DNA of 64,000 bases, from contig JARGXX010000121.1 of assembly GCA_030374765.1 (NCBI GenBank), positions 434,001 to 498,000 of the forward strand. The letters run 5' to 3'. The stretch comes from Agarophyton chilense (taxonomy: Eukaryota; Rhodophyta; Florideophyceae; Gracilariales; Gracilariaceae). Position numbers and translations under genes: made by a program. This document shows positions 1 to 64,000 of this stretch, piece by piece. The number at the start of each line of letters is the position of its first letter. Positions within the stretch are counted from its first letter, which is position 1. The notes below the pieces were generated by a model. It saw nothing but the letters and a program-made list of their open reading frames with translations. It did not search any database and was not told the DNA's origin.

Positions 1-2003
1 CCAACGTGGAGGTGCTCGGCCACATCGTCAACGAAGACGGTGTCCACACTGATCCAGAGAAGGTGAAGCAGATTGTCGAAGCCCAGGCGCCAAAGAGTCG
101 CAAAGCGCTGAGGTCCTTCCTTGGCCTTGCCTCCTTCTACCGTCGCTTCATCAAGAACTTCTCGAAGATCGCAGCCCCCTTGCACGAGTTGACCGCGACC
201 AATGTGACCTTCAAGTGGAACGACGACGCAGAGATGTCGTTCCAGAAGCTGAAGGAGGTGATGACCTCTCCCCCGGTTTTGTGCTTCCCAGACCTTGAGA
301 AGGTCTTCGAGGTTCACACTGATGCTTCGCTTCATGCTCTTGGTGCAGTGCTGTCGCAGAAGGACGGAGAGGGCAAGCTGCATCCAATCCACTACGCCAG
401 CCGAGTGCTGAGCGACACGGAGCGTAGGTACAGTACCTTCGAGAGAGAAGCCTTGGCAGTCGTGTTCGCGTTGAAGAAGTTCAGACACTTCTTGCTCAAC
501 GGGCCCTTCGTTGTCCATAGCGATCACCAAGCGCTTCGGAACGCCTTCACGAAGAAGGACGTTCACGGCAGGTTGTCGCGCTGGTTGAACCTCATGGCGG
601 AGTATGAATTTGAGATTCGCCATGTCGCTGGGAACGCCAACGCAGTTGCTGACTTCCTCTCGAGGCCGCAGTATGGAGCCGACGCATATGGGGATGATGA
701 CGACGATGACGCTGAAGTTGAAGCCGAGCCGAGGATCGAGGACTTCTTCGAGACGGAGGCCGTGACGGAGATCTGCGCGGTTCTCGGAGAAGGACCGACG
801 GGAGGATACGAGCCGACTCTTGAAGCTGTGAGGCAGTACTTGATCAGCTTCAATGGAGTCTCCGTCCCAGTCCGTATCCGCAGGCAGGCCAAGTCGTACG
901 TCGCCGTGCAAGACATCCTCTTGAAGCAAACGAAGAACGGGCTGAAGGTTGTTCCCAGGCTGGATGAGCGGACCGATGTCATCAAGGCCATGCGCGACGA
1001 CCACGGCCACTGGGCGAAGAAGTCAACGACGGACTTCGTCCAGCAGAGGTTCTGGTGGCCGGAGATGAGTCGACATGTGGGTGACTTCGTCGCGTCCTGT
1101 GCTTGTCAAGTGGCAGGACCGGTGAGCGTGTACCGCAGCACGATGAAGCAACCAGTGTCAGGGTTGTTTGACACATGGTCCATCGACTTCGCAGGCCCAC
1201 TGCCGCGCACGTGCTGTGGGAACAAGTACTTCTGCGTCGCAGTCGAACACTTGACCGGATGGCCGGTGGCAATGCCCATCAGAGACCAGACGACGGAGGC
1301 AGCGCTCCACATCTTCGAAAGCGAGATCGTCGACGTGTTCGGGGTACCGAGGTGCGTGGTGTCCGACAACGGTCCGGCGTTCAAGTCAGCCGGATGGAAG
1401 AAGGGACTGAGGAAGGCCGGGTCGCAGTGGAAGCCGATCGCGACGTACATGCCTCAGGCCAATGGCCGCGCGGAGAGGATGGTACAGACCGTGAAGCACG
1501 CCTTGTGCCGGATGCTTGTGGTGCAGGGTGGACATTGGGACGAGAAGCTGTCGGTTGTGCTGAACTCCTATCGCATGTGCAAGTCGGGGAAGGACAACAG
1601 GTCTCCGTTCTTTCTCATGTTCGGTGTTGACGGCAGGAGCCAGCCGGAAGCAAGGGCAACTAGGGCTCTTGGCCTTGATGCGAGTGGCGAGCCGACCTTG
1701 TCAGCAGGCACGAGAGACGTGCAGCTGCTTGCTCTTCAGGGCCCACGGGCCTCGCGGATTGTTGAGAGGGGAGACCGTCCGGTCGTGCAGCAGTTCAGTG
1801 TCGACCAGGCCGTGATGATGTTGAAGCCGAGGTACGAGACCTTGTCCGCCATGACACCCAAGTGGATGGGACCGCTCTGGGTTGTGAAGACCCAGCATCT
1901 CCGCTACTGGCTGCGGGATGCCAGGGACAAGCGGTCCAGGAATGGTGTGCACGTGCGCAGGCTGAAGGCCTATCGCGAACGTGACGCCTCCCCGCTGCAG
2001 TGA
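1..2003 (+). CDS. pol: Ty3/gypsy Pol, 3' part (RT end, RNase H, integrase)
   Basis: The frame is open from the left window edge to a TGA at 2001-2003. The protein starts inside the RT connection region (LGHIV, then FLGLASFYRRFI), followed by an RNase H of the RNase_H_like type with its acidic residues visible (HTDAS, FEREALAV, HSDHQAL). Next comes an acidic linker and an integrase with zinc-finger-like H and CxC residues (GHWA, CAC). The integrase core has an apparently complete DDE set (SIDFAGPL, VSDNGPAF, NGRAERM) and a C-terminal beta-rich part. There is no chromodomain, so this family differs from elements A, B and E. No stop or frameshift interrupts it, so it is the least damaged pol in the window. 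The gag, protease, most of RT and the 5' LTR lie outside the window. The family call is firm; the exact clade is not determined. Confidence 0.93.
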   Translation, partial: NVEVLGHIVNEDGVHTDPEKVKQIVEAQAPKSRKALRSFLGLASFYRRFIKNFSKIAAPLHELTATNVTFKWNDDAEMSFQKLKEVMTSPPVLCFPDLEKVFEVHTDASLHALGAVLSQKDGEGKLHPIHYASRVLSDTERRYSTFEREALAVVFALKKFRHFLLNGPFVVHSDHQALRNAFTKKDVHGRLSRWLNLMAEYEFEIRHVAGNANAVADFLSRPQYGADAYGDDDDDDAEVEAEPRIEDFFETEAVTEICAVLGEGPTGGYEPTLEAVRQYLISFNGVSVPVRIRRQAKSYVAVQDILLKQTKNGLKVVPRLDERTDVIKAMRDDHGHWAKKSTTDFVQQRFWWPEMSRHVGDFVASCACQVAGPVSVYRSTMKQPVSGLFDTWSIDFAGPLPRTCCGNKYFCVAVEHLTGWPVAMPIRDQTTEAALHIFESEIVDVFGVPRCVVSDNGPAFKSAGWKKGLRKAGSQWKPIATYMPQANGRAERMVQTVKHALCRMLVVQGGHWDEKLSVVLNSYRMCKSGKDNRSPFFLMFGVDGRSQPEARATRALGLDASGEPTLSAGTRDVQLLALQGPRASRIVERGDRPVVQQFSVDQAVMMLKPRYETLSAMTPKWMGPLWVVKTQHLRYWLRDARDKRSRNGVHVRRLKAYRERDASPLQ

Positions 2004-3711
2004 CGAGCAAGCTTTGCTCGCAGGGTTGGGCCGACGTATGAGATGTCGTCGGCCCAGAAGCCCCGCCAGGGATACGCGACGCCGTGGTGGTGAGCTTGGA
2101 CTTGTGCTGGTCGCTTGGGAGCTTCGTCTTGGTCTTGATCAAGATGAAGAAGACAACGACCGGGTTACAGATCCGGGAGAGGTATAGTGGACTACGTCTG
2201 CTTTGTCCGCACCGCGCTCGTCGCCATGTGGCGACGGGGGTACGTCCGGGAGAGACGCAGAGTACGACACCTGCTTTGGATCTGAACCGCTGGTCGCTGT
2301 TACCCTTGGATACTCGAGGCTGAGGCTGATGGCTGAAGCCTTATGTAACTCGAAGTTGACGTTGGTTGGAGATGAACGATGAGCGCACGCACGCGAGATG
2401 ACAGGACGGAGCGCGCGGTTGACATCATGACGAGCAAGATGCGTGGCCGGTGAGATGCGCCGAGGCGCCTCGTGCGTCCGAGTTGCCGCCCTCCCGTGTC
2501 GAGTGAGACATGAACGTCACGAGCGAGCGCGTTGGAGATGAAGGAGCGGGGTGTCTTGCGCAGCGCGCGGTTGCTCCATCGACCGTGGGGGTAGAATCGC
2601 CCGCGCGGGGCACACCGACATTAACGAAGGTGGTCCGGCGAAGGCGACACGCGCGCCACTGTCGACGGAACAACAGCGCGCGACTTGGAAGCGAATGCGA
2701 CGCGAGGCCATCCCGGCGAGGATTGCATGCGCGCGAATGCGAGGCCTTCTCGGCCAACGTTGATGGCATGGACGACGCGCCAGGCAAGGAGAACGCAATG
2801 CCGGCGCGCACGGGATGGTTGACGATGATGCGACGACGGCGCGTGCGCTGCAAGGCGCGAACCGGGGTTGCAAGCGTTGCGAACCGCTCGGAGTGCGCGC
2901 GCGAACGGATGAGGGCACCGGGGTTGCAAGCGTTGCGAACCGCTCGGAGTGCGCGCGCGAACGGATGAGGGCGCCGGGGTTGCAACATGCGAACCGCTCG
3001 GCGAGAGTGTGGCGTGATGATGGCGTGCGTGGTCCGGGTTTGTGACTGTTGCGGTTGAGCGCAGCGCGCATGCGTTGGCGGATGATGAGAGTGATGGTCT
3101 GCTGTGCGCGCGGAGCCCCGACAGTTATGTGCACTGTCAGCGAGGCCCGCGGCGCCAGGTGGCAATTTGTGCATTTCGGGATTTTAAGTGAAGTTTCAAC
3201 TATCAAGGTTCTACACGTGGCAAAAGGTATAATTTTACAGCAGGACGAGCCCGACGCACAAGTGCATCTGAAAAGTGGACCGGATGCACCTGTGCCTACG
3301 GGGAGGTCAATCCCCGACGGCCCCGAAGGACCGCCCCGGAGGAGCTAAACCGGTAACGGGAACCGAAGTCCACGCGCACAGGGGGCCAACCGTGCACCCG
3401 GAGAAGATTTTGACCTGGCAGATGGATGGCGCACGGGGTATTTATACTAGACCCCGAACCGCCTCCGCCGGCGACGACGACGGCGGCGTGGGCGCGCCGA
3501 TTGGTGGTTGGGCCGGATGTCGTGGCCACATATGCCACGTGTTTAGGGTTACACCGTCGTCGCCACTGCCGACCGCTGCGTCACCGGGTTCGATTCCGAG
3601 GTGCGCGGGTCTTGGCGCTGCGCACAGTGCACTAATAATGACCCATTCGGGGTCCGCCCTAAAGAAAATGAGGTAGCATCGCTTTCCCGACATTTCTAGC
3701 CCTCACTGACA
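2004..3711. other. GC-rich non-coding stretch after element Z
   Basis: I see no convincing gene. Short open frames on both strands are arginine/alanine-rich and look like a by-product of GC-rich DNA. The 3' LTR of element Z should lie here, but without its 5' partner its limits cannot be set. Two small hairpins follow the pol stop directly (around 2004-2021 and 2029-2054). A 56-bp tandem repeat lies at 2862-3004. Confidence 0.6.
2862..3004. repeat. 56-bp tandem repeat, about 2.5 copies
   Basis: The unit begins CCGGGGTTGCAAGCGTTGCG. Copies start at 2862, 2918 and 2974; the first two are nearly identical and the third has lost a few bases in the middle and stops early. It lies in GC-rich DNA with no supported gene. 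Confidence 0.9.
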
Positions 3712-4175
3712 TGTACCTTCTGGTTGAGTAATTTTTAGTACTTGTAATTGTAATTATGTTTATTTTATTACAGTAGTGAAGTGGCCACTTGGCACTGTAA
3801 CCATTGCTGGCCAGGTCTCTGACACTAGGTCAGAGACTGTGCCTTGCTGGCACCTCCCGGGTGATCTGGAAAGTGCAGTCCACTGCATATAAGGAATTGC
3901 ACCTCCCCCATCCTAATCTGATAAAGACAGGCACCACTTGGGTCACGACTATACCTTTTGGTTCATTGTTTCTCAACTACTACACAGGCTTTCCCACACG
4001 TCGACGCCTACCATTGTTCACCTACACGGTATACGCTATTGCCCCGCCGTTTGCCCCTGCGGGTTTTCACGGTGCCCTGTTACCATCGAGGTTTACTACG
4101 TCTACCTTCTAAGATTGAGTGTCACCACGCTCCCGAGACAAGACAGTAGCATACCCCAGAGGTGATTGTACGACA
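3712..4175 (+). repeat. 5' LTR of element A
   Basis: 464 bp, TG...CA ends, matching 11768-12257 along the whole length with scattered substitutions. The 3' copy has an internal duplication of about 27 bp near its end (the CACCACGCTC segment is present twice) that this copy lacks. Confidence 0.92.
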
Positions 4176-4178
4176 TTT

Positions 4179-4193
4179 TGGTCTCCCGACTTA
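4179..4193 (+). promoter_or_regulatory. Primer-binding site of element A
   Basis: TGGTCTCCCGACTTA begins three bases after the LTR end. It starts with TGG, as expected for pairing with the CCA end of a tRNA, and the same 15 bases with the same spacing occur at the 5' LTR of element E. I do not assign a tRNA species. Confidence 0.8.
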
Positions 4194-4322
4194 GAACGCT
4201 TTTTTTAGTTTGGTCCTACCTTCACGGTTCACACGAGATTCCGAGAAGGATTGGACGCTCGTACATCTATTTGGTTTCAGAAAATCCCGCAAAGCAATAC
4301 AGGATACCACTATTGATCACAA

Positions 4323-6079
4323 ATGGAACGACCTAAAAGGAATACGCGTGTTGCGAGCGCCCCGCCAAGCCATAAAGGTCTTAAAAGAGCCTCATCGGCT
4401 CAAACGATTCTGGAAAACCCCGAGGAGCTGTTCCGGCACCCCCGGGACAAAACCTTAAAGGTACATGGTCCGCCGCCTATTGCAACAGAACCCCAAAGGG
4501 AACCACCAATTGAGGTTGCAGCGGAGGAGCTATGGCCTCAGCTCGAAGAGCGAGCAAATGCGCTCGTCACCCTCGCGGTCGAGGATGCATTAACCATAAA
4601 GGAGAAGTCGGATACAGGGATGGTTCCGCCCTAAATGTACGTCGATGCATTTACCCGTATTATGGTTGACCCAGCAGCTCAAGAGCTATCGGACAGGATA
4701 CCTGAAAAGGTGAAACAGTATCTCTTTACATATGCTAGGGAGCATGTTTACCGCGCGGTGCAAGACCTTTGGGTTTCCGAAGGATTCGCAGAATCCCGAC
4801 CTACACAGGTGAACATTGCAAAGCGCATACAACAAGGGTTCTAAATGGGTCATTACACCCATTCCAAATACTTACCGACTGATAGTGAGTACCTACAAGG
4901 TCGGAAGTAGAGTCAAGAGGTCCCGGGGAATGTAGATCCTCAAGACATTTATCTGCCACCAATTACTGATTTCGTTCTAAAGATACCCACGGAGGTGATC
5001 CCAAAGAAGATTCGTCTGCCTCGTTGGATGAGCGACGAAGAAACCGAAAGGGTAAGAAGCGGAGGACGAAGACGGGAAAGAATCGAGGGGATGATTCAGA
5101 CCCGGACTTGTCGGACTCCAGTTCCGATACGAGTTCATCGTCGGATGATGACCGTAAAGGTAAGAAGAAGAAGAAACCGAACAGGTCGACGAAGAAGTCG
5201 TCGAAAAAGAACCGAAAAGGTAAGAAGCGATACAATGAGTCGTCCGACTCTGAGTCGGACACCGAAATAGACCTGGAGGTGCACCAACCGTTGAACGATA
5301 TGTTCACCAAAACGGTTGATTACAGGACTTATCGGTTGATCAACAAGTCTTCTGAATACACCCAAGAGGTTGCTCAGAATATTAATAAGCACCACAAGAA
5401 GCTCAGCTTCCAAATGGGTGACACAACCTTCACAGGTACGGATCCTATTGCGGTGATTGAGTTTCTACAGAAGTTCAAGCTTGCATGTGACCAAAATGCG
5501 TTTTCTGAGGGCGCTGATATGTGGCTATTTCAGTTTTACCTGAAATGACAAGCATACTACTTGCTGCAGGGTAGGCTCCGCGGCAATACCTTAGCGATGG
5601 ATGAGGATGGCACAGAGATGTTGGTGTCATACCCAGAGGTGGTCAATTTCCTCTTGGAAACATACGCCACCGATGAGGTCATCCAAGAGGCTTATTCGGA
5701 AGTCCTCGCTTACCATCAAAGGTCTGGGAAACCCGAATCGAAGTTTTCGCTCGCGCTGTGGAATCTGGCAACCCGCTGTGGTAATGTGTTCACTACCTCT
5801 AGGTTAAAGTCGATATTCGCTGACAATGTCGACAAAGCGATCCGTTCCCAGGTACGCAACTACCTGTCCATTAACCGAAAGGTAGAATACAATGGGCTGG
5901 CTCGATACTCCCAGAGCCTTGGAGATACACTTCGGCTGGGAAAGAGACCAGCCTTGCCTCCAACCTCGAAGGAAAAATCGAAAAGGTCCTTCTTGGAAAT
6001 TGAAGAGACCACAACCTCAGAGGGTAGCTGGCACATCGAAGTACCTACAGGGACCGCTATCCACTTGGTAGCGACCTAG
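4323..6079 (+). pseudogene. gag: Element A gag (broken)
   Basis: The likely start is the ATG at 4323, 147 bp after the LTR. The protein has a basic N-terminal part, then a low-complexity Ser/Asp/Lys region (around 5090-5260), then a capsid-like Retrotrans_gag region (for example GTDPIAVIEFLQKFKLACD, and later YATDEVIQEAYSEVL with RCGNV) that aligns with the gag of element E at 61357-63024. The reading is interrupted by stops at 4632-4634 and near 4844, a frame change near 5000 and a TGA at 5546-5548, after which the same frame continues to 6079. From 6080 to 6620 only stop-rich sequence remains, where the nucleocapsid should be. The product would be the structural Gag of virus-like particles if intact. 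Confidence 0.82.
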
Positions 6080-6624
6080 GGGCGGTTCTCGAAACTTTCG
6101 ACGGTAGGAAATTGGTCGTCAACGCGTACACCAAACTCGGTACAATCGCCGCCAAGTGCAATGAGCTCGCAGAGGATGCCGGGAAAAAGCTCCCATAACT
6201 CGCCACCCACATCCTACGCCACTGCTCCTACCAACCAGGTTTCGAAGCCCCCCTTAATGGTAACGCGAGACCCCCAAACTAGAGGCCTTGTTTGCTAGTT
6301 CTGTATTGCGACAGACCATTTCGCAAACAATTGCGCTAATTCACCCCCAGCGATGAGTGACCAGTTGACTCAGGCTGGCATGAAGAATCACCAACGCCTC
6401 TATAAGTCTTCAACGCAATCACCAAATTGGTTCCAACCCCGTACACCGGTACAGGTCAATACCATCGAGGAAACACCAAGCTTGGACTCAACCCCTCCCG
6501 TACAGGTAGAAAACACCTAACGGTTGGTGTAATGGCCGAACCCATCCTCCAATCGGAAGCCCAATCGATACCCAGAACCTTGAAGGAGTAAGAGAACACG
6601 TTACAACCAGGTCCGGTTTGTCAT

Positions 6625-9600
6625 ATGAAGTACAACAACTATAAAGTTCGTGCTTCAATGTGTTTCTTCGATCGCCTTGCGGTTCCGGTCACCTGCGTGT
6701 TGGATACGGAGGCTGGCCCAAACGTCTTGAACTCCCGCGTCATACCTGAGGCGGTACTTCGGAAATTGAGCCAACCTCCCGACAAAAACCCGCTGGTGGA
6801 TGCAAATGAGCGCCCATTAAACCTTCGAGGTATGCTCACCACTGTGGTGCAGCTCGGACACCTCAAGGTAAGACTGCAATTCTTTGTTGTCGACCGTTTA
6901 CCCCCAGACTGCCTACTAGGTACGAACGTCATTGACAGACATGTCAAAGCAATCCTTCCTGGTTCCCGTACCGTCGCCCTACGTCAGGGGGGACGAATTG
7001 CCATTTTAGGTAATACGGAAACCAAACGGGGATGGTTCGTCAAACCGAAGAAGACGATATCCACCAAAACGGTCTCCAACAAATTGCGCATTACCAAACA
7101 GGTTGTTATCCCGCCAATGCACCAAATATTGGTATCGGTGTCGTGTGCGACCCCCGGACTGGTCATACTACAAAACCATCCGAGGTTAGCACGTCGACAC
7201 CTCACCTTGACGGCCAACGGGATTGTCGACAACATTCCAAATCAACCCTTTAAGGTGTGTCTCAGCAACGTCAGCAGTCATGACGTGAAGTTGCCGAAAA
7301 ATACCAATTTTTGCATAGCACAACCGGCACCACAAGGGGTCTTCACCGTAGCTCACAGTGATCTCGGCGAGGTCGCCATCGATAAGGGAGGGGGGTGCGC
7401 AAATGCGTCCACAACCACAAAGGTATCGATAAATACCAACTGGGAAGCGAAAGAAACCGATAAGGCATCGGTAGACAATGAAGAGAAACCGGACCCTGAG
7501 AGACAATGGAAAGATACAGTCCAGATCGGTGAAGAAAACGGCCAACTGCGGGGCCGTATTATCGACCTCCTGGAGGAGTTCGAAACCATGCGGTCAGGCC
7601 ATCTGGGCCAAATTAAGGCCATACAGCAACGCATCGAGCTCCTCCCTGACTCGAAGCCGATTTACCAGCAACCATACCGAGCAGGTCCGAAGGCGAGAGA
7701 GATAGAACTCAAAGAAGTGGAGCGAATGCTCCAAGAAGGGGTAATTGAACCAACCAACTCAGATTCGGCTAGTTCCGTGGTTCTGGTTTAGAAGAAAAGG
7801 GATAAACGTATGAGGTTCTGTGTGGACTACAGGAGGCCCAATAGCGTTACCGTCAGGGACTCGTACCCGATACCTAGAATGGATGAGTGCATCGACTCCT
7901 TGGGAGATGCGCAGATATTTACCTTGTTGGATGCCTAGTATGGTTATTGCCAGGTACCTGTATGTGAGAAAGATCGAGACAAAACGACCTTCACGTGCCA
8001 TGCAGGTTTGTTTCGCTTCACGCGAATGCCATTCGGGTTGCGCAATGCTCCAGCCACCTTTCAAAGGGCGCTGCACATGATCCTTTCGAAGGTTAAACGA
8101 ACAACCACCTTGGTATACATCGATGATGTAATCATCTATTCCAGATCAGTAGAAGAGCATTTTGCTCACTTACGCACTGTACTAACCCTCCTAGCTGAGG
8201 CGGGGGTGACGCTGAAGCTCCGCAAATGCGTCTTCTTTACCAGAACGGTTGAATACCTGGGACACATCATAGGCCATGGTAGCCTAGAGTTTGCGCCAAG
8301 CAACATTGGAGCCGTACAGAAGGTCAACTTTCCACGATCCCAGACAGACGTACGATCCTTTATAGGTTTGTGTAACGTCTATCGTCGATTCGTGAAGGGA
8401 TTCACGAAAATAGCGGCTTCCCTCAACAAGAAGCTCCAGAAAGGTGAACATGAACGGTTTGAGAATCTATCGAACGACGAAATGGATACCTTTGAGGAAT
8501 TGAAACGAGCGCTGTTGTCGCCGCCAATCTTAGCGTTACCGAAAACAGGTCTACCATACACGCTGGATACAGGCGCACCAAATGCCCAAATTGGTTGTTG
8601 TCTCATGCAGGAGCAGCACAACGGAGACAAATTACCTATAGGGTACTGGAGCCGCGCTATGAATGAGGCGGAGCAGAACTACACGGTAACCGAGAAGGAA
8701 TGGCTTGCAGTAGTGTGGAGCATGTTGATGCTCCGTCCATACCTGTACGGTGAGCGCTTTAAGTTGTGCACGGACCACGACGCCGTGAGGTGGATCTTCG
8801 GACTCGCAGATTCGTCTGGTAGACTCGCTTGTTGGAGGTCGAGACTGTCGCAGTTTGAATACGACTTACAGTACCGTCCATGTATCAAGCACAACATAGC
8901 TGATGCTATGTCACACTTAAACACCTCAGGGTTAGAGACCGAACCTGTGGACGATGACATCCCTTGCTTTTTGGTGTCATCAAACCAAAATGGTACCGTC
9001 GAACACCTAGAAGGATGTTGGGACTTACCTGAAGAAGGTGCTTTGCGGAACACCGAAATGGCAACGCAGATACTGACCCTAGAGGAAACGAACGTCATGC
9101 CCGTAACCCGAGAAGAGTTCCTACGATAACAGGCCCAGGATGCGTACTGCAGAACCCTGGCTGACTATATTGGTTTCAAAGGATCACAATTCGATGTGGA
9201 CAACAATGGCTACATCGTGAGAAGGTCAACGTAGGATGGTAGCCTTCAAAAGGTTGTTCCGAAGGCGCTTCGCCCTAGAGTTTTGTATCTCGCGCACTAC
9301 CCGCGACTAGCGGGACACTTTGGTGCCACTAAGGTGTATTACACCTTGCGGCAACAGTTCTACTGGCCTTATATGGCCCATGATGTCTATACCTTTTTAG
9401 GTGATTGGGAACCCTGTGTTCGTACCCGCGGTGGTATTTGAAAGCATCGAAAGTATCCCAAGCTGTATCCAGCAGCGGGTCCACTGGAGTTTGTTGCGAT
9501 AGACTTTCTAGGACCACTTCCAAAGACCAAGAATGGGTATCAGCACATTCTAGTGATCACCGACAGGTTCTCAAAGCTCACGAGAGCGATACCTTAAAAG

Positions 9601-10818
9601 GATACGAAGTCAACAACGCTGGAGATCGCGTTCCTCAACAGTCGGGTCTACCCGTATGGTGCACCACTGTACCTACTTACCGATAATGGTTCAAACCTGG
9701 CATCGAAGTTCTTCGAAGCAGTCTGTAACCTCTTGGGTATCGAGCACTATTTTACGACTGCCTACCACCCGCAGACGAACGGACAGGTCGAGCGCTTTAA
9801 CCTCACATTCGATCAAGGCTACGACAATATATGGAAAAGCACCAAACTGGGTGGGATGAGCTGGTGCAACCGATCACCTACTCCTATAACCTTCAGGTAC
9901 ACCGGTCAACGCAGACCACTCCCTTTGATTTTATTCTTTCTCGACACCCCCCAGGTATTATAGTGCAGGGAGATCATACCACCAGCACTGCAGCTGGCGC
10001 ACTGACCCCTGCCCAGGTCAAGCGAAATACTCTTGTGAGGTTGAGGAGGGCTCTCAAACATGCAGAGAGCCGCCTCACTGCAGCCCAGAAGCGGTACAAG
10101 GCCGACTACGACCGTAGGGTAACCAAAGTGGTCTCTGTATCTTCGGGAAATATGTATACATAGACAACCCACCTTCGGGTAAAAGACCACGACCAGGTGA
10201 TGAAGCAGACGATGAAGCTATTGATAGAGATATTAATTCGAAGCTTCAACCCAAATCAGTGGGACCTTATAAGGTGTTGAGCGCATCAGACCACACCGTT
10301 ACGGTTGACTAAGATATACTACCGAATACGATATCAATTGACCGTATTACGATAGCACCTGAAACGGTTCAACATCGCATTGAGGCAGGCACCTCAGCCC
10401 GAGAGCCCAGAGCGGTAGCTCTGCGCACTCGACCCTCGGAGGACCCCACCCCAATTGAGGTGAATGATGACCTTCAACGGGATGTTCCGGATTACAACCT
10501 TCTAACAGGGACGGAAATTGAACCTGAAACGGTAACAGCGGGAGCTCCTGACCCGGCTCCCACACACAAAGCTCCCAACTCGGAACATACGAACCCTCGA
10601 GGTAGCGTTCCCCCGAAAGATCAGGACCAAACCTCAGAGTAATTTCCCCTTGACTGTCTGGAGGGCCACACCCGAATCTACAATGGTCTGAAGTACACCG
10701 TAAGGTGGTACGGCTGAGGCCCAGAAGGGGACACCCTCGAACCCCCAGACGCAATACCCCCATACTTCCGTATCAGGTATTGGGGCCGTTCCAAGGAGGA
10801 GATGCCTGCAGACGGCTA
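6625..10818 (+). pseudogene. pol: Element A pol: PR-RT-RNase H-integrase-chromodomain (broken)
   Basis: Protease, RT, RNase H and most of integrase stay in one frame from 6625. The protease active site reads LDTEAGPN where the homologous element E has LDTGAGPN, so the catalytic Gly is lost. A TAG at 7789-7791 and another near 7936 interrupt the RT; the RT core is otherwise present (VYIDDVIIYSR, FRFTRMPFGLRNAPATFQR). RNase H follows (LDTGAPNAQIG, VTEKEWLAV, CTDHDAV) and ends at 9129. Integrase spans 9130-10150 with further stops but keeps the DDE positions (AIDFLGPL, LLTDNGSN, NGQVERFN); a frame change lies near 9840. The C-terminus, 10650-10818, is a chromodomain remnant (LKYTVRWYG, stop, then GPEGDTLEPP). 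The order PR-RT-RH-IN defines Ty3/gypsy; the chromodomain places it among chromovirus-like elements. Confidence 0.9.
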
Positions 10819-11767
10819 ACCTTAGACCTTCGTGGTACTCAGGCCTAAGGAAGGGGGAGAAAAGACGTTGTTTTTCGCAGAAGGTGGACGCATATGCGTG
10901 TCAGATTACCTACAAGGGAGGACACGAAAGAACAACCGGTTTTAACAGTAAAAGAGAATAGAAGAGACAACATTTTACTTAAAGAAGGAGACACTAAGTA
11001 AGTTAAGTGGCAGGCAGCCGCCACAAGAATCTCAAAGGTTGTATCGACGCAGGCTCGAACCCAACAGGTGCCACGACTCAATCCTTGAAAAGTAGACGAA
11101 ACCTGAAAGGTCGAGAAGCCAGAAAATCTTCAAGGAAAGCCAGACAACAGGATTACGGTCGCGATGCCGACAATTAAGTGCAGAACTACCTGAAGGGTTG
11201 TCGAGCCGTGAGAACGACCAGGCGGGACGGCAGGCCCAGGGACCTAGGAGGAAAATGAAGTTTGAGCAACCGAGAAAGGTGCGATACCAACCTGGTTAAG
11301 CAGTGGGCTATGCTGAAGCAGAATCGCAAGCACGCAGGGGCCCACTATCGAAAAGGTGTCTGCGAGCGCGCTATTGACACTGCATCGTCCTCATGACAGT
11401 CCCTACCTGAATGGTTGTCGCTCAATTCGTGCGCCGCCGTCGTCGCTCGCACTCCCAAACCGACACCGGCACCGAGTTCTGAACCTCAAGGTATTGCGTG
11501 TTGCGCACCGTGAGCAACCGCCGGCGGACACCACTCCGATGCCCGCGCCGCTGTCGCTCGCTACACCTCTATGGGTTGATGGAAAGAGACACGGGGTGTG
11601 TCTCACGGGTAGGAGGGGGGTCTGTCGTATAGTGCCAGAAGGTTTGGCGTTAGAGGTTGTCGATATACTACACTGACCTTGTAGGTGATGGATGCGAGGG
11701 ATCATCGGCCACGCAGCTCCGGGCGAGCTACCATCTACGTGTTGTCAGCCACGTGTAGTGTTGACAA
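10819..11767. other. Element A region between pol and 3' LTR, no gene seen
   Basis: About 950 bp. Elements B and E carry an opposite-strand gene here. In A neither strand gives a protein resembling that gene; the short open frames (for example 11356-11676 plus, 11403-11705 minus) show no similarity to it by eye. Part of the region (10990-11300) is purine-rich. Confidence 0.55.
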
Positions 11768-12257
11768 TGTACCTTTTGGTTGAGTAATTGTTCGTAATTG
11801 TAATTGTAATTATATTTATTTTAGTACAGTAGTGAAGTGGCCACCTGGCACTGTAGCCAGTGCTGGCCAGGTCTCTGACACTAGGTCAGAGACCGTGCCT
11901 TGCTGGCACCTCCCGGGTGATCTGGAGGGTGCAGGCCACTGCATATAGGGAACTGCATCTCCTCCACCCTAGTCTGATAAAGACAGGAACCACTTGGGTC
12001 ACGACTATACCTTTTGGTTCATTGTTTTTCAACTACCACACAGGCTTTCCCGCGCGTCGACGCCTACAATCGTTCACCTACACGGTAAAGGCTAGTTGCC
12101 CCGCCGTTTGCCCCTGCGGGTTTTCACGGTGTCCTGTTACCATCGAGGTTCATTACGTCTACCTTCTAAGGTTGAGCGTCACCACGCTCCCTACAGATGA
12201 GCATCACCACGCTCTCGAGACAAGACAGTAGCATACCCCAGAGGTGAGTGTACGACA
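11768..12257 (+). repeat. 3' LTR of element A
   Basis: 490 bp, direct copy of 3712-4175 with TGTACC start and TGTACGACA end. It differs by substitutions and by the roughly 27-bp duplication near 12190-12216. A decayed pol fragment of another element follows immediately. Confidence 0.92.
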
Positions 12258-12275
12258 GCTTGTAATCACTATACC

Positions 12276-12775
12276 CGCGCCCGTGGCCATTATAAAGGCC
12301 CAAATGGATAACTTTTTAACTACAACTCCCGACGAGGACGTAGATTCTCGGAGGGATACAGTCGCTATGGGCGCAGAATTCGAATCCTATAGGCCCCAGG
12401 TAATTGTTCTCCTCAGGGAATACCAAACCATGTGGGGAGGTAGATTATGCAAAGTCAGGACCACTACACACCGCATTGACCTTCAGGATGATGCTAGACC
12501 GCAGTTCCAGCACCCATACCATACAGGCGTGAAGAGTAGAAAAATTGTCGCCGAATAAATGGACAAAATGCGCCAAGCTCACGTCATAGAGCCGGCGCCT
12601 CTTAACCAATCCGAATGGGAAATTTCCCTTCTCCTTGGGCTAAGAAGGATGGCTCCATCAGATTCTGTGTCGACTACACGAAGCTGAACGCCGTAACCAA
12701 GAGGGACTCATACCCGATACCCCGTGTGGATGACTGTATAGATTCCTTAAGTGAAGCAGCCATATTCACCAAGAT
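12276..12775 (+). pseudogene. pol: Truncated Ty3/gypsy pol fragment (PR-RT linker and RT start)
   Basis: The first part (to a TAA near 12558) matches the linker before RT in elements A and E (MWGG..., HRIDL, then PYHTGVKSRK, corresponding to PYRAGPKAR). After a frame change near 12612 the RT start is readable: KKDGSIRFCVDYTKLNAV and YPIPRVDDCIDSL. The similarity stops soon after IFTK, before the catalytic core. It therefore belongs to a second element, internally deleted, next to the 3' LTR of A. Non-functional. Confidence 0.8.
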
Positions 12776-12873
12776 ATTTGAAGGAGCAACGATTAACGAT
12801 GAGTTCAGTAAGCCGCCAGGGCTTGAGGTATCTTACAGACGCCACGTAGACTGCCCGACCTCAGCTGGGCTCA

Positions 12874-13240
12874 TGTATATTATTATTTTAATTTGATTAG
12901 TGTAATAGATTAGCATTACAGTGCAAGGAAGATCCCAGCGCCTAGCTATTGATATTTACTTGGCTCGAGTGACGCTCCTCCGTTAGAGTAAGGTAGGCAC
13001 CATTAGGATACTAAATTACACCTTTTGGTATATTAGTTCCACGAATTGGTCTTCAAGCCATCGTTTCCGTAGCTGCGATCTGTACGACTACGCAGTAAAC
13101 GCCAGCCCATTACACCAAGTTTTCTGGGAGTGCCGCCGTCAAAGATACGGACATTAGAACCCGCTCTCTGACGCTACCCCAGGTTGAGACCACTACGCTG
13201 ACCTACCAGTCATTGCGTTACAGCATATTCGACGAATACA
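12874..13240 (+). repeat. Probable decayed LTR related to that of element A
   Basis: It starts TGTATATT, ends AATACA, and keeps the order of blocks of the A-type LTR in diverged form: an AT-rich head leading to TTACAGT, then ACACCTTTTGGTATATTAG (A has TATACCTTTTGGTTCATTG), a TACGACTACGCAG-like block and a terminal block with GAGACCACTACGCTGAC (A has GAGTGTCACCACGCTCCC). It could be the 3' LTR of the pol fragment just upstream, with the middle of that element deleted. A pairwise alignment is needed to confirm. Confidence 0.45.
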
Positions 13241-13491
13241 GCATTGTTTATTTTCTGTGCACGCTTGTAGTGCCTCACTGCCTGTTAGTAAAGTTCTATA
13301 AGTCTTTTTCGTAGATCCATATCTCTCATTATTTTGTTGTGGACATTGTCGATTATCGTGCTTTTTGCCCTTTGCAGCTCAAGATGTTCGCGCAATATTG
13401 CTGTGCCTCCGATACCTATCCCAAACGAATGACTGACTAGAAGAGGAGATCAGAATGCTTCTTCAAATCACGACTGTCTCGCTTTAACCTC

Positions 13492-13890
13492 TTACGCAGT
13501 CTTTCTCTCGTGAGTTTGCTTTGAGACAGTGGAATTCCATCCTCGTACCCCAGCGTCATCTTTCTCAATTAGTTTAGAAGCGTTTCTCAACAAATTCGTG
13601 TCTTCTGCCGCAGTTCCAACCCGACACACCATGAAAAGGATGTACACGCGTTTTGATTCTGCCGTGAGTTCCCAGCTAGTAGTGTATTTCAAATACTGAG
13701 TGATTTTGTTTACGCCATTTTGTCCTGAGGCCGCCCATTTGTCACAAACGATATTGAATAACTTTCTAACATGATTGAATTGATTACGTAGAACAGACGT
13801 GGATCGAAATGCTTTCGAGCGCTCGTTCGAGTTGATTTTGTCAATTCGTCCTGCGAACCATTGTTTAGTGTCCACGAAAGCATCGTTGAA
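13492..13890 (-). pseudogene. Possible exon or fragment of a basic DNA-binding-type protein
   Basis: A 127-residue minus-strand frame, open from just after a TAG near 13891, contains RNQFNHVRKLFNIVCDKWAA then SGQNGV, a pattern of spaced aromatic residues like Myb/SANT or trihelix-type DNA-binding segments of transposon-linked proteins, followed by RVYILFMVCRVG and a charged helix. The amino-acid composition looks like real protein rather than a shadow frame. A TATATAG directly precedes the open stretch, so it could be an exon with a 3' splice site. I do not recognise the family with certainty and see no neighbouring exon. Confidence 0.35.
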
Positions 13891-16116
13891 CCTTTCCTAT
13901 ATATTTTTCCTTAAAAGACTCTCGTAACATTCACATCTTATTCCGCCCTTGTAAGTTAAACGCCAATCGCAGTACTAAGCGCATTTTTTGCTCTCTCATC
14001 GTCTTGTAGCAACAAAATGAGGCAAGCCAACTGACTTCGTGAAAACCCAGTAGCTATCTGTTCTTTTCTTAGGCTTTTCTTTGTGCAATGTAGTTTCCTA
14101 TCAAATTCTTTTCCATTCTTCTGCCTACAAATTAAACAACACACTTGTTTCTGTTCCTTGTCCTGTCACATTTCCAAGAGTATTTTCACATTCGGTAATG
14201 TTTCTCATTCAGGTACTAATCGAGTGGCAGATTCTTCTCGCTGATTAAATGCCGCTAGATCTCCATTGTTCTCCACAACGGTTCTAAAAACGTTACATTT
14301 GGTCTGTTCGGTGTAAAAAAAGAACTTTAGCCACAAGCTCCGTCTTGGATATGTTACCTAAATATAAACCCAAAACTTTGTTTATTTTCCTTAACATAAC
14401 TATCATTTATGAAATTATATAGATATAGATTTTTGTCAGTTATTTCGACTCCAGGGAAAGAGGAATGTTGTCGTTTGGCATTTTTATCAAACTGTTTACC
14501 ATATTCTAGAACGCGTGCTTTTGTTTAGTCGACGGTTTGAGTTGGGTATTTTCCATCTCTGGGCTTGACGTAGATAGATGTTGTAGAATAGTTTGGCGAA
14601 GAAAATATTGCTGTTCGATGTTTAAGATCTTTTTTCATTGGTTGGTCAACATTTAATCTGTTGAAAACTATGATGAGGACAAAATTTCGTATGTTTTTTT
14701 GCAGATTGCAAAAACTCTAAGCAGGCCTGGGATTCTAATTCATTGTTTTTTCACTTGGGTTGGTTAGGCACTGTTGGTGCAGGCGGGAGACGACTGGGGG
14801 TCGCAGGAAAAGAAAAGTTTGCCATGACGAACATTAAAACGTGAGACGAGATAAAGGTAGAAGGGAAACGTAACGATAGTATGGAAGGCTTGGAATAAAG
14901 GCAGTGCGTTTTCATGGGCCACAGGATTGAAAAGATTTGGTCGCCATGTTGTGGAACGAAGCGGTCTAAATACTTAAACAAATGGCTCTGATGACACCAA
15001 GTGTTGAAATATCATTTCTCGATCAGTTTTGGGTCAGAAGTTCTTACAATACTGAGCATTGGGAACTAGTACCGGTCCAGTTTAAGAAATGTTCCCTTCA
15101 GCCAGTTGGAGAGCGAAATGCGTTCATACACATGTTCATGCACGATGGTAACCCTTCTGAACCGGAAAATTATTATTTTTACAATTATAGAAATAAGAAA
15201 GATCAAACTGGAGAAGAACACTAGTGTTGGAACGTGTGCATCAAGCATGCAGATGTGCACTGTACAAGAGTAAGATAAACACCTGTGTTCAGAAGCCTGG
15301 TGGCTGCGCTTCTACAAACCGATCTCCCCCAACATTGTAGTCCCATCGCGACCTTCCGGAAAGAACTGCTTTCCCCCGGGGGCGAGCCTCCATGCACGCC
15401 TCGAAAGTTCGTGTGGGAGTTGCTCGCCATTCCGTTTTCCACGGTTCTGCAAGCCGTTCTGTTGCAATCCATTCCATTGTGCCTGTACTTCTCTCCATTG
15501 AAGTGAGTTTAGTCGAGTGCGGTGCACGGACGAAGGGCCTACAAATGCTACATATATCTGCGCTATGGGTTTATTGGGAAGGGAAATAGAATATAAATAC
15601 CGCGTTGAGTCCTTCAAGAGATTCGTCAGAATTGGCCGGACCAAGCGGGGATGTATATGGGATACAAACAGAAGTAGCTTTAATATTTGAATAACACTTT
15701 AGCGGTTGCGATAGTGGATATCACCTTATAGCGACGCTTGCGGCGTGTCTTGGATTTGAATGCTCTCTCGGCCGACAAAACAGAGTCGTACAGATCAGGT
15801 CGGGTTTCATTAAAGATATCTTTGTGGTGGTAGAAATAAAAACAGTTCACACGAAAGCCTTTCTTGCACTGGTTGTGTGGTATTTTACTGAAGACTGTAG
15901 AGGTCTCGGTGCAATGGGTATCCACAAAAATAACCGCGAAGAGCGGGTGTCGCCTTGCGAGCGACGGTATTTAGATAAGAAGAGATTGTGCAGGAAGCAG
16001 TGCGGTGTGCCTGAGCATTGGGTACAATACGGGTATTCACGAGGCGAATGTTCAGATGCAGTGGTACGTAATTCACACGAGATCGGCTCGACAAACCTTG
16101 TGACAACACAATTAAC

Positions 16117-16135
16117 CACGTCTGTGTTCTCGGAA
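16117..16135 (+). repeat. Short shared repeat, copy 1
   Basis: CACGTCTGTGTTCTCGGAA. The same block recurs at 33278-33300 (plus strand) and as a reverse complement at 51381-51405. At the other two sites it continues into AGCTAG and lies beside a truncated Ty3/gypsy pol; here it is followed by CTAG-rich DNA. Confidence 0.65.
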
Positions 16136-16721
16136 GTTGAAGTTTACTTCCAAAAGATCTAGTTTTAAATGCTAGGAAGTCAGTTGTTAATGTGCGAATG
16201 TGCTAGTAGTAAAGTGCTAGTAACTCGATCAAGCTAGCAAACGCCTAGGATGAGGTGAAGACTTTCGTAGCCCAGGTTCTCCCTTCTAGCACCTGAGAAC
16301 TATCACAAATGAATGTCAGTTACGACGTGTATTTTACAAACTCATACTAGCAAACTAGCAAACAAGAAAGATTAGTGGATGTTTTTGTCTAGATAAACCG
16401 ACTTTCTAGGCTAAGAATGGTCGCTACACCACCCTCTGGAACAGATTTTCTGGCCCATCCTGAACATGGCTAATAACACTCACATCACATAGGATCCATC
16501 CCAAATAAGTACCTACCACCCCAAAAAACATGACAAATTACCACTCAAAAAGTAAACGCACACAAGAATCGAAACAAGCACACCTATAAATGCAACGAAA
16601 TAAAGAACAGCAAAACACTGTCAGTCACAGTCTGCCATTCACGCATTGCAGAAAGCAAAAGAACCTCTTCAAACCATCCATGTTTCCTTTTTACACCCGT
16701 TCCCTAACGTACTTCACAAAT

Positions 16722-16745
16722 ACACACACACACACACACACACAA
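16722..16745. repeat. (AC)n microsatellite
   Basis: An uninterrupted dinucleotide run of about 12 units. Confidence 0.95.
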
Positions 16746-17350
16746 AAGCAATCCCAAACCAGATCATTGGATCACTTCTTCAACAGCATCACTGCAGATG
16801 AATACAACTTCCCACTTCCTGAATCCACTCGGAGAAGAAATTGAGGAACAAATCGATTTCTCATACATCGCTCAGCACCCCACATACGTTCAACAATGAG
16901 AAAACGAAGAGAGCAAGAGAAAATATCCGTTACGTAACCCGCCTTTCACTGCCGGTCTCTAAACTCGCGATGTAGTGGAGATCAGCAGCGCCGATCGCTC
17001 ACACAGCGCCATAGGCGCAATTTGCGCAGCCAAGCAGTATCGAAGACATGAGGCACCATGAGCCACGCACACCACCCAACCCCTCTAAACAACCTCGCCG
17101 CCGGTCCCGATTCCTCCTAGTTGTTTCGCCCAAAATAAAAAACAAGCTCAAACGATTCACACGAGTTATCTCGCAGAGCATCTTTGCACGCTGCGAAAGC
17201 TTTCACGCAAAGCTTCTGCCTCCCATACACCTTGGGAAGGGGGAGAGTATAGCTTTGAATAAAACATTCCCAAGTGAAGTATCATTCAAAACTATACTTT
17301 CCGCTTAACCTTTTTACATCCTTCCATCTCCATCTCAGCCCTCTCCCTTC

Positions 17351-20300
17351 ATGCCGTTTTGTTTCTTTTTCGGTTGCTTCTATCGCACAAACTCCCTCTA
17401 CTCTCTCTCGGCATCAAAAACGCTGTCGACACGGCAAAATCTGTAGCCCCTACGTCTTCCAAACCCTCCAGAGCGGTATAACGCTTGCTTCACGCACCAA
17501 AAAACCAGGCATCCAAACCTCCCCAACCGCCTCCGTCCGTGTCTCACACCGCCCTTGTGATAACGTGGCACTCCAAGACGACGACCCATATCACTCCAAC
17601 CAAATCGCTCTCGCAACACGTTCCTGAGATGCAGCAGATATGCTCTACTCCGCTTCCCTCTCCACATCCCCCCCGATACTCACCCCCTCCTCTCCGCGAC
17701 TACACCCTTCGTCAGATGGTCATTTCCATCTCCTCCATCGCCACCAAACTCGGAAAACGAACCACGGACGAACTCAACCACATCCTCAAGGACCCCTCCT
17801 TTTCACCCTCAGACTTCCAGCATCCTATCTTCTCGGCGTCTCAATGCCTACAGCCCCACTCCAAGCTATTCGAGCACTTTGTAGGCTCCATCGGACTCAA
17901 AACCTCCATCATCTCAGGCAAGCTGAACAAAATTTCCGCTACTTTGTATCTCAAAAATCCCATAAAAGTTCTGCGCCAGCAACTCCGACTCGCTTCCCAC
18001 AACACCTCCTTCTTCCATCCAGCCAGGCAATTTCCCACCACTGGCATCCCTGCCTTCGCTCACCCCATGTCTCCCGAACTCGGCTCACACGTCTTCCACG
18101 CTATGAAAAAACGCATCCACCACTCCCAACACCCAGACTTCATCTGGCACGAACCCAACACCACCGGCATCATCTCCCTCATCGGTTTCTTACAACTCAA
18201 CTCAGAAAAGTTCTCCAACAATTTCATAAGCTCCTCCGTTACCTCTTATCCCTTTCACCTTACCCTCCTAAACTTCTTAGACTCCTTTCGCCGCACCTAT
18301 ATCTCCCGCAACTGCACCCTCGTCGGTTACATGACCACTTCATTCACCCACACTTCCTCCCCTCCAGACGACAAGTCCATCAACATCAACCCCTCCTCTT
18401 ACTCCATGGACCGCACAGCGCGTATGGAAGTCGTTTAAAAGTCTTTCAACGCAACCGTCGACATCCTCGGCTCCGCCGATCTAAAAGGGTTTCCCTTCCA
18501 CGACGCTGACGGCGTCATCCGCCGATGCCATCCAGTCATCTCAAACTATAGCGCAGACATCCCCGAATCCAAGGACATACTCGCCGTCCTTCACAACATA
18601 AATCCAATGAAGCCTAGTCACAGTTGCCTTGTCCCCCGCTCAGATTTCAACCTCTGAACTCGCACCAACGTTACCCGGACTGTCTCCCAAAACACTCAAA
18701 CAAGGTCTCGGCACAAGCAACTTCTCCAAAACTCCGAGAAAGCCCTTCTCTTCCGCAAACTACGCGTCTTCAGGAAGCTAACAAACCAAGCCACAGAACT
18801 CCTCCATTCCATCTCCCTCTCCTCCTACACCTTTTCCCTCGAGTCATACCCACTCCTCAACGTCTCCTCACTCCTCACTCTCTACTCGATGTTCTCCTTC
18901 GAACCACTCCACAACTTCCACCTCGGCATCTCAAAGCTCATCAAGCTCGCCATCATCGAGAGACTCAAGTCCAAAGATAAACTATCCAACTTCGGTCCGT
19001 CATCCTCCACCAGCTCATTCAAGAACATCGGCACCTCTCTTTTCAAAGACGCCAACAACATCCTCGTGGACATCGAACTCCACTTTCCCGCTCCCGGTCT
19101 TCATATAGACTTCTCAACTGCCGAAAAGGGTAACTCACTCAACGGCTTCTTTACCCCCGACGGTATCAAAGGAATGGTAGAACCAAAGGAGTACAGAGCA
19201 CTGGATGTGGTCTTCCCCTTCATCGGCGCCTTCTTTGACCGGTGTTGCGATAAAGTTGACACAGCACCCATCCCCTCCATCTTGACGTTATACACCGACC
19301 TCGTCAACAACGTGCTCCACTACCACGACTCCCCAGAATGGACACAGATCCGCATTCGCTCCCTGAAGATTCTCATCAAAAACTTCAAGTTCAACCACCT
19401 CTCCATCCTCGGCCCCTTCTAGTCGTCCAACTTCCGAACACTTAAGTTCCATCTCCTCGATCACATCATCCCAAAAATCAGAAGAGACGGAGGCCTCCAC
19501 TTTGGTGACGCAGGAGTCTATGAACATGCACACCTCCTCTTCAAAAACCACTACCGCCGCACCTCCCGCAGAGGATTAAGAGCTCGGAGAGAAACAATCG
19601 ACGCCATCCAACAGTCTGAGAAAATTGGCAATTCCATCTCCATCTCCACATCAAACTCAAACCCTTCCCCTTCTCCTCCACCTCGACAGCCCTGCATGGT
19701 TCGCGATTGCATCACTATCCTCCTCCGCGACGTCATCACCGCTGACAAATACTTTCGCTCCCATCCTCATTCCACAATCTTCTCCCTCTCACACATCTTC
19801 CTCCCTTCCACCCTATCTTTCATCAACCAAATCTCTCGAGACGCTCTCTCCGCTTTCCATAACCTATGCCTACACACCCTTGACCTCTCCTACACCTCTT
19901 CTAATCTTCAAAATCTCAAGTTCAAAGTCGTCAACTCAGCTTTCGTTCGCGGCGGTTTCAACCCTTCCTTACGTGATTATGACTCCCACTTCAATTGCAT
20001 CCGTTCATTAGAGCCAAGCGCCCCTCTTCTCCAGCGCATCTTCGAAACCTTCTCCTTCGGTCCATCCAGGTCTCCCGAATTCTCCTACATCTTGGTCTCC
20101 GGTACTCCCCCAAAACACTGCACCTTCCACACCACTTGGATCTGCAAGCTTCTAGCCCTTATCCGGTTCGACTTCAAAGAAAGCGTCTCAAACGATGAAG
20201 AGTATGCATTTGTACGCTTCTTCGAGGTCACCAAGCCAGTCGATCTCGTAGAACGCACCCTCAACTGCGTCTCTCTTCGTTGGGCCACAGATGATGAACT

Positions 20301-20532
20301 CGACCACAGCATCTCCCGCAATCACACCAATCCCTCTAACAAAGTTTCCCCATGGTTCCGTTTCATCCCCTTCTCCTCCATCAAAGGCTCATTTCACGTT
20401 GTCCGCCAGAATTATCCCACCAAGGCTTTCTTCCCTTCCCTCCACTGGCGATTCCACCTCTTTTACGTTAGCAGATCCTACAGAGACCCACGTGCTCGGG
20501 CATACGACTCCACCCAAAGTGAACACGTTTGA
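17351..20532 (+). pseudogene. KDZ-type transposase of K1 (frameshifted)
   Basis: The chosen start, ATG at 17351, places a zinc-finger-like Cx4C pair at residue 4 as in the K2 copy; a frame change follows at once. The long frame is 17485-18438, ending in a TAA, and the same frame then continues past single stops (near 18655 and 19420) to 20532. The region 18890-18960 reads FSFEPLHNFHLGISKLIKLA, resembling the conserved PLHN...LG block of KDZ/Plavaka transposases. After a TAG at about 19420 comes FRTLKFHLLDHII and a YEHAHLLFKNHYRRT block, like the K-H-L-x-H and final Glu/His region of that superfamily. The last 350 residues are conserved with K2 (FVRFFEVTKPVD, PWFRFIPFSSI, YRDPRARA). About 1,050 codons in all. 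It would cut and join transposon ends if intact. Similarity is judged by eye. Confidence 0.72.
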
Positions 20533-20620
20533 ACTTCACATCCACAGCATTTAGCATCTTCTTACAAGCATTAAACACATTTTCTGCCCACTCTCATTCA
20601 ATCACTCTCCAAATATTCTC

Positions 20621-23134
20621 CTACTCCTCTTCTCTTTCTTGTAGCATTGCATGATTCTCTCCTCCATAAACAGAACTTTCCAGAACCATCCGATCGCATC
20701 GTAGTGGCTCAAACTTCATGTAATTTGGCCTGCAACTCTCTACGTAACAGTCCGCTACGCATCCGAGGTGGTCCGTAAACTCTCTCATGAGCAGTCTTTT
20801 ACGAACTGCCAAATACACCATTTGCTTCAGAAGCATCCATATTGCAATAGTCCCGACCCGCTCTGAATTGCCAAACACATGGCTCGGTTCTTCCCTACTC
20901 TTCTCCCTGTGCTCCGGATCCTCCATTTACATCTCCTCCACCTTCCCCCTCACCGTCTCTAAAATTCCTTCTACAGCCAGCGGAAGGTACTTTGAAAACA
21001 AATTCGTGAAAAGCATCTGACGTCTCCCACCTCTTCCACCATCAAAATCCATCGCCCGCACCACAGACGCAATCCAGGCATCAAGGCGCCCCAGATGCAC
21101 AACACTCCCATACACCTACATATATCCTTCCTCTGCTTCCCGCGACCGTTGCTGCACGTCGTACCCAAGAAACTCCCTCAACACTTGCAAACTCACTCCG
21201 TTCCGGAACTACATGTCCTCAGGCTCATCCTCATACTTCTCCGACGAGACACACGAAATCAAGAGAAACATATCTCTTCTACTTTTCTCATCCTCCATGT
21301 CGACAACACTTCATTCCCTCCGATATCCTTCGTTAGTAGCTTCTGAAGCGCCTTCTGCACCTGCAACACGTACCTTCTCTGCGCTTCGTGTTCCTTTCCT
21401 TGTCTAGAGCGTCTAGCCATCAAATCATATCCCAGCCCTAAAACCAGCTTCTCCCTCTCATTCCGCTTTCGTACTCTCACAGCGTCGCTCAAAGCCTGCT
21501 TCACCCTCTTCCGTAAACACGCATTTTTCATCAACTTCTGCAGACACCTCCTCCTTCCCAAACGAACGTAATGATGTCCACAATGGCCTGCCCAACTGCA
21601 TATTCACCAGATCGTGCTACCAAGCCTCACTTCCTTCCTTCAGCGACGGCGTATACGGTTTCATTTCTCGTGCTACCTCCACCGGACATCGTGGAACCAT
21701 CTCTTTCCCATCCATAATCATCACGCTTTCCTCCCTTTCTTCGCCCACAACCTTACACTTGTTCACCTGATTCCTCGCCACTGCACCCGACAGACACAGA
21801 TCCGATGTCTCACTCTTCGCATACTGAAGCATACTGTCATACACATTATCCGCCACCCCATAGAACCTTTCATCCAATTCTATCTCTTGTCGCATTCTTC
21901 CAACCCTCTGCATTACATTCGAATTCCCTTCTTTGTTCTTCACCGCCTGCGGTAACGACTGTGTAAGAAGTTGGTGATCTCTCACCCCCTCCCCAATCCG
22001 TTGGATCTCTTCCTGGGCGAGCCTCAGACTCATCTTCAAGGTCTTACAATCATCTTTCGCACTACGTAGCTCCCCGATCAACCTACCCATCTTTTTGAGC
22101 AGTTCATTCCGCGCGGCACTCGAACCCAGTACACACTGCACTCCGACAGTCTCTTCATTAGGGTCCCCAAACCCAATTTCCTCCTGGAAATCATCCCCCC
22201 GGTCCCATTTCCTTCTCATACCCCATGGAGACCCTCTATCAACTCTTTTACTTCTCCAATCTGACTCCCTGATCATCGCCTGTCCCCTCTCTCCGGACCC
22301 CTCTTCAACGGGATGCACACAGTCCTCATATTCTACCGGTATCTCGATTTTGTTTTCTCCATCTCCGTGTTCTTCCACTCTCTTCTTAAACCCGTCACCC
22401 CAGTCCCGTGGGCAATGAACCCATACTATACGCCGCAGACACACCCTACCTATCGCACTTGACGCCCGCTCAGGGAGTTCTGAACCTCGACTTGAAAATC
22501 TCACGTCCGCCGGCACAACGTTTTTTCGAGACGCAGTTTTCACATTTCTTGGTCCAGGCGATGCTCTCATCGCTTTCGTCGCCTCTTGCACGGCCCGTCG
22601 CGTAACTTTCGCCAGCTTGCTGATGTTGTCTATAGCAGTTCTGCCCGTGCCATGTGGTACGAAGTCCTGCTTCCTATCCTCTTGATACTCATCCTACCTA
22701 AGCTTATATGGCGCCTTCTTCGACGGTTTCCCGCGCTCCGCATGTGTAATTTCTACAGAATTCCTGCGCGCCAGCTTCGCCTTCGCGCTCAGCTTCTCCT
22801 TCACCTTCAACTTCAGCTTCGGCTTCGACTTCGGCTTAGGGCTTTTTAGAGAGAGGGATTCATCTCCCTGTTTTGCAGGTTTTGTGGCGAGGAGTTTACT
22901 CTCAGTCGTTTCCGTGGTCGTGGAGGACGTTTATGCGTGCGTTACATGTTTATCTCTGGCACGCGCTGCACGTCCCGGAGTCTTCGAAGATAATCCATTT
23001 CGCTGCACCCACCATTGACTCCCACCCAACCTAGTGCTTCTCTTCTTCGTAATTCCAGATTTCTGTACCCGAGCCGTCCCTCTGCGCAAGCCGGTCGGGT
23101 TCGACCACTTCGTTTTTCGCTTGGGAGGTGCCAT
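20621..23134 (-). pseudogene. K1 partner protein of the KDZ-like transposon (frameshifted)
   Basis: The reading starts at MAPPKRKTKW (23134), passes through a Lys-rich repetitive linker (around 22760-22840) and a long frame, 22591-21617, then continues in other frames at 21561-21259, 21115-20927 and 20926-20621. Segments match the K2 partner: a coiled coil (KTLKMSLRLAQEEIQ against K2 LSLKLAHKEMKRLEGE), MIMDGKEMVP with PYTPS, LRKRVKQALSDAVRVRKRN with LGLGY, HLGRLDAWIASVV, and GGRRQMLF. No family is recognised. The gene converges on the transposase with about 90 bp between the stops. Function unknown; co-conservation suggests an accessory role in transposition or regulation (inference). Confidence 0.68.
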
Positions 23135-23466
23135 AGACTGCGTTTAGGTATGCAAAGAGACGGAGACGGAATGAGAGAAAGAAGGAGGAATACGAAAAAG
23201 AAGAGAGAGACGAGACGGAGAACGAGATGTAGAACGAGATGGAGAACAAGACGGAGAGTTTGGATGTTGGAGATGGAGAGAAATGGTCTTGCGACGGCTT
23301 CGCCTAGAGGTACTAAGAAGCGTGGGATGGAAGCTCGCTTTCGCGATTTCTGAAATTTGGGAGATTTATTTTCACCTCCCGCTTCGTTTTCCATAGCGCC
23401 ATTCAAGCACAGAATACCCAAAACGCCTTTCTCAGTTAGATCTGTATCCTGCGTTGGTGTTACTTC

Positions 23467-24611
23467 TTGCCTCACTCCTTCCTAATACCGAGTACTAGTG
23501 CGTCGTCGACAGAAAGTGTGCTACCGAGTCTGAGTCCATCGCAATCAATGAGCTCGGTATCGAATAATAGTGAGACATCCAGTTTTAGTGTGGCACCTAG
23601 TTCAAGTGCATCAATGTCCAGGAGCGTGATACCGAGTTCGAATGTGTTGGCATCTGAAACTATGGTACCAAGTTCAGGTTTATCTGTTTCTGAGAGTGTT
23701 TTTCCAGTCCATCATCACTCGTGAGTAGTCCCCAAGCAACTTAGACATCCAACATTGTGTCGAGACCAAGCGCTGCGTTCATTGAGAGTATCTATTTGTA
23801 ACCAAGTGCCACCATGGGGCCGCGTTCGAGTCAATCTTTTTCGATAAATTCGATACCGAGTCTGACTGGATCTCCTAGCATCGTCTTGGTCCCACGTTTC
23901 ACTCATTCGCCACTACTCGACTCAATTCTGAACCCTATTCTTACATCCAGCACTAGTACGTCTGTTGTTCCGGATGGGAGTGGAACGGATAATTCCACTG
24001 CCTCACCTGGTTTTTGTCACAACGACGAGCTTCTCGGCTGTGAGCCCCGTAGTGCAACCGAGTGCGGGCGTTGAAGCCAGCGAGGGACCACCCGAAGATG
24101 TAGATACGAATAGGGCGACGAATACCGCTTCGGCAGGCGGTTCATTGGCCTCACTGAGCTTTTTGGTTGTGATTCCTGATGTAGAATCGAGTTTTGGTTT
24201 GTATAGAAATGTGGTGCAATCATCTGATATTGATACGATAGCAGTACGTACCGCTACTGCAGCGTTTGGTTCTTTTGCCTCACCGAGCTTCTTGGTGGTG
24301 AGTCCTGATGTAGGCAGGTTTTTGGTGTTGGAGCAAGTCCAAGGATTTAAACTGGTGCGAGTAATAACGGTTTCTTGAATTCTAGACCGGACTCGGGTTC
24401 GTTAGTTTGGAGTCCGGACACGCTAACCAGCCCGTCTCTGGAATTGAACGCAAGTGGGATTTCGAGTTCGGAGGTTTCAATGGGCTCAACTAATGGTGGA
24501 AAACTAAGCTCTCCTGATGTCTATGAGTCTTCTGTGGTTCCTAGTTTTTCGTTTCATTCTGCCTTGAAATGGTCTAGATATGAAATGATCCCTTCGCTTG
24601 CGGAGATGTAG
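23467..24611 (+). pseudogene. Serine-rich repeat protein remnant
   Basis: Several plus-strand frames (23467-23724, 23814-24074, 23965-24378, 24375-24611) share a Ser-rich, Pro/Val-punctuated pattern such as VAPSSSASMSRSVIPSS and ETMVPSSGLSVSESV, built of imperfect units of about 12-13 residues. Further downstream FLVVIPDVES and FLVVSPDVGR show a longer repeat. This looks like a decayed mucin-like or cell-surface protein. No signal peptide or membrane segment is seen in what remains. The frames change repeatedly, so no single product is possible without introns. Confidence 0.45.
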
Positions 24612-24936
24612 CGTTTGAATTAGTATTTGTAATCGTATTTGACGGCGGCGGAGGAGGTGAGAAGAGTGATGAAGAGGGAGTTGGTGAGTACGCAAGGGAC
24701 GGCTGTGAGGGAGGTGAAGGAGAAGGGGTTGAAAGATTCGAGGAGGAAGTGAGCGAAGAAGACGGGAACGACTCTACCAAGATGGTAGAGCGCCTCGGAG
24801 GCTCTTGTGACGCTGGGGTACAGGCTCGTTAGAGGTGATGTGGTGAATGACTTACACAAAATCGAAGATCTTGTTTTGATAAAAGAAGACGGAAAGTATG
24901 CATACCCCAGTTGCAAGTAGCAGCCCACGTAATGCC

Positions 24937-25077
24937 CTACCGATGTATTCTGCCAGAGATGATTGGCTGATATATGCAGCAAGGTTACGTGAAAGAAGGA
25001 AATTCATTGGATGAATGAGGTTACGTGAAAGAAGTAAATCCATTGGTTGAATGAGGTTACGTGGAAGCAGTCTCAAG
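24937..25077 (+). repeat. Inverted-repeat copy R1 with 36-bp subrepeats
   Basis: About 140 bp that recurs as a reverse complement at 40529-40664, judged close to 90% identical by eye. Inside it a 36-bp unit starting GGTTACGTGAAAGAAG begins at 24983, 25019 and 25055. The outer side carries CTACCGATGTATTCTGCC. It could be a MITE-like repeat or part of a transposon end. Confidence 0.8.
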
Positions 25078-26560
25078 CTGTGGACATCCGACCAGTAGCT
25101 TTTCATATACGGAGGCCATAGTGTATGTAAAAATCCCGGCGGCGCAAGTGACGGAGCGAGGGATGTGTACAGTGCCACTGAAGGGAAGCAAAAGTGAGTC
25201 AAAACAGATGATCAGAACTCAATCTGAGTTGTTAGAGAACTAATTCCATTCAATGTGAAGGCATTGGTATATGTTGAAACTCAAGATTCTCCGGAAAGGA
25301 GAGTTTTCAATGAGCATGTGCCCTACTTGTGCATTGCTGGGAATCCTCGTGCCGAAAGCTCAGGATGTGATTGTGCTCACTTAATTCTTGCAAGAACTTC
25401 AAACAAGGTATACTGCACCGAAATTCAGCTTGTGATTGATAAGCGTTGAAAAAATGCGGAGAAGAACCGCAAATACCGTGTCAGACACAGAGGAAGGGAT
25501 AACCGCAACGCACGACGTCGATAACAGAAGAACAGAGATCAACGTGATAATGAGTCTGCCAGCAATTCAATCTCAAAAAGTAGAAGTAAGGGACAAAACC
25601 AAACACCACGGGTTCTAATTACACCGGCTGGAAGCAGAAGATGCACTTCTGACGCTCACCATTTTCAAGGCGTATATCACTTTCACACGGTTACCAAACT
25701 CTATGAAGTTCGGCGAAGCTTTCACAAATACACTTCATCAAAGCTTCCTGAATACGAAAAGAAGAAAAAAGTTGAGTTGCAGGCCGACGGGGAAAGGGAA
25801 CGTCAACTAATGTTGGTAACCGAAGAAAGCAAAGCGACGGAGGCCGCAAAAATGCCGTAGAATAGTAAATGACATTGATACTTCTCCTAAAGAAGATCCA
25901 TTATGCAAGAATATTGCAACAGTTGACTCTCTCCGAGTGCATGGGGTTTGTGTGAAAGCTTTAGTGTGTTCCATACCACCATTACCACCCGAACCAATAA
26001 AAGCAGCAGCAGCGACAACAGCAAGTGCAGTTGTATGCGCGAGTGCCTGGGAATCATCTTCTCGCCATCTACTTTCCATCTTCGTTGACGTGGAGCCATT
26101 GCTTACCAGCATATCCGAAGAACACGGCTCAGTTGCCACGATATCGACAAAATATGATATTATTCCAAGACCAACCCGAGCGCGGCAAACGGCGGGCACG
26201 TCGGAGGTAGGGCAAATATCATAGCGTGCGAAGAGACACGAAACGATGATATAAGAAGCGTCGGGATACAAGGCAGCCAGCGCGAATTTCATGGTGAAAA
26301 TTTGCTGACGATAAATCGTGAGGTGGTGTGTATAGCGCACAGGAAGGTGGGCAAAGTCGATCTTCTACACAAAAATAGAATCAGCAACCGCCCAAGGTTT
26401 GTCGCCGGAGGTGTTCCGTGACAGCCAACAATGGGGTCTGCTATGGGCTCGGGCAGTTTCTCAGACGGGGACAGTCATACACAAATCGAAGCTCGCGCGC
26501 AGCATCGAACTAGCCAACTAAAATGACGACGCAATCGCCAAAGGCAGCAGCAACTGCAGC
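25078..26560. other. No gene recognised
   Basis: Short open frames occur on both strands (for example 25255-25449 plus, 25807-26340 minus) but none has a recognisable motif or protein-like conservation. Confidence 0.5.
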
Positions 26561-27010
26561 GTCATATTGCATGAACGCCAACGCAGTCATAGAGCCACGC
26601 TGGAGCGCAAGCGCGAGGAGCGTGCATTCGACGCAACCCATGCATATTGGAGATGAAGCAGGCCGTGTAGTCTGCGCGGCAGTGGTTGCAGGGCAGCCGC
26701 GAAAGGCCAACAGTCGGCGTGCTCTGCGTGAGCCGCCGCGTTGCGTCATATTGCCAGGATGCGAACTTGGCGTTGAACGCAGTCAGAGCGCCACGCTGGA
26801 TGGCAAGCGCAAGGAGCGCGCATTCGACGCAACCCATGCAGATCGGAGATGAAACAGGCCGTGTTTTCCACCCGGCGGTGGTTGCAGGGCAACCGCGAAA
26901 GACCCACACTCGGCGCGCTTGTAGTGCGCCGCCGCGCTGCGTCACATTTCCGGGACTCCAATGGAGTCACAGCGCCACGCTGGAGCGCAAGGGCGAGGAG
27001 CAAGCATTCA
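26560..27010. repeat. Tandem repeat of about 190 bp, 2.5 copies
   Basis: The anchor GCCACGCTGG recurs at 26594, 26790 and 26974 (spacing 196 and 184 bp), and the flanking sequence repeats too: GCATTCGACGCAACCCATGC and GGTTGCAGGGCA blocks occur in register. Long frames stay open on both strands through the array (26562-26945 minus, 26849-27439 plus), which follows from the unit length and GC content and does not prove coding. Confidence 0.85.
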
Positions 27011-29076
27011 AAAAATATTTGTTTTGCAGCGCACGTGTATAACCGTTCGTGCTTCGTAACTTCCCTCGCTGTCCGAGCGTCGTCCGAAGTGCTTGGCTTC
27101 GTTGTGAATGTGTCTTCAGCTTTTTTCCACATATTTTCAGTATGTGTGCTCAATGCAGCCTTGTACTGTTCGTCTTCCTTGTTCTTTTCTGCCAGGCAAC
27201 GGCCGTACGTCCTCGCTTTCCCACACGCCTTGTGGACAACAAATGTCAGTGCGACTGCTGAAACACCGTTGGTGCACAAGCCCGAACACAATGTGTATAT
27301 CCTGAACCCATTTTTTTCTCCGTCATTTCTTGTTCCCACTGTGATACTGACGCATGTGCCGCCCATCTTCCAACCGCCTGTGACCAGATTTCTTCGCTTC
27401 TCTCCGCCTCTCGCGTTTCGAGAGAGGGATGGATGCTAAAGCTTGCTACCATTTCCTTTCTTTCCATTTCTGTTGGCTTACTCATTTATGGCCTGTGTGT
27501 CAGGAAATTTGATGGTTTTCATGAAGAAAAACTCTTAAATCATCCATCTCCCTTTCTATACAGTCAGCCTCGTAAGATATCTTTGCCTCGGATCACAATC
27601 ACAGAGCACAGCCATCGTTGTCTAGCGCCAGCCGTCCACCCCTGTCCACTATTGTAGTGCTACCTTCGCGTGAATATCGTAATCGCTATCGAAAAGGTGC
27701 TTCCCGAGAGCTTACCTTTTGCATAACTGCTACATTTTTAAACGTCTTGTCGCACTTTTTTCAATGAGTGGAGGTTATCCTTGTGTTTTTAAGATTGGAG
27801 GAGTCCTTGAGGTGTTCAGGGCGTATCGATGATAATGTAGCTTCTAGATCGAAATTCATACTTTTCCGTCGTGTTGTATGTTTTTTTGAGTCAGAAGATA
27901 CAGAAATATGCTCCATTAGATCAGCCGGTCATTGAACGTCATTCTTAAACGCAGGGGAAGTGTCTTGTATCGGAAAAGGTCGGGATTCACGATGACGTGA
28001 AGCGCGAGTACGATCAAAACTGGAACGGCGCCAATGACGTGATGAAGATGCTGATACCTGAGATGATGAAGCGGACGAGGATGAAGGAGTGCACGAGGAT
28101 GCGGAAGAGTCAGCTTCTCTGCTTTCCGTATTAAGTAGGAAAGGCATGTTGAAGCCTTTCCGAGTTTTTCTCCCTGACGAGGTATCTTGTTTCCTCGTCT
28201 GCTCGCCTCCCTTTCGATGCATTATGCTACTGTTTCGGTGCTTCCAGCTTGTTCAAATAGACTTTGTTCCGTTAACCGATTTCTGCGGACTGTTAGCGCG
28301 GGTTGTGAGTACAGCTGTTATGACTGCTGGTCGCCACATTTACGAAGACGTCAGAATTTCAAGCAATTACGAACTGAAGAAGGTTGAGTTGAGTAAATAT
28401 TAGAAATAAACTCGGAAGGAAAGCAAGACAGAGCCATGTGAATGAACGGGAGTTATGGAACTAGTTAGGGTTACGCTCTCCATAGAGTGCTTAGGGAAGT
28501 GGAGTTCAAGTTCCTTGAAAAGTAAAACATGAAAAGGTGGCGAGGAGAACGGTTTCAAAGCGTAGGAAGCTATGATGGACTGCCCTGGGGGGTATATATG
28601 AACAATTACTGCTGTTTGTGATTTTATATCCCATGTTGACTTCCCCTTCGCAATTGCGGAATCGAAGACGACCCGTGATGGATGTATGCCATTGAAATAG
28701 AAATGCTTTGAGGATAAAAAACGAGCAGCTCTTCCATATTTCGGATGCCGTTTGAAGTATAAGATTCACTCATCGCCGTTCAGCGAGGGTAATCTCCTTG
28801 AAAGCGTTTGTCATTTGTTTTACAAGCCGCTTAGGAGGCCGTTTTAAAGTCATATTGCTTTCGCTTTCGCGCCGGTTAGAATGTCTTAGAAGATTCTGCC
28901 GCAGCACGTGTGCACTTGTCGTGTGCGTTCAGAATGCCGCGTCCTATTTGTTCCTGAATCATAGGTCGTATGCCGTGGAGGAAAGATGAAGCTTTCCCGT
29001 GAAGAGCTCTTGAGGTATGTGGTCTTCAGGTTGTTGATGGAACGGGTGTCTGTGAGATGCAAATGATTTCGAATAG
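27011..29076. other. No gene recognised
   Basis: The minus-strand frame ending at 27366 contains a Cys-containing stretch (HKACGKARTYGRCLAEKN) that might be part of a small Cys-rich protein, but it runs on into the tandem repeat and lacks a second Cys pair. Other frames, for example 27929-28222 minus (Ser/Arg-rich) and 28089-28403 plus, are unremarkable. The left end of element B should lie near 29 kb, but no LTR can be delimited. Confidence 0.45.
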
Positions 29077-30483
29077 TGGGAATGCCAATATAGATTTAAG
29101 TGGAACAATCACGACGTGGTGGTAAGACTTAAACAATGGAGAATTATAGGAACGATACCTTGCCGGCATGTACACGGTGGGTACTTCCCTGACGGTATTC
29201 CGGAACACGCGATTTATAGCGACGACTGGGAGAGGCATATTGCTTTGCCTGACAACGCGATTGCGCGATATTCAACAGAAACCTTGTCCAAAGCCCGTAC
29301 TCGGTTCACCAACCTGATTTACCAGCGTCTTCACCGATTCATCAGTACGGTTCTCCTCACGCAGGACTGGAAACTAGATACCCGGAAAGCCCGTACCGAC
29401 GGTGAAGGTTACTCGTATACCGAGACACTCGTTGAAGTCGATGTTAGCGGTTGGCGCGGTGTGCGCGGTGTGCGTGATGCAGCTCTCTGCTTTCAGCAAC
29501 CTCTTCTCCGTGCAGAGTTCCGCTTCCTTCGAAAGCGTGGTATTCCCTATTGGGATTATCCCCGTTGGGAACGTCGTATTCGATTACGTTTGGGCTATTT
29601 GGTGCCGTATCAAATGATCGAGATTGACCGCATCCGGCAGAACGCGCGCTTCGGGCGCTACATCGGTATTACGGAGCATTGGGCGGCAATCGAGAGTTCT
29701 CTTGGTTGCCCTGTGGAGCTCCCACCGGCGATCTCCTACATCGGGTCCGCGTTGGTGAACGACCCGTTCTCGAGATATTGGACGGTGGTTTATACCGAGT
29801 TTATCGCCAAGATGGCCGTCTTCCTCCTGTGGGATGCTTATGATACCTTTAGCGTTTGGTACATGTCGCCCACAGCGCAAAAGTATGCGAGAGAACTCGA
29901 TCTTTCCCTTGTCCTGGGATCCCGTGCGAACCATGCCGACTTCCTTCATCTTGTGGATTTGATCGACAGTGTCGATTGGTCTGGAATTCCAGCTGATCAA
30001 TCCGCTAGCGAAACCCGTGCAAGACACCACGACCATTCTCCTGGACGAACAGCAAGTGCTGGAGATTTCGTTTGGTACGACCCATGGACGTGCCAGTTGA
30101 TCACCTCCGAGCAGGCTCACTTTCTTCGGAAGAACCCGCGTTAATTGCCACCAAACTAGCTTACTGGATACATGTACGATGCTACTCGATCCGAGAACGG
30201 AGAGGAACCGTATGAGGAAGCGCCGGGAGCTGAGGCTGAACTCGGATACGAGGACGAGCCAGAGCTGGCAGGTGTAGCGACTTCCGTCGATCAATCCGCA
30301 GCGGCGGGAGTTGCTCAAGAGTACTCTCATGGGTTTACCCAACAACCGAGTGCAGTGCCGGTCGAAGATCCAGGCTTGGATCCGCTGAGGCAGTTTCTCT
30401 TAGATGCGGGCTTTCCCTTGGACCAAGTTGAGGATGATCGTGCACAGCTTCTCACGAACCTTCATGCTCGCACGTCTCTTTGA
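29077..30483 (+). pseudogene. Opposite-strand gene of element B (aORF), N-terminally truncated
   Basis: The frame is open from just after a TAG at 29074; the first candidate start is GTG at 29116. TAA at 30142-30144 and TAG at 30157-30159 interrupt it; the same frame resumes to a TGA at 30481-30483. The protein is clearly homologous to the one at 53527-55302: shared blocks include PLLRAEFRF, LGYLVPYQMIEIDRI, RYIGITEHWAA (E: RYVSLPDWWSS), ELPPAISYIGSALVNDP, AYDTFSVWYMSP, GDFVWYDPW, and a C-terminal RQFLLDAGF helix. About 110 N-terminal residues present in E are missing. The gene is transcribed toward, and converges with, the pol of element B on the minus strand. No known domain is recognised. 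Trp/Tyr-rich blocks suggest a folded globular protein. Confidence 0.8.
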
Positions 30484-30535
30484 TGATCCTAGAAAAGACT
30501 CCTAGTCAACACCCTTGCGGTTGTATCTTGATACC

Positions 30536-30541
30536 AATAAA
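30536..30541 (+). terminator. Polyadenylation signal of the B opposite-strand gene
   Basis: AATAAA 52 bp after the TGA. The E copy has AATAAA at the matching distance (59 bp). Confidence 0.6.
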
Positions 30542-30602
30542 ACTCCGGTGACTTCGTGTCTTCACGTTCCCTTCTTATCTTCTAGTCTTCATCTCTTCTC
30601 GT

Positions 30603-30783
30603 TTCTCGAGTTCTTAACTTCTTCTTCTCGCTTCTCGAGTTCTTAACTTATTCTTCTCGCTTCTCGAGTTCTTAACTTCTTCTACTCGCTTCTCGAGTTT
30701 CATTTTTCCCTTCTCGGTTCTCGAGTTTTTCAATCCTTCTTCTCGCTTCTCGAGTTCTTCAATCCTTCTTCTCGCTTGTCGAG
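30603..30783. repeat. 29-bp tandem repeat between two convergent gene ends
   Basis: TTCTCGAG, or a one-base variant, recurs at 30603, 30632, 30661, 30690, 30718, 30747 and 30776. The rest of the unit is pyrimidine-rich on the plus strand (CTTCTTCTCGC). There are no unique spacers. It lies between the stop of the opposite-strand gene and the stop of the B pol. Confidence 0.9.
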
Positions 30784-30899
30784 TTTGTCATAGGTGATAA
30801 TCAGTAAATGTCCTTTGCTTGCGTGTTTTCACTTTTCTTCCACATGATTTCTTGTTTTCTTCTCGTCTTTCGAGTTTTTACTACCTTGGTAGCCCATAC

Positions 30900-33308
30900 T
30901 TAGAAATAGGATGAGCCCATGAGCCCGACTATCAAGGAGTCGATCTCCCTGGGGAGTGGTAATCGCATGCGTCGATGATATCGCACGAGCTGCGAACGGA
31001 GGAAATGAGCTATAGGTTCCCACGCATCCGCTTCCGGTGGAAAACCGTACCAACGGACTCGATATAGTAATTCTCTGGTATCTTCATGCTCGCCATGTTC
31101 ACATATGCGATCCATAACATATTCCTGGGCGTTTCGTAATACTTTCCCTGTTGGCGCGAGACTCCTGTTAACAGGTTTGAAGTGCCTTAGGGCTGACCCA
31201 AGCGTCTCTGTGTTAGCAGTCTCCGCGTCGCTAAGCATTCGCTCGTCGACTAACTGTCGTTCTGCCCGAAGGGGCAGTATACTCATTCCTTGAGAACCTT
31301 TCTCAGATAAAGAGCTATCCAGTTTTCCAGGTTCCATAGAAGCGTACTTCTTGCTACTTCTCAATTCCATTCGGGGATGAACTTCCTTCGGTTTATCCGA
31401 TTCTGACCGCTGTTGGGTGGCTGATGGTGCTTGCACCACAACAGGAGGCGAGACTTCTTCTTCTTCCTGCCCACGTGGGATGGGAGCCGATATCGGCGAA
31501 ACAGCGAGTGGCGCTTCACCTGACGGTTCAGCCTGAAGCGGCAACGGCGCGTTTTCGCGTGCACTCGTTTCCAAGTCCTTGGGGTCAAAGTCCAAAACAT
31601 CTTTCCTGCGTTCAGGTTCCATTTCTATACTCACGGGTGTGCGCGTGCCACGGGGCATATCCCGATACTTCGAGAAGCGGTCGGTGATTACCAATAGGTA
31701 GCGATAACATCGCCTTGAGCGAATCAATTCCCCTAGGATGTCGATACTGACGTATTGTAAAGGCGCTTTTGCCTGGAATGATGTCATCGGTTTCCGCTTC
31801 CTGTAAAGCTTCACGTGATTCTTTGCACATGTTTTACACTACCTCACTGTAGCATGGCAGTTCATTGCCAAAGTAGGCCAGTACAAATCTCTTCTTAGAG
31901 TTATGAACAACTTGGTTCCTCCTGGATGACCAGACAGCCTGCTGTAAAGTGCCAGATGGAGTACTCGACTCTTCAAGACGTGTTGAATCACGATTTGATC
32001 ATGATTTTCCACATGTCTTAACAGTATTCCTCGTGAATCGATGAAAAGAGGAGCTCCTCCCCCCCGTTAAGACGAAAGCGTATCGACGCACAAAACGTAT
32101 CGGCGTGTTGTTCATTGAGGAGCTCAGTGCACGAGATTCGCTCGAGTCGAACTAAAGGGTCAGTGTCTGCTAATGAAAGGAACGGGTCTGCATCCGAATA
32201 ATCATCAACGGTCTCTTGTTCCTCTTCTTCAAAAGATGGTGAATGGGTCTCCATGTAGAAGCAAGGTATCTCGTCATCTATTTCGCCTTGGGTTTCGCTC
32301 AGTGTTTTGAGTCGCGATAGCGCGTCAGCGTGGACATTGGCCAATCCCTTCTTATACTTCACTTTGAAATCGAATTCAAAAAGGCGTATGCGCCATCGTG
32401 TGAGACGACCAAACGGGTCTGTAATGGACAGTATCCATCGTAGAGACGAATGATCCGTGTTGACGGTAAAACATTCTCCTTGGAGATACGGTCGCAATGC
32501 GGTTAGAGCCCAAACGACTGCAAGGCATTCCTTTTCTGAAACAGAATACTTCTTCTCAGCTGCGTCCAGCAATCTTGATCAGTAACCAATGGGTTTGCGT
32601 TCACCATCAGGGTGTGTTTGAAAAACGGCACACCCTACTTGGTACTCGCTAGAGTCGGTATCCACTGAGTATGGCAGGTTGGGGATGGGAAGCGCCAAGA
32701 CTGGGGCTGTAATAATCTTTGTCTTCAGCGTGTCGAACGCTTCCGCTTCAGCTTGTCTGAATTGTTCCAACTGTACTAGATGTCCTTTACCCAGCTTTGC
32801 GTTGAGCAGTGCCGCTATATGCGAGTATCGCGGCACGAATCGTCGGTAGACGTTGCAGAAGCCTAGAAAAGAACGCAATTGCTTCTGTGTCGACGGAGAT
32901 TGTACTTCGCGGAGAGCCGCTGTTTGTGCCTCTTGAATGGCAAGCTGTCCCGGCTTGATGACATGTCCTAAGTATCGGACGGTGCCGGCGAACCATTTGC
33001 AGTTCTTGAACTTCAAGGTGATACCTGCGCTCTGTAGTGCTTTGAGAATCTCCTCGACATGCCTTGAATGGCTTTCCACATCCTGAGAAAAGATAATCAC
33101 ATCGTCCAAATAGACTAAACAAGTCTTTCACTTGTATCTTGAGAGCAAGATGTCCAGAGTACGCTGGAAAGTAGCGAGTGCATTCGTTAAGCCAAAGCGC
33201 ATCCTTTTAAAACGGTAGAGACCAGCGTGACACGCAAATAGGGTTTTATCTTGGTCTTCTTCCGCTACAGGCACCTGCGTCTGTGTTCTCGGAAAGCTAG
33301 TATTGGAA
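30900..33308 (-). pseudogene. pol: Element B pol: RT-RNase H, deleted integrase, chromodomain
   Basis: Read on the minus strand, the RT starts inside the palm (FACHAGLYRFKRM), with a TGA near 33131 just before CLVYLDDVIIFSQ. RNase H follows (VDTDSSEYQVG, SEKECLAVVW, NTDHSSLRW), interrupted by a TGA near 32579 where a Trp is expected. A stop-rich stretch (31830-32020) holds the start of integrase. From 31814 the frame reads VSIDILGELI then LLVITDRFSKYRDMPRGTRT: the integrase core is cut after its first catalytic Asp and joined to the linker before the C-terminus. The last ~70 residues are a well-preserved chromodomain (YVMDRICEHGE, LLYRVRWYGFPPEADAWEP). The 5' part of the element is missing; the homology ends at a short repeat at 33278-33300. 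Confidence 0.9.
33278..33300 (+). repeat. Short shared repeat, copy 2
   Basis: CGTCTGTGTTCTCGGAA followed by AGCTAG, the same block as at 16117-16135 and, inverted, 51381-51405. It marks the point where element B pol homology ends. Confidence 0.65.
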
Positions 33309-34298
33309 GCTAGTTTAGTATGCCGGAAGATATCCGCCGAAAAATCTGCGAAAAATGACGGAACGTGGATGCAGAGGTAATTTCTGTTAATTTTTTAGAG
33401 TGCCAGCTAGTTTTGGCTTTCGATTATATATCAAAATCCTGCATCAAAATCCTGCACATTATGAATCGGAATCAAATACAAGAGCTTCTGCTAGTTTACC
33501 GCCAATGTTTGGATTCCAAACGCTAGATGTGAATGACAAAAGACTGGCTAAAACACCCTCACACCAATCAATATCACAATGATACCTCCAAGAACCACCA
33601 TCCACAATACGACCTGGTCTCGCCCACCTTCCCCCTGCACCCGTCATCCTCTTCTCCACTCCCCGCAATCCCTGCTACAAACCCTCCTTCCTTCTTCTCC
33701 TCTTCCCCATCGATCCCCCTACTCCCAGCTCCGAAAACCGTTCCACTTACCTTTCGTTAGTGTCATGCATGGATACAGTTCGGCTCCGCATTTGCTCAAA
33801 AATACAGTCAGACAATCATGAGGGGATGGGTGCCGTCGTTCGCGGGTTGGTATGGTGAGCCTCATTTCGAGAATTGCCGTCGGAGGTAGATGACAAATGA
33901 CGAGGATGCTTTATTCTGGACGACGGAAAGAAACATGTAGAGTGAGTAAACCAGGTTACAGGGCGGTTTATGCCTCAGGAGAAACTAAATTAAACGAAAG
34001 CTTGGCTTCGAAAGCAGATGAGCTCTACGCGGGAGGAGATCAGAGGGGAAATAATCTTTACGCAGGGCGTGTTGGGTGGTGAAGAGATTACCAACGCAAC
34101 CTAGCTATGATCCCTACGCAGAGCATGGGCGAAAGTTATAGCGCACCATCGGGTCGGATTGGTAAAAAAGAGTTCTAGAATACTCTCCTCTACTCGAAAG
34201 CTCGGTGGAGGCTTGATATGACTCGGCGGGGACATTTGTAATAGGCGAGCAAGAGTACGGATCAGAGTGATGTTTTTGGTGAAAGACAAGTTCTTCTA
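33309..34298. other. No gene recognised
   Basis: A near-duplicate pair of short motifs (ATCAAAATCCTGCA around 33430-33460) and Pro/Ser-rich frames around 33580-33820 are visible; nothing supports a gene. Confidence 0.5.
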
Positions 34299-35217
34299 TC
34301 ACTGACATCTCGATAGGACGCTCCATTCTCTGTTTCCACTTATCTCAGCAGAAGATGTGCGGGCGGTACGCGCCGTGAAAAAATCATTGTTTAATCTTCC
34401 TAGATGAAGCGACCTTCTCCAAAGGTCCACGAACCAAGCTCCTCTTCTGTAGATTCTCTCTTGATTCGCTCTCATGCTGCCACGGGCAGCAGCCAAAGCA
34501 CTTGCGTGCACATCTTCGAGCATTTCCGTATGATTCTTCGCCCTCATTCTGGCTTCTTTGCGAGCTTCCTCGGGGAGGCGCTGTTCTAGTTTAAACGCTT
34601 GGGAAATGCCCCGTAAATGGGCTTCTCTCTCCTTCGATATTTTCTTCTGAAGCCCGTCGGCTCGCTTCATAAAGTCGTCAAGCTTGGCGGTCATTAACCG
34701 ACTCGTCTCAAGCTTCGCATTTAGTCGCACAATCTCATTCTCCTGAGCTCTCTCGACAACCTTTGATGTAGGAAGTTGTTTTCCAGAGATTTCCGGGACC
34801 GCTCCAGATTTTTTATATGTTCGGAAAAGTTCTTGAGTTCTTCATTCATGACAGATAGCTCCTCCTCTCTCAATCGCAAATTTTTCTCCGAGTGCTTGAT
34901 CAGTCTTTCCGTCTCCTCAAGAACTTTTGCTTCGTCCTGGGCGTTCTTTTCTTCTCTGAAGCAAGTACATGAACCTCTTTCAACAACAGGTCCATTTCGT
35001 ACAGAAGGCTACCGTATTCTGCGTTTGAGTAATTTTGTTGAGCGTCACTGAGCTGCTTCCTTGTGATATCCAGTTGATTTACAAGGTTTCCAACGGACGT
35101 TGAGGATTGCCTCTCAGTGCGCATGAGATCCAACGTGATCTGTAAGGACAGCAGATCATTGTGAGTTTGAAGAACGAGCGTTCGGGTCGTGTCAGACCTT
35201 GAATCGCTCATAGACAT
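34299..35217 (-). CDS. Coiled-coil protein (two compensating frame breaks)
   Basis: The chosen start is the MSMSDSRSD methionine at 35217. The protein is almost wholly heptad-like: QLDITRKQLSDAQQNYSN, then after a frame change near 34945 EKNAQDEAKVLEETERLIKH and LREEELSVMNEELKNFSEH. After a second, compensating change near 34775 it returns to the first frame with VVERAQENEIVRLNAKLETS and GLQKKISKEREAHLRG, ending at 34299. About 300 residues. The two changes cancel each other, which fits single-base indels (assembly error or recent damage) or unresolved introns. No membrane segment or catalytic motif is seen and the family is not recognised. It lies in the same orientation as the neighbouring MED13-like gene. 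Confidence 0.55.
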
Positions 35218-35891
35218 TCCGCTTCAGAATGGTGTCGCACATGCGTGGGTTGCTGGGTGGCTTTGGAATGGTATCATTCACCGTCTCATCTGCCGGTTCA
35301 GAGTCACCATCATCATCATCAGTCGCGCTAAGCGACGAAGTACCTTCTGCTGGGATAGGGGCCATGCTTATCTTTCATTGCGCGTGGGGCACCTCTGCTT
35401 GATGCATGCGATTCAGATATATCTCTTCTACGTTTGTGTGGTTTGCGGCGTAGTCAAACTCATCTTCAGTATGGCCCTTTTGAATCCTTTCCTGGTAGTC
35501 CATCACGACAAAAACCGGTAGCAGGCTCATTCTACTTTCGGCATCGCTGCCTATGTAGCTAGCGTTTGTGTCTACACTCTGTTGACTGAGCCGTGAGAGG
35601 ACCCCTAATTGTTAAGAAGCCGAGAAAGATGGCTGGCCGTGGAGCTATGCCTCGCTGCTGCTTCCCAAGGAATGGCCTTCCGTACCTTCTTTGGCATTAA
35701 TATCATGCATGGCATCTATGAACCCATTCAAGCATTTGACAATATCAGTCCATGTCATGCGAACAGTCACAATCTGAAACGCACGACTCAATAGAAGACT
35801 AAGATGCTGAGCTTCGCCTGTATGACATTTACGTCAAGCTGAAAGAAGGTGAGGGTGGGGAGGACTAGTTCCAGCGAACTCTCAAAGAGCT
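35218..35891. other. No gene recognised
   Basis: Plus-strand frames at 35189-35521 and 35609-35794 have no recognisable motif. The first ~100 bp may hold the promoter of the coiled-coil gene. Confidence 0.45.
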
Positions 35892-36235
35892 TTACACGAA
35901 GCCACCGAAACCGACATAGTCGGAATACTGCTTGTGATCTTCATCGAGTAGGTCGACACCACCACACTTGATAAAGACATCGTCGTAGTCGTAATCATCA
36001 GCGACAGCGCGCGTGTGGGCGTGCGGCTGTGCGGCTGGCGACGAAGGCTGGTCGTCTTCGTCCTCGCTGACAGACGCCGTGGAAGAGCTCTGCTAGCACA
36101 GTCGCATATCCTCACGGATGTTACTGGTAGCCGACCAGGAGATTCGGACGAACCCGCACGCCGCTTTGCATTCGGTTCTGCGTGCCTATGGCGGTGGCGG
36201 CTAATGGAGAGTGTGCGCTTGCGCTTCGGTGGCAT
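35892..36235 (-). CDS. Small basic-to-acidic protein, possibly with a 32-nt intron
   Basis: From ATG at 36235 the frame reads MPPKRKRTLSISRHRHRHAE, a nuclear-localisation-like basic start. If GTAAC...CTAG (36093-36124 on the plus strand) is removed as a 32-nt intron in phase 0, the protein continues SSSTASVSEDEDDQPSSP and ends VFIKCGGVDLLDEDHK then QYSDYVGFGGFV with a TAA at 35892-35894. Without splicing, the same frame gives a less protein-like tail to 35882. The spliced version has balanced composition and a clean stop, but an intron that short would be unusual. Family not recognised; about 100 residues. Confidence 0.4.
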
Positions 36236-36512
36236 TTCGGTTGGCACAGCGCGACGCCGCAGCCATACGAAGCATGACACCCCACCAAAAGAGAAGGCGT
36301 ACATATCTTCCCTTGCCCTGTATGGAGATTCAATTTGGAGAGGATATCGGGTTCTTGCGGTTCTCGCGAGTCAATGAAGCCGGCTTGGTGCAAAGCGCCT
36401 TTACATACAACTGATATTGTTCCGTCATCACTCGTTCTGCTTCGGATAAGCCTTTTCCATTTCCTTTCTTACAGGGTGTTGAATCCACTACCGAATTAGA
36501 AATAAAAGCGAC

Positions 36513-39500
36513 TCATTCGAATGGAAAAGCAGTATGGGTTCGAAATGAACATTTCTGGTATACAGAGTACAAATCTCGTAAGAATACGTTAACATCTTCT
36601 TGGATATCCTTTGGTGCTTTCGCAACATATTCTACATTCTTCCGTTCGCTATATGGTTCAAACCGAGCCTTTTTCCACGTTGGAAGGGTTCTACCAAAAG
36701 TCTCCACCCACTCCTTCTTGTCGCCCACACACACTTTCGAAGGCTTGAGAGGAAATACGGCTTCAGATTTTCCCATGTAGTCGTTGATAGAAAGCGGAAC
36801 CAGTAAGCCGGGCACGTTGTGTTTAGGTTCCCGGATAAGCTCGGGGTCAGGAGATTCCCCTGATCTAGTTTGCGAAAGCTTCGGTCCGCAAGCAAGAGAC
36901 CCCAGACACGTCTTAAAACAGTGAATGGTTACCAACGCTGGCGGCAACCCAAGAAGCACCCGTCGCAGTGTAGCCGAAAAAATCTCATTTGTTTCAAAAT
37001 CCATAGAAACTCTTTCCTTCTGGGGGAGATCCATAGTATCATTCAAACTTCCCCGGAACAGAGACAGTTCATTCATTGAAAAGAGCTGCAATTGAAGTAG
37101 AGAAATGAGATAGTGAACTTCACCTTCTCTCTTGCAGAAAGTCCTTCCATTTGAAGAACATGAGACTGCGTGGACATATGCCTTTGTCGACCCATGCTGT
37201 GCGGACCTCTTAGGACCCCTCTGACCCGTACAGGAAGGCTTCTGATCTTCCTCTCGAGCTCCGTGTGAAGAGCTTTGTGAAAGAGAGTTTTCACTCACGG
37301 TCGACGATATTCCCCAGTGTGAATTACGATACGCTGATAAAACATAGCACGCACTGGCACAATCAACGGCAACGGAGTCTGCCAACTTCAAGGCATGCAT
37401 CTCAGGAGTACGGTCCCCAACTGTAGCTTCTTGGTCCCGCTTTTCACTGGCGCCCTCAGCGATGAGCTCATGCAAGGAACTCAACGTTGTGGGCGAGTAT
37501 GTCTTCTGCTCGGGGCTTTGGGCCTTCCTTTATTCGTCGTCATTTGATTCTGATAGATCCCACTCCGATTCTTTGCAAAGCAGAGATGGGTCCTTCCCTT
37601 CGCTCTTAAGCCGAAGCCTGGAGAACCTCTTACGTTTCCTTCGAAGAATGTAAAATGATTGGCGGTTTTCCATATGGTCTTGCTCTCTGTTGCACGCTGA
37701 CCAGTTTCCAAGAAACCTTTCACATCATCATCCTTATACGTTTTCAAGAGACGAAACTTCCATTGCGAATTATATAGTTTCGAAAATCATCTTATCTTGC
37801 GGACGCCCTGAGAAGTGGCCAATCGCACACGACGGCGCTCTGTCAAATCCTCTTTAAAGAACGCAGTGAGATTTTCACTTACATTCGAACTCTGCGGCCT
37901 GCGGTCTGTGAGTGGGGATTTAAAGTTCTTCAATGCTGCACGAACGATATCTGTTGGTGATAGATTGCTTATTTTTTCATCCGTCTGAGACTGAACATTG
38001 CCTCCACTCTGACGCGCAATAGACGATTCTTGGAGTGCTTTAAGTCCACGTCCATATTCGCGGTTTGTCCGCCTTGTTTTCCATCAGGGTGCATGGAACC
38101 TGGATTCGCGGTCTGCTCTTCAGATCTTTGTTCGTTTTCAAAGTTTGGTTGAATGAAATTCTCGTCGGTCCCAACATTATTCTCGTCTTCCTGCAAGCCT
38201 TTATACATTCCGTCAGGGAAGAACTTTGCCACTTCATCCAACGTACTAAAGTCAGTCATGCCCTTTCCTATGTCAATTCCTTGCCCACCATGAAGGAAAT
38301 CATGTGCATTGGATTCACCTCCATCCAAGGAGAAAGAGTCGAGTCCACTGTTAGAGTTGATGGCAAATGTTGGCTCGCTTTTCATGTTCGCTAAAAGAAT
38401 TGCCTCGTTCTTCGTCTCTGCTATATTATTCAAACCAGTATTTCCAGTCCCATTTTGTTGCGTTCCAGCAAGACCTTGTGCAATAGTTATCCCGCCTTCT
38501 ACGAAGTTCTGCGCCCCCAAATCAGCAACATCCGGAACTGCGAGTTCAGGGAACACCCCTCTTCCACGAGTGAATGGCGCGTGGCGAGAGCAGGGTCTTG
38601 TTTTTTGTCTTTCTGAAGGGATCGAATGGCAGCGTTAAGAGACTCCGCAGTTGAGGCGTCGTCTTTGAATAGCACAGAAGCTTGCTGAGAAGGGGATTCC
38701 GTGGGAGAATGGGTGCGGTTGGTGTTGGCCGGAGGGCTACTCGGAGAGGGGGACCTTGGACGTTATCTTGACATCCACAAGCTCGAGGTTTTGATACGTT
38801 TCTTGGGGTCTGGCACAGCTTTAGATACAGCTGCAGAACTGGCCGAATCTGCAGGCAACAGCGTTTCGTTGGTGAGAATCACTGCTCGTGGATGAGGAAC
38901 GACTAATTCGTTTTCGAACTTGACAAACACAACCGAGGAATCCAACTCCATAGGCAAGGATGGACTACGAGGATACATGCCGGCTTCGAGCCATCTGTAA
39001 AGGACGGACTCGGTTAGAGCATCGCCAGTCGGGGCACGTCGAGATAACCGATCTGGGCTGCCAAGAGGTGCAGTTGGGACGTGTAAGGAGTGATTAGGGT
39101 CTCGCAACAAGTCTTGGTCTGTGATTCTCCGAGCGGTTGAGTTCTTTACGATGACTCGGATGATTACACGAGGGTCCGGTGGTAAGGAGAGCGATACCGA
39201 GAAGAAATATGCAAGGCCTACGGACGGATGTCCAACCTGGTGGGCAACACGGAGCGCTCCCTGTGACTGCAAGAGAGAGAGAATGGTTTGTTTGCCACTT
39301 TTTCGAAGCTGCTCAAGAGGTTGAGGTGATTGGACATCCAGAAGCGAGATGCTGGGGTCTGGGGGCGTGAGGTGGAACTGGCGTAAAAGGCAGCGAGACA
39401 AGCGGCGAGTGTTGTTTCGGCGATGACGAGAAAGGTTGGCCTCGGCATTGGAATAAGGGAGGAAAAACTCACGTTCTGAGAGAAGCTGCGGGGCGAAACG
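36513..39500 (-). pseudogene. MED13: MED13-like Mediator kinase-module subunit, broken and C-terminally truncated
   Basis: MED13 links the CDK8 module to core Mediator. The N-terminal part (about 39500-38766) reads LAYFFSVSLSLPPDPRVIIR and later HVPTAPLGSPDRLSRRAPTG with LYRWLEAG and VVFVKFENELVVPHPRAV, matching the layout of the MED13 N-terminal domain. A single TAA at 38763-38765 interrupts it; the same frame then goes on through a Ser/Pro-rich region to about 38570. The middle (38556-37969) is a low-complexity acidic stretch in another frame. The last piece (37484-36513) ends in a MID-like block: LPTWKKARFEPYSERKNVEY, FLRDLYSVYQKC, RTHTAF, which fits the LPxW...EPY...FxxDLxxVYxxC signature of MED13. 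A TGA follows at once, and no C-terminal PIWI-like half is found on this strand downstream. Frame changes may be introns, but the stops and missing end suggest decay. Confidence 0.68.
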
Positions 39501-40167
39501 GCTGAAGAGTCGGCGCAGCGAAATTCACTGGCGCGTGGTTTGCTCGGACGAAAGACCAGGGTTCATCCAGTTGATGGCGAAAAGCCAGGCGGATATGGCG
39601 TTTGCAATTTGCGTACGCCACACGTGGCACACTTGCAGCGCTCACGTCGCTTTTGTGCCATGTACGTCCAAAATGGGGCGCGCGGGCAGTTGTTTCAAAA
39701 GGGAACCGATGTCCGGGTATCACTGAATACGTGCACGGCTCTTTGTAGAGGTCCAAAACACCCGGCAACTGCGATGCTCAAACCACCACCACAACCACCA
39801 CGAACCCCATCCCTCTCCTTCCCTGGACCCTCCTTCTCCCTCTCTCTCATCTCTAGTCATCCTTAAGCCCCAGCTCGCCGCGCACCAAACGTTTACCGCG
39901 CTGCTCGGACCCCTGCATACAGCCGCACACCGCCATCCCCATCCCCACAGCCTCGCATTCCCCTCCTCCCTTTTCCCTCAGCGCTTTCACCGAGGGTGCA
40001 TCCAACGTTGCACGTTACGCGACCTCTTTCTGAAAGCCAACCCGCGAACTCGCCATCTTGTTGGGATCCGCGCACCGACTGCTTCCAAACATCATTTTAT
40101 TTTGCCTCAACTGTCGTCAACGTTATCCACATTCTCTCCAGCGCCCTCCTCGGGGCAACAATCTTTC
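39501..40167. other. Putative upstream region shared by MED13-like gene and DCP1
   Basis: Pyrimidine-rich on the plus strand from 39780 to 39990. Open frames here (39469-39768 minus, 39996-40562 plus) have no recognisable motif. The minus-strand frame could be a first exon of the MED13-like gene because a CAG precedes the open reading near 39530, but this is not shown. Confidence 0.35.
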
Positions 40168-40465
40168 TCCGATCTCTTGCTGAATCCACTGGAAACGCCA
40201 ACTCAGCTTTCACAACCCATGTTTGTACCACCTTCACCAAAAAATCATCTCCCGCCGCAACCCCGTCTGCAACTAACCATAACATTGCCGTTTCCTCCAC
40301 CTCCCTTCTATGTGCGACATACCTTCTCCGACTTCCTGCTAAATACAATCCACAGCCAACTTCGTCTTCACAATCAACATTTGTACAACCACAACCAAAA
40401 TATCATCTGCCGCCGCGACCTCGACCGCAACCCCGTCCTCAACTAAACCCCGCACCATCTTCCGC
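40168..40465. repeat. Imperfect tandem duplication, about 158 bp
   Basis: CTCCGATCTCTTGCTGAAT at 40168 and CTCCGACTTCCTGCTAAAT at 40326 begin two diverged copies. Both contain TTTGTAC followed by CAAAAAATCATC or CAAAATATCATC and CCGCAACCCCGTC. It lies directly before repeat R2. Confidence 0.7.
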
Positions 40466-40528
40466 TTCACCACCGCCGCAACCCTGTGCCCAACTCACCC
40501 CCGTACCATCTTCCCCTCCACCAACTTG

Positions 40529-40664
40529 CGACTGCTTCCACGTAACCTCATTCAACCAATGAATTTACTTCTTTCACGTTACTTCATTCATCTAATGAAT
40601 ATCCTTCTTTTACATAACCTTGCTGCATATATAAGCCAATCATCTCTGGCAGAATATATCGGTA
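40529..40664 (-). repeat. Inverted-repeat copy R2
   Basis: The reverse complement matches 24937-25077, including the three GGTTACGTGAAAGAAG-type 36-bp subunits in slightly decayed form. It contains TATATAAGCCAAT, a TATA-like and CCAAT-like combination, on the plus strand facing DCP1 about 490 bp downstream. Confidence 0.8.
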
Positions 40665-41000
40665 GTATTTTAAAATATCCCGTAACCCCGCAGCCGATTC
40701 GTCATCATCTTTTCCTATGGCCTAACGCAGTGCGCGGCTGATTCCGTCCAGCTCGTCTAACAGTCGCGATCGCTGCACTTGAACCCCCACTCCTGCGTAT
40801 CTTCGCCATGTGCGCGGTCCCGTTGCATCTTGCGGTCCCTGGTCAACTCCCAATGGTCACCCTCATCCCTTCGCTTCCCTCCCGCCTTCCCCATGTCACG
40901 AGCAAGCCCTTGTGAACAGACAACTTTCGAGCCGGAAACGCCGTGCCGAACCGGCTTACAGCTGTGCCTTGCGAAACAATGCGACCATCTCTACCATCCA

Positions 41001-41025
41001 CCCCCCCCCCCCCCCCCCCCCCCCC
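41001..41025. repeat. Poly(C) run of 25
   Basis: Homopolymer 93 bp before the DCP1 start codon. It keeps an upstream frame open by encoding poly-Pro but lies outside the chosen coding sequence. Its length is likely unstable. Confidence 0.95.
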
Positions 41026-41117
41026 TCGCTGTCTCCCCCGTTTCTCCCGTACGGCTTTTAGGCGTGTCTCCGTGCGATTCATCTCGGGCCCCGAACGGTC
41101 TCGTGCTTTCCGTGAGT

Positions 41118-41966
41118 ATGACGGCTGGTATTGATTTCGACCCTGCACGTCGTGATGCTATCCCCGCTAAAATGAACTTTTCCGTGCTGCAAAGAGCCGA
41201 CTCAGCTGTTACAAAGGTACTCAAACTTGACTCGCACCTCTGTCTCCATAAGCTCGACGACAACCAAGCGTGGCGTCGACTGGATATCAAAGGCTCTCTC
41301 TTTGTCGTCGAGCTCCATGTAAACCATCCGAACAACTCTGCCCGCGCTCGCCACCGCATTTTCATCATACATCGCAAAAGCCTTGAAAACTATTCCGATG
41401 ACTTCGTCATCGGAAACAAGGAGATCCAGCTTCAAGACCAGATGATCATTTACCCAAACTCCAAACAGAAAACAATCGGAATCTGGTTTTATCATAAACC
41501 TGAGGCTTCTTCCGTTTTTCAACTTCTCCAGGCTCTTGTAGAAGGAAGAAATCTCTCTGCGACTCATTCACCGCCCGTCGAAATGCTCTCCTCCTCCCAA
41601 TCCTCCGAAAAGTCTGCCTCAAAACCTCAATCTGCCCACCTTCTCGATACCTCCCCACGCACTCAACGTACACAGAAGCGCGCCCCACGTAAAGCCAATA
41701 TCAAGAACGCAAAGACCCTTCCTCAAATTCCCAACCCGCGTCTTCAGAAACTGCCCATCGATGCACGCTTGCAAACCACCCAAAATCCCACACCGAGTGA
41801 GGCGTCCAGTGTGCAAGATAATTCACCAGAGCGCTTCTTTCCCGGATTGAAACATTTTCATGGCGTAGCCGGTGCCACTCTACCACCTGATGTGAAAAAT
41901 TCTTCCGTGATGGAAAGTGTCGCAGTAACTATCCAACGTTGGATCGAAGAAACGACCCGCCACTGA
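41118..41966 (+). CDS. DCP1: mRNA-decapping enzyme subunit 1 (DCP1)
   Basis: DCP1 binds and activates the decapping hydrolase DCP2 in cytoplasmic mRNA decay (P-bodies). The 282-residue protein starts at MTAGIDFDP; an upstream in-frame extension runs through a poly(C) tract and is rejected as 5' UTR. Residues about 19-142 form the EVH1-type DCP1 domain: a helix (NFSVLQRADSAVTKVLKL), then AWRRLDIKGSLFVVELH, the HRKSLENY block, IQLQDQMIIYPNS and GIWFYHKPEASSVFQLLQAL, in the order expected for DCP1 proteins. The rest is a Ser/Pro/Gln-rich tail with a basic patch (KRAPRKANIKN); no clear C-terminal trimerisation helix is seen. The frame has no breaks. With the DCP1 fold motifs all present, this is the best-supported host gene in the window. 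Confidence 0.9.
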   Translation: MTAGIDFDPARRDAIPAKMNFSVLQRADSAVTKVLKLDSHLCLHKLDDNQAWRRLDIKGSLFVVELHVNHPNNSARARHRIFIIHRKSLENYSDDFVIGNKEIQLQDQMIIYPNSKQKTIGIWFYHKPEASSVFQLLQALVEGRNLSATHSPPVEMLSSSQSSEKSASKPQSAHLLDTSPRTQRTQKRAPRKANIKNAKTLPQIPNPRLQKLPIDARLQTTQNPTPSEASSVQDNSPERFFPGLKHFHGVAGATLPPDVKNSSVMESVAVTIQRWIEETTRH

Positions 41967-42065
41967 ACGATTCGAATGATGAAGAATGGAAGACTGCATT
42001 TACTTTGCAAACAAACTCGAGAATAAGCCCGATTCACAACATCACAAGCCGAACCTCAAGTCGAA

Positions 42066-42464
42066 ATGTTCGACGCTCGAGTGACCGTGGTATGCGAAAC
42101 AGAAATCCTCAGGGCTCTGAATTCGCTTTTTTCCAATTGCTCGACGGTAAATCCATCGCCTCCACTGGTTTTCGGCCTCGATAGTCCCGAAACTCATCCC
42201 ACCCTGTGCGCTCTTGAGAGTAAAGAGAGTACAGTAGATGCGGTCAAAGAGTACGAGAGGCAAAGCATTAGCCGTAAAAACGTGTTGCGAATGCAATGGG
42301 CTTCGACAGAGAGGTTGTTCCGAAAGAGAGCCGATCTTCATAGGTCATTGAGCGCTGAGAAGTGGCTTGGTACAGAGGAGACAACAACTCCTATTACCTT
42401 CCCCGATGAAATCCCACAACGGCGCGAACGCGGTCGAATCGTTTCAACTCGACGAAATGACTGA
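42066..42464 (+). CDS. Hypothetical open frame between DCP1 and the TsaD fragment
   Basis: A 132-residue frame with balanced composition, charged in its second half (KNVLRMQWASTERLFRKRAD) and ending RREIVST-like (RRERGRIVSTRRND). It overlaps a second frame (41939-42184). No domain is recognised; it might be a 3' exon of DCP1 or chance. Confidence 0.25.
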   Translation: MFDARVTVVCETEILRALNSLFSNCSTVNPSPPLVFGLDSPETHPTLCALESKESTVDAVKEYERQSISRKNVLRMQWASTERLFRKRADLHRSLSAEKWLGTEETTTPITFPDEIPQRRERGRIVSTRRND

Positions 42465-42532
42465 ATTGAAACACCGAATGTGAGTCAGAACATATCATTC
42501 GTTGAGATGCACATGTTACTGTCATTGATAAA

Positions 42533-42790
42533 GTGAGTAGTCAGGCACTTTATGACTCAAATCTATGCGAAAGAGATTTAGATGCCGTCGCAGCTACTAT
42601 GAGACCCGCATTGGAGATTTATCTCTGCGTTGGGTATCAAGCAGCTCGCCAAATAGCGCAGAAGCAAAAAAAAGATATTTTCGCAGTCAATCATCTTGAG
42701 GGAGATGTTCTTGTTGCACGCCTCGAGTCGCACACGCCTTTTCCGTTTCTTACGCTGCTTGTACCAGGTGTGAAAATTGTCATTGAAGAC
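42533..42790 (+). pseudogene. Fragment of a TsaD/Qri7/OSGEPL1-type tRNA t6A enzyme
   Basis: TsaD-family proteins install threonylcarbamoyl on A37 of ANN-decoding tRNAs. The fragment contains ERDLDAVAATMRPALEIYLC then VGYQAARQIAQ, DIFAVNHLEGDVLVARLES and FPFLTLLV, which match in order the central TsaD/Kae1 region (DLDAVAVTxGPG, VG...A...A, VNHLEGH, FPFLxLLVSGGH). The second His of the metal-binding HLEGH motif is Asp here, the GPG before it is altered and the SGGH motif after it is absent; similarity stops there. The N-terminal and C-terminal thirds are not found nearby. A decayed or captured gene fragment, not an active enzyme. Confidence 0.7.
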
Positions 42791-43139
42791 CTTTGTCCTC
42801 GACGGGAACACATCCAGATCACGAACCCGAAAAAAGCGATTCGTTTGGACGTGAACAGGACTTCAAGCAGCTTTCATTCCCTTTGTCTGCACGCGTTCTG
42901 TGGGCCATCTTCGGAGAGAGGTCCAGCAAGCCCGTGATCCCTATCGAACGGCTACGTAGCGAACGAGTGTTCATTTACGTTGTCAGCACGCCCTGCTTTT
43001 CGTGACGGTCTACGAGAGATTCCGAGGCGCTTATCGAAAGGATCACGTGATGCGGTGCAAAAACGCAGAGAACAGGAGGATCATTCGGAGTTCTCTGAAA
43101 CCCAAGCCGCCTGTTACAGCTTCTAGCAGGAAGGACGCA

Positions 43140-45869
43140 ATGCCTGCAACGCGCAACGGAGCAACGCGGGAGAATAAGGTGGGAATCTCACCATGGAAGC
43201 CGAAACCTGACGAGCAGGTGACTCTGTTGGTGACCACGCCGAACGGCGAAAAGAAAGTCGTAAGGAAGGCATTTTCAAAGGGTTCGGTTGATGCGACGGG
43301 GAGGATTACGGGAGGTTTGGGGAGAGAGTTGTATGGTCAAAAACTGGTCGGGAAGGCGAAGGAGAAACCCGTGGTGGTATGGAAGGTGTTGATTCGGGAT
43401 GGGAAAGAAATGGATTACCCTTATCCTTTCAAAACTACGGATACCGTACCGAACCGACTGGGAGATATGGAGCGCAACTCTTTCTATTTCTGGGACGTGA
43501 ACATGATGAAACTTTATGGTCGCGAAGCGGCGACTCTTCAACGGACACCGTCTTCCACTCCGTCTGCACCTTCAGCCAAGAAGCCCTCTGCTAAGAAGGT
43601 GAAGGAAAAGAAGCAAGAAAGAGGTTCGTCGTCTGCGACGGAAGGTACGGAGAGCGAGGTGGTGAGGAGGATCGAAAGAAATTCGGGAGGTCCGGTGACT
43701 CGTAATCGGGCCGTTCACGGCATTCCAACCTCAGCTAGTGACGAAGAGAATGGGACTGAGAGAGAATCGAAGAGGCGACGGTGTAGTGGTTCCCATGGTG
43801 TTATCTTCCATGAAAAAGTAGAAGACAATGATGCCGAAGGGCATGGTTCAGAAATGAATGAGTTATGCGGAGGCACTGCTGTTTCAAAGAAACACGTTTT
43901 TGACGAATCGAAGGACGAAATTGTTCCAGGTGGGAGTGCGGGACGGAATATGGGCCAAGTTCGTTTTTCAAGGGCCATACCAAGCGTGAGCGGGGAGAAA
44001 CGTGTAGGAACGGAGCCTAAGGGAAAAGGAGTCGTGGTTGGGAGGAAGGGGGTGCAGATTCGCAGAGTCGCGGTGTGCAGATCAATGCAACGATATTCTT
44101 ATCGACAGACCCCGGATCATGCAGTGAAGAATGTCGAACAAGGGGATACTGAGGGGTCAAACGACCGAGTGGGCGCGGGGAGACCTCCGAGAAACGAGAG
44201 TGTGGGGGAGTGGAGGAAGGGAGGGGAGGTTGAAAAAGGAGATGGACTCTGGGGTCGGGATGAAGATGACGAGGATGCAATTCGCCCGTAAAAGGAAGGC
44301 GAACACAAGGGGATGAAGTATGCAGAAAAGAAGTTTATGGGGCGGAATCAGCTGTTGGCCAAGCTTGGAGACATGAAGGGTGAGCTTAAAAGGGCAAGGG
44401 ATGACAACGCAAGTTTTTGACTAAGCTTGAAACTCGCACACAAAGAGATGAAGAGGCTGGAGGGCGAACATAAGAAAAAGGAAATGCTTCTGACGTCATT
44501 GGAAGAGATTCTTCGTGGTCGAACAGGACAAGTGGGTGGCGAAGAAGGGAAGGGGGGTCCGAAACGGTATGGAATTGAAGTTGGTATGCGATTTATTGAA
44601 GTAGCCTCGAGAGTTCACGAGAACATATTGCGTTATGCAAAGGAGGAGACGAGTGAGTTGTGCTTCGGAAGGAGGGATCCAGAGCAAAACTGGTCGAACC
44701 GGGCAGAAGAAGTGAGGGCGGGAAGGAATCAGATTATTCTGATTATAAATGAAAAGGAGATGGTGCCTTTAGATGCTCTGGAGCTGGCAACAGGAAGAAA
44801 GTTGTGGGGACCGAAGGCCTACACTCCGTCTTTTCAGGGGGAAAGTGATGAGATGTTGTGGCATGTGGTGCGGATGGAGTTGAAGAATCCGATATGGAGA
44901 AAATTTGCGGGGATGGGGATGAAGAAGCAGTGTGAAGAGGAGTTGAGGAGGGATACATGTTTGAGGAGGCGGATGAAACAGGCTCTCAGTGATGCTGTGA
45001 GGGTGTGGAAAAGGAATGCAAGGGATAGGTTATTTTTGGGTCTGGGGTATACTCTACTTGCTAGAAAACCTCTTACAGAGGAAGATGAAGAACTGAATGT
45101 GTTGTTTGAAGAGCAGAAGATGGAGGCTCGGGAGAAGTTGTTGCCGAAAGACGCGAATGGGGAGCCCGTCATATTTGCGTGGAGGTTGGACAAGCTGGAG
45201 AACCTATGTTTTTCAGAGTACGGTGTGAACTCGACAAAATATGGGTATGAAACTGATGACTTGTACTTCAAGAACGGATTGAGTGTGGAGGTGTTGAGAG
45301 AGTTTATGGGGTACCATGTGGAGCAACAGTGGATGGAAGGAGAGACGCAGTATGTGGATGGAAGTGTGATGCATATAGCCCGCTTGGATGCGTGGATTGC
45401 ATCTGTGGTAGAGGCGTTGGATGAGAAGATGGGTAGAGGAGGGAAGCGACAGATGCTGTTTCCGAAACTGTATGCGAAGAATCTGCCGGTTGCTGTGGAG
45501 GATATCTTACGGACAGCGAGATGGAAGGTGGAAGAGAAGAACGGAGAGGAGCTTGTGTGCCATGGTGTTAAGGATGAGGACCCGACTGAAGTGCTGGGAA
45601 ATGAGGAACGTGAAGGGACTGTTGCGTTTTGGATGCCTTCGAACCAACTGGCTTATCTGGGTGTTCGTTACGAGGTGTTTCTGGAGGAGATGAGGACTGT
45701 TCTCGGGTATGTATTTGATTGCTACGTCGGACGTTGTATGCCTGAAGAACGCGAGTTTAGGGAGTTGTTAGCGCAGGAGAAAGAAATGTGGGAGGCGAAA
45801 GAGGAAGGTGAGGAAAGAGGTGGGGAGGGGGTGGAAGGCGGAGGTGAACAAGATATCTTTGATGAGTGA
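43140..45869 (+). pseudogene. K2 partner protein of the KDZ-like transposon (two in-frame stops)
   Basis: From ATG at 43140 (MPATRNGATRENKVG; the frame is open back to 43002) a single frame of 909 codons runs to a TGA at 45867, broken only by TAA at 44289-44291 and TGA at 44418-44420. Order: N-terminal globular part with Trp/Phe-rich blocks (VVVWKVLIRDGKE, FYFWDVNMMKLYG, residues about 80-130); Lys/Ser-rich linker (SAKKPSAKKVKEKK); charged disordered stretch; coiled coil near 44430-44500; a C-terminal ~430-residue region conserved with K1 (RRRMKQALSDAVRVWKRNA, FLGLGY, RLDAWIASVVEAL, GGKRQMLFPKLY, FWMPSNQLAYLGV). The family is not recognised. The low number of breaks and conservation with K1 argue for a real element-encoded protein. 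Confidence 0.75.
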
Positions 45870-45903
45870 TAACTTTATTATCACAAGATGGGTGTGATTT
45901 GCT

Positions 45904-48900
45904 TCAAGTTGATTCTTTTGTAGAGAAACAAGCTCTCGCTCGTGGGTCTCGGTAGAATCTGTTGATATAGAAGCGATGTTCATGCCAGGGGAGGGGCGGG
46001 AAGAAAGGGCGTGCTGGGTAGTTCTGGCGGACAATGTTAAAGGAACAGAGGATGCCGGAGAAGGGAACGAGACCGAACCAGGGTGCGACATAATAGCCAG
46101 AGCGTTGGAATCTGTTTCCAGCGGGGGGGAAGGTGTGGCCCTGTTCATCTTCTGTTGCCCAACGGAGGTTGATGCACTTCAGAGTTTCATCAACGTGATC
46201 GAGGGGAGTTGTGAGTTCGAAGAAGCAGACGAAAGCGTATTCGCGTTCGTCACGATTTTCATCTTTTTGGGAACGCGAAGAAGGGCGAGGAGCTTGCAGA
46301 CCCAAACAGTGGGGAAGTTACAGTTAGGTGGTGGAGTACCGTAGACGAGAATGTGAGAGAACTTTGGAAGTTTGGAAGGACCGAAGGTGGAGGTGGCAAA
46401 TATGCGCTGTGTGAAGGGGACTGGTGGTTCTCTGAAGCGGATGCAGTTGAATTTTTGGTCGACGTCTTGCAAGGCGGGGGTGAACCCGCTGGGGATGAAG
46501 GCGTAGCTGACCAGGGAGAAGGTAAGAGAGGAGAGAGACAGGGAAGAGGAAGAGAGTCCGAGAGCTTCGAGGCACAGGTCGTGAAAGGGTGAAATGGCGT
46601 CGCGTGAGATTTAGGTGATGAAAGAAAGGGTGGAAGAGGTGAACATGTTTGAGAGAGAGGCATTGGAGCAGTTTCGGTTTGCACGGAGGTACTTCTTTGC
46701 AGTGATAATGTCGCGGAAGAGCACGGTGGTACCGTCGCGGATCATGGAAACTGTCGGGCATGACGGAAGGAGGAGTTTGAGGAGGAGGAAATGTGGTGGG
46801 GAATGGCGGTTGAGTTTCGGAAGCCTTCTGTGAGCTGGATTGCGTCGACTGTTTCTCTGTGAGCGGTTGAAGATCTTCGGGATGTGCGTCGATAGTGGTT
46901 TCTGAAGAGGAGGTGTACATGTTCGTAGATGCCGGCGTCAGTGAATTAAAGGCCTCCGTATAGATCAATATCGGCAATGATGTGGTCCAAAAGGAGGAAC
47001 TTCAGTGTTCCGAAGTGAGAAGCTTGGAAAGGGGCGAGGACGGAGACGCAGAGAGACTTGAAGTGCTTGATGAGTTCCTGGAGGGCGCAAAGTCGTTTGT
47101 CTCTCCATTCTGAGGTGGTGTTGTGGTGGAGTCCGGCGGTGAAGAGGTCTGCGTATGCTGTGAAGATGGATGTGATGGGAGCTGTGTCAACTTCACCGCA
47201 ACAAGGGTCGAAGAAGGCACCTACGAAGGGTAAGACCATGTCGAAAGCGCGGTAGTCTTTTGCCTCGAGCATGCCTTTGATGCCGTCCAAGGTAAAGAAC
47301 CCGTTTAGGTACGTACCCTTTTCGGGTGTGGAAAAGTCGATGTGCAGTCCGGATACGGAGAAGTTGGCTTCGATATTTGCGAGGATGTTGTTCGCGTGGG
47401 TGAGAAGGGAGCCTCGGATGGATTTAAAGGATTTCGAGAAGCCGTTGGAGGACGCGAGAGGGGTGAAGAGGCTGTCGGACTTCAAGCGTTCGATGGTTGC
47501 CAATTTGACGAGCTTGGAGATACACAGATGGAAATTGTGAAGAGGTTCGAAGGAGAAGATAGAGTAAGGGGTGAGGAGTGGGGATACATTAAGAAGAGGG
47601 CATGTTTCGAAGAAGGAATGGTACGCGGAGAGGGAGTTTGTGCAGAGGAGAGATGCTGCTTGGTCTCTGAGAGTTATTGCTACGCGCGGTCGGCGAAGTT
47701 GTTTGGCGTCGTTGGCATCCTTGAGAAGGGCGTGGTGTGCGGATCTGGTGTGGCGGGTGTGGGAAATAGTTCGAGGAGACACGGAAGTGAGGTGGAGGTT
47801 GAGGTCGGAGCGAGGTGTTAGGCATCTGTTGCACGGCTTGGATGGGTTTGTGCCGTATAGGATGGCGAGGATGTCTTTTGCTTCTGGAATGTCTGCAAAA
47901 TAGTTTGCGAGGACCTGGTGGCACTGTCGGATGACATGGTATTCATCACGGAAAGGGAAACCCTTGAGGGTGACTGTAGCGAGGGGTTCGAGGATGGTTT
48001 GTAGAGATTCTTGGATGAGTTCCATTCGAGTGGTGCGTCTGAGGGCTGAAGAAAGAAGGTGGCCTTCCATTGAGTCCTCGTTGGATGGGGAGGAGGCGGC
48101 GTCGAACGAGGTGGGGAAGTAGCCAAGAAGGGTGTAGTTGCAGGAGATGCAATGGCGGCGGAAGGAGTCTGAAAAGTTGAAGAGGGTGACGTGAAGGGGG
48201 TAAGAGGTGATAGAGAAGCTTCTCAGGGAGGTGGATGACTTGGTCGAGTAGAGCTGGATGAAGCCGATGAAAGATTCCATGCCAGTGATGTCCGCGTTGT
48301 GCCAAATAACATCTGGGTCTTGAGAGCAGAGGATGTGGTGTTTGAGGTCCGGATAAACAAAACTGCCGAGTTTTGAAGCCATGGGATGAGCGAGTGCAGG
48401 AGAACCATCTGAAGAACACTGTCTGACGGGCTGGAAGAAGGTGTTAGCGCGAGTGGCGTAGCGAAGTTGTTGGAGAAGGACATCGACAGGGTTTTTGAGG
48501 TAGAGAGTTGCAGTGTTGTTTGAGGGATTGTGACGAATGGTTGTGGATTTGAAGCCGATGGAGCCGACAGTGTCCTCGAATAGTTTGGAATGAAGTTTAA
48601 GGCAGTGGGAGATGGAGGGAACCTGTTCAATGAGTGTTTGGGAGTAGTTGGGGTCCTTGAAGGGGTAATGAGTTCGTCGTCTTTGGGTTTGCCGAGCTTG
48701 GTGGCGATGAATGAGATGTAGGAGACGATAGGATGGGGCTTCACGAATGGGCGAGGGCTGGGAGAAGGGAAGCGAAGAGAAGCGTTGAGAATGTGGGCGG
48801 CGTCTACGGAGCGTATGGCCAGAGCGAGCTGTCTCGAATGGTAGTCGTCCTCTTCTACCAGCGGAAAGATGTTGGAAAGGCGATTGGAGATGCCAACGGA

Positions 48901-49083
48901 GCGGGTGTCTGCGTTCTGGACGCGTGGGCGCTTCGTGCGTGGTGGGAATTGAGTTCCATCTTTTGGGGTGGTGGCGCGGAAGGCGTTGTGGGTGGTGCCG
49001 TAGCGACATTGGCGCTGGTGTTGGACAAGGGAGGCATGACCTTTTGTCTCGAAGGTGCACCTTGGAAAGCGACAAGGCAGCAT
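45904..49083 (-). pseudogene. KDZ-type transposase of K2 (frameshifted)
   Basis: ATG at 49083 gives MLPCRFPRCTFETKGHASLV then HQRQC, a C2H2/C2HC-like zinc finger, as many Plavaka/KDZ transposases have at the N-terminus. After ELI near 48680 the frame shifts into the long frame that runs to 46946 with LKLHSKLFEDTVGSIGFKS, FSFEPLHNFHLCISKLVKLA (KDZ-like PLHN block), DFSTPEKGTYLNGFFTLDGI, VLPFVGAFFDPCC and FLLLDHII. Further frame changes follow; the C-terminus is read at 46305-45904 (REYAFVCFFEL, PWFGLVPFSGI, YRDPRARA) and matches K1. The total length, 3,180 bp, equals that of K1. The upstream part of the long frame, before 49083, belongs to another frame and is not coding. The TATATAGTATC box at about 49163-49171 lies some 80 bp upstream of the start. 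Confidence 0.75.
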
Positions 49084-49160
49084 GGTGTGGAGGGTGCCTG
49101 CGCGCGATCTCGAAAAGTAAACCGGGGAGGTGAAAAAGACGTAGGACGAGGAGAGAGGGG

Positions 49161-49171
49161 GATACTATATA
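49161..49171 (-). promoter_or_regulatory. TATA-like box of K2 transposase
   Basis: On the minus strand it reads TATATAGTATC, about 80 bp before the ATG at 49083, followed by a pyrimidine-rich leader. Assigned by position and sequence only. Confidence 0.35.
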
Positions 49172-49817
49172 CTGGCCGGAGGTGAGTAAGATGCACGAAG
49201 AGGACGGTGGGGAGAGTTTAAACTTATCAGGCGTACTCACCAAGGTCAAGTGATGCGCCAGAGACACCCACAAGTCGTGCGGCAAGACAGAAACGGCGCA
49301 TATGTGGCTTGGAAAGTGGGTTGGAATGAAAATATTGAAAGTTGAATATTTTTGAGCAGCGGCGTGTACTTGTATTGATTGTGAGTAGTGGCCGGATGAG
49401 CAGTTGTGGGATCTTGAGATCCTTCGATATGATGTTTTCTGGACCTTGTGGACCTTCAGCGTTTTCTAGGTGCGTGAGAAGCTGTATTGGGCGTGCGTTT
49501 CACAAGTGCTGACTCTGTTTCTATTTGTGGGTGAGCGGGCGCAGCACGACCGGGGCGTTTTGTGATGAGGGGCGGTGTGGGGGATGACGGGTTGACCAGC
49601 TTGCGATTGAGATGTACGTCGTCTATGTTGATCTGGGGCCTTGAAACTGTTTGTGGTCATGCGCAAGCGCGCAAAGAGCGAGGGGAGTGATGGGTGATGC
49701 AGCGTGGGGTGGAGGGTAGGCGGGTGAGTGGGTTGTAATTTGGAGGTACGCGGCGCGCTACGTTGACCTGGTGTGTTTTTTCTCCTTCTGGTTGCTAACA
49801 TGGGAAATCTATTTCAG

Positions 49818-50830
49818 CGGCCGTCATGATGATGAACAGGTAAGTTTGCTACGTTTTCTGCCCTGCAATCTGGACGGAGACCTGATATATTTTCGACTGT
49901 GGCTGCGAAGCGACAGAAAATTGGAATGGGGAAGCAGGATTCGTTGAGTGAAAGGTGAGTGCGAGTGGTACTGGTGTCTCGTAGAGATTTAGGAAGGCTA
50001 TCTAACATGTTCTTGTTTGCTGCTGCGAAGCGACGGAGAGGAAAGATTGTGTGGGGAGGGGAACCTCCTTGAAGGAAGTGAATCGAGCAAGCAGCTTAGG
50101 AGGTGAGTGCGTCGCTGAAAAAATTTCTTTCTGTTATTGACGTAGATCTGACTTGTATTTTTTTATTGTCACGAAAGTGCGGGCGACGTTGTATGAAGGG
50201 GGAATGATGGAAGTGCGGGTAAATGCGAGTGCTATTTGTGTCTGGTATTGTTTTTGGAATGAGTTCTGACCTGTTATTTTTTGCTGCTGCGAAGCGACAG
50301 AAAAGAGCGATTGGGTGAGGAGGGTGATATTCTAGAAGGACTGGGCCGAGCAAGTTTCTTAGGAGGTGAGTGCGTCCTTGAAGTAACTTGGTTTCGATTT
50401 TTGGTGGATGTCTGACTTATATTTCTTTCTTGTTACGACAATGGTTGATCGATAAATGGTGGCATCAAAGGTAACTGCAAGCTTCAATGGTATCTTGTAT
50501 GCGTTTGGGAAGGAGACCTGACTTGCCGTGGTTTGCTGCTGCAAGAGAAAAGGGGGGAAAGATTGGACAAGAGGTGGGATAAGTGGTCGCTATAGAGGTG
50601 AGTGTCGTGCTGATGTGATTTGGGTTTGTTTTGTGACGGAGATCTGACTTTTGTCTATTTATGGATGCGAATGCAGAAAATGGGAGCAAGACAAGGAGCA
50701 CATTTTTGACAGAGGTAAGTTTGTTTATATGGAATGCGCTTGCATGAAGCGAGGAATTTGGCTCTAACTTGAGTTATTTTGTGATGTCTATCTACTTATG
50801 TAGGAATTTGGGATTGATGAAGGGTGAACT
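49818..50830 (+). other. Ladder of exon/intron-like modules (tandemly repeated splice sites)
   Basis: Donor-like sequences follow each other at 49840 (GTAAGTTTG), 49955, 50103, 50366 and 50598 (GTGAGTGCG or close), 50219 (GTAAATGCG), 50471 (GTAACTGC) and 50715 (GTAAGTTTG). Most are preceded by AG and followed 50-80 bp later by a branch-like CTGAC or CTAAC and an AG acceptor (often GCTGCTGCGAAG). The predicted exons are 22-72 nt. Spacing alternates around 115 and 147 bp; two successive dimers are exactly 263 bp, so the ladder arose by tandem duplication. Upstream, TTGCTAAC...TATTTCAG ends at 49817. Exon lengths do not keep one phase, so a protein cannot be predicted. It may be a multi-exon gene, a non-coding transcript or a degenerating duplication. 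It diverges from the K2 transposase. Confidence 0.5.
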
Positions 50831-51380
50831 GGTGTACTGCTTGGACGGTTCTCGGAGAAGGGAGGGTTCTTCGCGCGAAGTGCGACGCGAAGTGACGCGC
50901 AACGATCGGGGGACGTGATGCAAAGAGGGTCACCGCATGCGATTTGGGAAGATCTCATTTTACGTGCAACGTGAACCCGTGTCGGGTCTCAGTTGCAGGA
51001 TAGCCGCATTATGAACTGGCCATTAGGGTCATTGGAGGACATTAAATTGTATGTGCAGGGCACTTGAACGGCTCATACTAGCTACAATACTTGCGCGAAA
51101 TGAATGATCATGCGCTAGATAGCGTTCAGTATTCCTTTTATTGTCAGTAGAATTCATGGTCTAAGATTAATGAGTATCGAATGATATCTCCCAAGTTCTC
51201 TTCCATTCTTCCTAGTGTGCCGGTGTTAGTACAGATGTTTGCTAGTTTTCTACCTTCTCCCCAAAATTCACTTTGGCTAGTATTTTTGCGCTAGATATTC
51301 TGGCATCAAGAAACTGCAAATCTATGAATGCTAGCCATAGACATTCTAGCACACCCAAAATAGAAATCTGGAACCCAAGA
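50831..51380. other. No gene recognised
   Basis: CTAG-rich from 51075 onwards, similar in character to 16140-16420. It ends at the shared repeat at 51381-51405. Confidence 0.5.
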
Positions 51381-51405
51381 CTAGCTTTCCGAAAACATAG
51401 ACGTG
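51381..51405 (-). repeat. Short shared repeat, copy 3 (inverted)
   Basis: The reverse complement is CACGTCTATGTTTTCGGAA plus AGCTAG. As at 33278-33300, a truncated Ty3/gypsy pol lies nearby. Confidence 0.65.
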
Positions 51406-51469
51406 CCAATAGCCAGAGTTGGCGTTTAAGGTGGTGAAAACGTTCGCTTATCCTAAGCTGTCAATAAAT

Positions 51470-51990
51470 TCGTCCATTCGAGGCGATGGATATGTTTCTT
51501 GAACTGTAACTGCGTTCAGTTATCGATAATCGATACGGAATCGTAAAGAACCATCAGGTTTTGGAACCAGCACTACTGGTGAGGCTCAAGCAGATTTAGC
51601 TGCATCGATTACTCCTTCTTCCAGAATTTTGCTGACATTCTCCTCCTCGATTTGGCGAGTTCGCGGTCCCGCTCTGTAGGGTGGTTGGAAGATTGGTCGT
51701 GACCCTGGGACCAAATCAATGTGGTGTTCCGTAGCGGAGATCTCTCCTAGTTTTCCACTCCACATGGATGTATACTTCTTCAGCATAGACCTGATATTCC
51801 TTCTGTAGTGTTCCGACACATGTGCTTAGTCTAGCTCATCGACCAGGCTCTCTGGATCCTTTGCCGTTTGCAATTGATCCCCAGACGGAGTTTGCAGATC
51901 TTCGTCTGTGTCACCGACATGGGTTAATTCCAATACTTCTGCAGTAGAAACACACAAATCACGGTTCGTCACACAAAGCACGGTTTTTCA
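51470..51990 (-). pseudogene. pol: Truncated Ty3/gypsy pol fragment (PR-RT linker to RT start)
   Basis: Minus-strand reading: VSTAEVLELTHVGDT, a stop, then YTSMWSGKLGEISATEHHID and PIFQPPYRAGPRTRQIE, a TGA near 51585, then ASPVVLVPKPDGSLRF and, past a further stop, LNAVTVQETYPSPRMDEF. This is the same segment as 59420-60000 of element E and 7550-7900 of element A. The RT core is missing. It lies 640 bp left of element E in the same orientation but is too different to be part of it. Confidence 0.8.
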
Positions 51991-52626
51991 AATCTTGCGT
52001 ATGAGTGAAACGGCACCTCATTGCGCGCTTACCGCTGGGCTCATCATCCAGCTCATAAGCGCTGCGAGGGTGAGCTTTTAGGGTCTTTGTCAGTTCGAAC
52101 GAGGTACACTATGACGCGTCCACGGACACAAACCGAATTCCTTGCGCAATTGTTCCGAATATTCCTTCAATAGAAACAGCTGAAGTTTTGAGAAGACAAC
52201 AGCGTGAACATGCCGTAAGACCAAGAAATGAAACATCAAAACAGACTAAAAAGCGCAGGTGAAGCAATGGAAAGAGAGCCAGGAAACAAGGTGCAAATAG
52301 GACCACTATAAAGTGACCGACAAGATTCGAGAGTGGAAAACAGAGTTGTTCTCAAAGTAGAGAATGTAAACCCCAGAAAAAGCGCTTGCGCGTAAATGGA
52401 GGTTTTGAATACACTCAGGGCGAAATCTGTCATTCTTGGTCAATTTTTAAACTGATAAAAGGAATCATGTTAATCTTTCTGCAAAAGGTGAACATTTGGA
52501 AGAGAGATATGAATGGGGCAATATATTTAGCGGAACACAAGACAATCAGTCTTTCTAATTACGGTTAGCCACAAGTTCGTACTGAAAACAGCGTTTTTGC
52601 TTGGCGAGAAATCCTTGCGAGCCTAG
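51991..52626. other. No gene recognised
   Basis: Left flank of element E. Short minus-strand frames (52109-52306, 52236-52433) are unremarkable. The five bases before the LTR are CCTAG; the matching right flank lies outside the window. Confidence 0.45.
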
Positions 52627-53480
52627 TGTAGGACAATGCCCGAAAGGGGGAAAACCTACGAAGACGTCCGGATCTTCCTCTCACGAGGTAACCGGCGCGG
52701 TAGAGCCCTCCAAGGGATCGGCGCGCAATGCCGGGTGTAAGCCGGAGCCGAACCGTCGCGACGGGCGCAGGGAGGCTGAAAGAAGCCGAGATTATCCGCG
52801 TAATGCGGTGCTTGCCTATCCTCTGAGGAGGCAAAACCCACGAGAGTGGCGAGCACGACAGGTGTCAGTGCGAGCCGCAAGAGCGGGAATTGCCCAATGA
52901 AGGGGAGGAAAAGGGAAGGAAAATGTGAACGGAGGCAAGAGAGCGAGGTTGACCACGAGTCGCAAGAGGGGACTCGGGAATAGCCGGCACTGCCGGGTGT
53001 AGCAAACCGAAACCACGAAAGTGGGAATAGATACCAAACACACGAAGGTTGCTTGAACGTCCAAGGGGGTTGGGTAGCCGTGCACCACGGGAAATCCCTC
53101 CGTAAGGAGTTGTATATCCGCGCAGGCGGTTCGACCCAGAGCCAAGATCTGGAAGACCAAGATCACCCTTGTTGGGGAGACTATACTGGACCGGCGGCCG
53201 CGAGGCCGGCGGCCTAAGTACTGTAGTCACCGTAGAATACAATAAATAAAGTCTATCCTAAATAGCTCAATGTCCGTCTAACAAAAGGGGCCAATCTGGC
53301 GGCCACGTGTCGCGCGGGCGCTGCGGCCACGTTTATGGCACCCAGTCCCGCCGGTGCATCACCGGCGTTCCGGGTGTCGCCGTGAAAGCGGATTACTCTT
53401 ACTCATAACGAGGTTGCACGCCGGAGGCTCCGGAAAAAACTTAAGTCCCCAAAAACCTCCCTGGAGGACGTTGCTCTTCA
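52627..53480 (-). repeat. 3' LTR of element E
   Basis: 854 bp. On the minus strand it starts TGAAGAGCAACG right after the PPT and ends TGTCCTACA. It matches 63148-64000 across its length. The short open frames inside it (52565-52834 and 52816-53166 minus among others) recur in both LTRs and are not taken as genes. Confidence 0.92.
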
Positions 53481-53492
53481 TATCCCCCTCTT
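53481..53492 (-). promoter_or_regulatory. Polypurine tract of element E
   Basis: On the minus strand AAGAGGGGGATA immediately precedes the LTR start TGAAG, the expected place for the plus-strand DNA primer. It fixes the LTR border. Confidence 0.75.
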
Positions 53493-53526
53493 AAGACAGG
53501 GCGAACACCTCGAAGAGGAAGTCGGC

Positions 53527-55302
53527 ATGGCAGCTCGTCATGATAAGAGCGCGTCCGACACCGGGTCTCCGGAAACCAACACACCTTCACCAAGGATCCC
53601 ACGCACGCTCCCCGCATCCGAATCCAACAACAGCACACCAACACGCACCATGTCCAACCCCGACCGTCATAACACATCCGCGACTCCCGCCCTTGGCGGT
53701 TCCACCGGCTTCTGGTCTGCGCCCCACCCTGGGGATATTACCAACCTCGCGTACGAAGACCGTCGTATTGGCGCCCGCTTTCGCGGACAAATGGACCCAC
53801 CGCAGTGGCCGACCTACGACGCCCTTGTGGGTGCGAATCCGGGAACTCGGCATGGCTCCGCGAGGTTGCGGTATGCGCCTTGGTTTCACCCATTGGCTGT
53901 CCGCGACGAGGATTTGATCCAATCCTACACCGATAACTCGGAGATGCTCCCGGGCGACCTGCCCGGCGTGGTGACCCTGTCCTGGGATTGGCGTAATCGT
54001 ATCGCCATCCCGGTACACCACATACTCCGCCGACGCGGTGAATCGTTTGCGGAGGCTCAGGCCGCGCTTGTGCGCATCGCTTATCTCAGGCACCATCGGG
54101 CGCCTTTCGAGTTCCCGATACCGCCAGAGGTCGAATTCGACGTCCACCTTTACCGCACTCGCGGGGAAATGTCGTACTGTGACCGTCTTAACGGATTGGA
54201 AACCCTCGCTTGGAGGGGCACACCGATCGCTCGGCAAGAAGCCCTTTGCTGGGCACGACCGATTCTTCGGGCAGAGTTCCGCTATTAACCGCGGCAGTCG
54301 CGCTCGAACTTCCTTCAGAACTTCATCCGCGATGAGCGGCGTTGGCGGGCCCGGACCGGGTATTTCGTACCGTACCAGAACACGGAGATTGAGCGCATCG
54401 CGCCTGCTCACCGACGTGGTCGGTACGTCAGTCTCCCAGACTGGTGGTCCTCCTTGGAGGCGTGCTGGGGTTGCTTCGTTGAGCTGCCCCCAGTATTCAC
54501 CTATGTAGGGTCGTCGTTCTTGAACGATCCCCAGTCGGGGTGGTGGTCCGTCGTGGTTAGCGAATGGGCCGTCCGCACTGCGGCTTTTATCCTCGCTGAG
54601 GCGTACGACCAATACCGATTGTGGTACGTGCCACCGCGTGTGCGGGCTGCGATCCGTCGTTTGGACATGCGCATCCCCCTCGGGGGCGAGGCGAACGAAG
54701 AAGAGATGCTGGGCCTCCTCGACTTTGTTGAGGGGGTCCAGTGGGATGAGGTCCCGCTGGAGAACTCCCAACGCATTCAACCGCGTCGCGAGTCTGGCCC
54801 CGGACTCGGGAGGAATACCGCGCTAGCGGGGGATTTCGTCTACTTCGACCCCTGGGAGTACCACGAGATCAGCCGCGAGGAAGCGGAAGCCAACCGGCAT
54901 GCGCCGCGTGAAGTCCCGGCCGACCACCCGAGAGTGTATGTCGACTCGAGCGACTATTACCGCGACTATGCGGATGGTGACCCGACGGTCGACAACGAAC
55001 CGGAGGATCCGGGTTACGCTCCGATGGAGGATGACGGGTCCGGCGAGGCCGGTGAGTAGTCCGTTGAATACGGTGGTGCGGCTCCATCCGGGGCTGCTGA
55101 TGCCGTGCGAACGGATTCCTATCCGACTCCATTGGTGGCGGGCCCGCCTGCAACTGCCGCTGGCGCGGAGCGGGGCGAGGTCATCGCGCGCTTCCTTCGG
55201 AAGGTGGGGCTTCGCCCTTCCGAGATCTCGGGTGATGTGGCCGCCATGCGGGGTGCCTTAGCCAACCGCCTGGGCGGGGGTCCACCTCGTGCGGAGGAAT
55301 GA
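53527..55302 (+). pseudogene. Opposite-strand gene of element E (aORF), two in-frame stops
   Basis: A single frame of 592 codons from ATG at 53527, only 46 bp from the LTR border, to a TGA at 55300-55302, broken by TAA at 54286-54288 and TAG at 55057-55059. The N-terminal 60 residues are Ser/Thr/Pro-rich and likely disordered. The globular part has WFHPLAVRDEDLI, LSWDWRNRIAIPVHHILRRR and then the blocks shared with element B: ARPILRAEFRY, TGYFVPYQNTEIERI, RGRYVSLPDWW, ELPPVFTYVGSSFLNDP, AYDQYRLWYVPP, GDFVYFDPWEYHEIS. A C-terminal RFLRKVGLRPSEI helix is also shared. It lies between the pol chromodomain and the 3' LTR, transcribed toward pol. Its promoter would have to lie in the LTR on the opposite strand (inference). 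No known domain is recognised. Confidence 0.82.
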
Positions 55303-55361
55303 CCGGAGCTTCCGGTAGAATGTAGGGCGGCGCCACTAGGGCGCCCTTGCCAGTAGTGAGA

Positions 55362-55367
55362 AATAAA
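55362..55367 (+). terminator. Polyadenylation signal of the E opposite-strand gene
   Basis: AATAAA 59 bp after the TGA, in the same relation as in element B (30536-30541). Lies about 270 bp before the end of pol on the other strand. Confidence 0.6.
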
Positions 55368-55634
55368 AGAAGAGGGTCGCCTTTCCGACGCCATTTCCCA
55401 AGTCCACTTCTTTCTTTCAGGGGTACCGGCCTTCAACCGGGGTTCCGGCGTTGCAGGGAACCAGCCTAGCTGGGAGTTCCGTGTTTAACTGTGGGCGCTT
55501 CGCGCGCGGACCAGGTAACTGGCACGACCACCAACGACGTTGGGATAGCGTGAGCGGTTGCTTCCTTCCCCGCGTTGGGGCATGGACGGAGATGGCGCGT
55601 GGCGCCATCAGCCATTCCATTCCGTGTTCACGGT

Positions 55635-58600
55635 TTATCCCTCTTGGGCGTTTACCAGCGGGGCTGGGAGTGCGGTCCCCACAAGGCGGTGGTATCGTAT
55701 TACCGCAGAGCGCAGGAGGTGCTCGATGGGCTCCGGGGTGTCCCACTCAGGCCCGTATCCGTACCAGCGGGTCCGGTACTGGAGCACCCCGTACCCATCG
55801 TAGCTATGTCCGACGATTCGGTCGAGGGCGTACTCCTGCACGTAAACTTGCCGGCCTTGCCGGGTGGTGGTGACCCGAGCCTCAGCGCCACGTGGTGCTG
55901 GGCTCGTCGTTGCCTGTTCCGGGTCACCCGGTTTGTCATTCCTCTCTGCGGTTGTTGCCGGGTTGCCGGGGCTGCCGTACCGCTTCGCGGAAGTTGCCGG
56001 CGCGGCCGGGTTGTGTTCCCGCTGGGCGGTAGGGGCTTCCCTGAAGTCCGCTCTTACGGCGAGTTTGCGGGGGTCCTTCCGTCTTGGTGACGGTTCGCCG
56101 AAGGCCTCCGCTTGATTTGCGGCATGCGGCGTTCCCATTGGTGGGCAGTTTCCGCCGTGCAGTGCGCCGCGGGCGGTGAGTGGTTCACCGTCCCGGCGGT
56201 CCGCCTCCGCGGGGTGGCTATCAGCCAATGACCGGGATGCCGGGTGCCCATTGGTCCGATCTCCCGCCCGGGTCACGTGACCTTGAGAACGGGTGGTCGG
56301 TCCGTCGCGGACGGTTGGCTCCGATTGTTCGGCAAGGGAGGCGGTTTTCGACTTGTCGTCGCGCCCCTTTTGCCCCATGGGGTTCGTACCGTTCTCGACA
56401 GAGTGGCTCGCTAGACCTGCTTGCGCAGCGCCCGCCGGAGTACCGGTATCGACCGAAACGCTCGGTGTGCGACCGCGAATGCGCGGGAAGCCCTTAGTTG
56501 CTTCCACGCGATGCGGAGCGTCCGTAGGGTCTCGCTTCCCGGCTTCGGGTCTTCGAGCGCCTTGGTTCCCCTTGCGGGGTTGCGTGGCGGTCGGATTGAC
56601 TGCCGCGTCCCGCGGGAGCGGAGTAACGTCCGGCGACGATGCTGGATACCCGCTCGGGGGCCTTGCCCGGGGTGTCCGGTTAAACTTCCGTTGCGACGGC
56701 GATGCTTCCGCGATTGAGCGGGTCCCCTCCCCCTCCTTAGACGGAGCGACGGGTGATGGTGGGCTAACCGCATGGCGGGTATAAATACCGCTGCGCGTCG
56801 CCCGTAAGGGTAGCTGGCCGCGAGGGCCAGGTGTTTCCGGCATTGCCGGTGGTTCCGATAAAGTCGGTATATCGGAGAGACCCCGTGAGGGGTGCGGTAC
56901 CACGGCGGAGCGTGGTGCCACCGTTGTACCGGTTGTATCCGAGGCCGTTTCGACGGGGGCTGATGCGGTTTCCGCCTGCGGCTGTGGGGCGGCTACGATG
57001 CGGTCTTGTGAAAGACGTTCGTGGTCGCCGTTCTTGTCCACCACAACGGTGCCGGGGAGGGAGGACACGACCCGGAACGGACCTTCAGCGACAGGCGAGA
57101 GCTTGTGACGCTTGTCGGTCCGGGGGTTGTAGTACTCCCGGCGAACGAACACGTAGGTTCCCGGCTTGGGCGGTGCTGGTAGTGGTCCGCGTAAGCGGTT
57201 ATCAAAGGCCCGCTTGTAGGCGGCCTGGGCACGTTCCATGGACTTCCGGGCGACCGGTACGAGCTTGGTAATCCAGTTCTTCCACTTGAGACGGTATTGG
57301 TTCACGGATGGGAAAGAGTTGACCCTGTGTTGAGGTTCGACCGCCACTGGCGGGGGTGTCCTGGAGAGCACAAGCTCGAAGGGAGTCAGGCCGGTTGTCC
57401 GGTGGACCTGCGTGTTGTAGTCGTAGGTGATAGCATCAGAATAAATGTCCCACGTCATTGGGTGATCGGATACGTAGGAGAGTAGCGACGCGAGTAGGGT
57501 GCGGTTGAAGCGTTCCACCTGCCCGTTGGTTTGCGGGTGGTAAATTGTAGTAAACAGGTTCTTGACGTCGAGGATGCGGAAGACGTCCTGAAAGAACTTA
57601 GAGGCGAACTGCTTACCGTTACCGGATAGAACCTCTATCGGACGGCCATAAACGAACGCCCAGTGCGTAACGAAGGCGTTCGCAACCGTGAAAGCGGTGA
57701 TCTTCCGTAAAGGTACGGTGCGCACCAGCTTCGAAAAGCGGTCAGTGATAACCAAGAGGAACTTATTTCCCTTGCGCGTCTTGAGTAGAGGCCCGAGAAT
57801 GTCGATTGCGACAAACTCGAGGGGCGCCCTTGCGGGAAAAAGCTTCATCCGTTTGGACTGCTTCCGGAGTTTCACCCGGTTCTTTGCGCATTGGGTGCAG
57901 AACTGCACCGTAGCGTAGCAATCAACCGCCATAGCGGGCCAATAAAAGTCCCTTCGCAGGGTTAGATAAAGTTTTCTCCCACCAGAGTGTCTCCCGAGGG
58001 TCGGGTAGTGTGAGAGGTGGAGCACCCTTGTTTGCAGGGTGTGGGGGACCACGATCAGGGATCGGTGGTCCACCGTCCGGACGAGGTAACCGATGTCGTT
58101 TACCTCGAACGGGAGGTCCTCTCCACCGTTTAGGCGGGCCCGTATGCGCGTGCAGAACGGGTCGCCGAACTGTTCTCGGATCATCTCCTCGGTGGAGATG
58201 GGTACAAAGGTCCCGGGTACGGGTGTTTCATTCTCGCGCGCTGCGAGTAGCTCATCCATTTCCATGGTGTCTTCCCCGGTTTCGGGCCAATCCGACTCCG
58301 TCGGTGTTTCCCCTTCCAAGGTAAAGCACGGGATCTCGTCGACCTCCGGGTCGGCAAGTGCTTCACCTGTCGTAGGTAATCGAGAGAGGGCGTCTGCTTG
58401 GGTGTTCTGGACACCCTTTTTGTAGACCACCTCGAAGTCGAATTCCGCTAAGCGGAGGCGCCACCGCATTAAGCGGCCAGAAGGATCTGCGATGTTCAGC
58501 AGCCATCTCAACGAGGCATGGTGAGTGTACACGGTGAAATGAACGCCCATGAGGTATGGGCGCAGAGTGGATAGCGCCCAGGCCACTGCGAGGCACTCCT

Positions 58601-59534
58601 TCTCGGAGACCGAGTAGTTGCGCTCGTGGACGTTCAGCGTGTGGGACCAATAGCCAATTGGTTTGCGTTCCCCCTCGGGGGTGGTTTGGAACAGTGCGCA
58701 GCCCACCTGGTGGTCGCTGGCGTCGGTGTCGATGGAGTAGGGAAGCCCAAGTTTGGGCAAGGATAGGATGGGAGCTGTCGTAACGGTCTTAATCAAGGAG
58801 CGAAAAGATTCCGACTGATCGGTGGTAAATGGCGCAAGGTTCGGTGGCTGGCCCTTCCGCAGTAGCGCGTTTAGCGGAGCGGCGATATCCGAGAAACTCG
58901 GTATAAACCGTCGATAGACGTTGACCAGACCTAAAAAGGATCGGAGCTCCGTTTGAGTACGGGGCTCCTTCGCCTCGCAGAGGGACTTGATACGAACTTG
59001 TTCGATCATTAACCGTCCTGGACGGATGACGTGCCCGAGATACTTCACCGTGTCGGTGAAGAACTCGCACTTCCTCAACTTGAGGGTTATTCCTGCGTCT
59101 CGCAGTACGGTCATCACGTCCCGCACGTGGGTCAGGTGATCGTCCAGGTTTCTGGAAAAGACAATGATGTCGTCCAAGTAGACAAGGCACGTGCGCCACT
59201 TGAAACGCGACATCAGTATGTCTATTGCCCTTTGAAAGGTGGCCGGTGCATTGGTTAAACCAAACGGCATCCGCTTGAAACGGTAGGAACCCGAGTGGCA
59301 AACAAACGCGGTTTTGTCTCGGTCTTCTCCCCGGACTGGGACTTGCCAGTAGCCCCAGTTAGCATCCAGAGCCGTAAACACGGTAGCGTCCCCGAGCGAG
59401 TCGATACACTCGTCCATGCGCGGGATCGGGTAGGTGTCCCTCACGGTGACGGCATTGAGGCGGCGGTAGTCAACGCAAAACCGCCACGTGCCGTTAGCCT
59501 TGAGGACCAGCACCACCGGTGAAGCCCAAGGAGA
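55635..59534 (-). pseudogene. pol: Element E pol: RT, RNase H, integrase, chromodomain
   Basis: The open frame starts just after a TAA near 59535 and runs 1,293 codons from the first Met. RT: RFCVDYRRLNAV, FTALDANWGYWQV, FGLTNAPATFQRA, CLVYLDDIIVFSR, all intact. RNase H: SIDTDASDHQVG and SEKECLAVAW are intact, but the late catalytic Asp is His (VYTHHASLRW; elements A and B have TDH). Integrase: HHCC-like zinc part (HYPTLGRHSGG, CTQCAKN), core with AIDILGPL, then VLSGNGKQF where the second catalytic Asp is Gly, then NGQVERFNRT. A long Pro/Thr/Arg-rich tail (about 350 residues) precedes the C-terminal chromodomain (YALDRIVGHSYDG, LQYRTRWYGYGPEWDTPEP). Integrase chromodomains target insertion to marked chromatin in chromoviruses. 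The two substitutions make the copy non-autonomous although the frame is open. Confidence 0.93.
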
Positions 59535-59624
59535 TTAGGCGGGTTCGATGACTCCAGCACGGAGCATTTTGTCCACCTAAAATTCTTCCTCCTCCCGAGC
59601 TTTCGGTCCCGCCCTGTAAGGGGG

Positions 59625-60908
59625 TTATGCAACCGGACGTGCGTCCGGTAGCAAGTCTATCCGATGTTCGGTTGTATTGATCTCACCCAGTGAGCCGTCC
59701 CACATTGTGGTAAACTCGAGTAGCATTCCGCGTAAGCGGTCCCGGTGTGAGACCGGTACATGACTCAGGTCCAGGTCCTCGAGGGCCTTGATCGGGTCTA
59801 TCTTATCGTAGCTCGTAGGCTGTGCCCTGGTGTCAGGTGTGGGAACCGACGAGGTCGGGAATGCATCCGTCTTGACGGTTTTTTCGAGCGCCAACTGCTG
59901 TGCCTCCCCGGAGGTTTCTGCACAGGATACCGGGAGACCATCCTCGGTAGAGGGAGTTATCCCGAGTACTTCGGCAGCCGTCACCTTTGTAGGGAGCATC
60001 GCGAGCGGGTGCGGCGTCATAGACCCAATGAATTGGTTCTTTGCCAGCGTCTGGGGAGCCTTTCCCAGATTGGCAACCAACACCCTGAAAGGGGAATTCG
60101 GCGTGACTTGCACGATTCCGTTCGCAACGGTTAACTGAAATTTTTCGTACAACGAGGGCAAGGGCTGAACAACCCGAAGACCGTGTTGACGGGAATTGAC
60201 TGAAACCATAACCTGGCTCTCCGGGGGTATGGTTACTGACGAGGCAACGCGTAGCTTCGAAGAATCCCGGTTCGCCGGTGTGGGTTCCTGCGCAGCAGGT
60301 AGAGGAACGTGTTTCCTCGATTCCCGCTTCAGCGGTTGACGAATAATGGGGACGGTCGATCCGTCCTCAAGTTCCACCTGCTTAAGGCGTGGGCGGATGG
60401 CGTCGACAAACCTGTCGCGGTAGTCACATCCCAGTATAACTGGCGCGGCCAGCGAGCGGCACACAATAAAAGTTAGTTTAACCACCATCCGCCCTAGCCT
60501 GACGACCAGGTCGATCACACCAGCCGTTTTCAACGGGTTGTTATTGGCTTCCGACACGTCGGGTACCGTTTCAGAACGGATGAGTGACCGCAATGGCGGG
60601 GGTAAAACCGATTCCACAATAAAGTTCGGCCCAGCACCTGTATCCAGAACAGTGAGATGTCTCACCATAAACTGCGTGTGCAGACCAAGGTCAGCGTAAA
60701 CCTTGTAGTTACGCTTGGCCATTACCAAGACTCTATCCGAGATCCGGTTATTTCTAATCCGTATCCACGGTCGACGCAACACACCGAGGTGTTTAGAGTC
60801 CGCGTCTGCGGTGTCCTTCCTTGTCAGGATTTTCACCGGGGAGCGAGGTATCGGCGCCTCGGGCGTCGTCAGCCTCAACTCTGAGGACGCCTCTCCCGAA
60901 GGGGACAC
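59625..60908 (-). pseudogene. pol: Element E protease and linker to RT
   Basis: Same frame as the RT. The retropepsin active site is intact (HLTVLDTGAGPNFI, near residue 87), with a second conserved part GCDYRDRF. A linker of about 200 residues ends in TMWDGSLGEINTTEHRIDLL, the segment just before RT in all elements here. Three stops in about 90 bp (59622-59624, near 59578, near 59535) separate it from RT; at least the first lies where related copies have Gln (QPPYRAGP), consistent with a CAA to TAA change. The ORF begins as the nucleocapsid frame ends (60914), so a frameshift would be needed to join them. Confidence 0.88.
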
Positions 60909-60913
60909 TCCCT

Positions 60914-61378
60914 CTATTCTTTTCCCTGTACAGGGTCCTGGTCGGGCGAAGGCCCGACTTCCTCGGCAACGAGTGCATGATTCCGTTGCACGGTAGCTAC
61001 CGCAGGAGCGGGTTGAGATCCACCAGCGTGGTTTGGCGCTGGTGCGGCGCGTGCCGGCTGAGCCGGTTTGTACCGATAATTCGGAGTGTGAGCCAATGCG
61101 TTGGGGAAGTCCGTCTTCGCGCGGAGATATGACGTGAGTGGCACGGAGCCCTTCTCCTGCGGGGAGAGGGCTTCGTAATTATCCACCACTCGCGCCATAT
61201 CGCGTAGCGATAAAAGGCATTGCGGGGAGGTGTGCCCGCGCTCGTAGCACAAGTGGCACACCAACGTCACTCCCGCGTTTCGCCGTACGGCATTCCGAGC
61301 ATCGGTGTATCTCCCGGGTTCCCGGTTTCCAACCCATCCAGAGCGCTGACTTCGTGTCATTCCGTTCGAGTACGGCAT
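60914..61378 (-). CDS. gag: Element E nucleocapsid part of gag (zinc knuckle)
   Basis: A minus-strand frame with one CCHC zinc knuckle, CHLCYERGHTSPQC (Cx2Cx4Hx4C), residues about 40-53, followed by a Pro/Ala-rich tail. It is in a different frame from both capsid (upstream) and protease (downstream) and overlaps the capsid frame by about 20 bp. It would bind the element RNA in Gag. No independent start is expected; it was probably joined to the capsid frame before an indel. Confidence 0.8.
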   Translation of the reverse strand: MPYSNGMTRSQRSGWVGNREPGRYTDARNAVRRNAGVTLVCHLCYERGHTSPQCLLSLRDMARVVDNYEALSPQEKGSVPLTSYLRAKTDFPNALAHTPNYRYKPAQPARAAPAPNHAGGSQPAPAVATVQRNHALVAEEVGPSPDQDPVQGKE

Positions 61379-63024
61379 ACGGGGACCGGAGTGCGGCGAT
61401 CATTTAGATAGAAGACCTGCCCGTTCTCCGTGTCCCTTGCAGTTGAGTCAACCAAGCCATCCGTCGTAGACGGTAATTCCGTTGTCGGAATAGATAAAAC
61501 ATCGTTATGGATGACACTCATATTGTCATGACCCTGTTTTGGGATGCCATCCGTCGCAAATAACGGTGAAGATGAGTCCGACTCAAGCAGCAATGTCTTA
61601 GCGGCCTTCGACCGGGTTCCCGGATTGCGTGCACGTAGTGCATCTCCCTCTGCGCGGGCAAACTGTACGAGTTCAAGGTAGGTCACCTTCGGCTCTTGTT
61701 CCCTGTAACGGGCGACAAGAGTCTTGATGGATGGATCCAAGCCATCAATGAACATCGTACAGCGTTCCCCAGCGGGGTATACATTACCACAACGGTGGAA
61801 AGCCTTATTCAGGCGTACCGAGTAATCGGTCTCGAGCTCGCCGGAGCGTTGTCGAGTGTCTCGCAAAGCGAATATTGCCGCTTGTATCGCGTAGTTGGTT
61901 GCGTAGGAACGCAGGAGGTACTGCACGGCCTCGGGCCAGCAGGTCACACCTCCTTCGGAGGCTCGCGACGAGCCCCGAACCGACAAAAACTGATCTTCAG
62001 CGACACCCCGTAGAAAGTAGGGTAGCGCCAAGTAGGCTTGTCCTTCGTTCATTCCGAGTAAATCGGCTTCCGCTACAAAGCGGTGTAGGAAATCCAAGAC
62101 CAGAATTGGATCATCCCCAGTAAACCACTGGTTACGAAGTGAAAGCTGCATCCGCTTGATGCAGTCTTTCACTTTACCCGTGTCACGCGGTGTCCGACCT
62201 AAAGAGGAACCTTCTAGCCGGTAATACCGGTAGGACAGGATTGTCCTGTACAGAGGGTTGGTGGGCTTCAAGGTTTTGAGGCCCGGATGTCGCCGACCCT
62301 TGGGGCGCGACCGGATGGCCCCGTAGGTGGCAGAGGACCGCTTTGAGCGGGAAGAGCGCCCATAACGATCCTGTGGGTCATCGCTCACCGACGAATCGGA
62401 ACTCTCCGAGTCACTCGGTTTAACGTCCGACTCACATGATGAGTCGGACGGGTGTCCGTGCTTACGGTCAGAATCCCGGTTCTTCCGGCTCTTCCGGTTC
62501 CGCGACTGGGTCTCCCGATGAGAGACAACCGGTCTAGCCGCGTTCGCGGGCGAGATTAACGTCCTCTCGACCGACTCAAGTCGGCTTCGGAGACGCTTGA
62601 AGCGATTCTCCATACCTTCTGCGAAGGAAGAAGGAGCGCCAGAACACTCGAGTAGTGTATTGACGTCCGACCGCAATACGCGGATATCCTCGGCTAACTC
62701 ACTTGTAGGGGGGTTAGCGAGGCTTCCTCGTAAAGAGGTGAACTCCCTCGAGAGGGTATTGTGAGCAGCCCGCAGGGAGCGGAGCTGCTCTTCCAAGCGT
62801 ACAACCCGCGCTTGGTCGACCAACCGCGGAGGCGGAGAAACCACCGTTGCGACGGTCGTTAACCCGGAATCGGGCTGCGGGTTTTCAGTGCCGGTGACCG
62901 GTATCTCCCGGGAAGCCGGTGTTGGAGCCAGGGCCTGTGGAACATCAGTGCCCCTGGCATCACCGCTCTGGCGGGAACGGCTGCGTGTTGCAGGAGGCTC
63001 CATGCTAGGCGGTTTCCTTGGCAT
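61357..63024 (-). CDS. gag: Element E gag, capsid part
   Basis: Start chosen at MPRKPPSMEPP (63024), between PBS and the body of gag; the frame is open further upstream through the PBS into the LTR, which is not used. A Pro/Thr-rich N-terminus is followed by a coiled coil (LEEQLRSLRAAHNTLSREF), a Ser/Asp/Arg-rich patch (SDSSCESDVKPSDSESSDSS) and a Retrotrans_gag-type capsid (DPILVLDFLHRFVAEADLLG, AVQYLLRSYATNYAIQAAI, DYSVRLNKAFHRCGNVYPAG, FIDGLDPSIKTLV). Same order as the gag of element A. The frame ends at 61357 soon after the capsid, 20 bp into the overlapping zinc-knuckle frame. Confidence 0.88.
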   Translation of the reverse strand: MPRKPPSMEPPATRSRSRQSGDARGTDVPQALAPTPASREIPVTGTENPQPDSGLTTVATVVSPPPRLVDQARVVRLEEQLRSLRAAHNTLSREFTSLRGSLANPPTSELAEDIRVLRSDVNTLLECSGAPSSFAEGMENRFKRLRSRLESVERTLISPANAARPVVSHRETQSRNRKSRKNRDSDRKHGHPSDSSCESDVKPSDSESSDSSVSDDPQDRYGRSSRSKRSSATYGAIRSRPKGRRHPGLKTLKPTNPLYRTILSYRYYRLEGSSLGRTPRDTGKVKDCIKRMQLSLRNQWFTGDDPILVLDFLHRFVAEADLLGMNEGQAYLALPYFLRGVAEDQFLSVRGSSRASEGGVTCWPEAVQYLLRSYATNYAIQAAIFALRDTRQRSGELETDYSVRLNKAFHRCGNVYPAGERCTMFIDGLDPSIKTLVARYREQEPKVTYLELVQFARAEGDALRARNPGTRSKAAKTLLLESDSSSPLFATDGIPKQGHDNMSVIHNDVLSIPTTELPSTTDGLVDSTARDTENGQVFYLNDRRTPVPVCRTRTE

Positions 63025-63129
63025 TGGCCACACCGTCTCGACGGAAGAATAGAAAGCAAACCGGTGAGACCGGAGAAAACCCGTTAAACGGAAAACAACC
63101 TCAGAGAGGACACAAGCGGTCTTGACTTT

Positions 63130-63144
63130 TAAGTCGGGAGACCA
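63130..63144 (-). promoter_or_regulatory. Primer-binding site of element E
   Basis: On the minus strand TGGTCTCCCGACTTA starts three bases after the LTR end (TGTCCTACA, then AAT). Identical 15 bases and spacing in element A. Confidence 0.82.
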
Positions 63145-63147
63145 ATT

Positions 63148-64000
63148 TGTAGGACAATGCCCCAAAGGGGGAAAACCTACGAAGACGTCCGGATCTTCCT
63201 CTCACGAGGTAACCGGCGCGGTAGAGCCCTCCCAGGGATCGGCGCGCAATGCCGGGTGTAAGCCGGAGCCGAACCGTCGCGACGGGCGCAGGGAGGCTGA
63301 AAGAAGCTGAGAATATCCGCGTAATGCGCTGCTTGCGTATCCTCTGAGGAGGCAAACCCCACGAGAGTGGCGAGCACGACAGGTGTCAGTGCGAGGCGCA
63401 AGAGCGGGAATTGCCCAATGAAGGGGAGGAAAAGGGAAGGAAAATGTGAACGGAGGCAAGAGAGCGAGGTTGACCACGAGTCGCAAGAGGGGACTCGGGA
63501 ATAGCCGGCACTGCCGGGTGTAGCAAACCGTATACACGGGCGGAACCACGAAAGTGGGAATAGATACCCAACACACGAAGGTTGCTTGAACGTCCAAGGG
63601 GGTTGGGTAGCCGTGCACCACGGGAAATCCCTCCGTAAGGAGTTGTATATCCGCGCAGGCGGTTTGACCCAGAGTCCAGATCTGGAAGACCAAGATCACC
63701 CTTGTTGGGGAGACTTTACTGGACCGGCGGCCGCGAGGCCGGCGGCCTAAGTACTGTAGTCACCGTAGAATACAATAAAAAAAGTCTATCCTAAATAGCT
63801 AAATGTCCGTCTAACAAAAGGGGCCAATCTGGCGGCCACGTGTCGCGCGGGCGCTGCGGCCACGTGTATGGCACCCGGTCCCGCTGGTGCATCACCGGCG
63901 TTCCGGGTGTCGCTGTGAAAGCGGATTACTCCTACTCATAACGAGGTTGCACGCCGGAGGCTCCGGAAAAAACTTAAGTCCCCAAAAACATCCCTGGAGG
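63148..64000 (-). repeat. 5' LTR of element E (cut by window edge)
   Basis: Matches 52627-53480. Compared with that copy it has a ~12-bp insertion near 63530 (TATACACGGGCGG). About 14 bp of its outer end lie beyond the window. Confidence 0.92.

Follow-up and report, generated by a model that had tools for sequence, protein, structure and literature searches.

A conserved antisense gene between pol and the 3′ LTR of chromodomain Ty3/gypsy elements in Gracilariales

Introduction

How does a gene come to lie on the opposite strand of an LTR retrotransposon, between pol and the 3′ LTR, and what would have kept it there? The question is raised by the window (the whole stretch of 64,000 nucleotides of Agarophyton chilense DNA that was analysed), in which a long plus-strand frame adjoins the minus-strand pol of a chromodomain Ty3/gypsy element, here called element E. 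Antisense ORFs in this position are a published class in plants and fungi. Passages of PMC7264820 and PMC11963269 describe the plant form as aORF-3R (Grande gene23, RIRE2, Retand), an opposite-strand ORF between pol and the 3′ LTR which occurs in most copies of a family, is ancient and is without known function; the same passages of these reviews, of 2020 and 2025, give no settled function for the 3′ antisense genes of LTR retrotransposons.

Results

Anatomy of element E

Element E, an LTR retrotransposon, occupies 52627-64014 on the minus strand; its last 14 bases lie beyond the window and were read in locus L039. Its parts are the following, in window coordinates:

52627-53480, minus strand: 3′ LTR, 854 bp, TG...CA, with repeat blocks at 97%
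53481-53526, minus strand: polypurine tract and short leader of the antisense ORF, read from the sequence
53527-55302, plus strand: antisense accessory ORF, 591 aa in open copies, broken in the window copy
55303-55634, no strand: gap of 332 bp that separates the antisense ORF from pol where the two converge, from the ORF coordinates
55635-59516, minus strand: longest frame of pol, with RT, RNase H, integrase and C-terminal chromodomain (Pfam)
61357-63165, minus strand: gag frame, Retrotrans_gag 21.4 bits, below the Pfam cut-off of 24.1
63148-64000, minus strand: 5′ LTR, which extends to 64014 past the window end

The two LTRs are 96.0% identical over 853 aligned bases (52627-53480 against 63148-64000), a primer-binding-like TGGTCTCCCGAC adjoins the right (5′) LTR, and the plus-strand motif CCCCCTCnTTAAG at the polypurine tract is common to the LTR ends of families B and C, described below. 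The flanks CCTAG and TCCTT gave no match as a target-site duplication and, because they differ, the window copy may be recombined. The whole region between pol and the LTR measures about 2.2 kb. At the C-terminus of pol, the Chromo domain (PF00385) scored 34.7 bits in family C, 34.8, 30.3 and 18.2 bits in the tails of family B, and 23.0 bits (E 7.8e-5) in element E, where the Pfam cut-off is 25.1; it is thus above cut-off in three of the five pol tails scanned, and below in element E and L046. By this chromodomain at the integrase C-terminus the E, B and C elements would count as chromoviruses. Some E-family copies are regularly spaced and have equal scores, three of them at exactly 9197 bp (G000:C68:3138181, 3147378 and 3156575) and two at 9249 bp (C77:295889 and 305138); these are perhaps tandem elements with common LTRs.

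The antisense frame runs for 592 codons counting the final stop, with its first ATG 46 bp from the inner edge of the 3′ LTR, and sits between the polypurine tract and the end of pol that encodes the chromodomain; it converges on pol without overlapping it. An earlier note on this DNA had described it as a 592-codon frame; the place, the strand and the 46 bp hold, and in the window copy the frame is not open, as there are in-frame stops at 54286-54288 (TAA) and 55057-55059 (TAG). Across the genome searched (79.8 Mb, 135 contigs), the frame is without a stop in 47 of 74 scored copies, the window copy counted, these 74 being the best-scoring subset of 1886 first-look candidates and so a biased sample. 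It is open to the end in loci L002, L003, L004 and L007, and five of the eight E copies fetched are stop-free after alignment to L002, the natural copy that supplied the 591-residue query protein.

The same arrangement in three families

A six-frame profile search of the window, with a profile built including the E and B proteins of the same genome, matched only the E and B pieces, with E-values from 1e-179 to 1e-11. The second of these belongs to a diverged element, B; a third gypsy element, A, serves as a contrast:

29077-30480, plus strand: element B counterpart of the antisense ORF (locus L009), interrupted by two internal stops, upstream of which no family LTR was found
30951-33277, minus strand: pol remnants of element B, 51-56% identical to E pol, with the chromodomain end at 30951-31127
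3707-12257, plus strand: element A, with a chromodomain-like end and LTR blocks at 3707-4175 and 11762-12257 that are 87.7% identical

The homologous protein that the earlier note had seen in element B, in the same place and orientation, is indeed there; over query residues 141-581 it shares 33% identity with that of E. A third family, C, came to light in the same genome with the Gracilariopsis chorda protein P0005 as query, and the arrangement is common to E, B and C: one C copy has gag, pol, chromodomain tail and antisense frame ordered as in E. Over the matched stretch, 54 of the 77 scored C copies and 36 of 118 in B are without a stop; across the whole frame, just 4 of the 30 B copies fetched lack a stop, and B is the more decayed family. 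Family B also has tandem repeats between the antisense gene and pol (2914-3198 in L040, and 30563-30814 in the window, in units of about 29 bp); passages of PMC11963269 report tandem arrays in the same region in about half of Retand elements.

The genomic context was examined at 44 distinct loci (45 rows, 8 E, 33 B and 4 C, of which the B row L047 repeats L023), which were fetched for carrying the gene, so that the counts cover gene-bearing loci rather than all E, B and C elements. A family LTR lies upstream of the antisense gene in 40 of them (the misses are L009, L030, L035 and L037) and a convergent pol tail downstream in 41 (the misses are L017, L034 and L037); counted by row, the figures are 41 and 42 of 45. 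Because 43 of the 44 fetched loci thus adjoin one or the other, L037 alone having neither, the gene is not a plain host gene in this genome; a protein found mainly outside retrotransposons, which the earlier note had named as the outcome contrary to its reading, is not what these loci contain. From the ATG to the inner LTR edge there are 24 bp in B, 46 bp in E and 81 bp in C, and in family C a TATA-like run lies between the two.

Element A, whose pol is 49% identical to that of E, has only about 0.95 kb between its chromodomain-like stretch and the LTR, and the six-frame profile search of the window detected no relative of the antisense gene in this one A copy. Related elements can therefore do without the gene, and it would follow that either the E/C/B lineage gained it or A lost it.

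Other parts of the window hold further features. Two inverted relatives of a Plavaka-type transposase, 66% identical, lie at 17727-20495 and 45938-48718, with Pfam Plavaka matches at E 1.4e-16 in 46949-49285 on the minus strand and 0.01 in 17485-18435 on the plus strand, and these stretches have strong opposite GC skews, about -0.45 and +0.42. On the plus strand, a host gene for a Dcp1-like decapping protein (40779-41963; Pfam DCP1 E 1.8e-23) is found in a C-skewed stretch (-0.35), and positions 1-2003 hold a piece of another gypsy-type pol (RNase H, integrase), 29-30% identical to the E and C pol.

Coding conservation and selection

Between families the antisense protein keeps 34-37% residue identity over 555-572 codons, while fourfold sites differ at 0.71-0.78, that is, they are saturated. 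For the pair E-C, dN is 0.69 and dS about 2.6; for E-B and C-B dS was not computable. By codon position, the differences are 0.46-0.50 at the first, 0.41-0.46 at the second and, highest, 0.67-0.72 at the third. The E-C, E-B and C-B alignments are stop-free in the frame of the antisense gene alone, of the six, the copies compared having been picked for being open in that frame; the same frame has the highest identity between families (33.5-36.4%), followed by frame -1 (29.4-33.3%), which has 18-27 stops per sequence, and its codon usage (RSCU) is the nearest of the six to that of gag and pol together (r 0.77, the next 0.72). Since silent sites are saturated, 34-37% of the residues still agree and only the frame of the gene is stop-free, the gene is, to judge from these alignments, kept by old purifying selection between families. 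The earlier note had proposed that selection kept the gene while two families diverged and that it may have an element-specific role, and this is strengthened by finding three families with the gene in the same place and orientation through silent saturation.

The other genes of the elements give a scale for this constraint. Pol identity is 70% for E-C and 59% for E-B and C-B (54-70% across pairs), and for E-C gag is 49% identical and the antisense protein 37%; from these between-family identities, the antisense protein is the fastest evolving of the three and yet clearly constrained.

Within families the signal is of another kind. The dN/dS ratio is 0.64 in E (8 copies; control frames 0.73-1.19) and 0.74 in B (30 copies; control frames 0.77-1.13), the lowest of the six frames in each case and near some of them; among variants shared by several copies it is 0.56 in B, with control frames at 0.59, 0.61, 0.69, 1.72 and 3.12, and in E only four such variants were usable. 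Copies decay after insertion, so that these ratios are uninformative: the comparison between copies proposed in the earlier note gives values below 1, and, blurred by the decay of dead copies and close to the control frames, they are not counted here as support.

The protein

No known family was matched above cut-off in Pfam, nor in NCBIfam or PHROGs, the last two searched with three proteins each, and the PDB sequences gave nothing above cut-off, with a single chain, NOP53, at E 4.5. Fold searches with the predicted models, which are poor, found no match. The statement of the earlier note that the protein resembles nothing recognised is therefore borne out within these limits and for the protein only, the class of antisense ORF itself being a published one. 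HBZ of HTLV-1 is characterised by a bZIP domain; the red-algal protein has neither bZIP nor any other Pfam domain above cut-off, the four families that reached E up to 1 among 15 members including no bZIP. PF04195 (Transposase_28) was matched in 0 of 15 members at E up to 1 and nowhere in the genome with an E-value limit of 0.01, a genome search that had no positive control, since 14 control genomes gave one match, below the cut-off.

Three candidate likenesses were set aside. E3_binding gave weak matches in 6 of 15 members (best E 0.029), situated in the core, not the tail, in those where they were located (P0008, P0009, P0010 and P0015); Ish1 matched one member of 15 at E 0.092, on the C-terminal hairpin (residues 510-536 of P0015), and is a hint only; and gag as the source of the antisense protein had an hhalign probability of 0.4%, with a gag alignment of two sequences.

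The better structure model, that of P0005, has a mean pLDDT of 60.4 and a pTM of 0.53. Its confidence is high over residues 321-390 and 411-430 (block means 85-95), lower in the remaining core and low at the termini, and it predicts a C-terminal helical hairpin at 518-529 and 541-555, with block means of 77-83 over 521-550. The last 120 residues are acidic in E, B and C (pI 4.1-4.2). In the same three proteins, simple hydropathy shows no segment of membrane strength (the best 19-residue mean is 0.93-1.24) and a simple pattern search no nuclear signal or basic cluster; no DNA-binding domain was recognised in the antisense protein.

Relatives and history

Protein searches, which scored about 8000 candidates each without the genomic context of the matches, returned homologs that, where an organism was named, come from Gracilariopsis chorda, Gracilaria domingensis and Agarophyton chilense, all Gracilariaceae, Gracilariales. 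Their annotation reads "hypothetical protein" or "unnamed protein product"; BWQ96_03215 and BWQ96_10156, from Gracilariopsis chorda, are examples. The proteins from Agarophyton share 52-90% identity with that of family B. Pattern matches in viral contigs (21) and in prokaryote genomes (51) yielded no confirmed relative in either.

In a tree of 17 proteins, rooted at the midpoint, with several forks open and with rows P7 and P16 on long branches, the E protein groups with the Gracilariopsis and Gracilaria domingensis rows (100/100), and the E and C side is split from the B side (96/94). The order of pol is compatible with this tree, E and C being closest. The simplest reading of the two would be that gene and element have been co-inherited; if so, at least the E lineage seems older than the separation of these genera, unless it moved sideways.

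Discussion

The gene, whose place in the elements, conservation as a coding frame and association with three families are established above, is best explained as an accessory gene of a chromodomain Ty3/gypsy lineage in Gracilariales, driven antisense from the LTR and probably acting as a regulator in trans; we regard this explanation as rather probable. The gene would be read opposite to gag-pol, with transcription starting inside the LTR on its antisense strand, and the LTR would act as a two-way promoter. The promoter is most likely within the LTR because the ATG is only 24-81 bp from its inner edge, and in B and E the start would fall inside the LTR since the interval up to the ATG could hardly accommodate a promoter; in family C, the TATA-like run could serve instead. 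For element E we propose the plus strand of the 3′ LTR as the candidate site. The predicted product would be a soluble protein of about 600 residues (591-618 aa), with a variable and probably disordered N-terminus, a conserved and mostly helical core, and a C-terminus made up of the acidic part plus the helical hairpin, and it would act in trans on the transcription, silencing or integration of the element. The regulatory role is a conjecture by analogy with Grande GENE23, the Retand ORFs and HBZ of HTLV-1. Several results tell against it or against the explanation as a whole: the within-family ratios close to those of control frames, the few fully open B copies, the negative pattern search for a nuclear signal, the failure to recognise a DNA-binding domain, and element A, which does without the gene. 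The whole suggests that these elements need an extra protein to control or complete their life cycle.

The main rival to a regulator is a protein that assists the particle or the integration complex structurally or catalytically, such as a capsid partner, a nuclear import factor or a targeting factor. The solubility, the partly helical core and the long conserved blocks would suit such a helper, as would a rate of evolution faster than that of pol and somewhat faster than that of gag (37% against 70% and 49% for E-C); however, the protein has no profile similarity to the element's own gag (the 0.4% of hhalign, from the two-sequence gag alignment), and an antisense transcription separate from the gag-pol RNA would be odd for a part of the particle required in fixed proportion. 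We consider a helper unlikely. It could also be that the antisense transcript matters as RNA, by pairing with the genomic RNA, by small-RNA silencing or by limiting copy number, the protein being secondary. Its complementarity to the genomic RNA would extend over about 1.8 kb, and functions of antisense RNA are discussed in passages of PMC7264820, but a role as RNA only would not keep the residues, a single open frame and the excess of third-position differences in three families whose silent sites are saturated; we hold this reading to be quite improbable.

Two other readings concern the nature and the source of the protein. Its location between pol and the 3′ LTR is that of the envelope-like or movement proteins of some plant elements; these are encoded in the sense orientation, whereas the red-algal frame is on the opposite strand, and the hydropathy maxima of E, B and C fall short of a transmembrane segment, so that an envelope-like protein is extremely improbable here. 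A host gene recently captured by one element, or lying there by chance, could be thought of as the origin of the protein; against this, three diverged families carry the gene in the same place, and the protein searches, made among about 8000 candidates each and without genomic context, led to no named function, although they leave room for a host homolog. This reading seems to us very improbable.

The favoured reading, an LTR-driven antisense accessory gene with a probable regulatory product, brings the red-algal elements close to several known systems. Like aORF-3R, the gene is antisense to gag-pol and placed between pol and the 3′ LTR, and this is so in all three families. The nearest comparison is Retand, of which passages of PMC11963269 state that it is a non-chromovirus, that antisense ORFs with Transposase_28 (PF04195) occur in 97% of its clusters and that its region between pol and LTR measures 2.9-6.6 kb; in contrast, the red-algal protein is without Transposase_28, the pol of its elements has a chromodomain, and the corresponding region is about 2.2 kb in E, with the ATG as close to the LTR in E, B and C as given above. 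Grande GENE23 is reported, in passages of PMC7264820 and PMC11963269, as nuclear and as transcribed from an upstream promoter. The fungal element Boty (Botrytis, Sclerotinia) also has an antisense ORF and is likened here by description. HTLV has, according to a passage of PMC7264820, an antisense promoter inside its 3′ LTR, a position that we infer also for the promoter of the red-algal gene.

In the open-licence PMC literature, judged by titles and abstract openings, no report of antisense ORFs in red-algal elements was found. The arrangement is already known; what is new here is another major host group, a chromodomain lineage, a protein unrelated to the known ones and the many open copies that three families contain, and with them a protein family whose organism-named members are so far only in Gracilariales. 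Possible, and on the doubtful side, is the further step that the red-algal chromodomain lineage would have independently acquired an LTR-driven antisense gene for a dedicated trans-acting master regulator of new fold (for example in anti-silencing or integration targeting), such 3′ antisense regulators having arisen separately in retroviruses and in Retand-type, fungal and red-algal elements. The red-algal gene in any case offers an independent comparison, in that features common to HBZ, GENE23, the Transposase_28 ORFs and the red-algal protein should reflect function, not ancestry.
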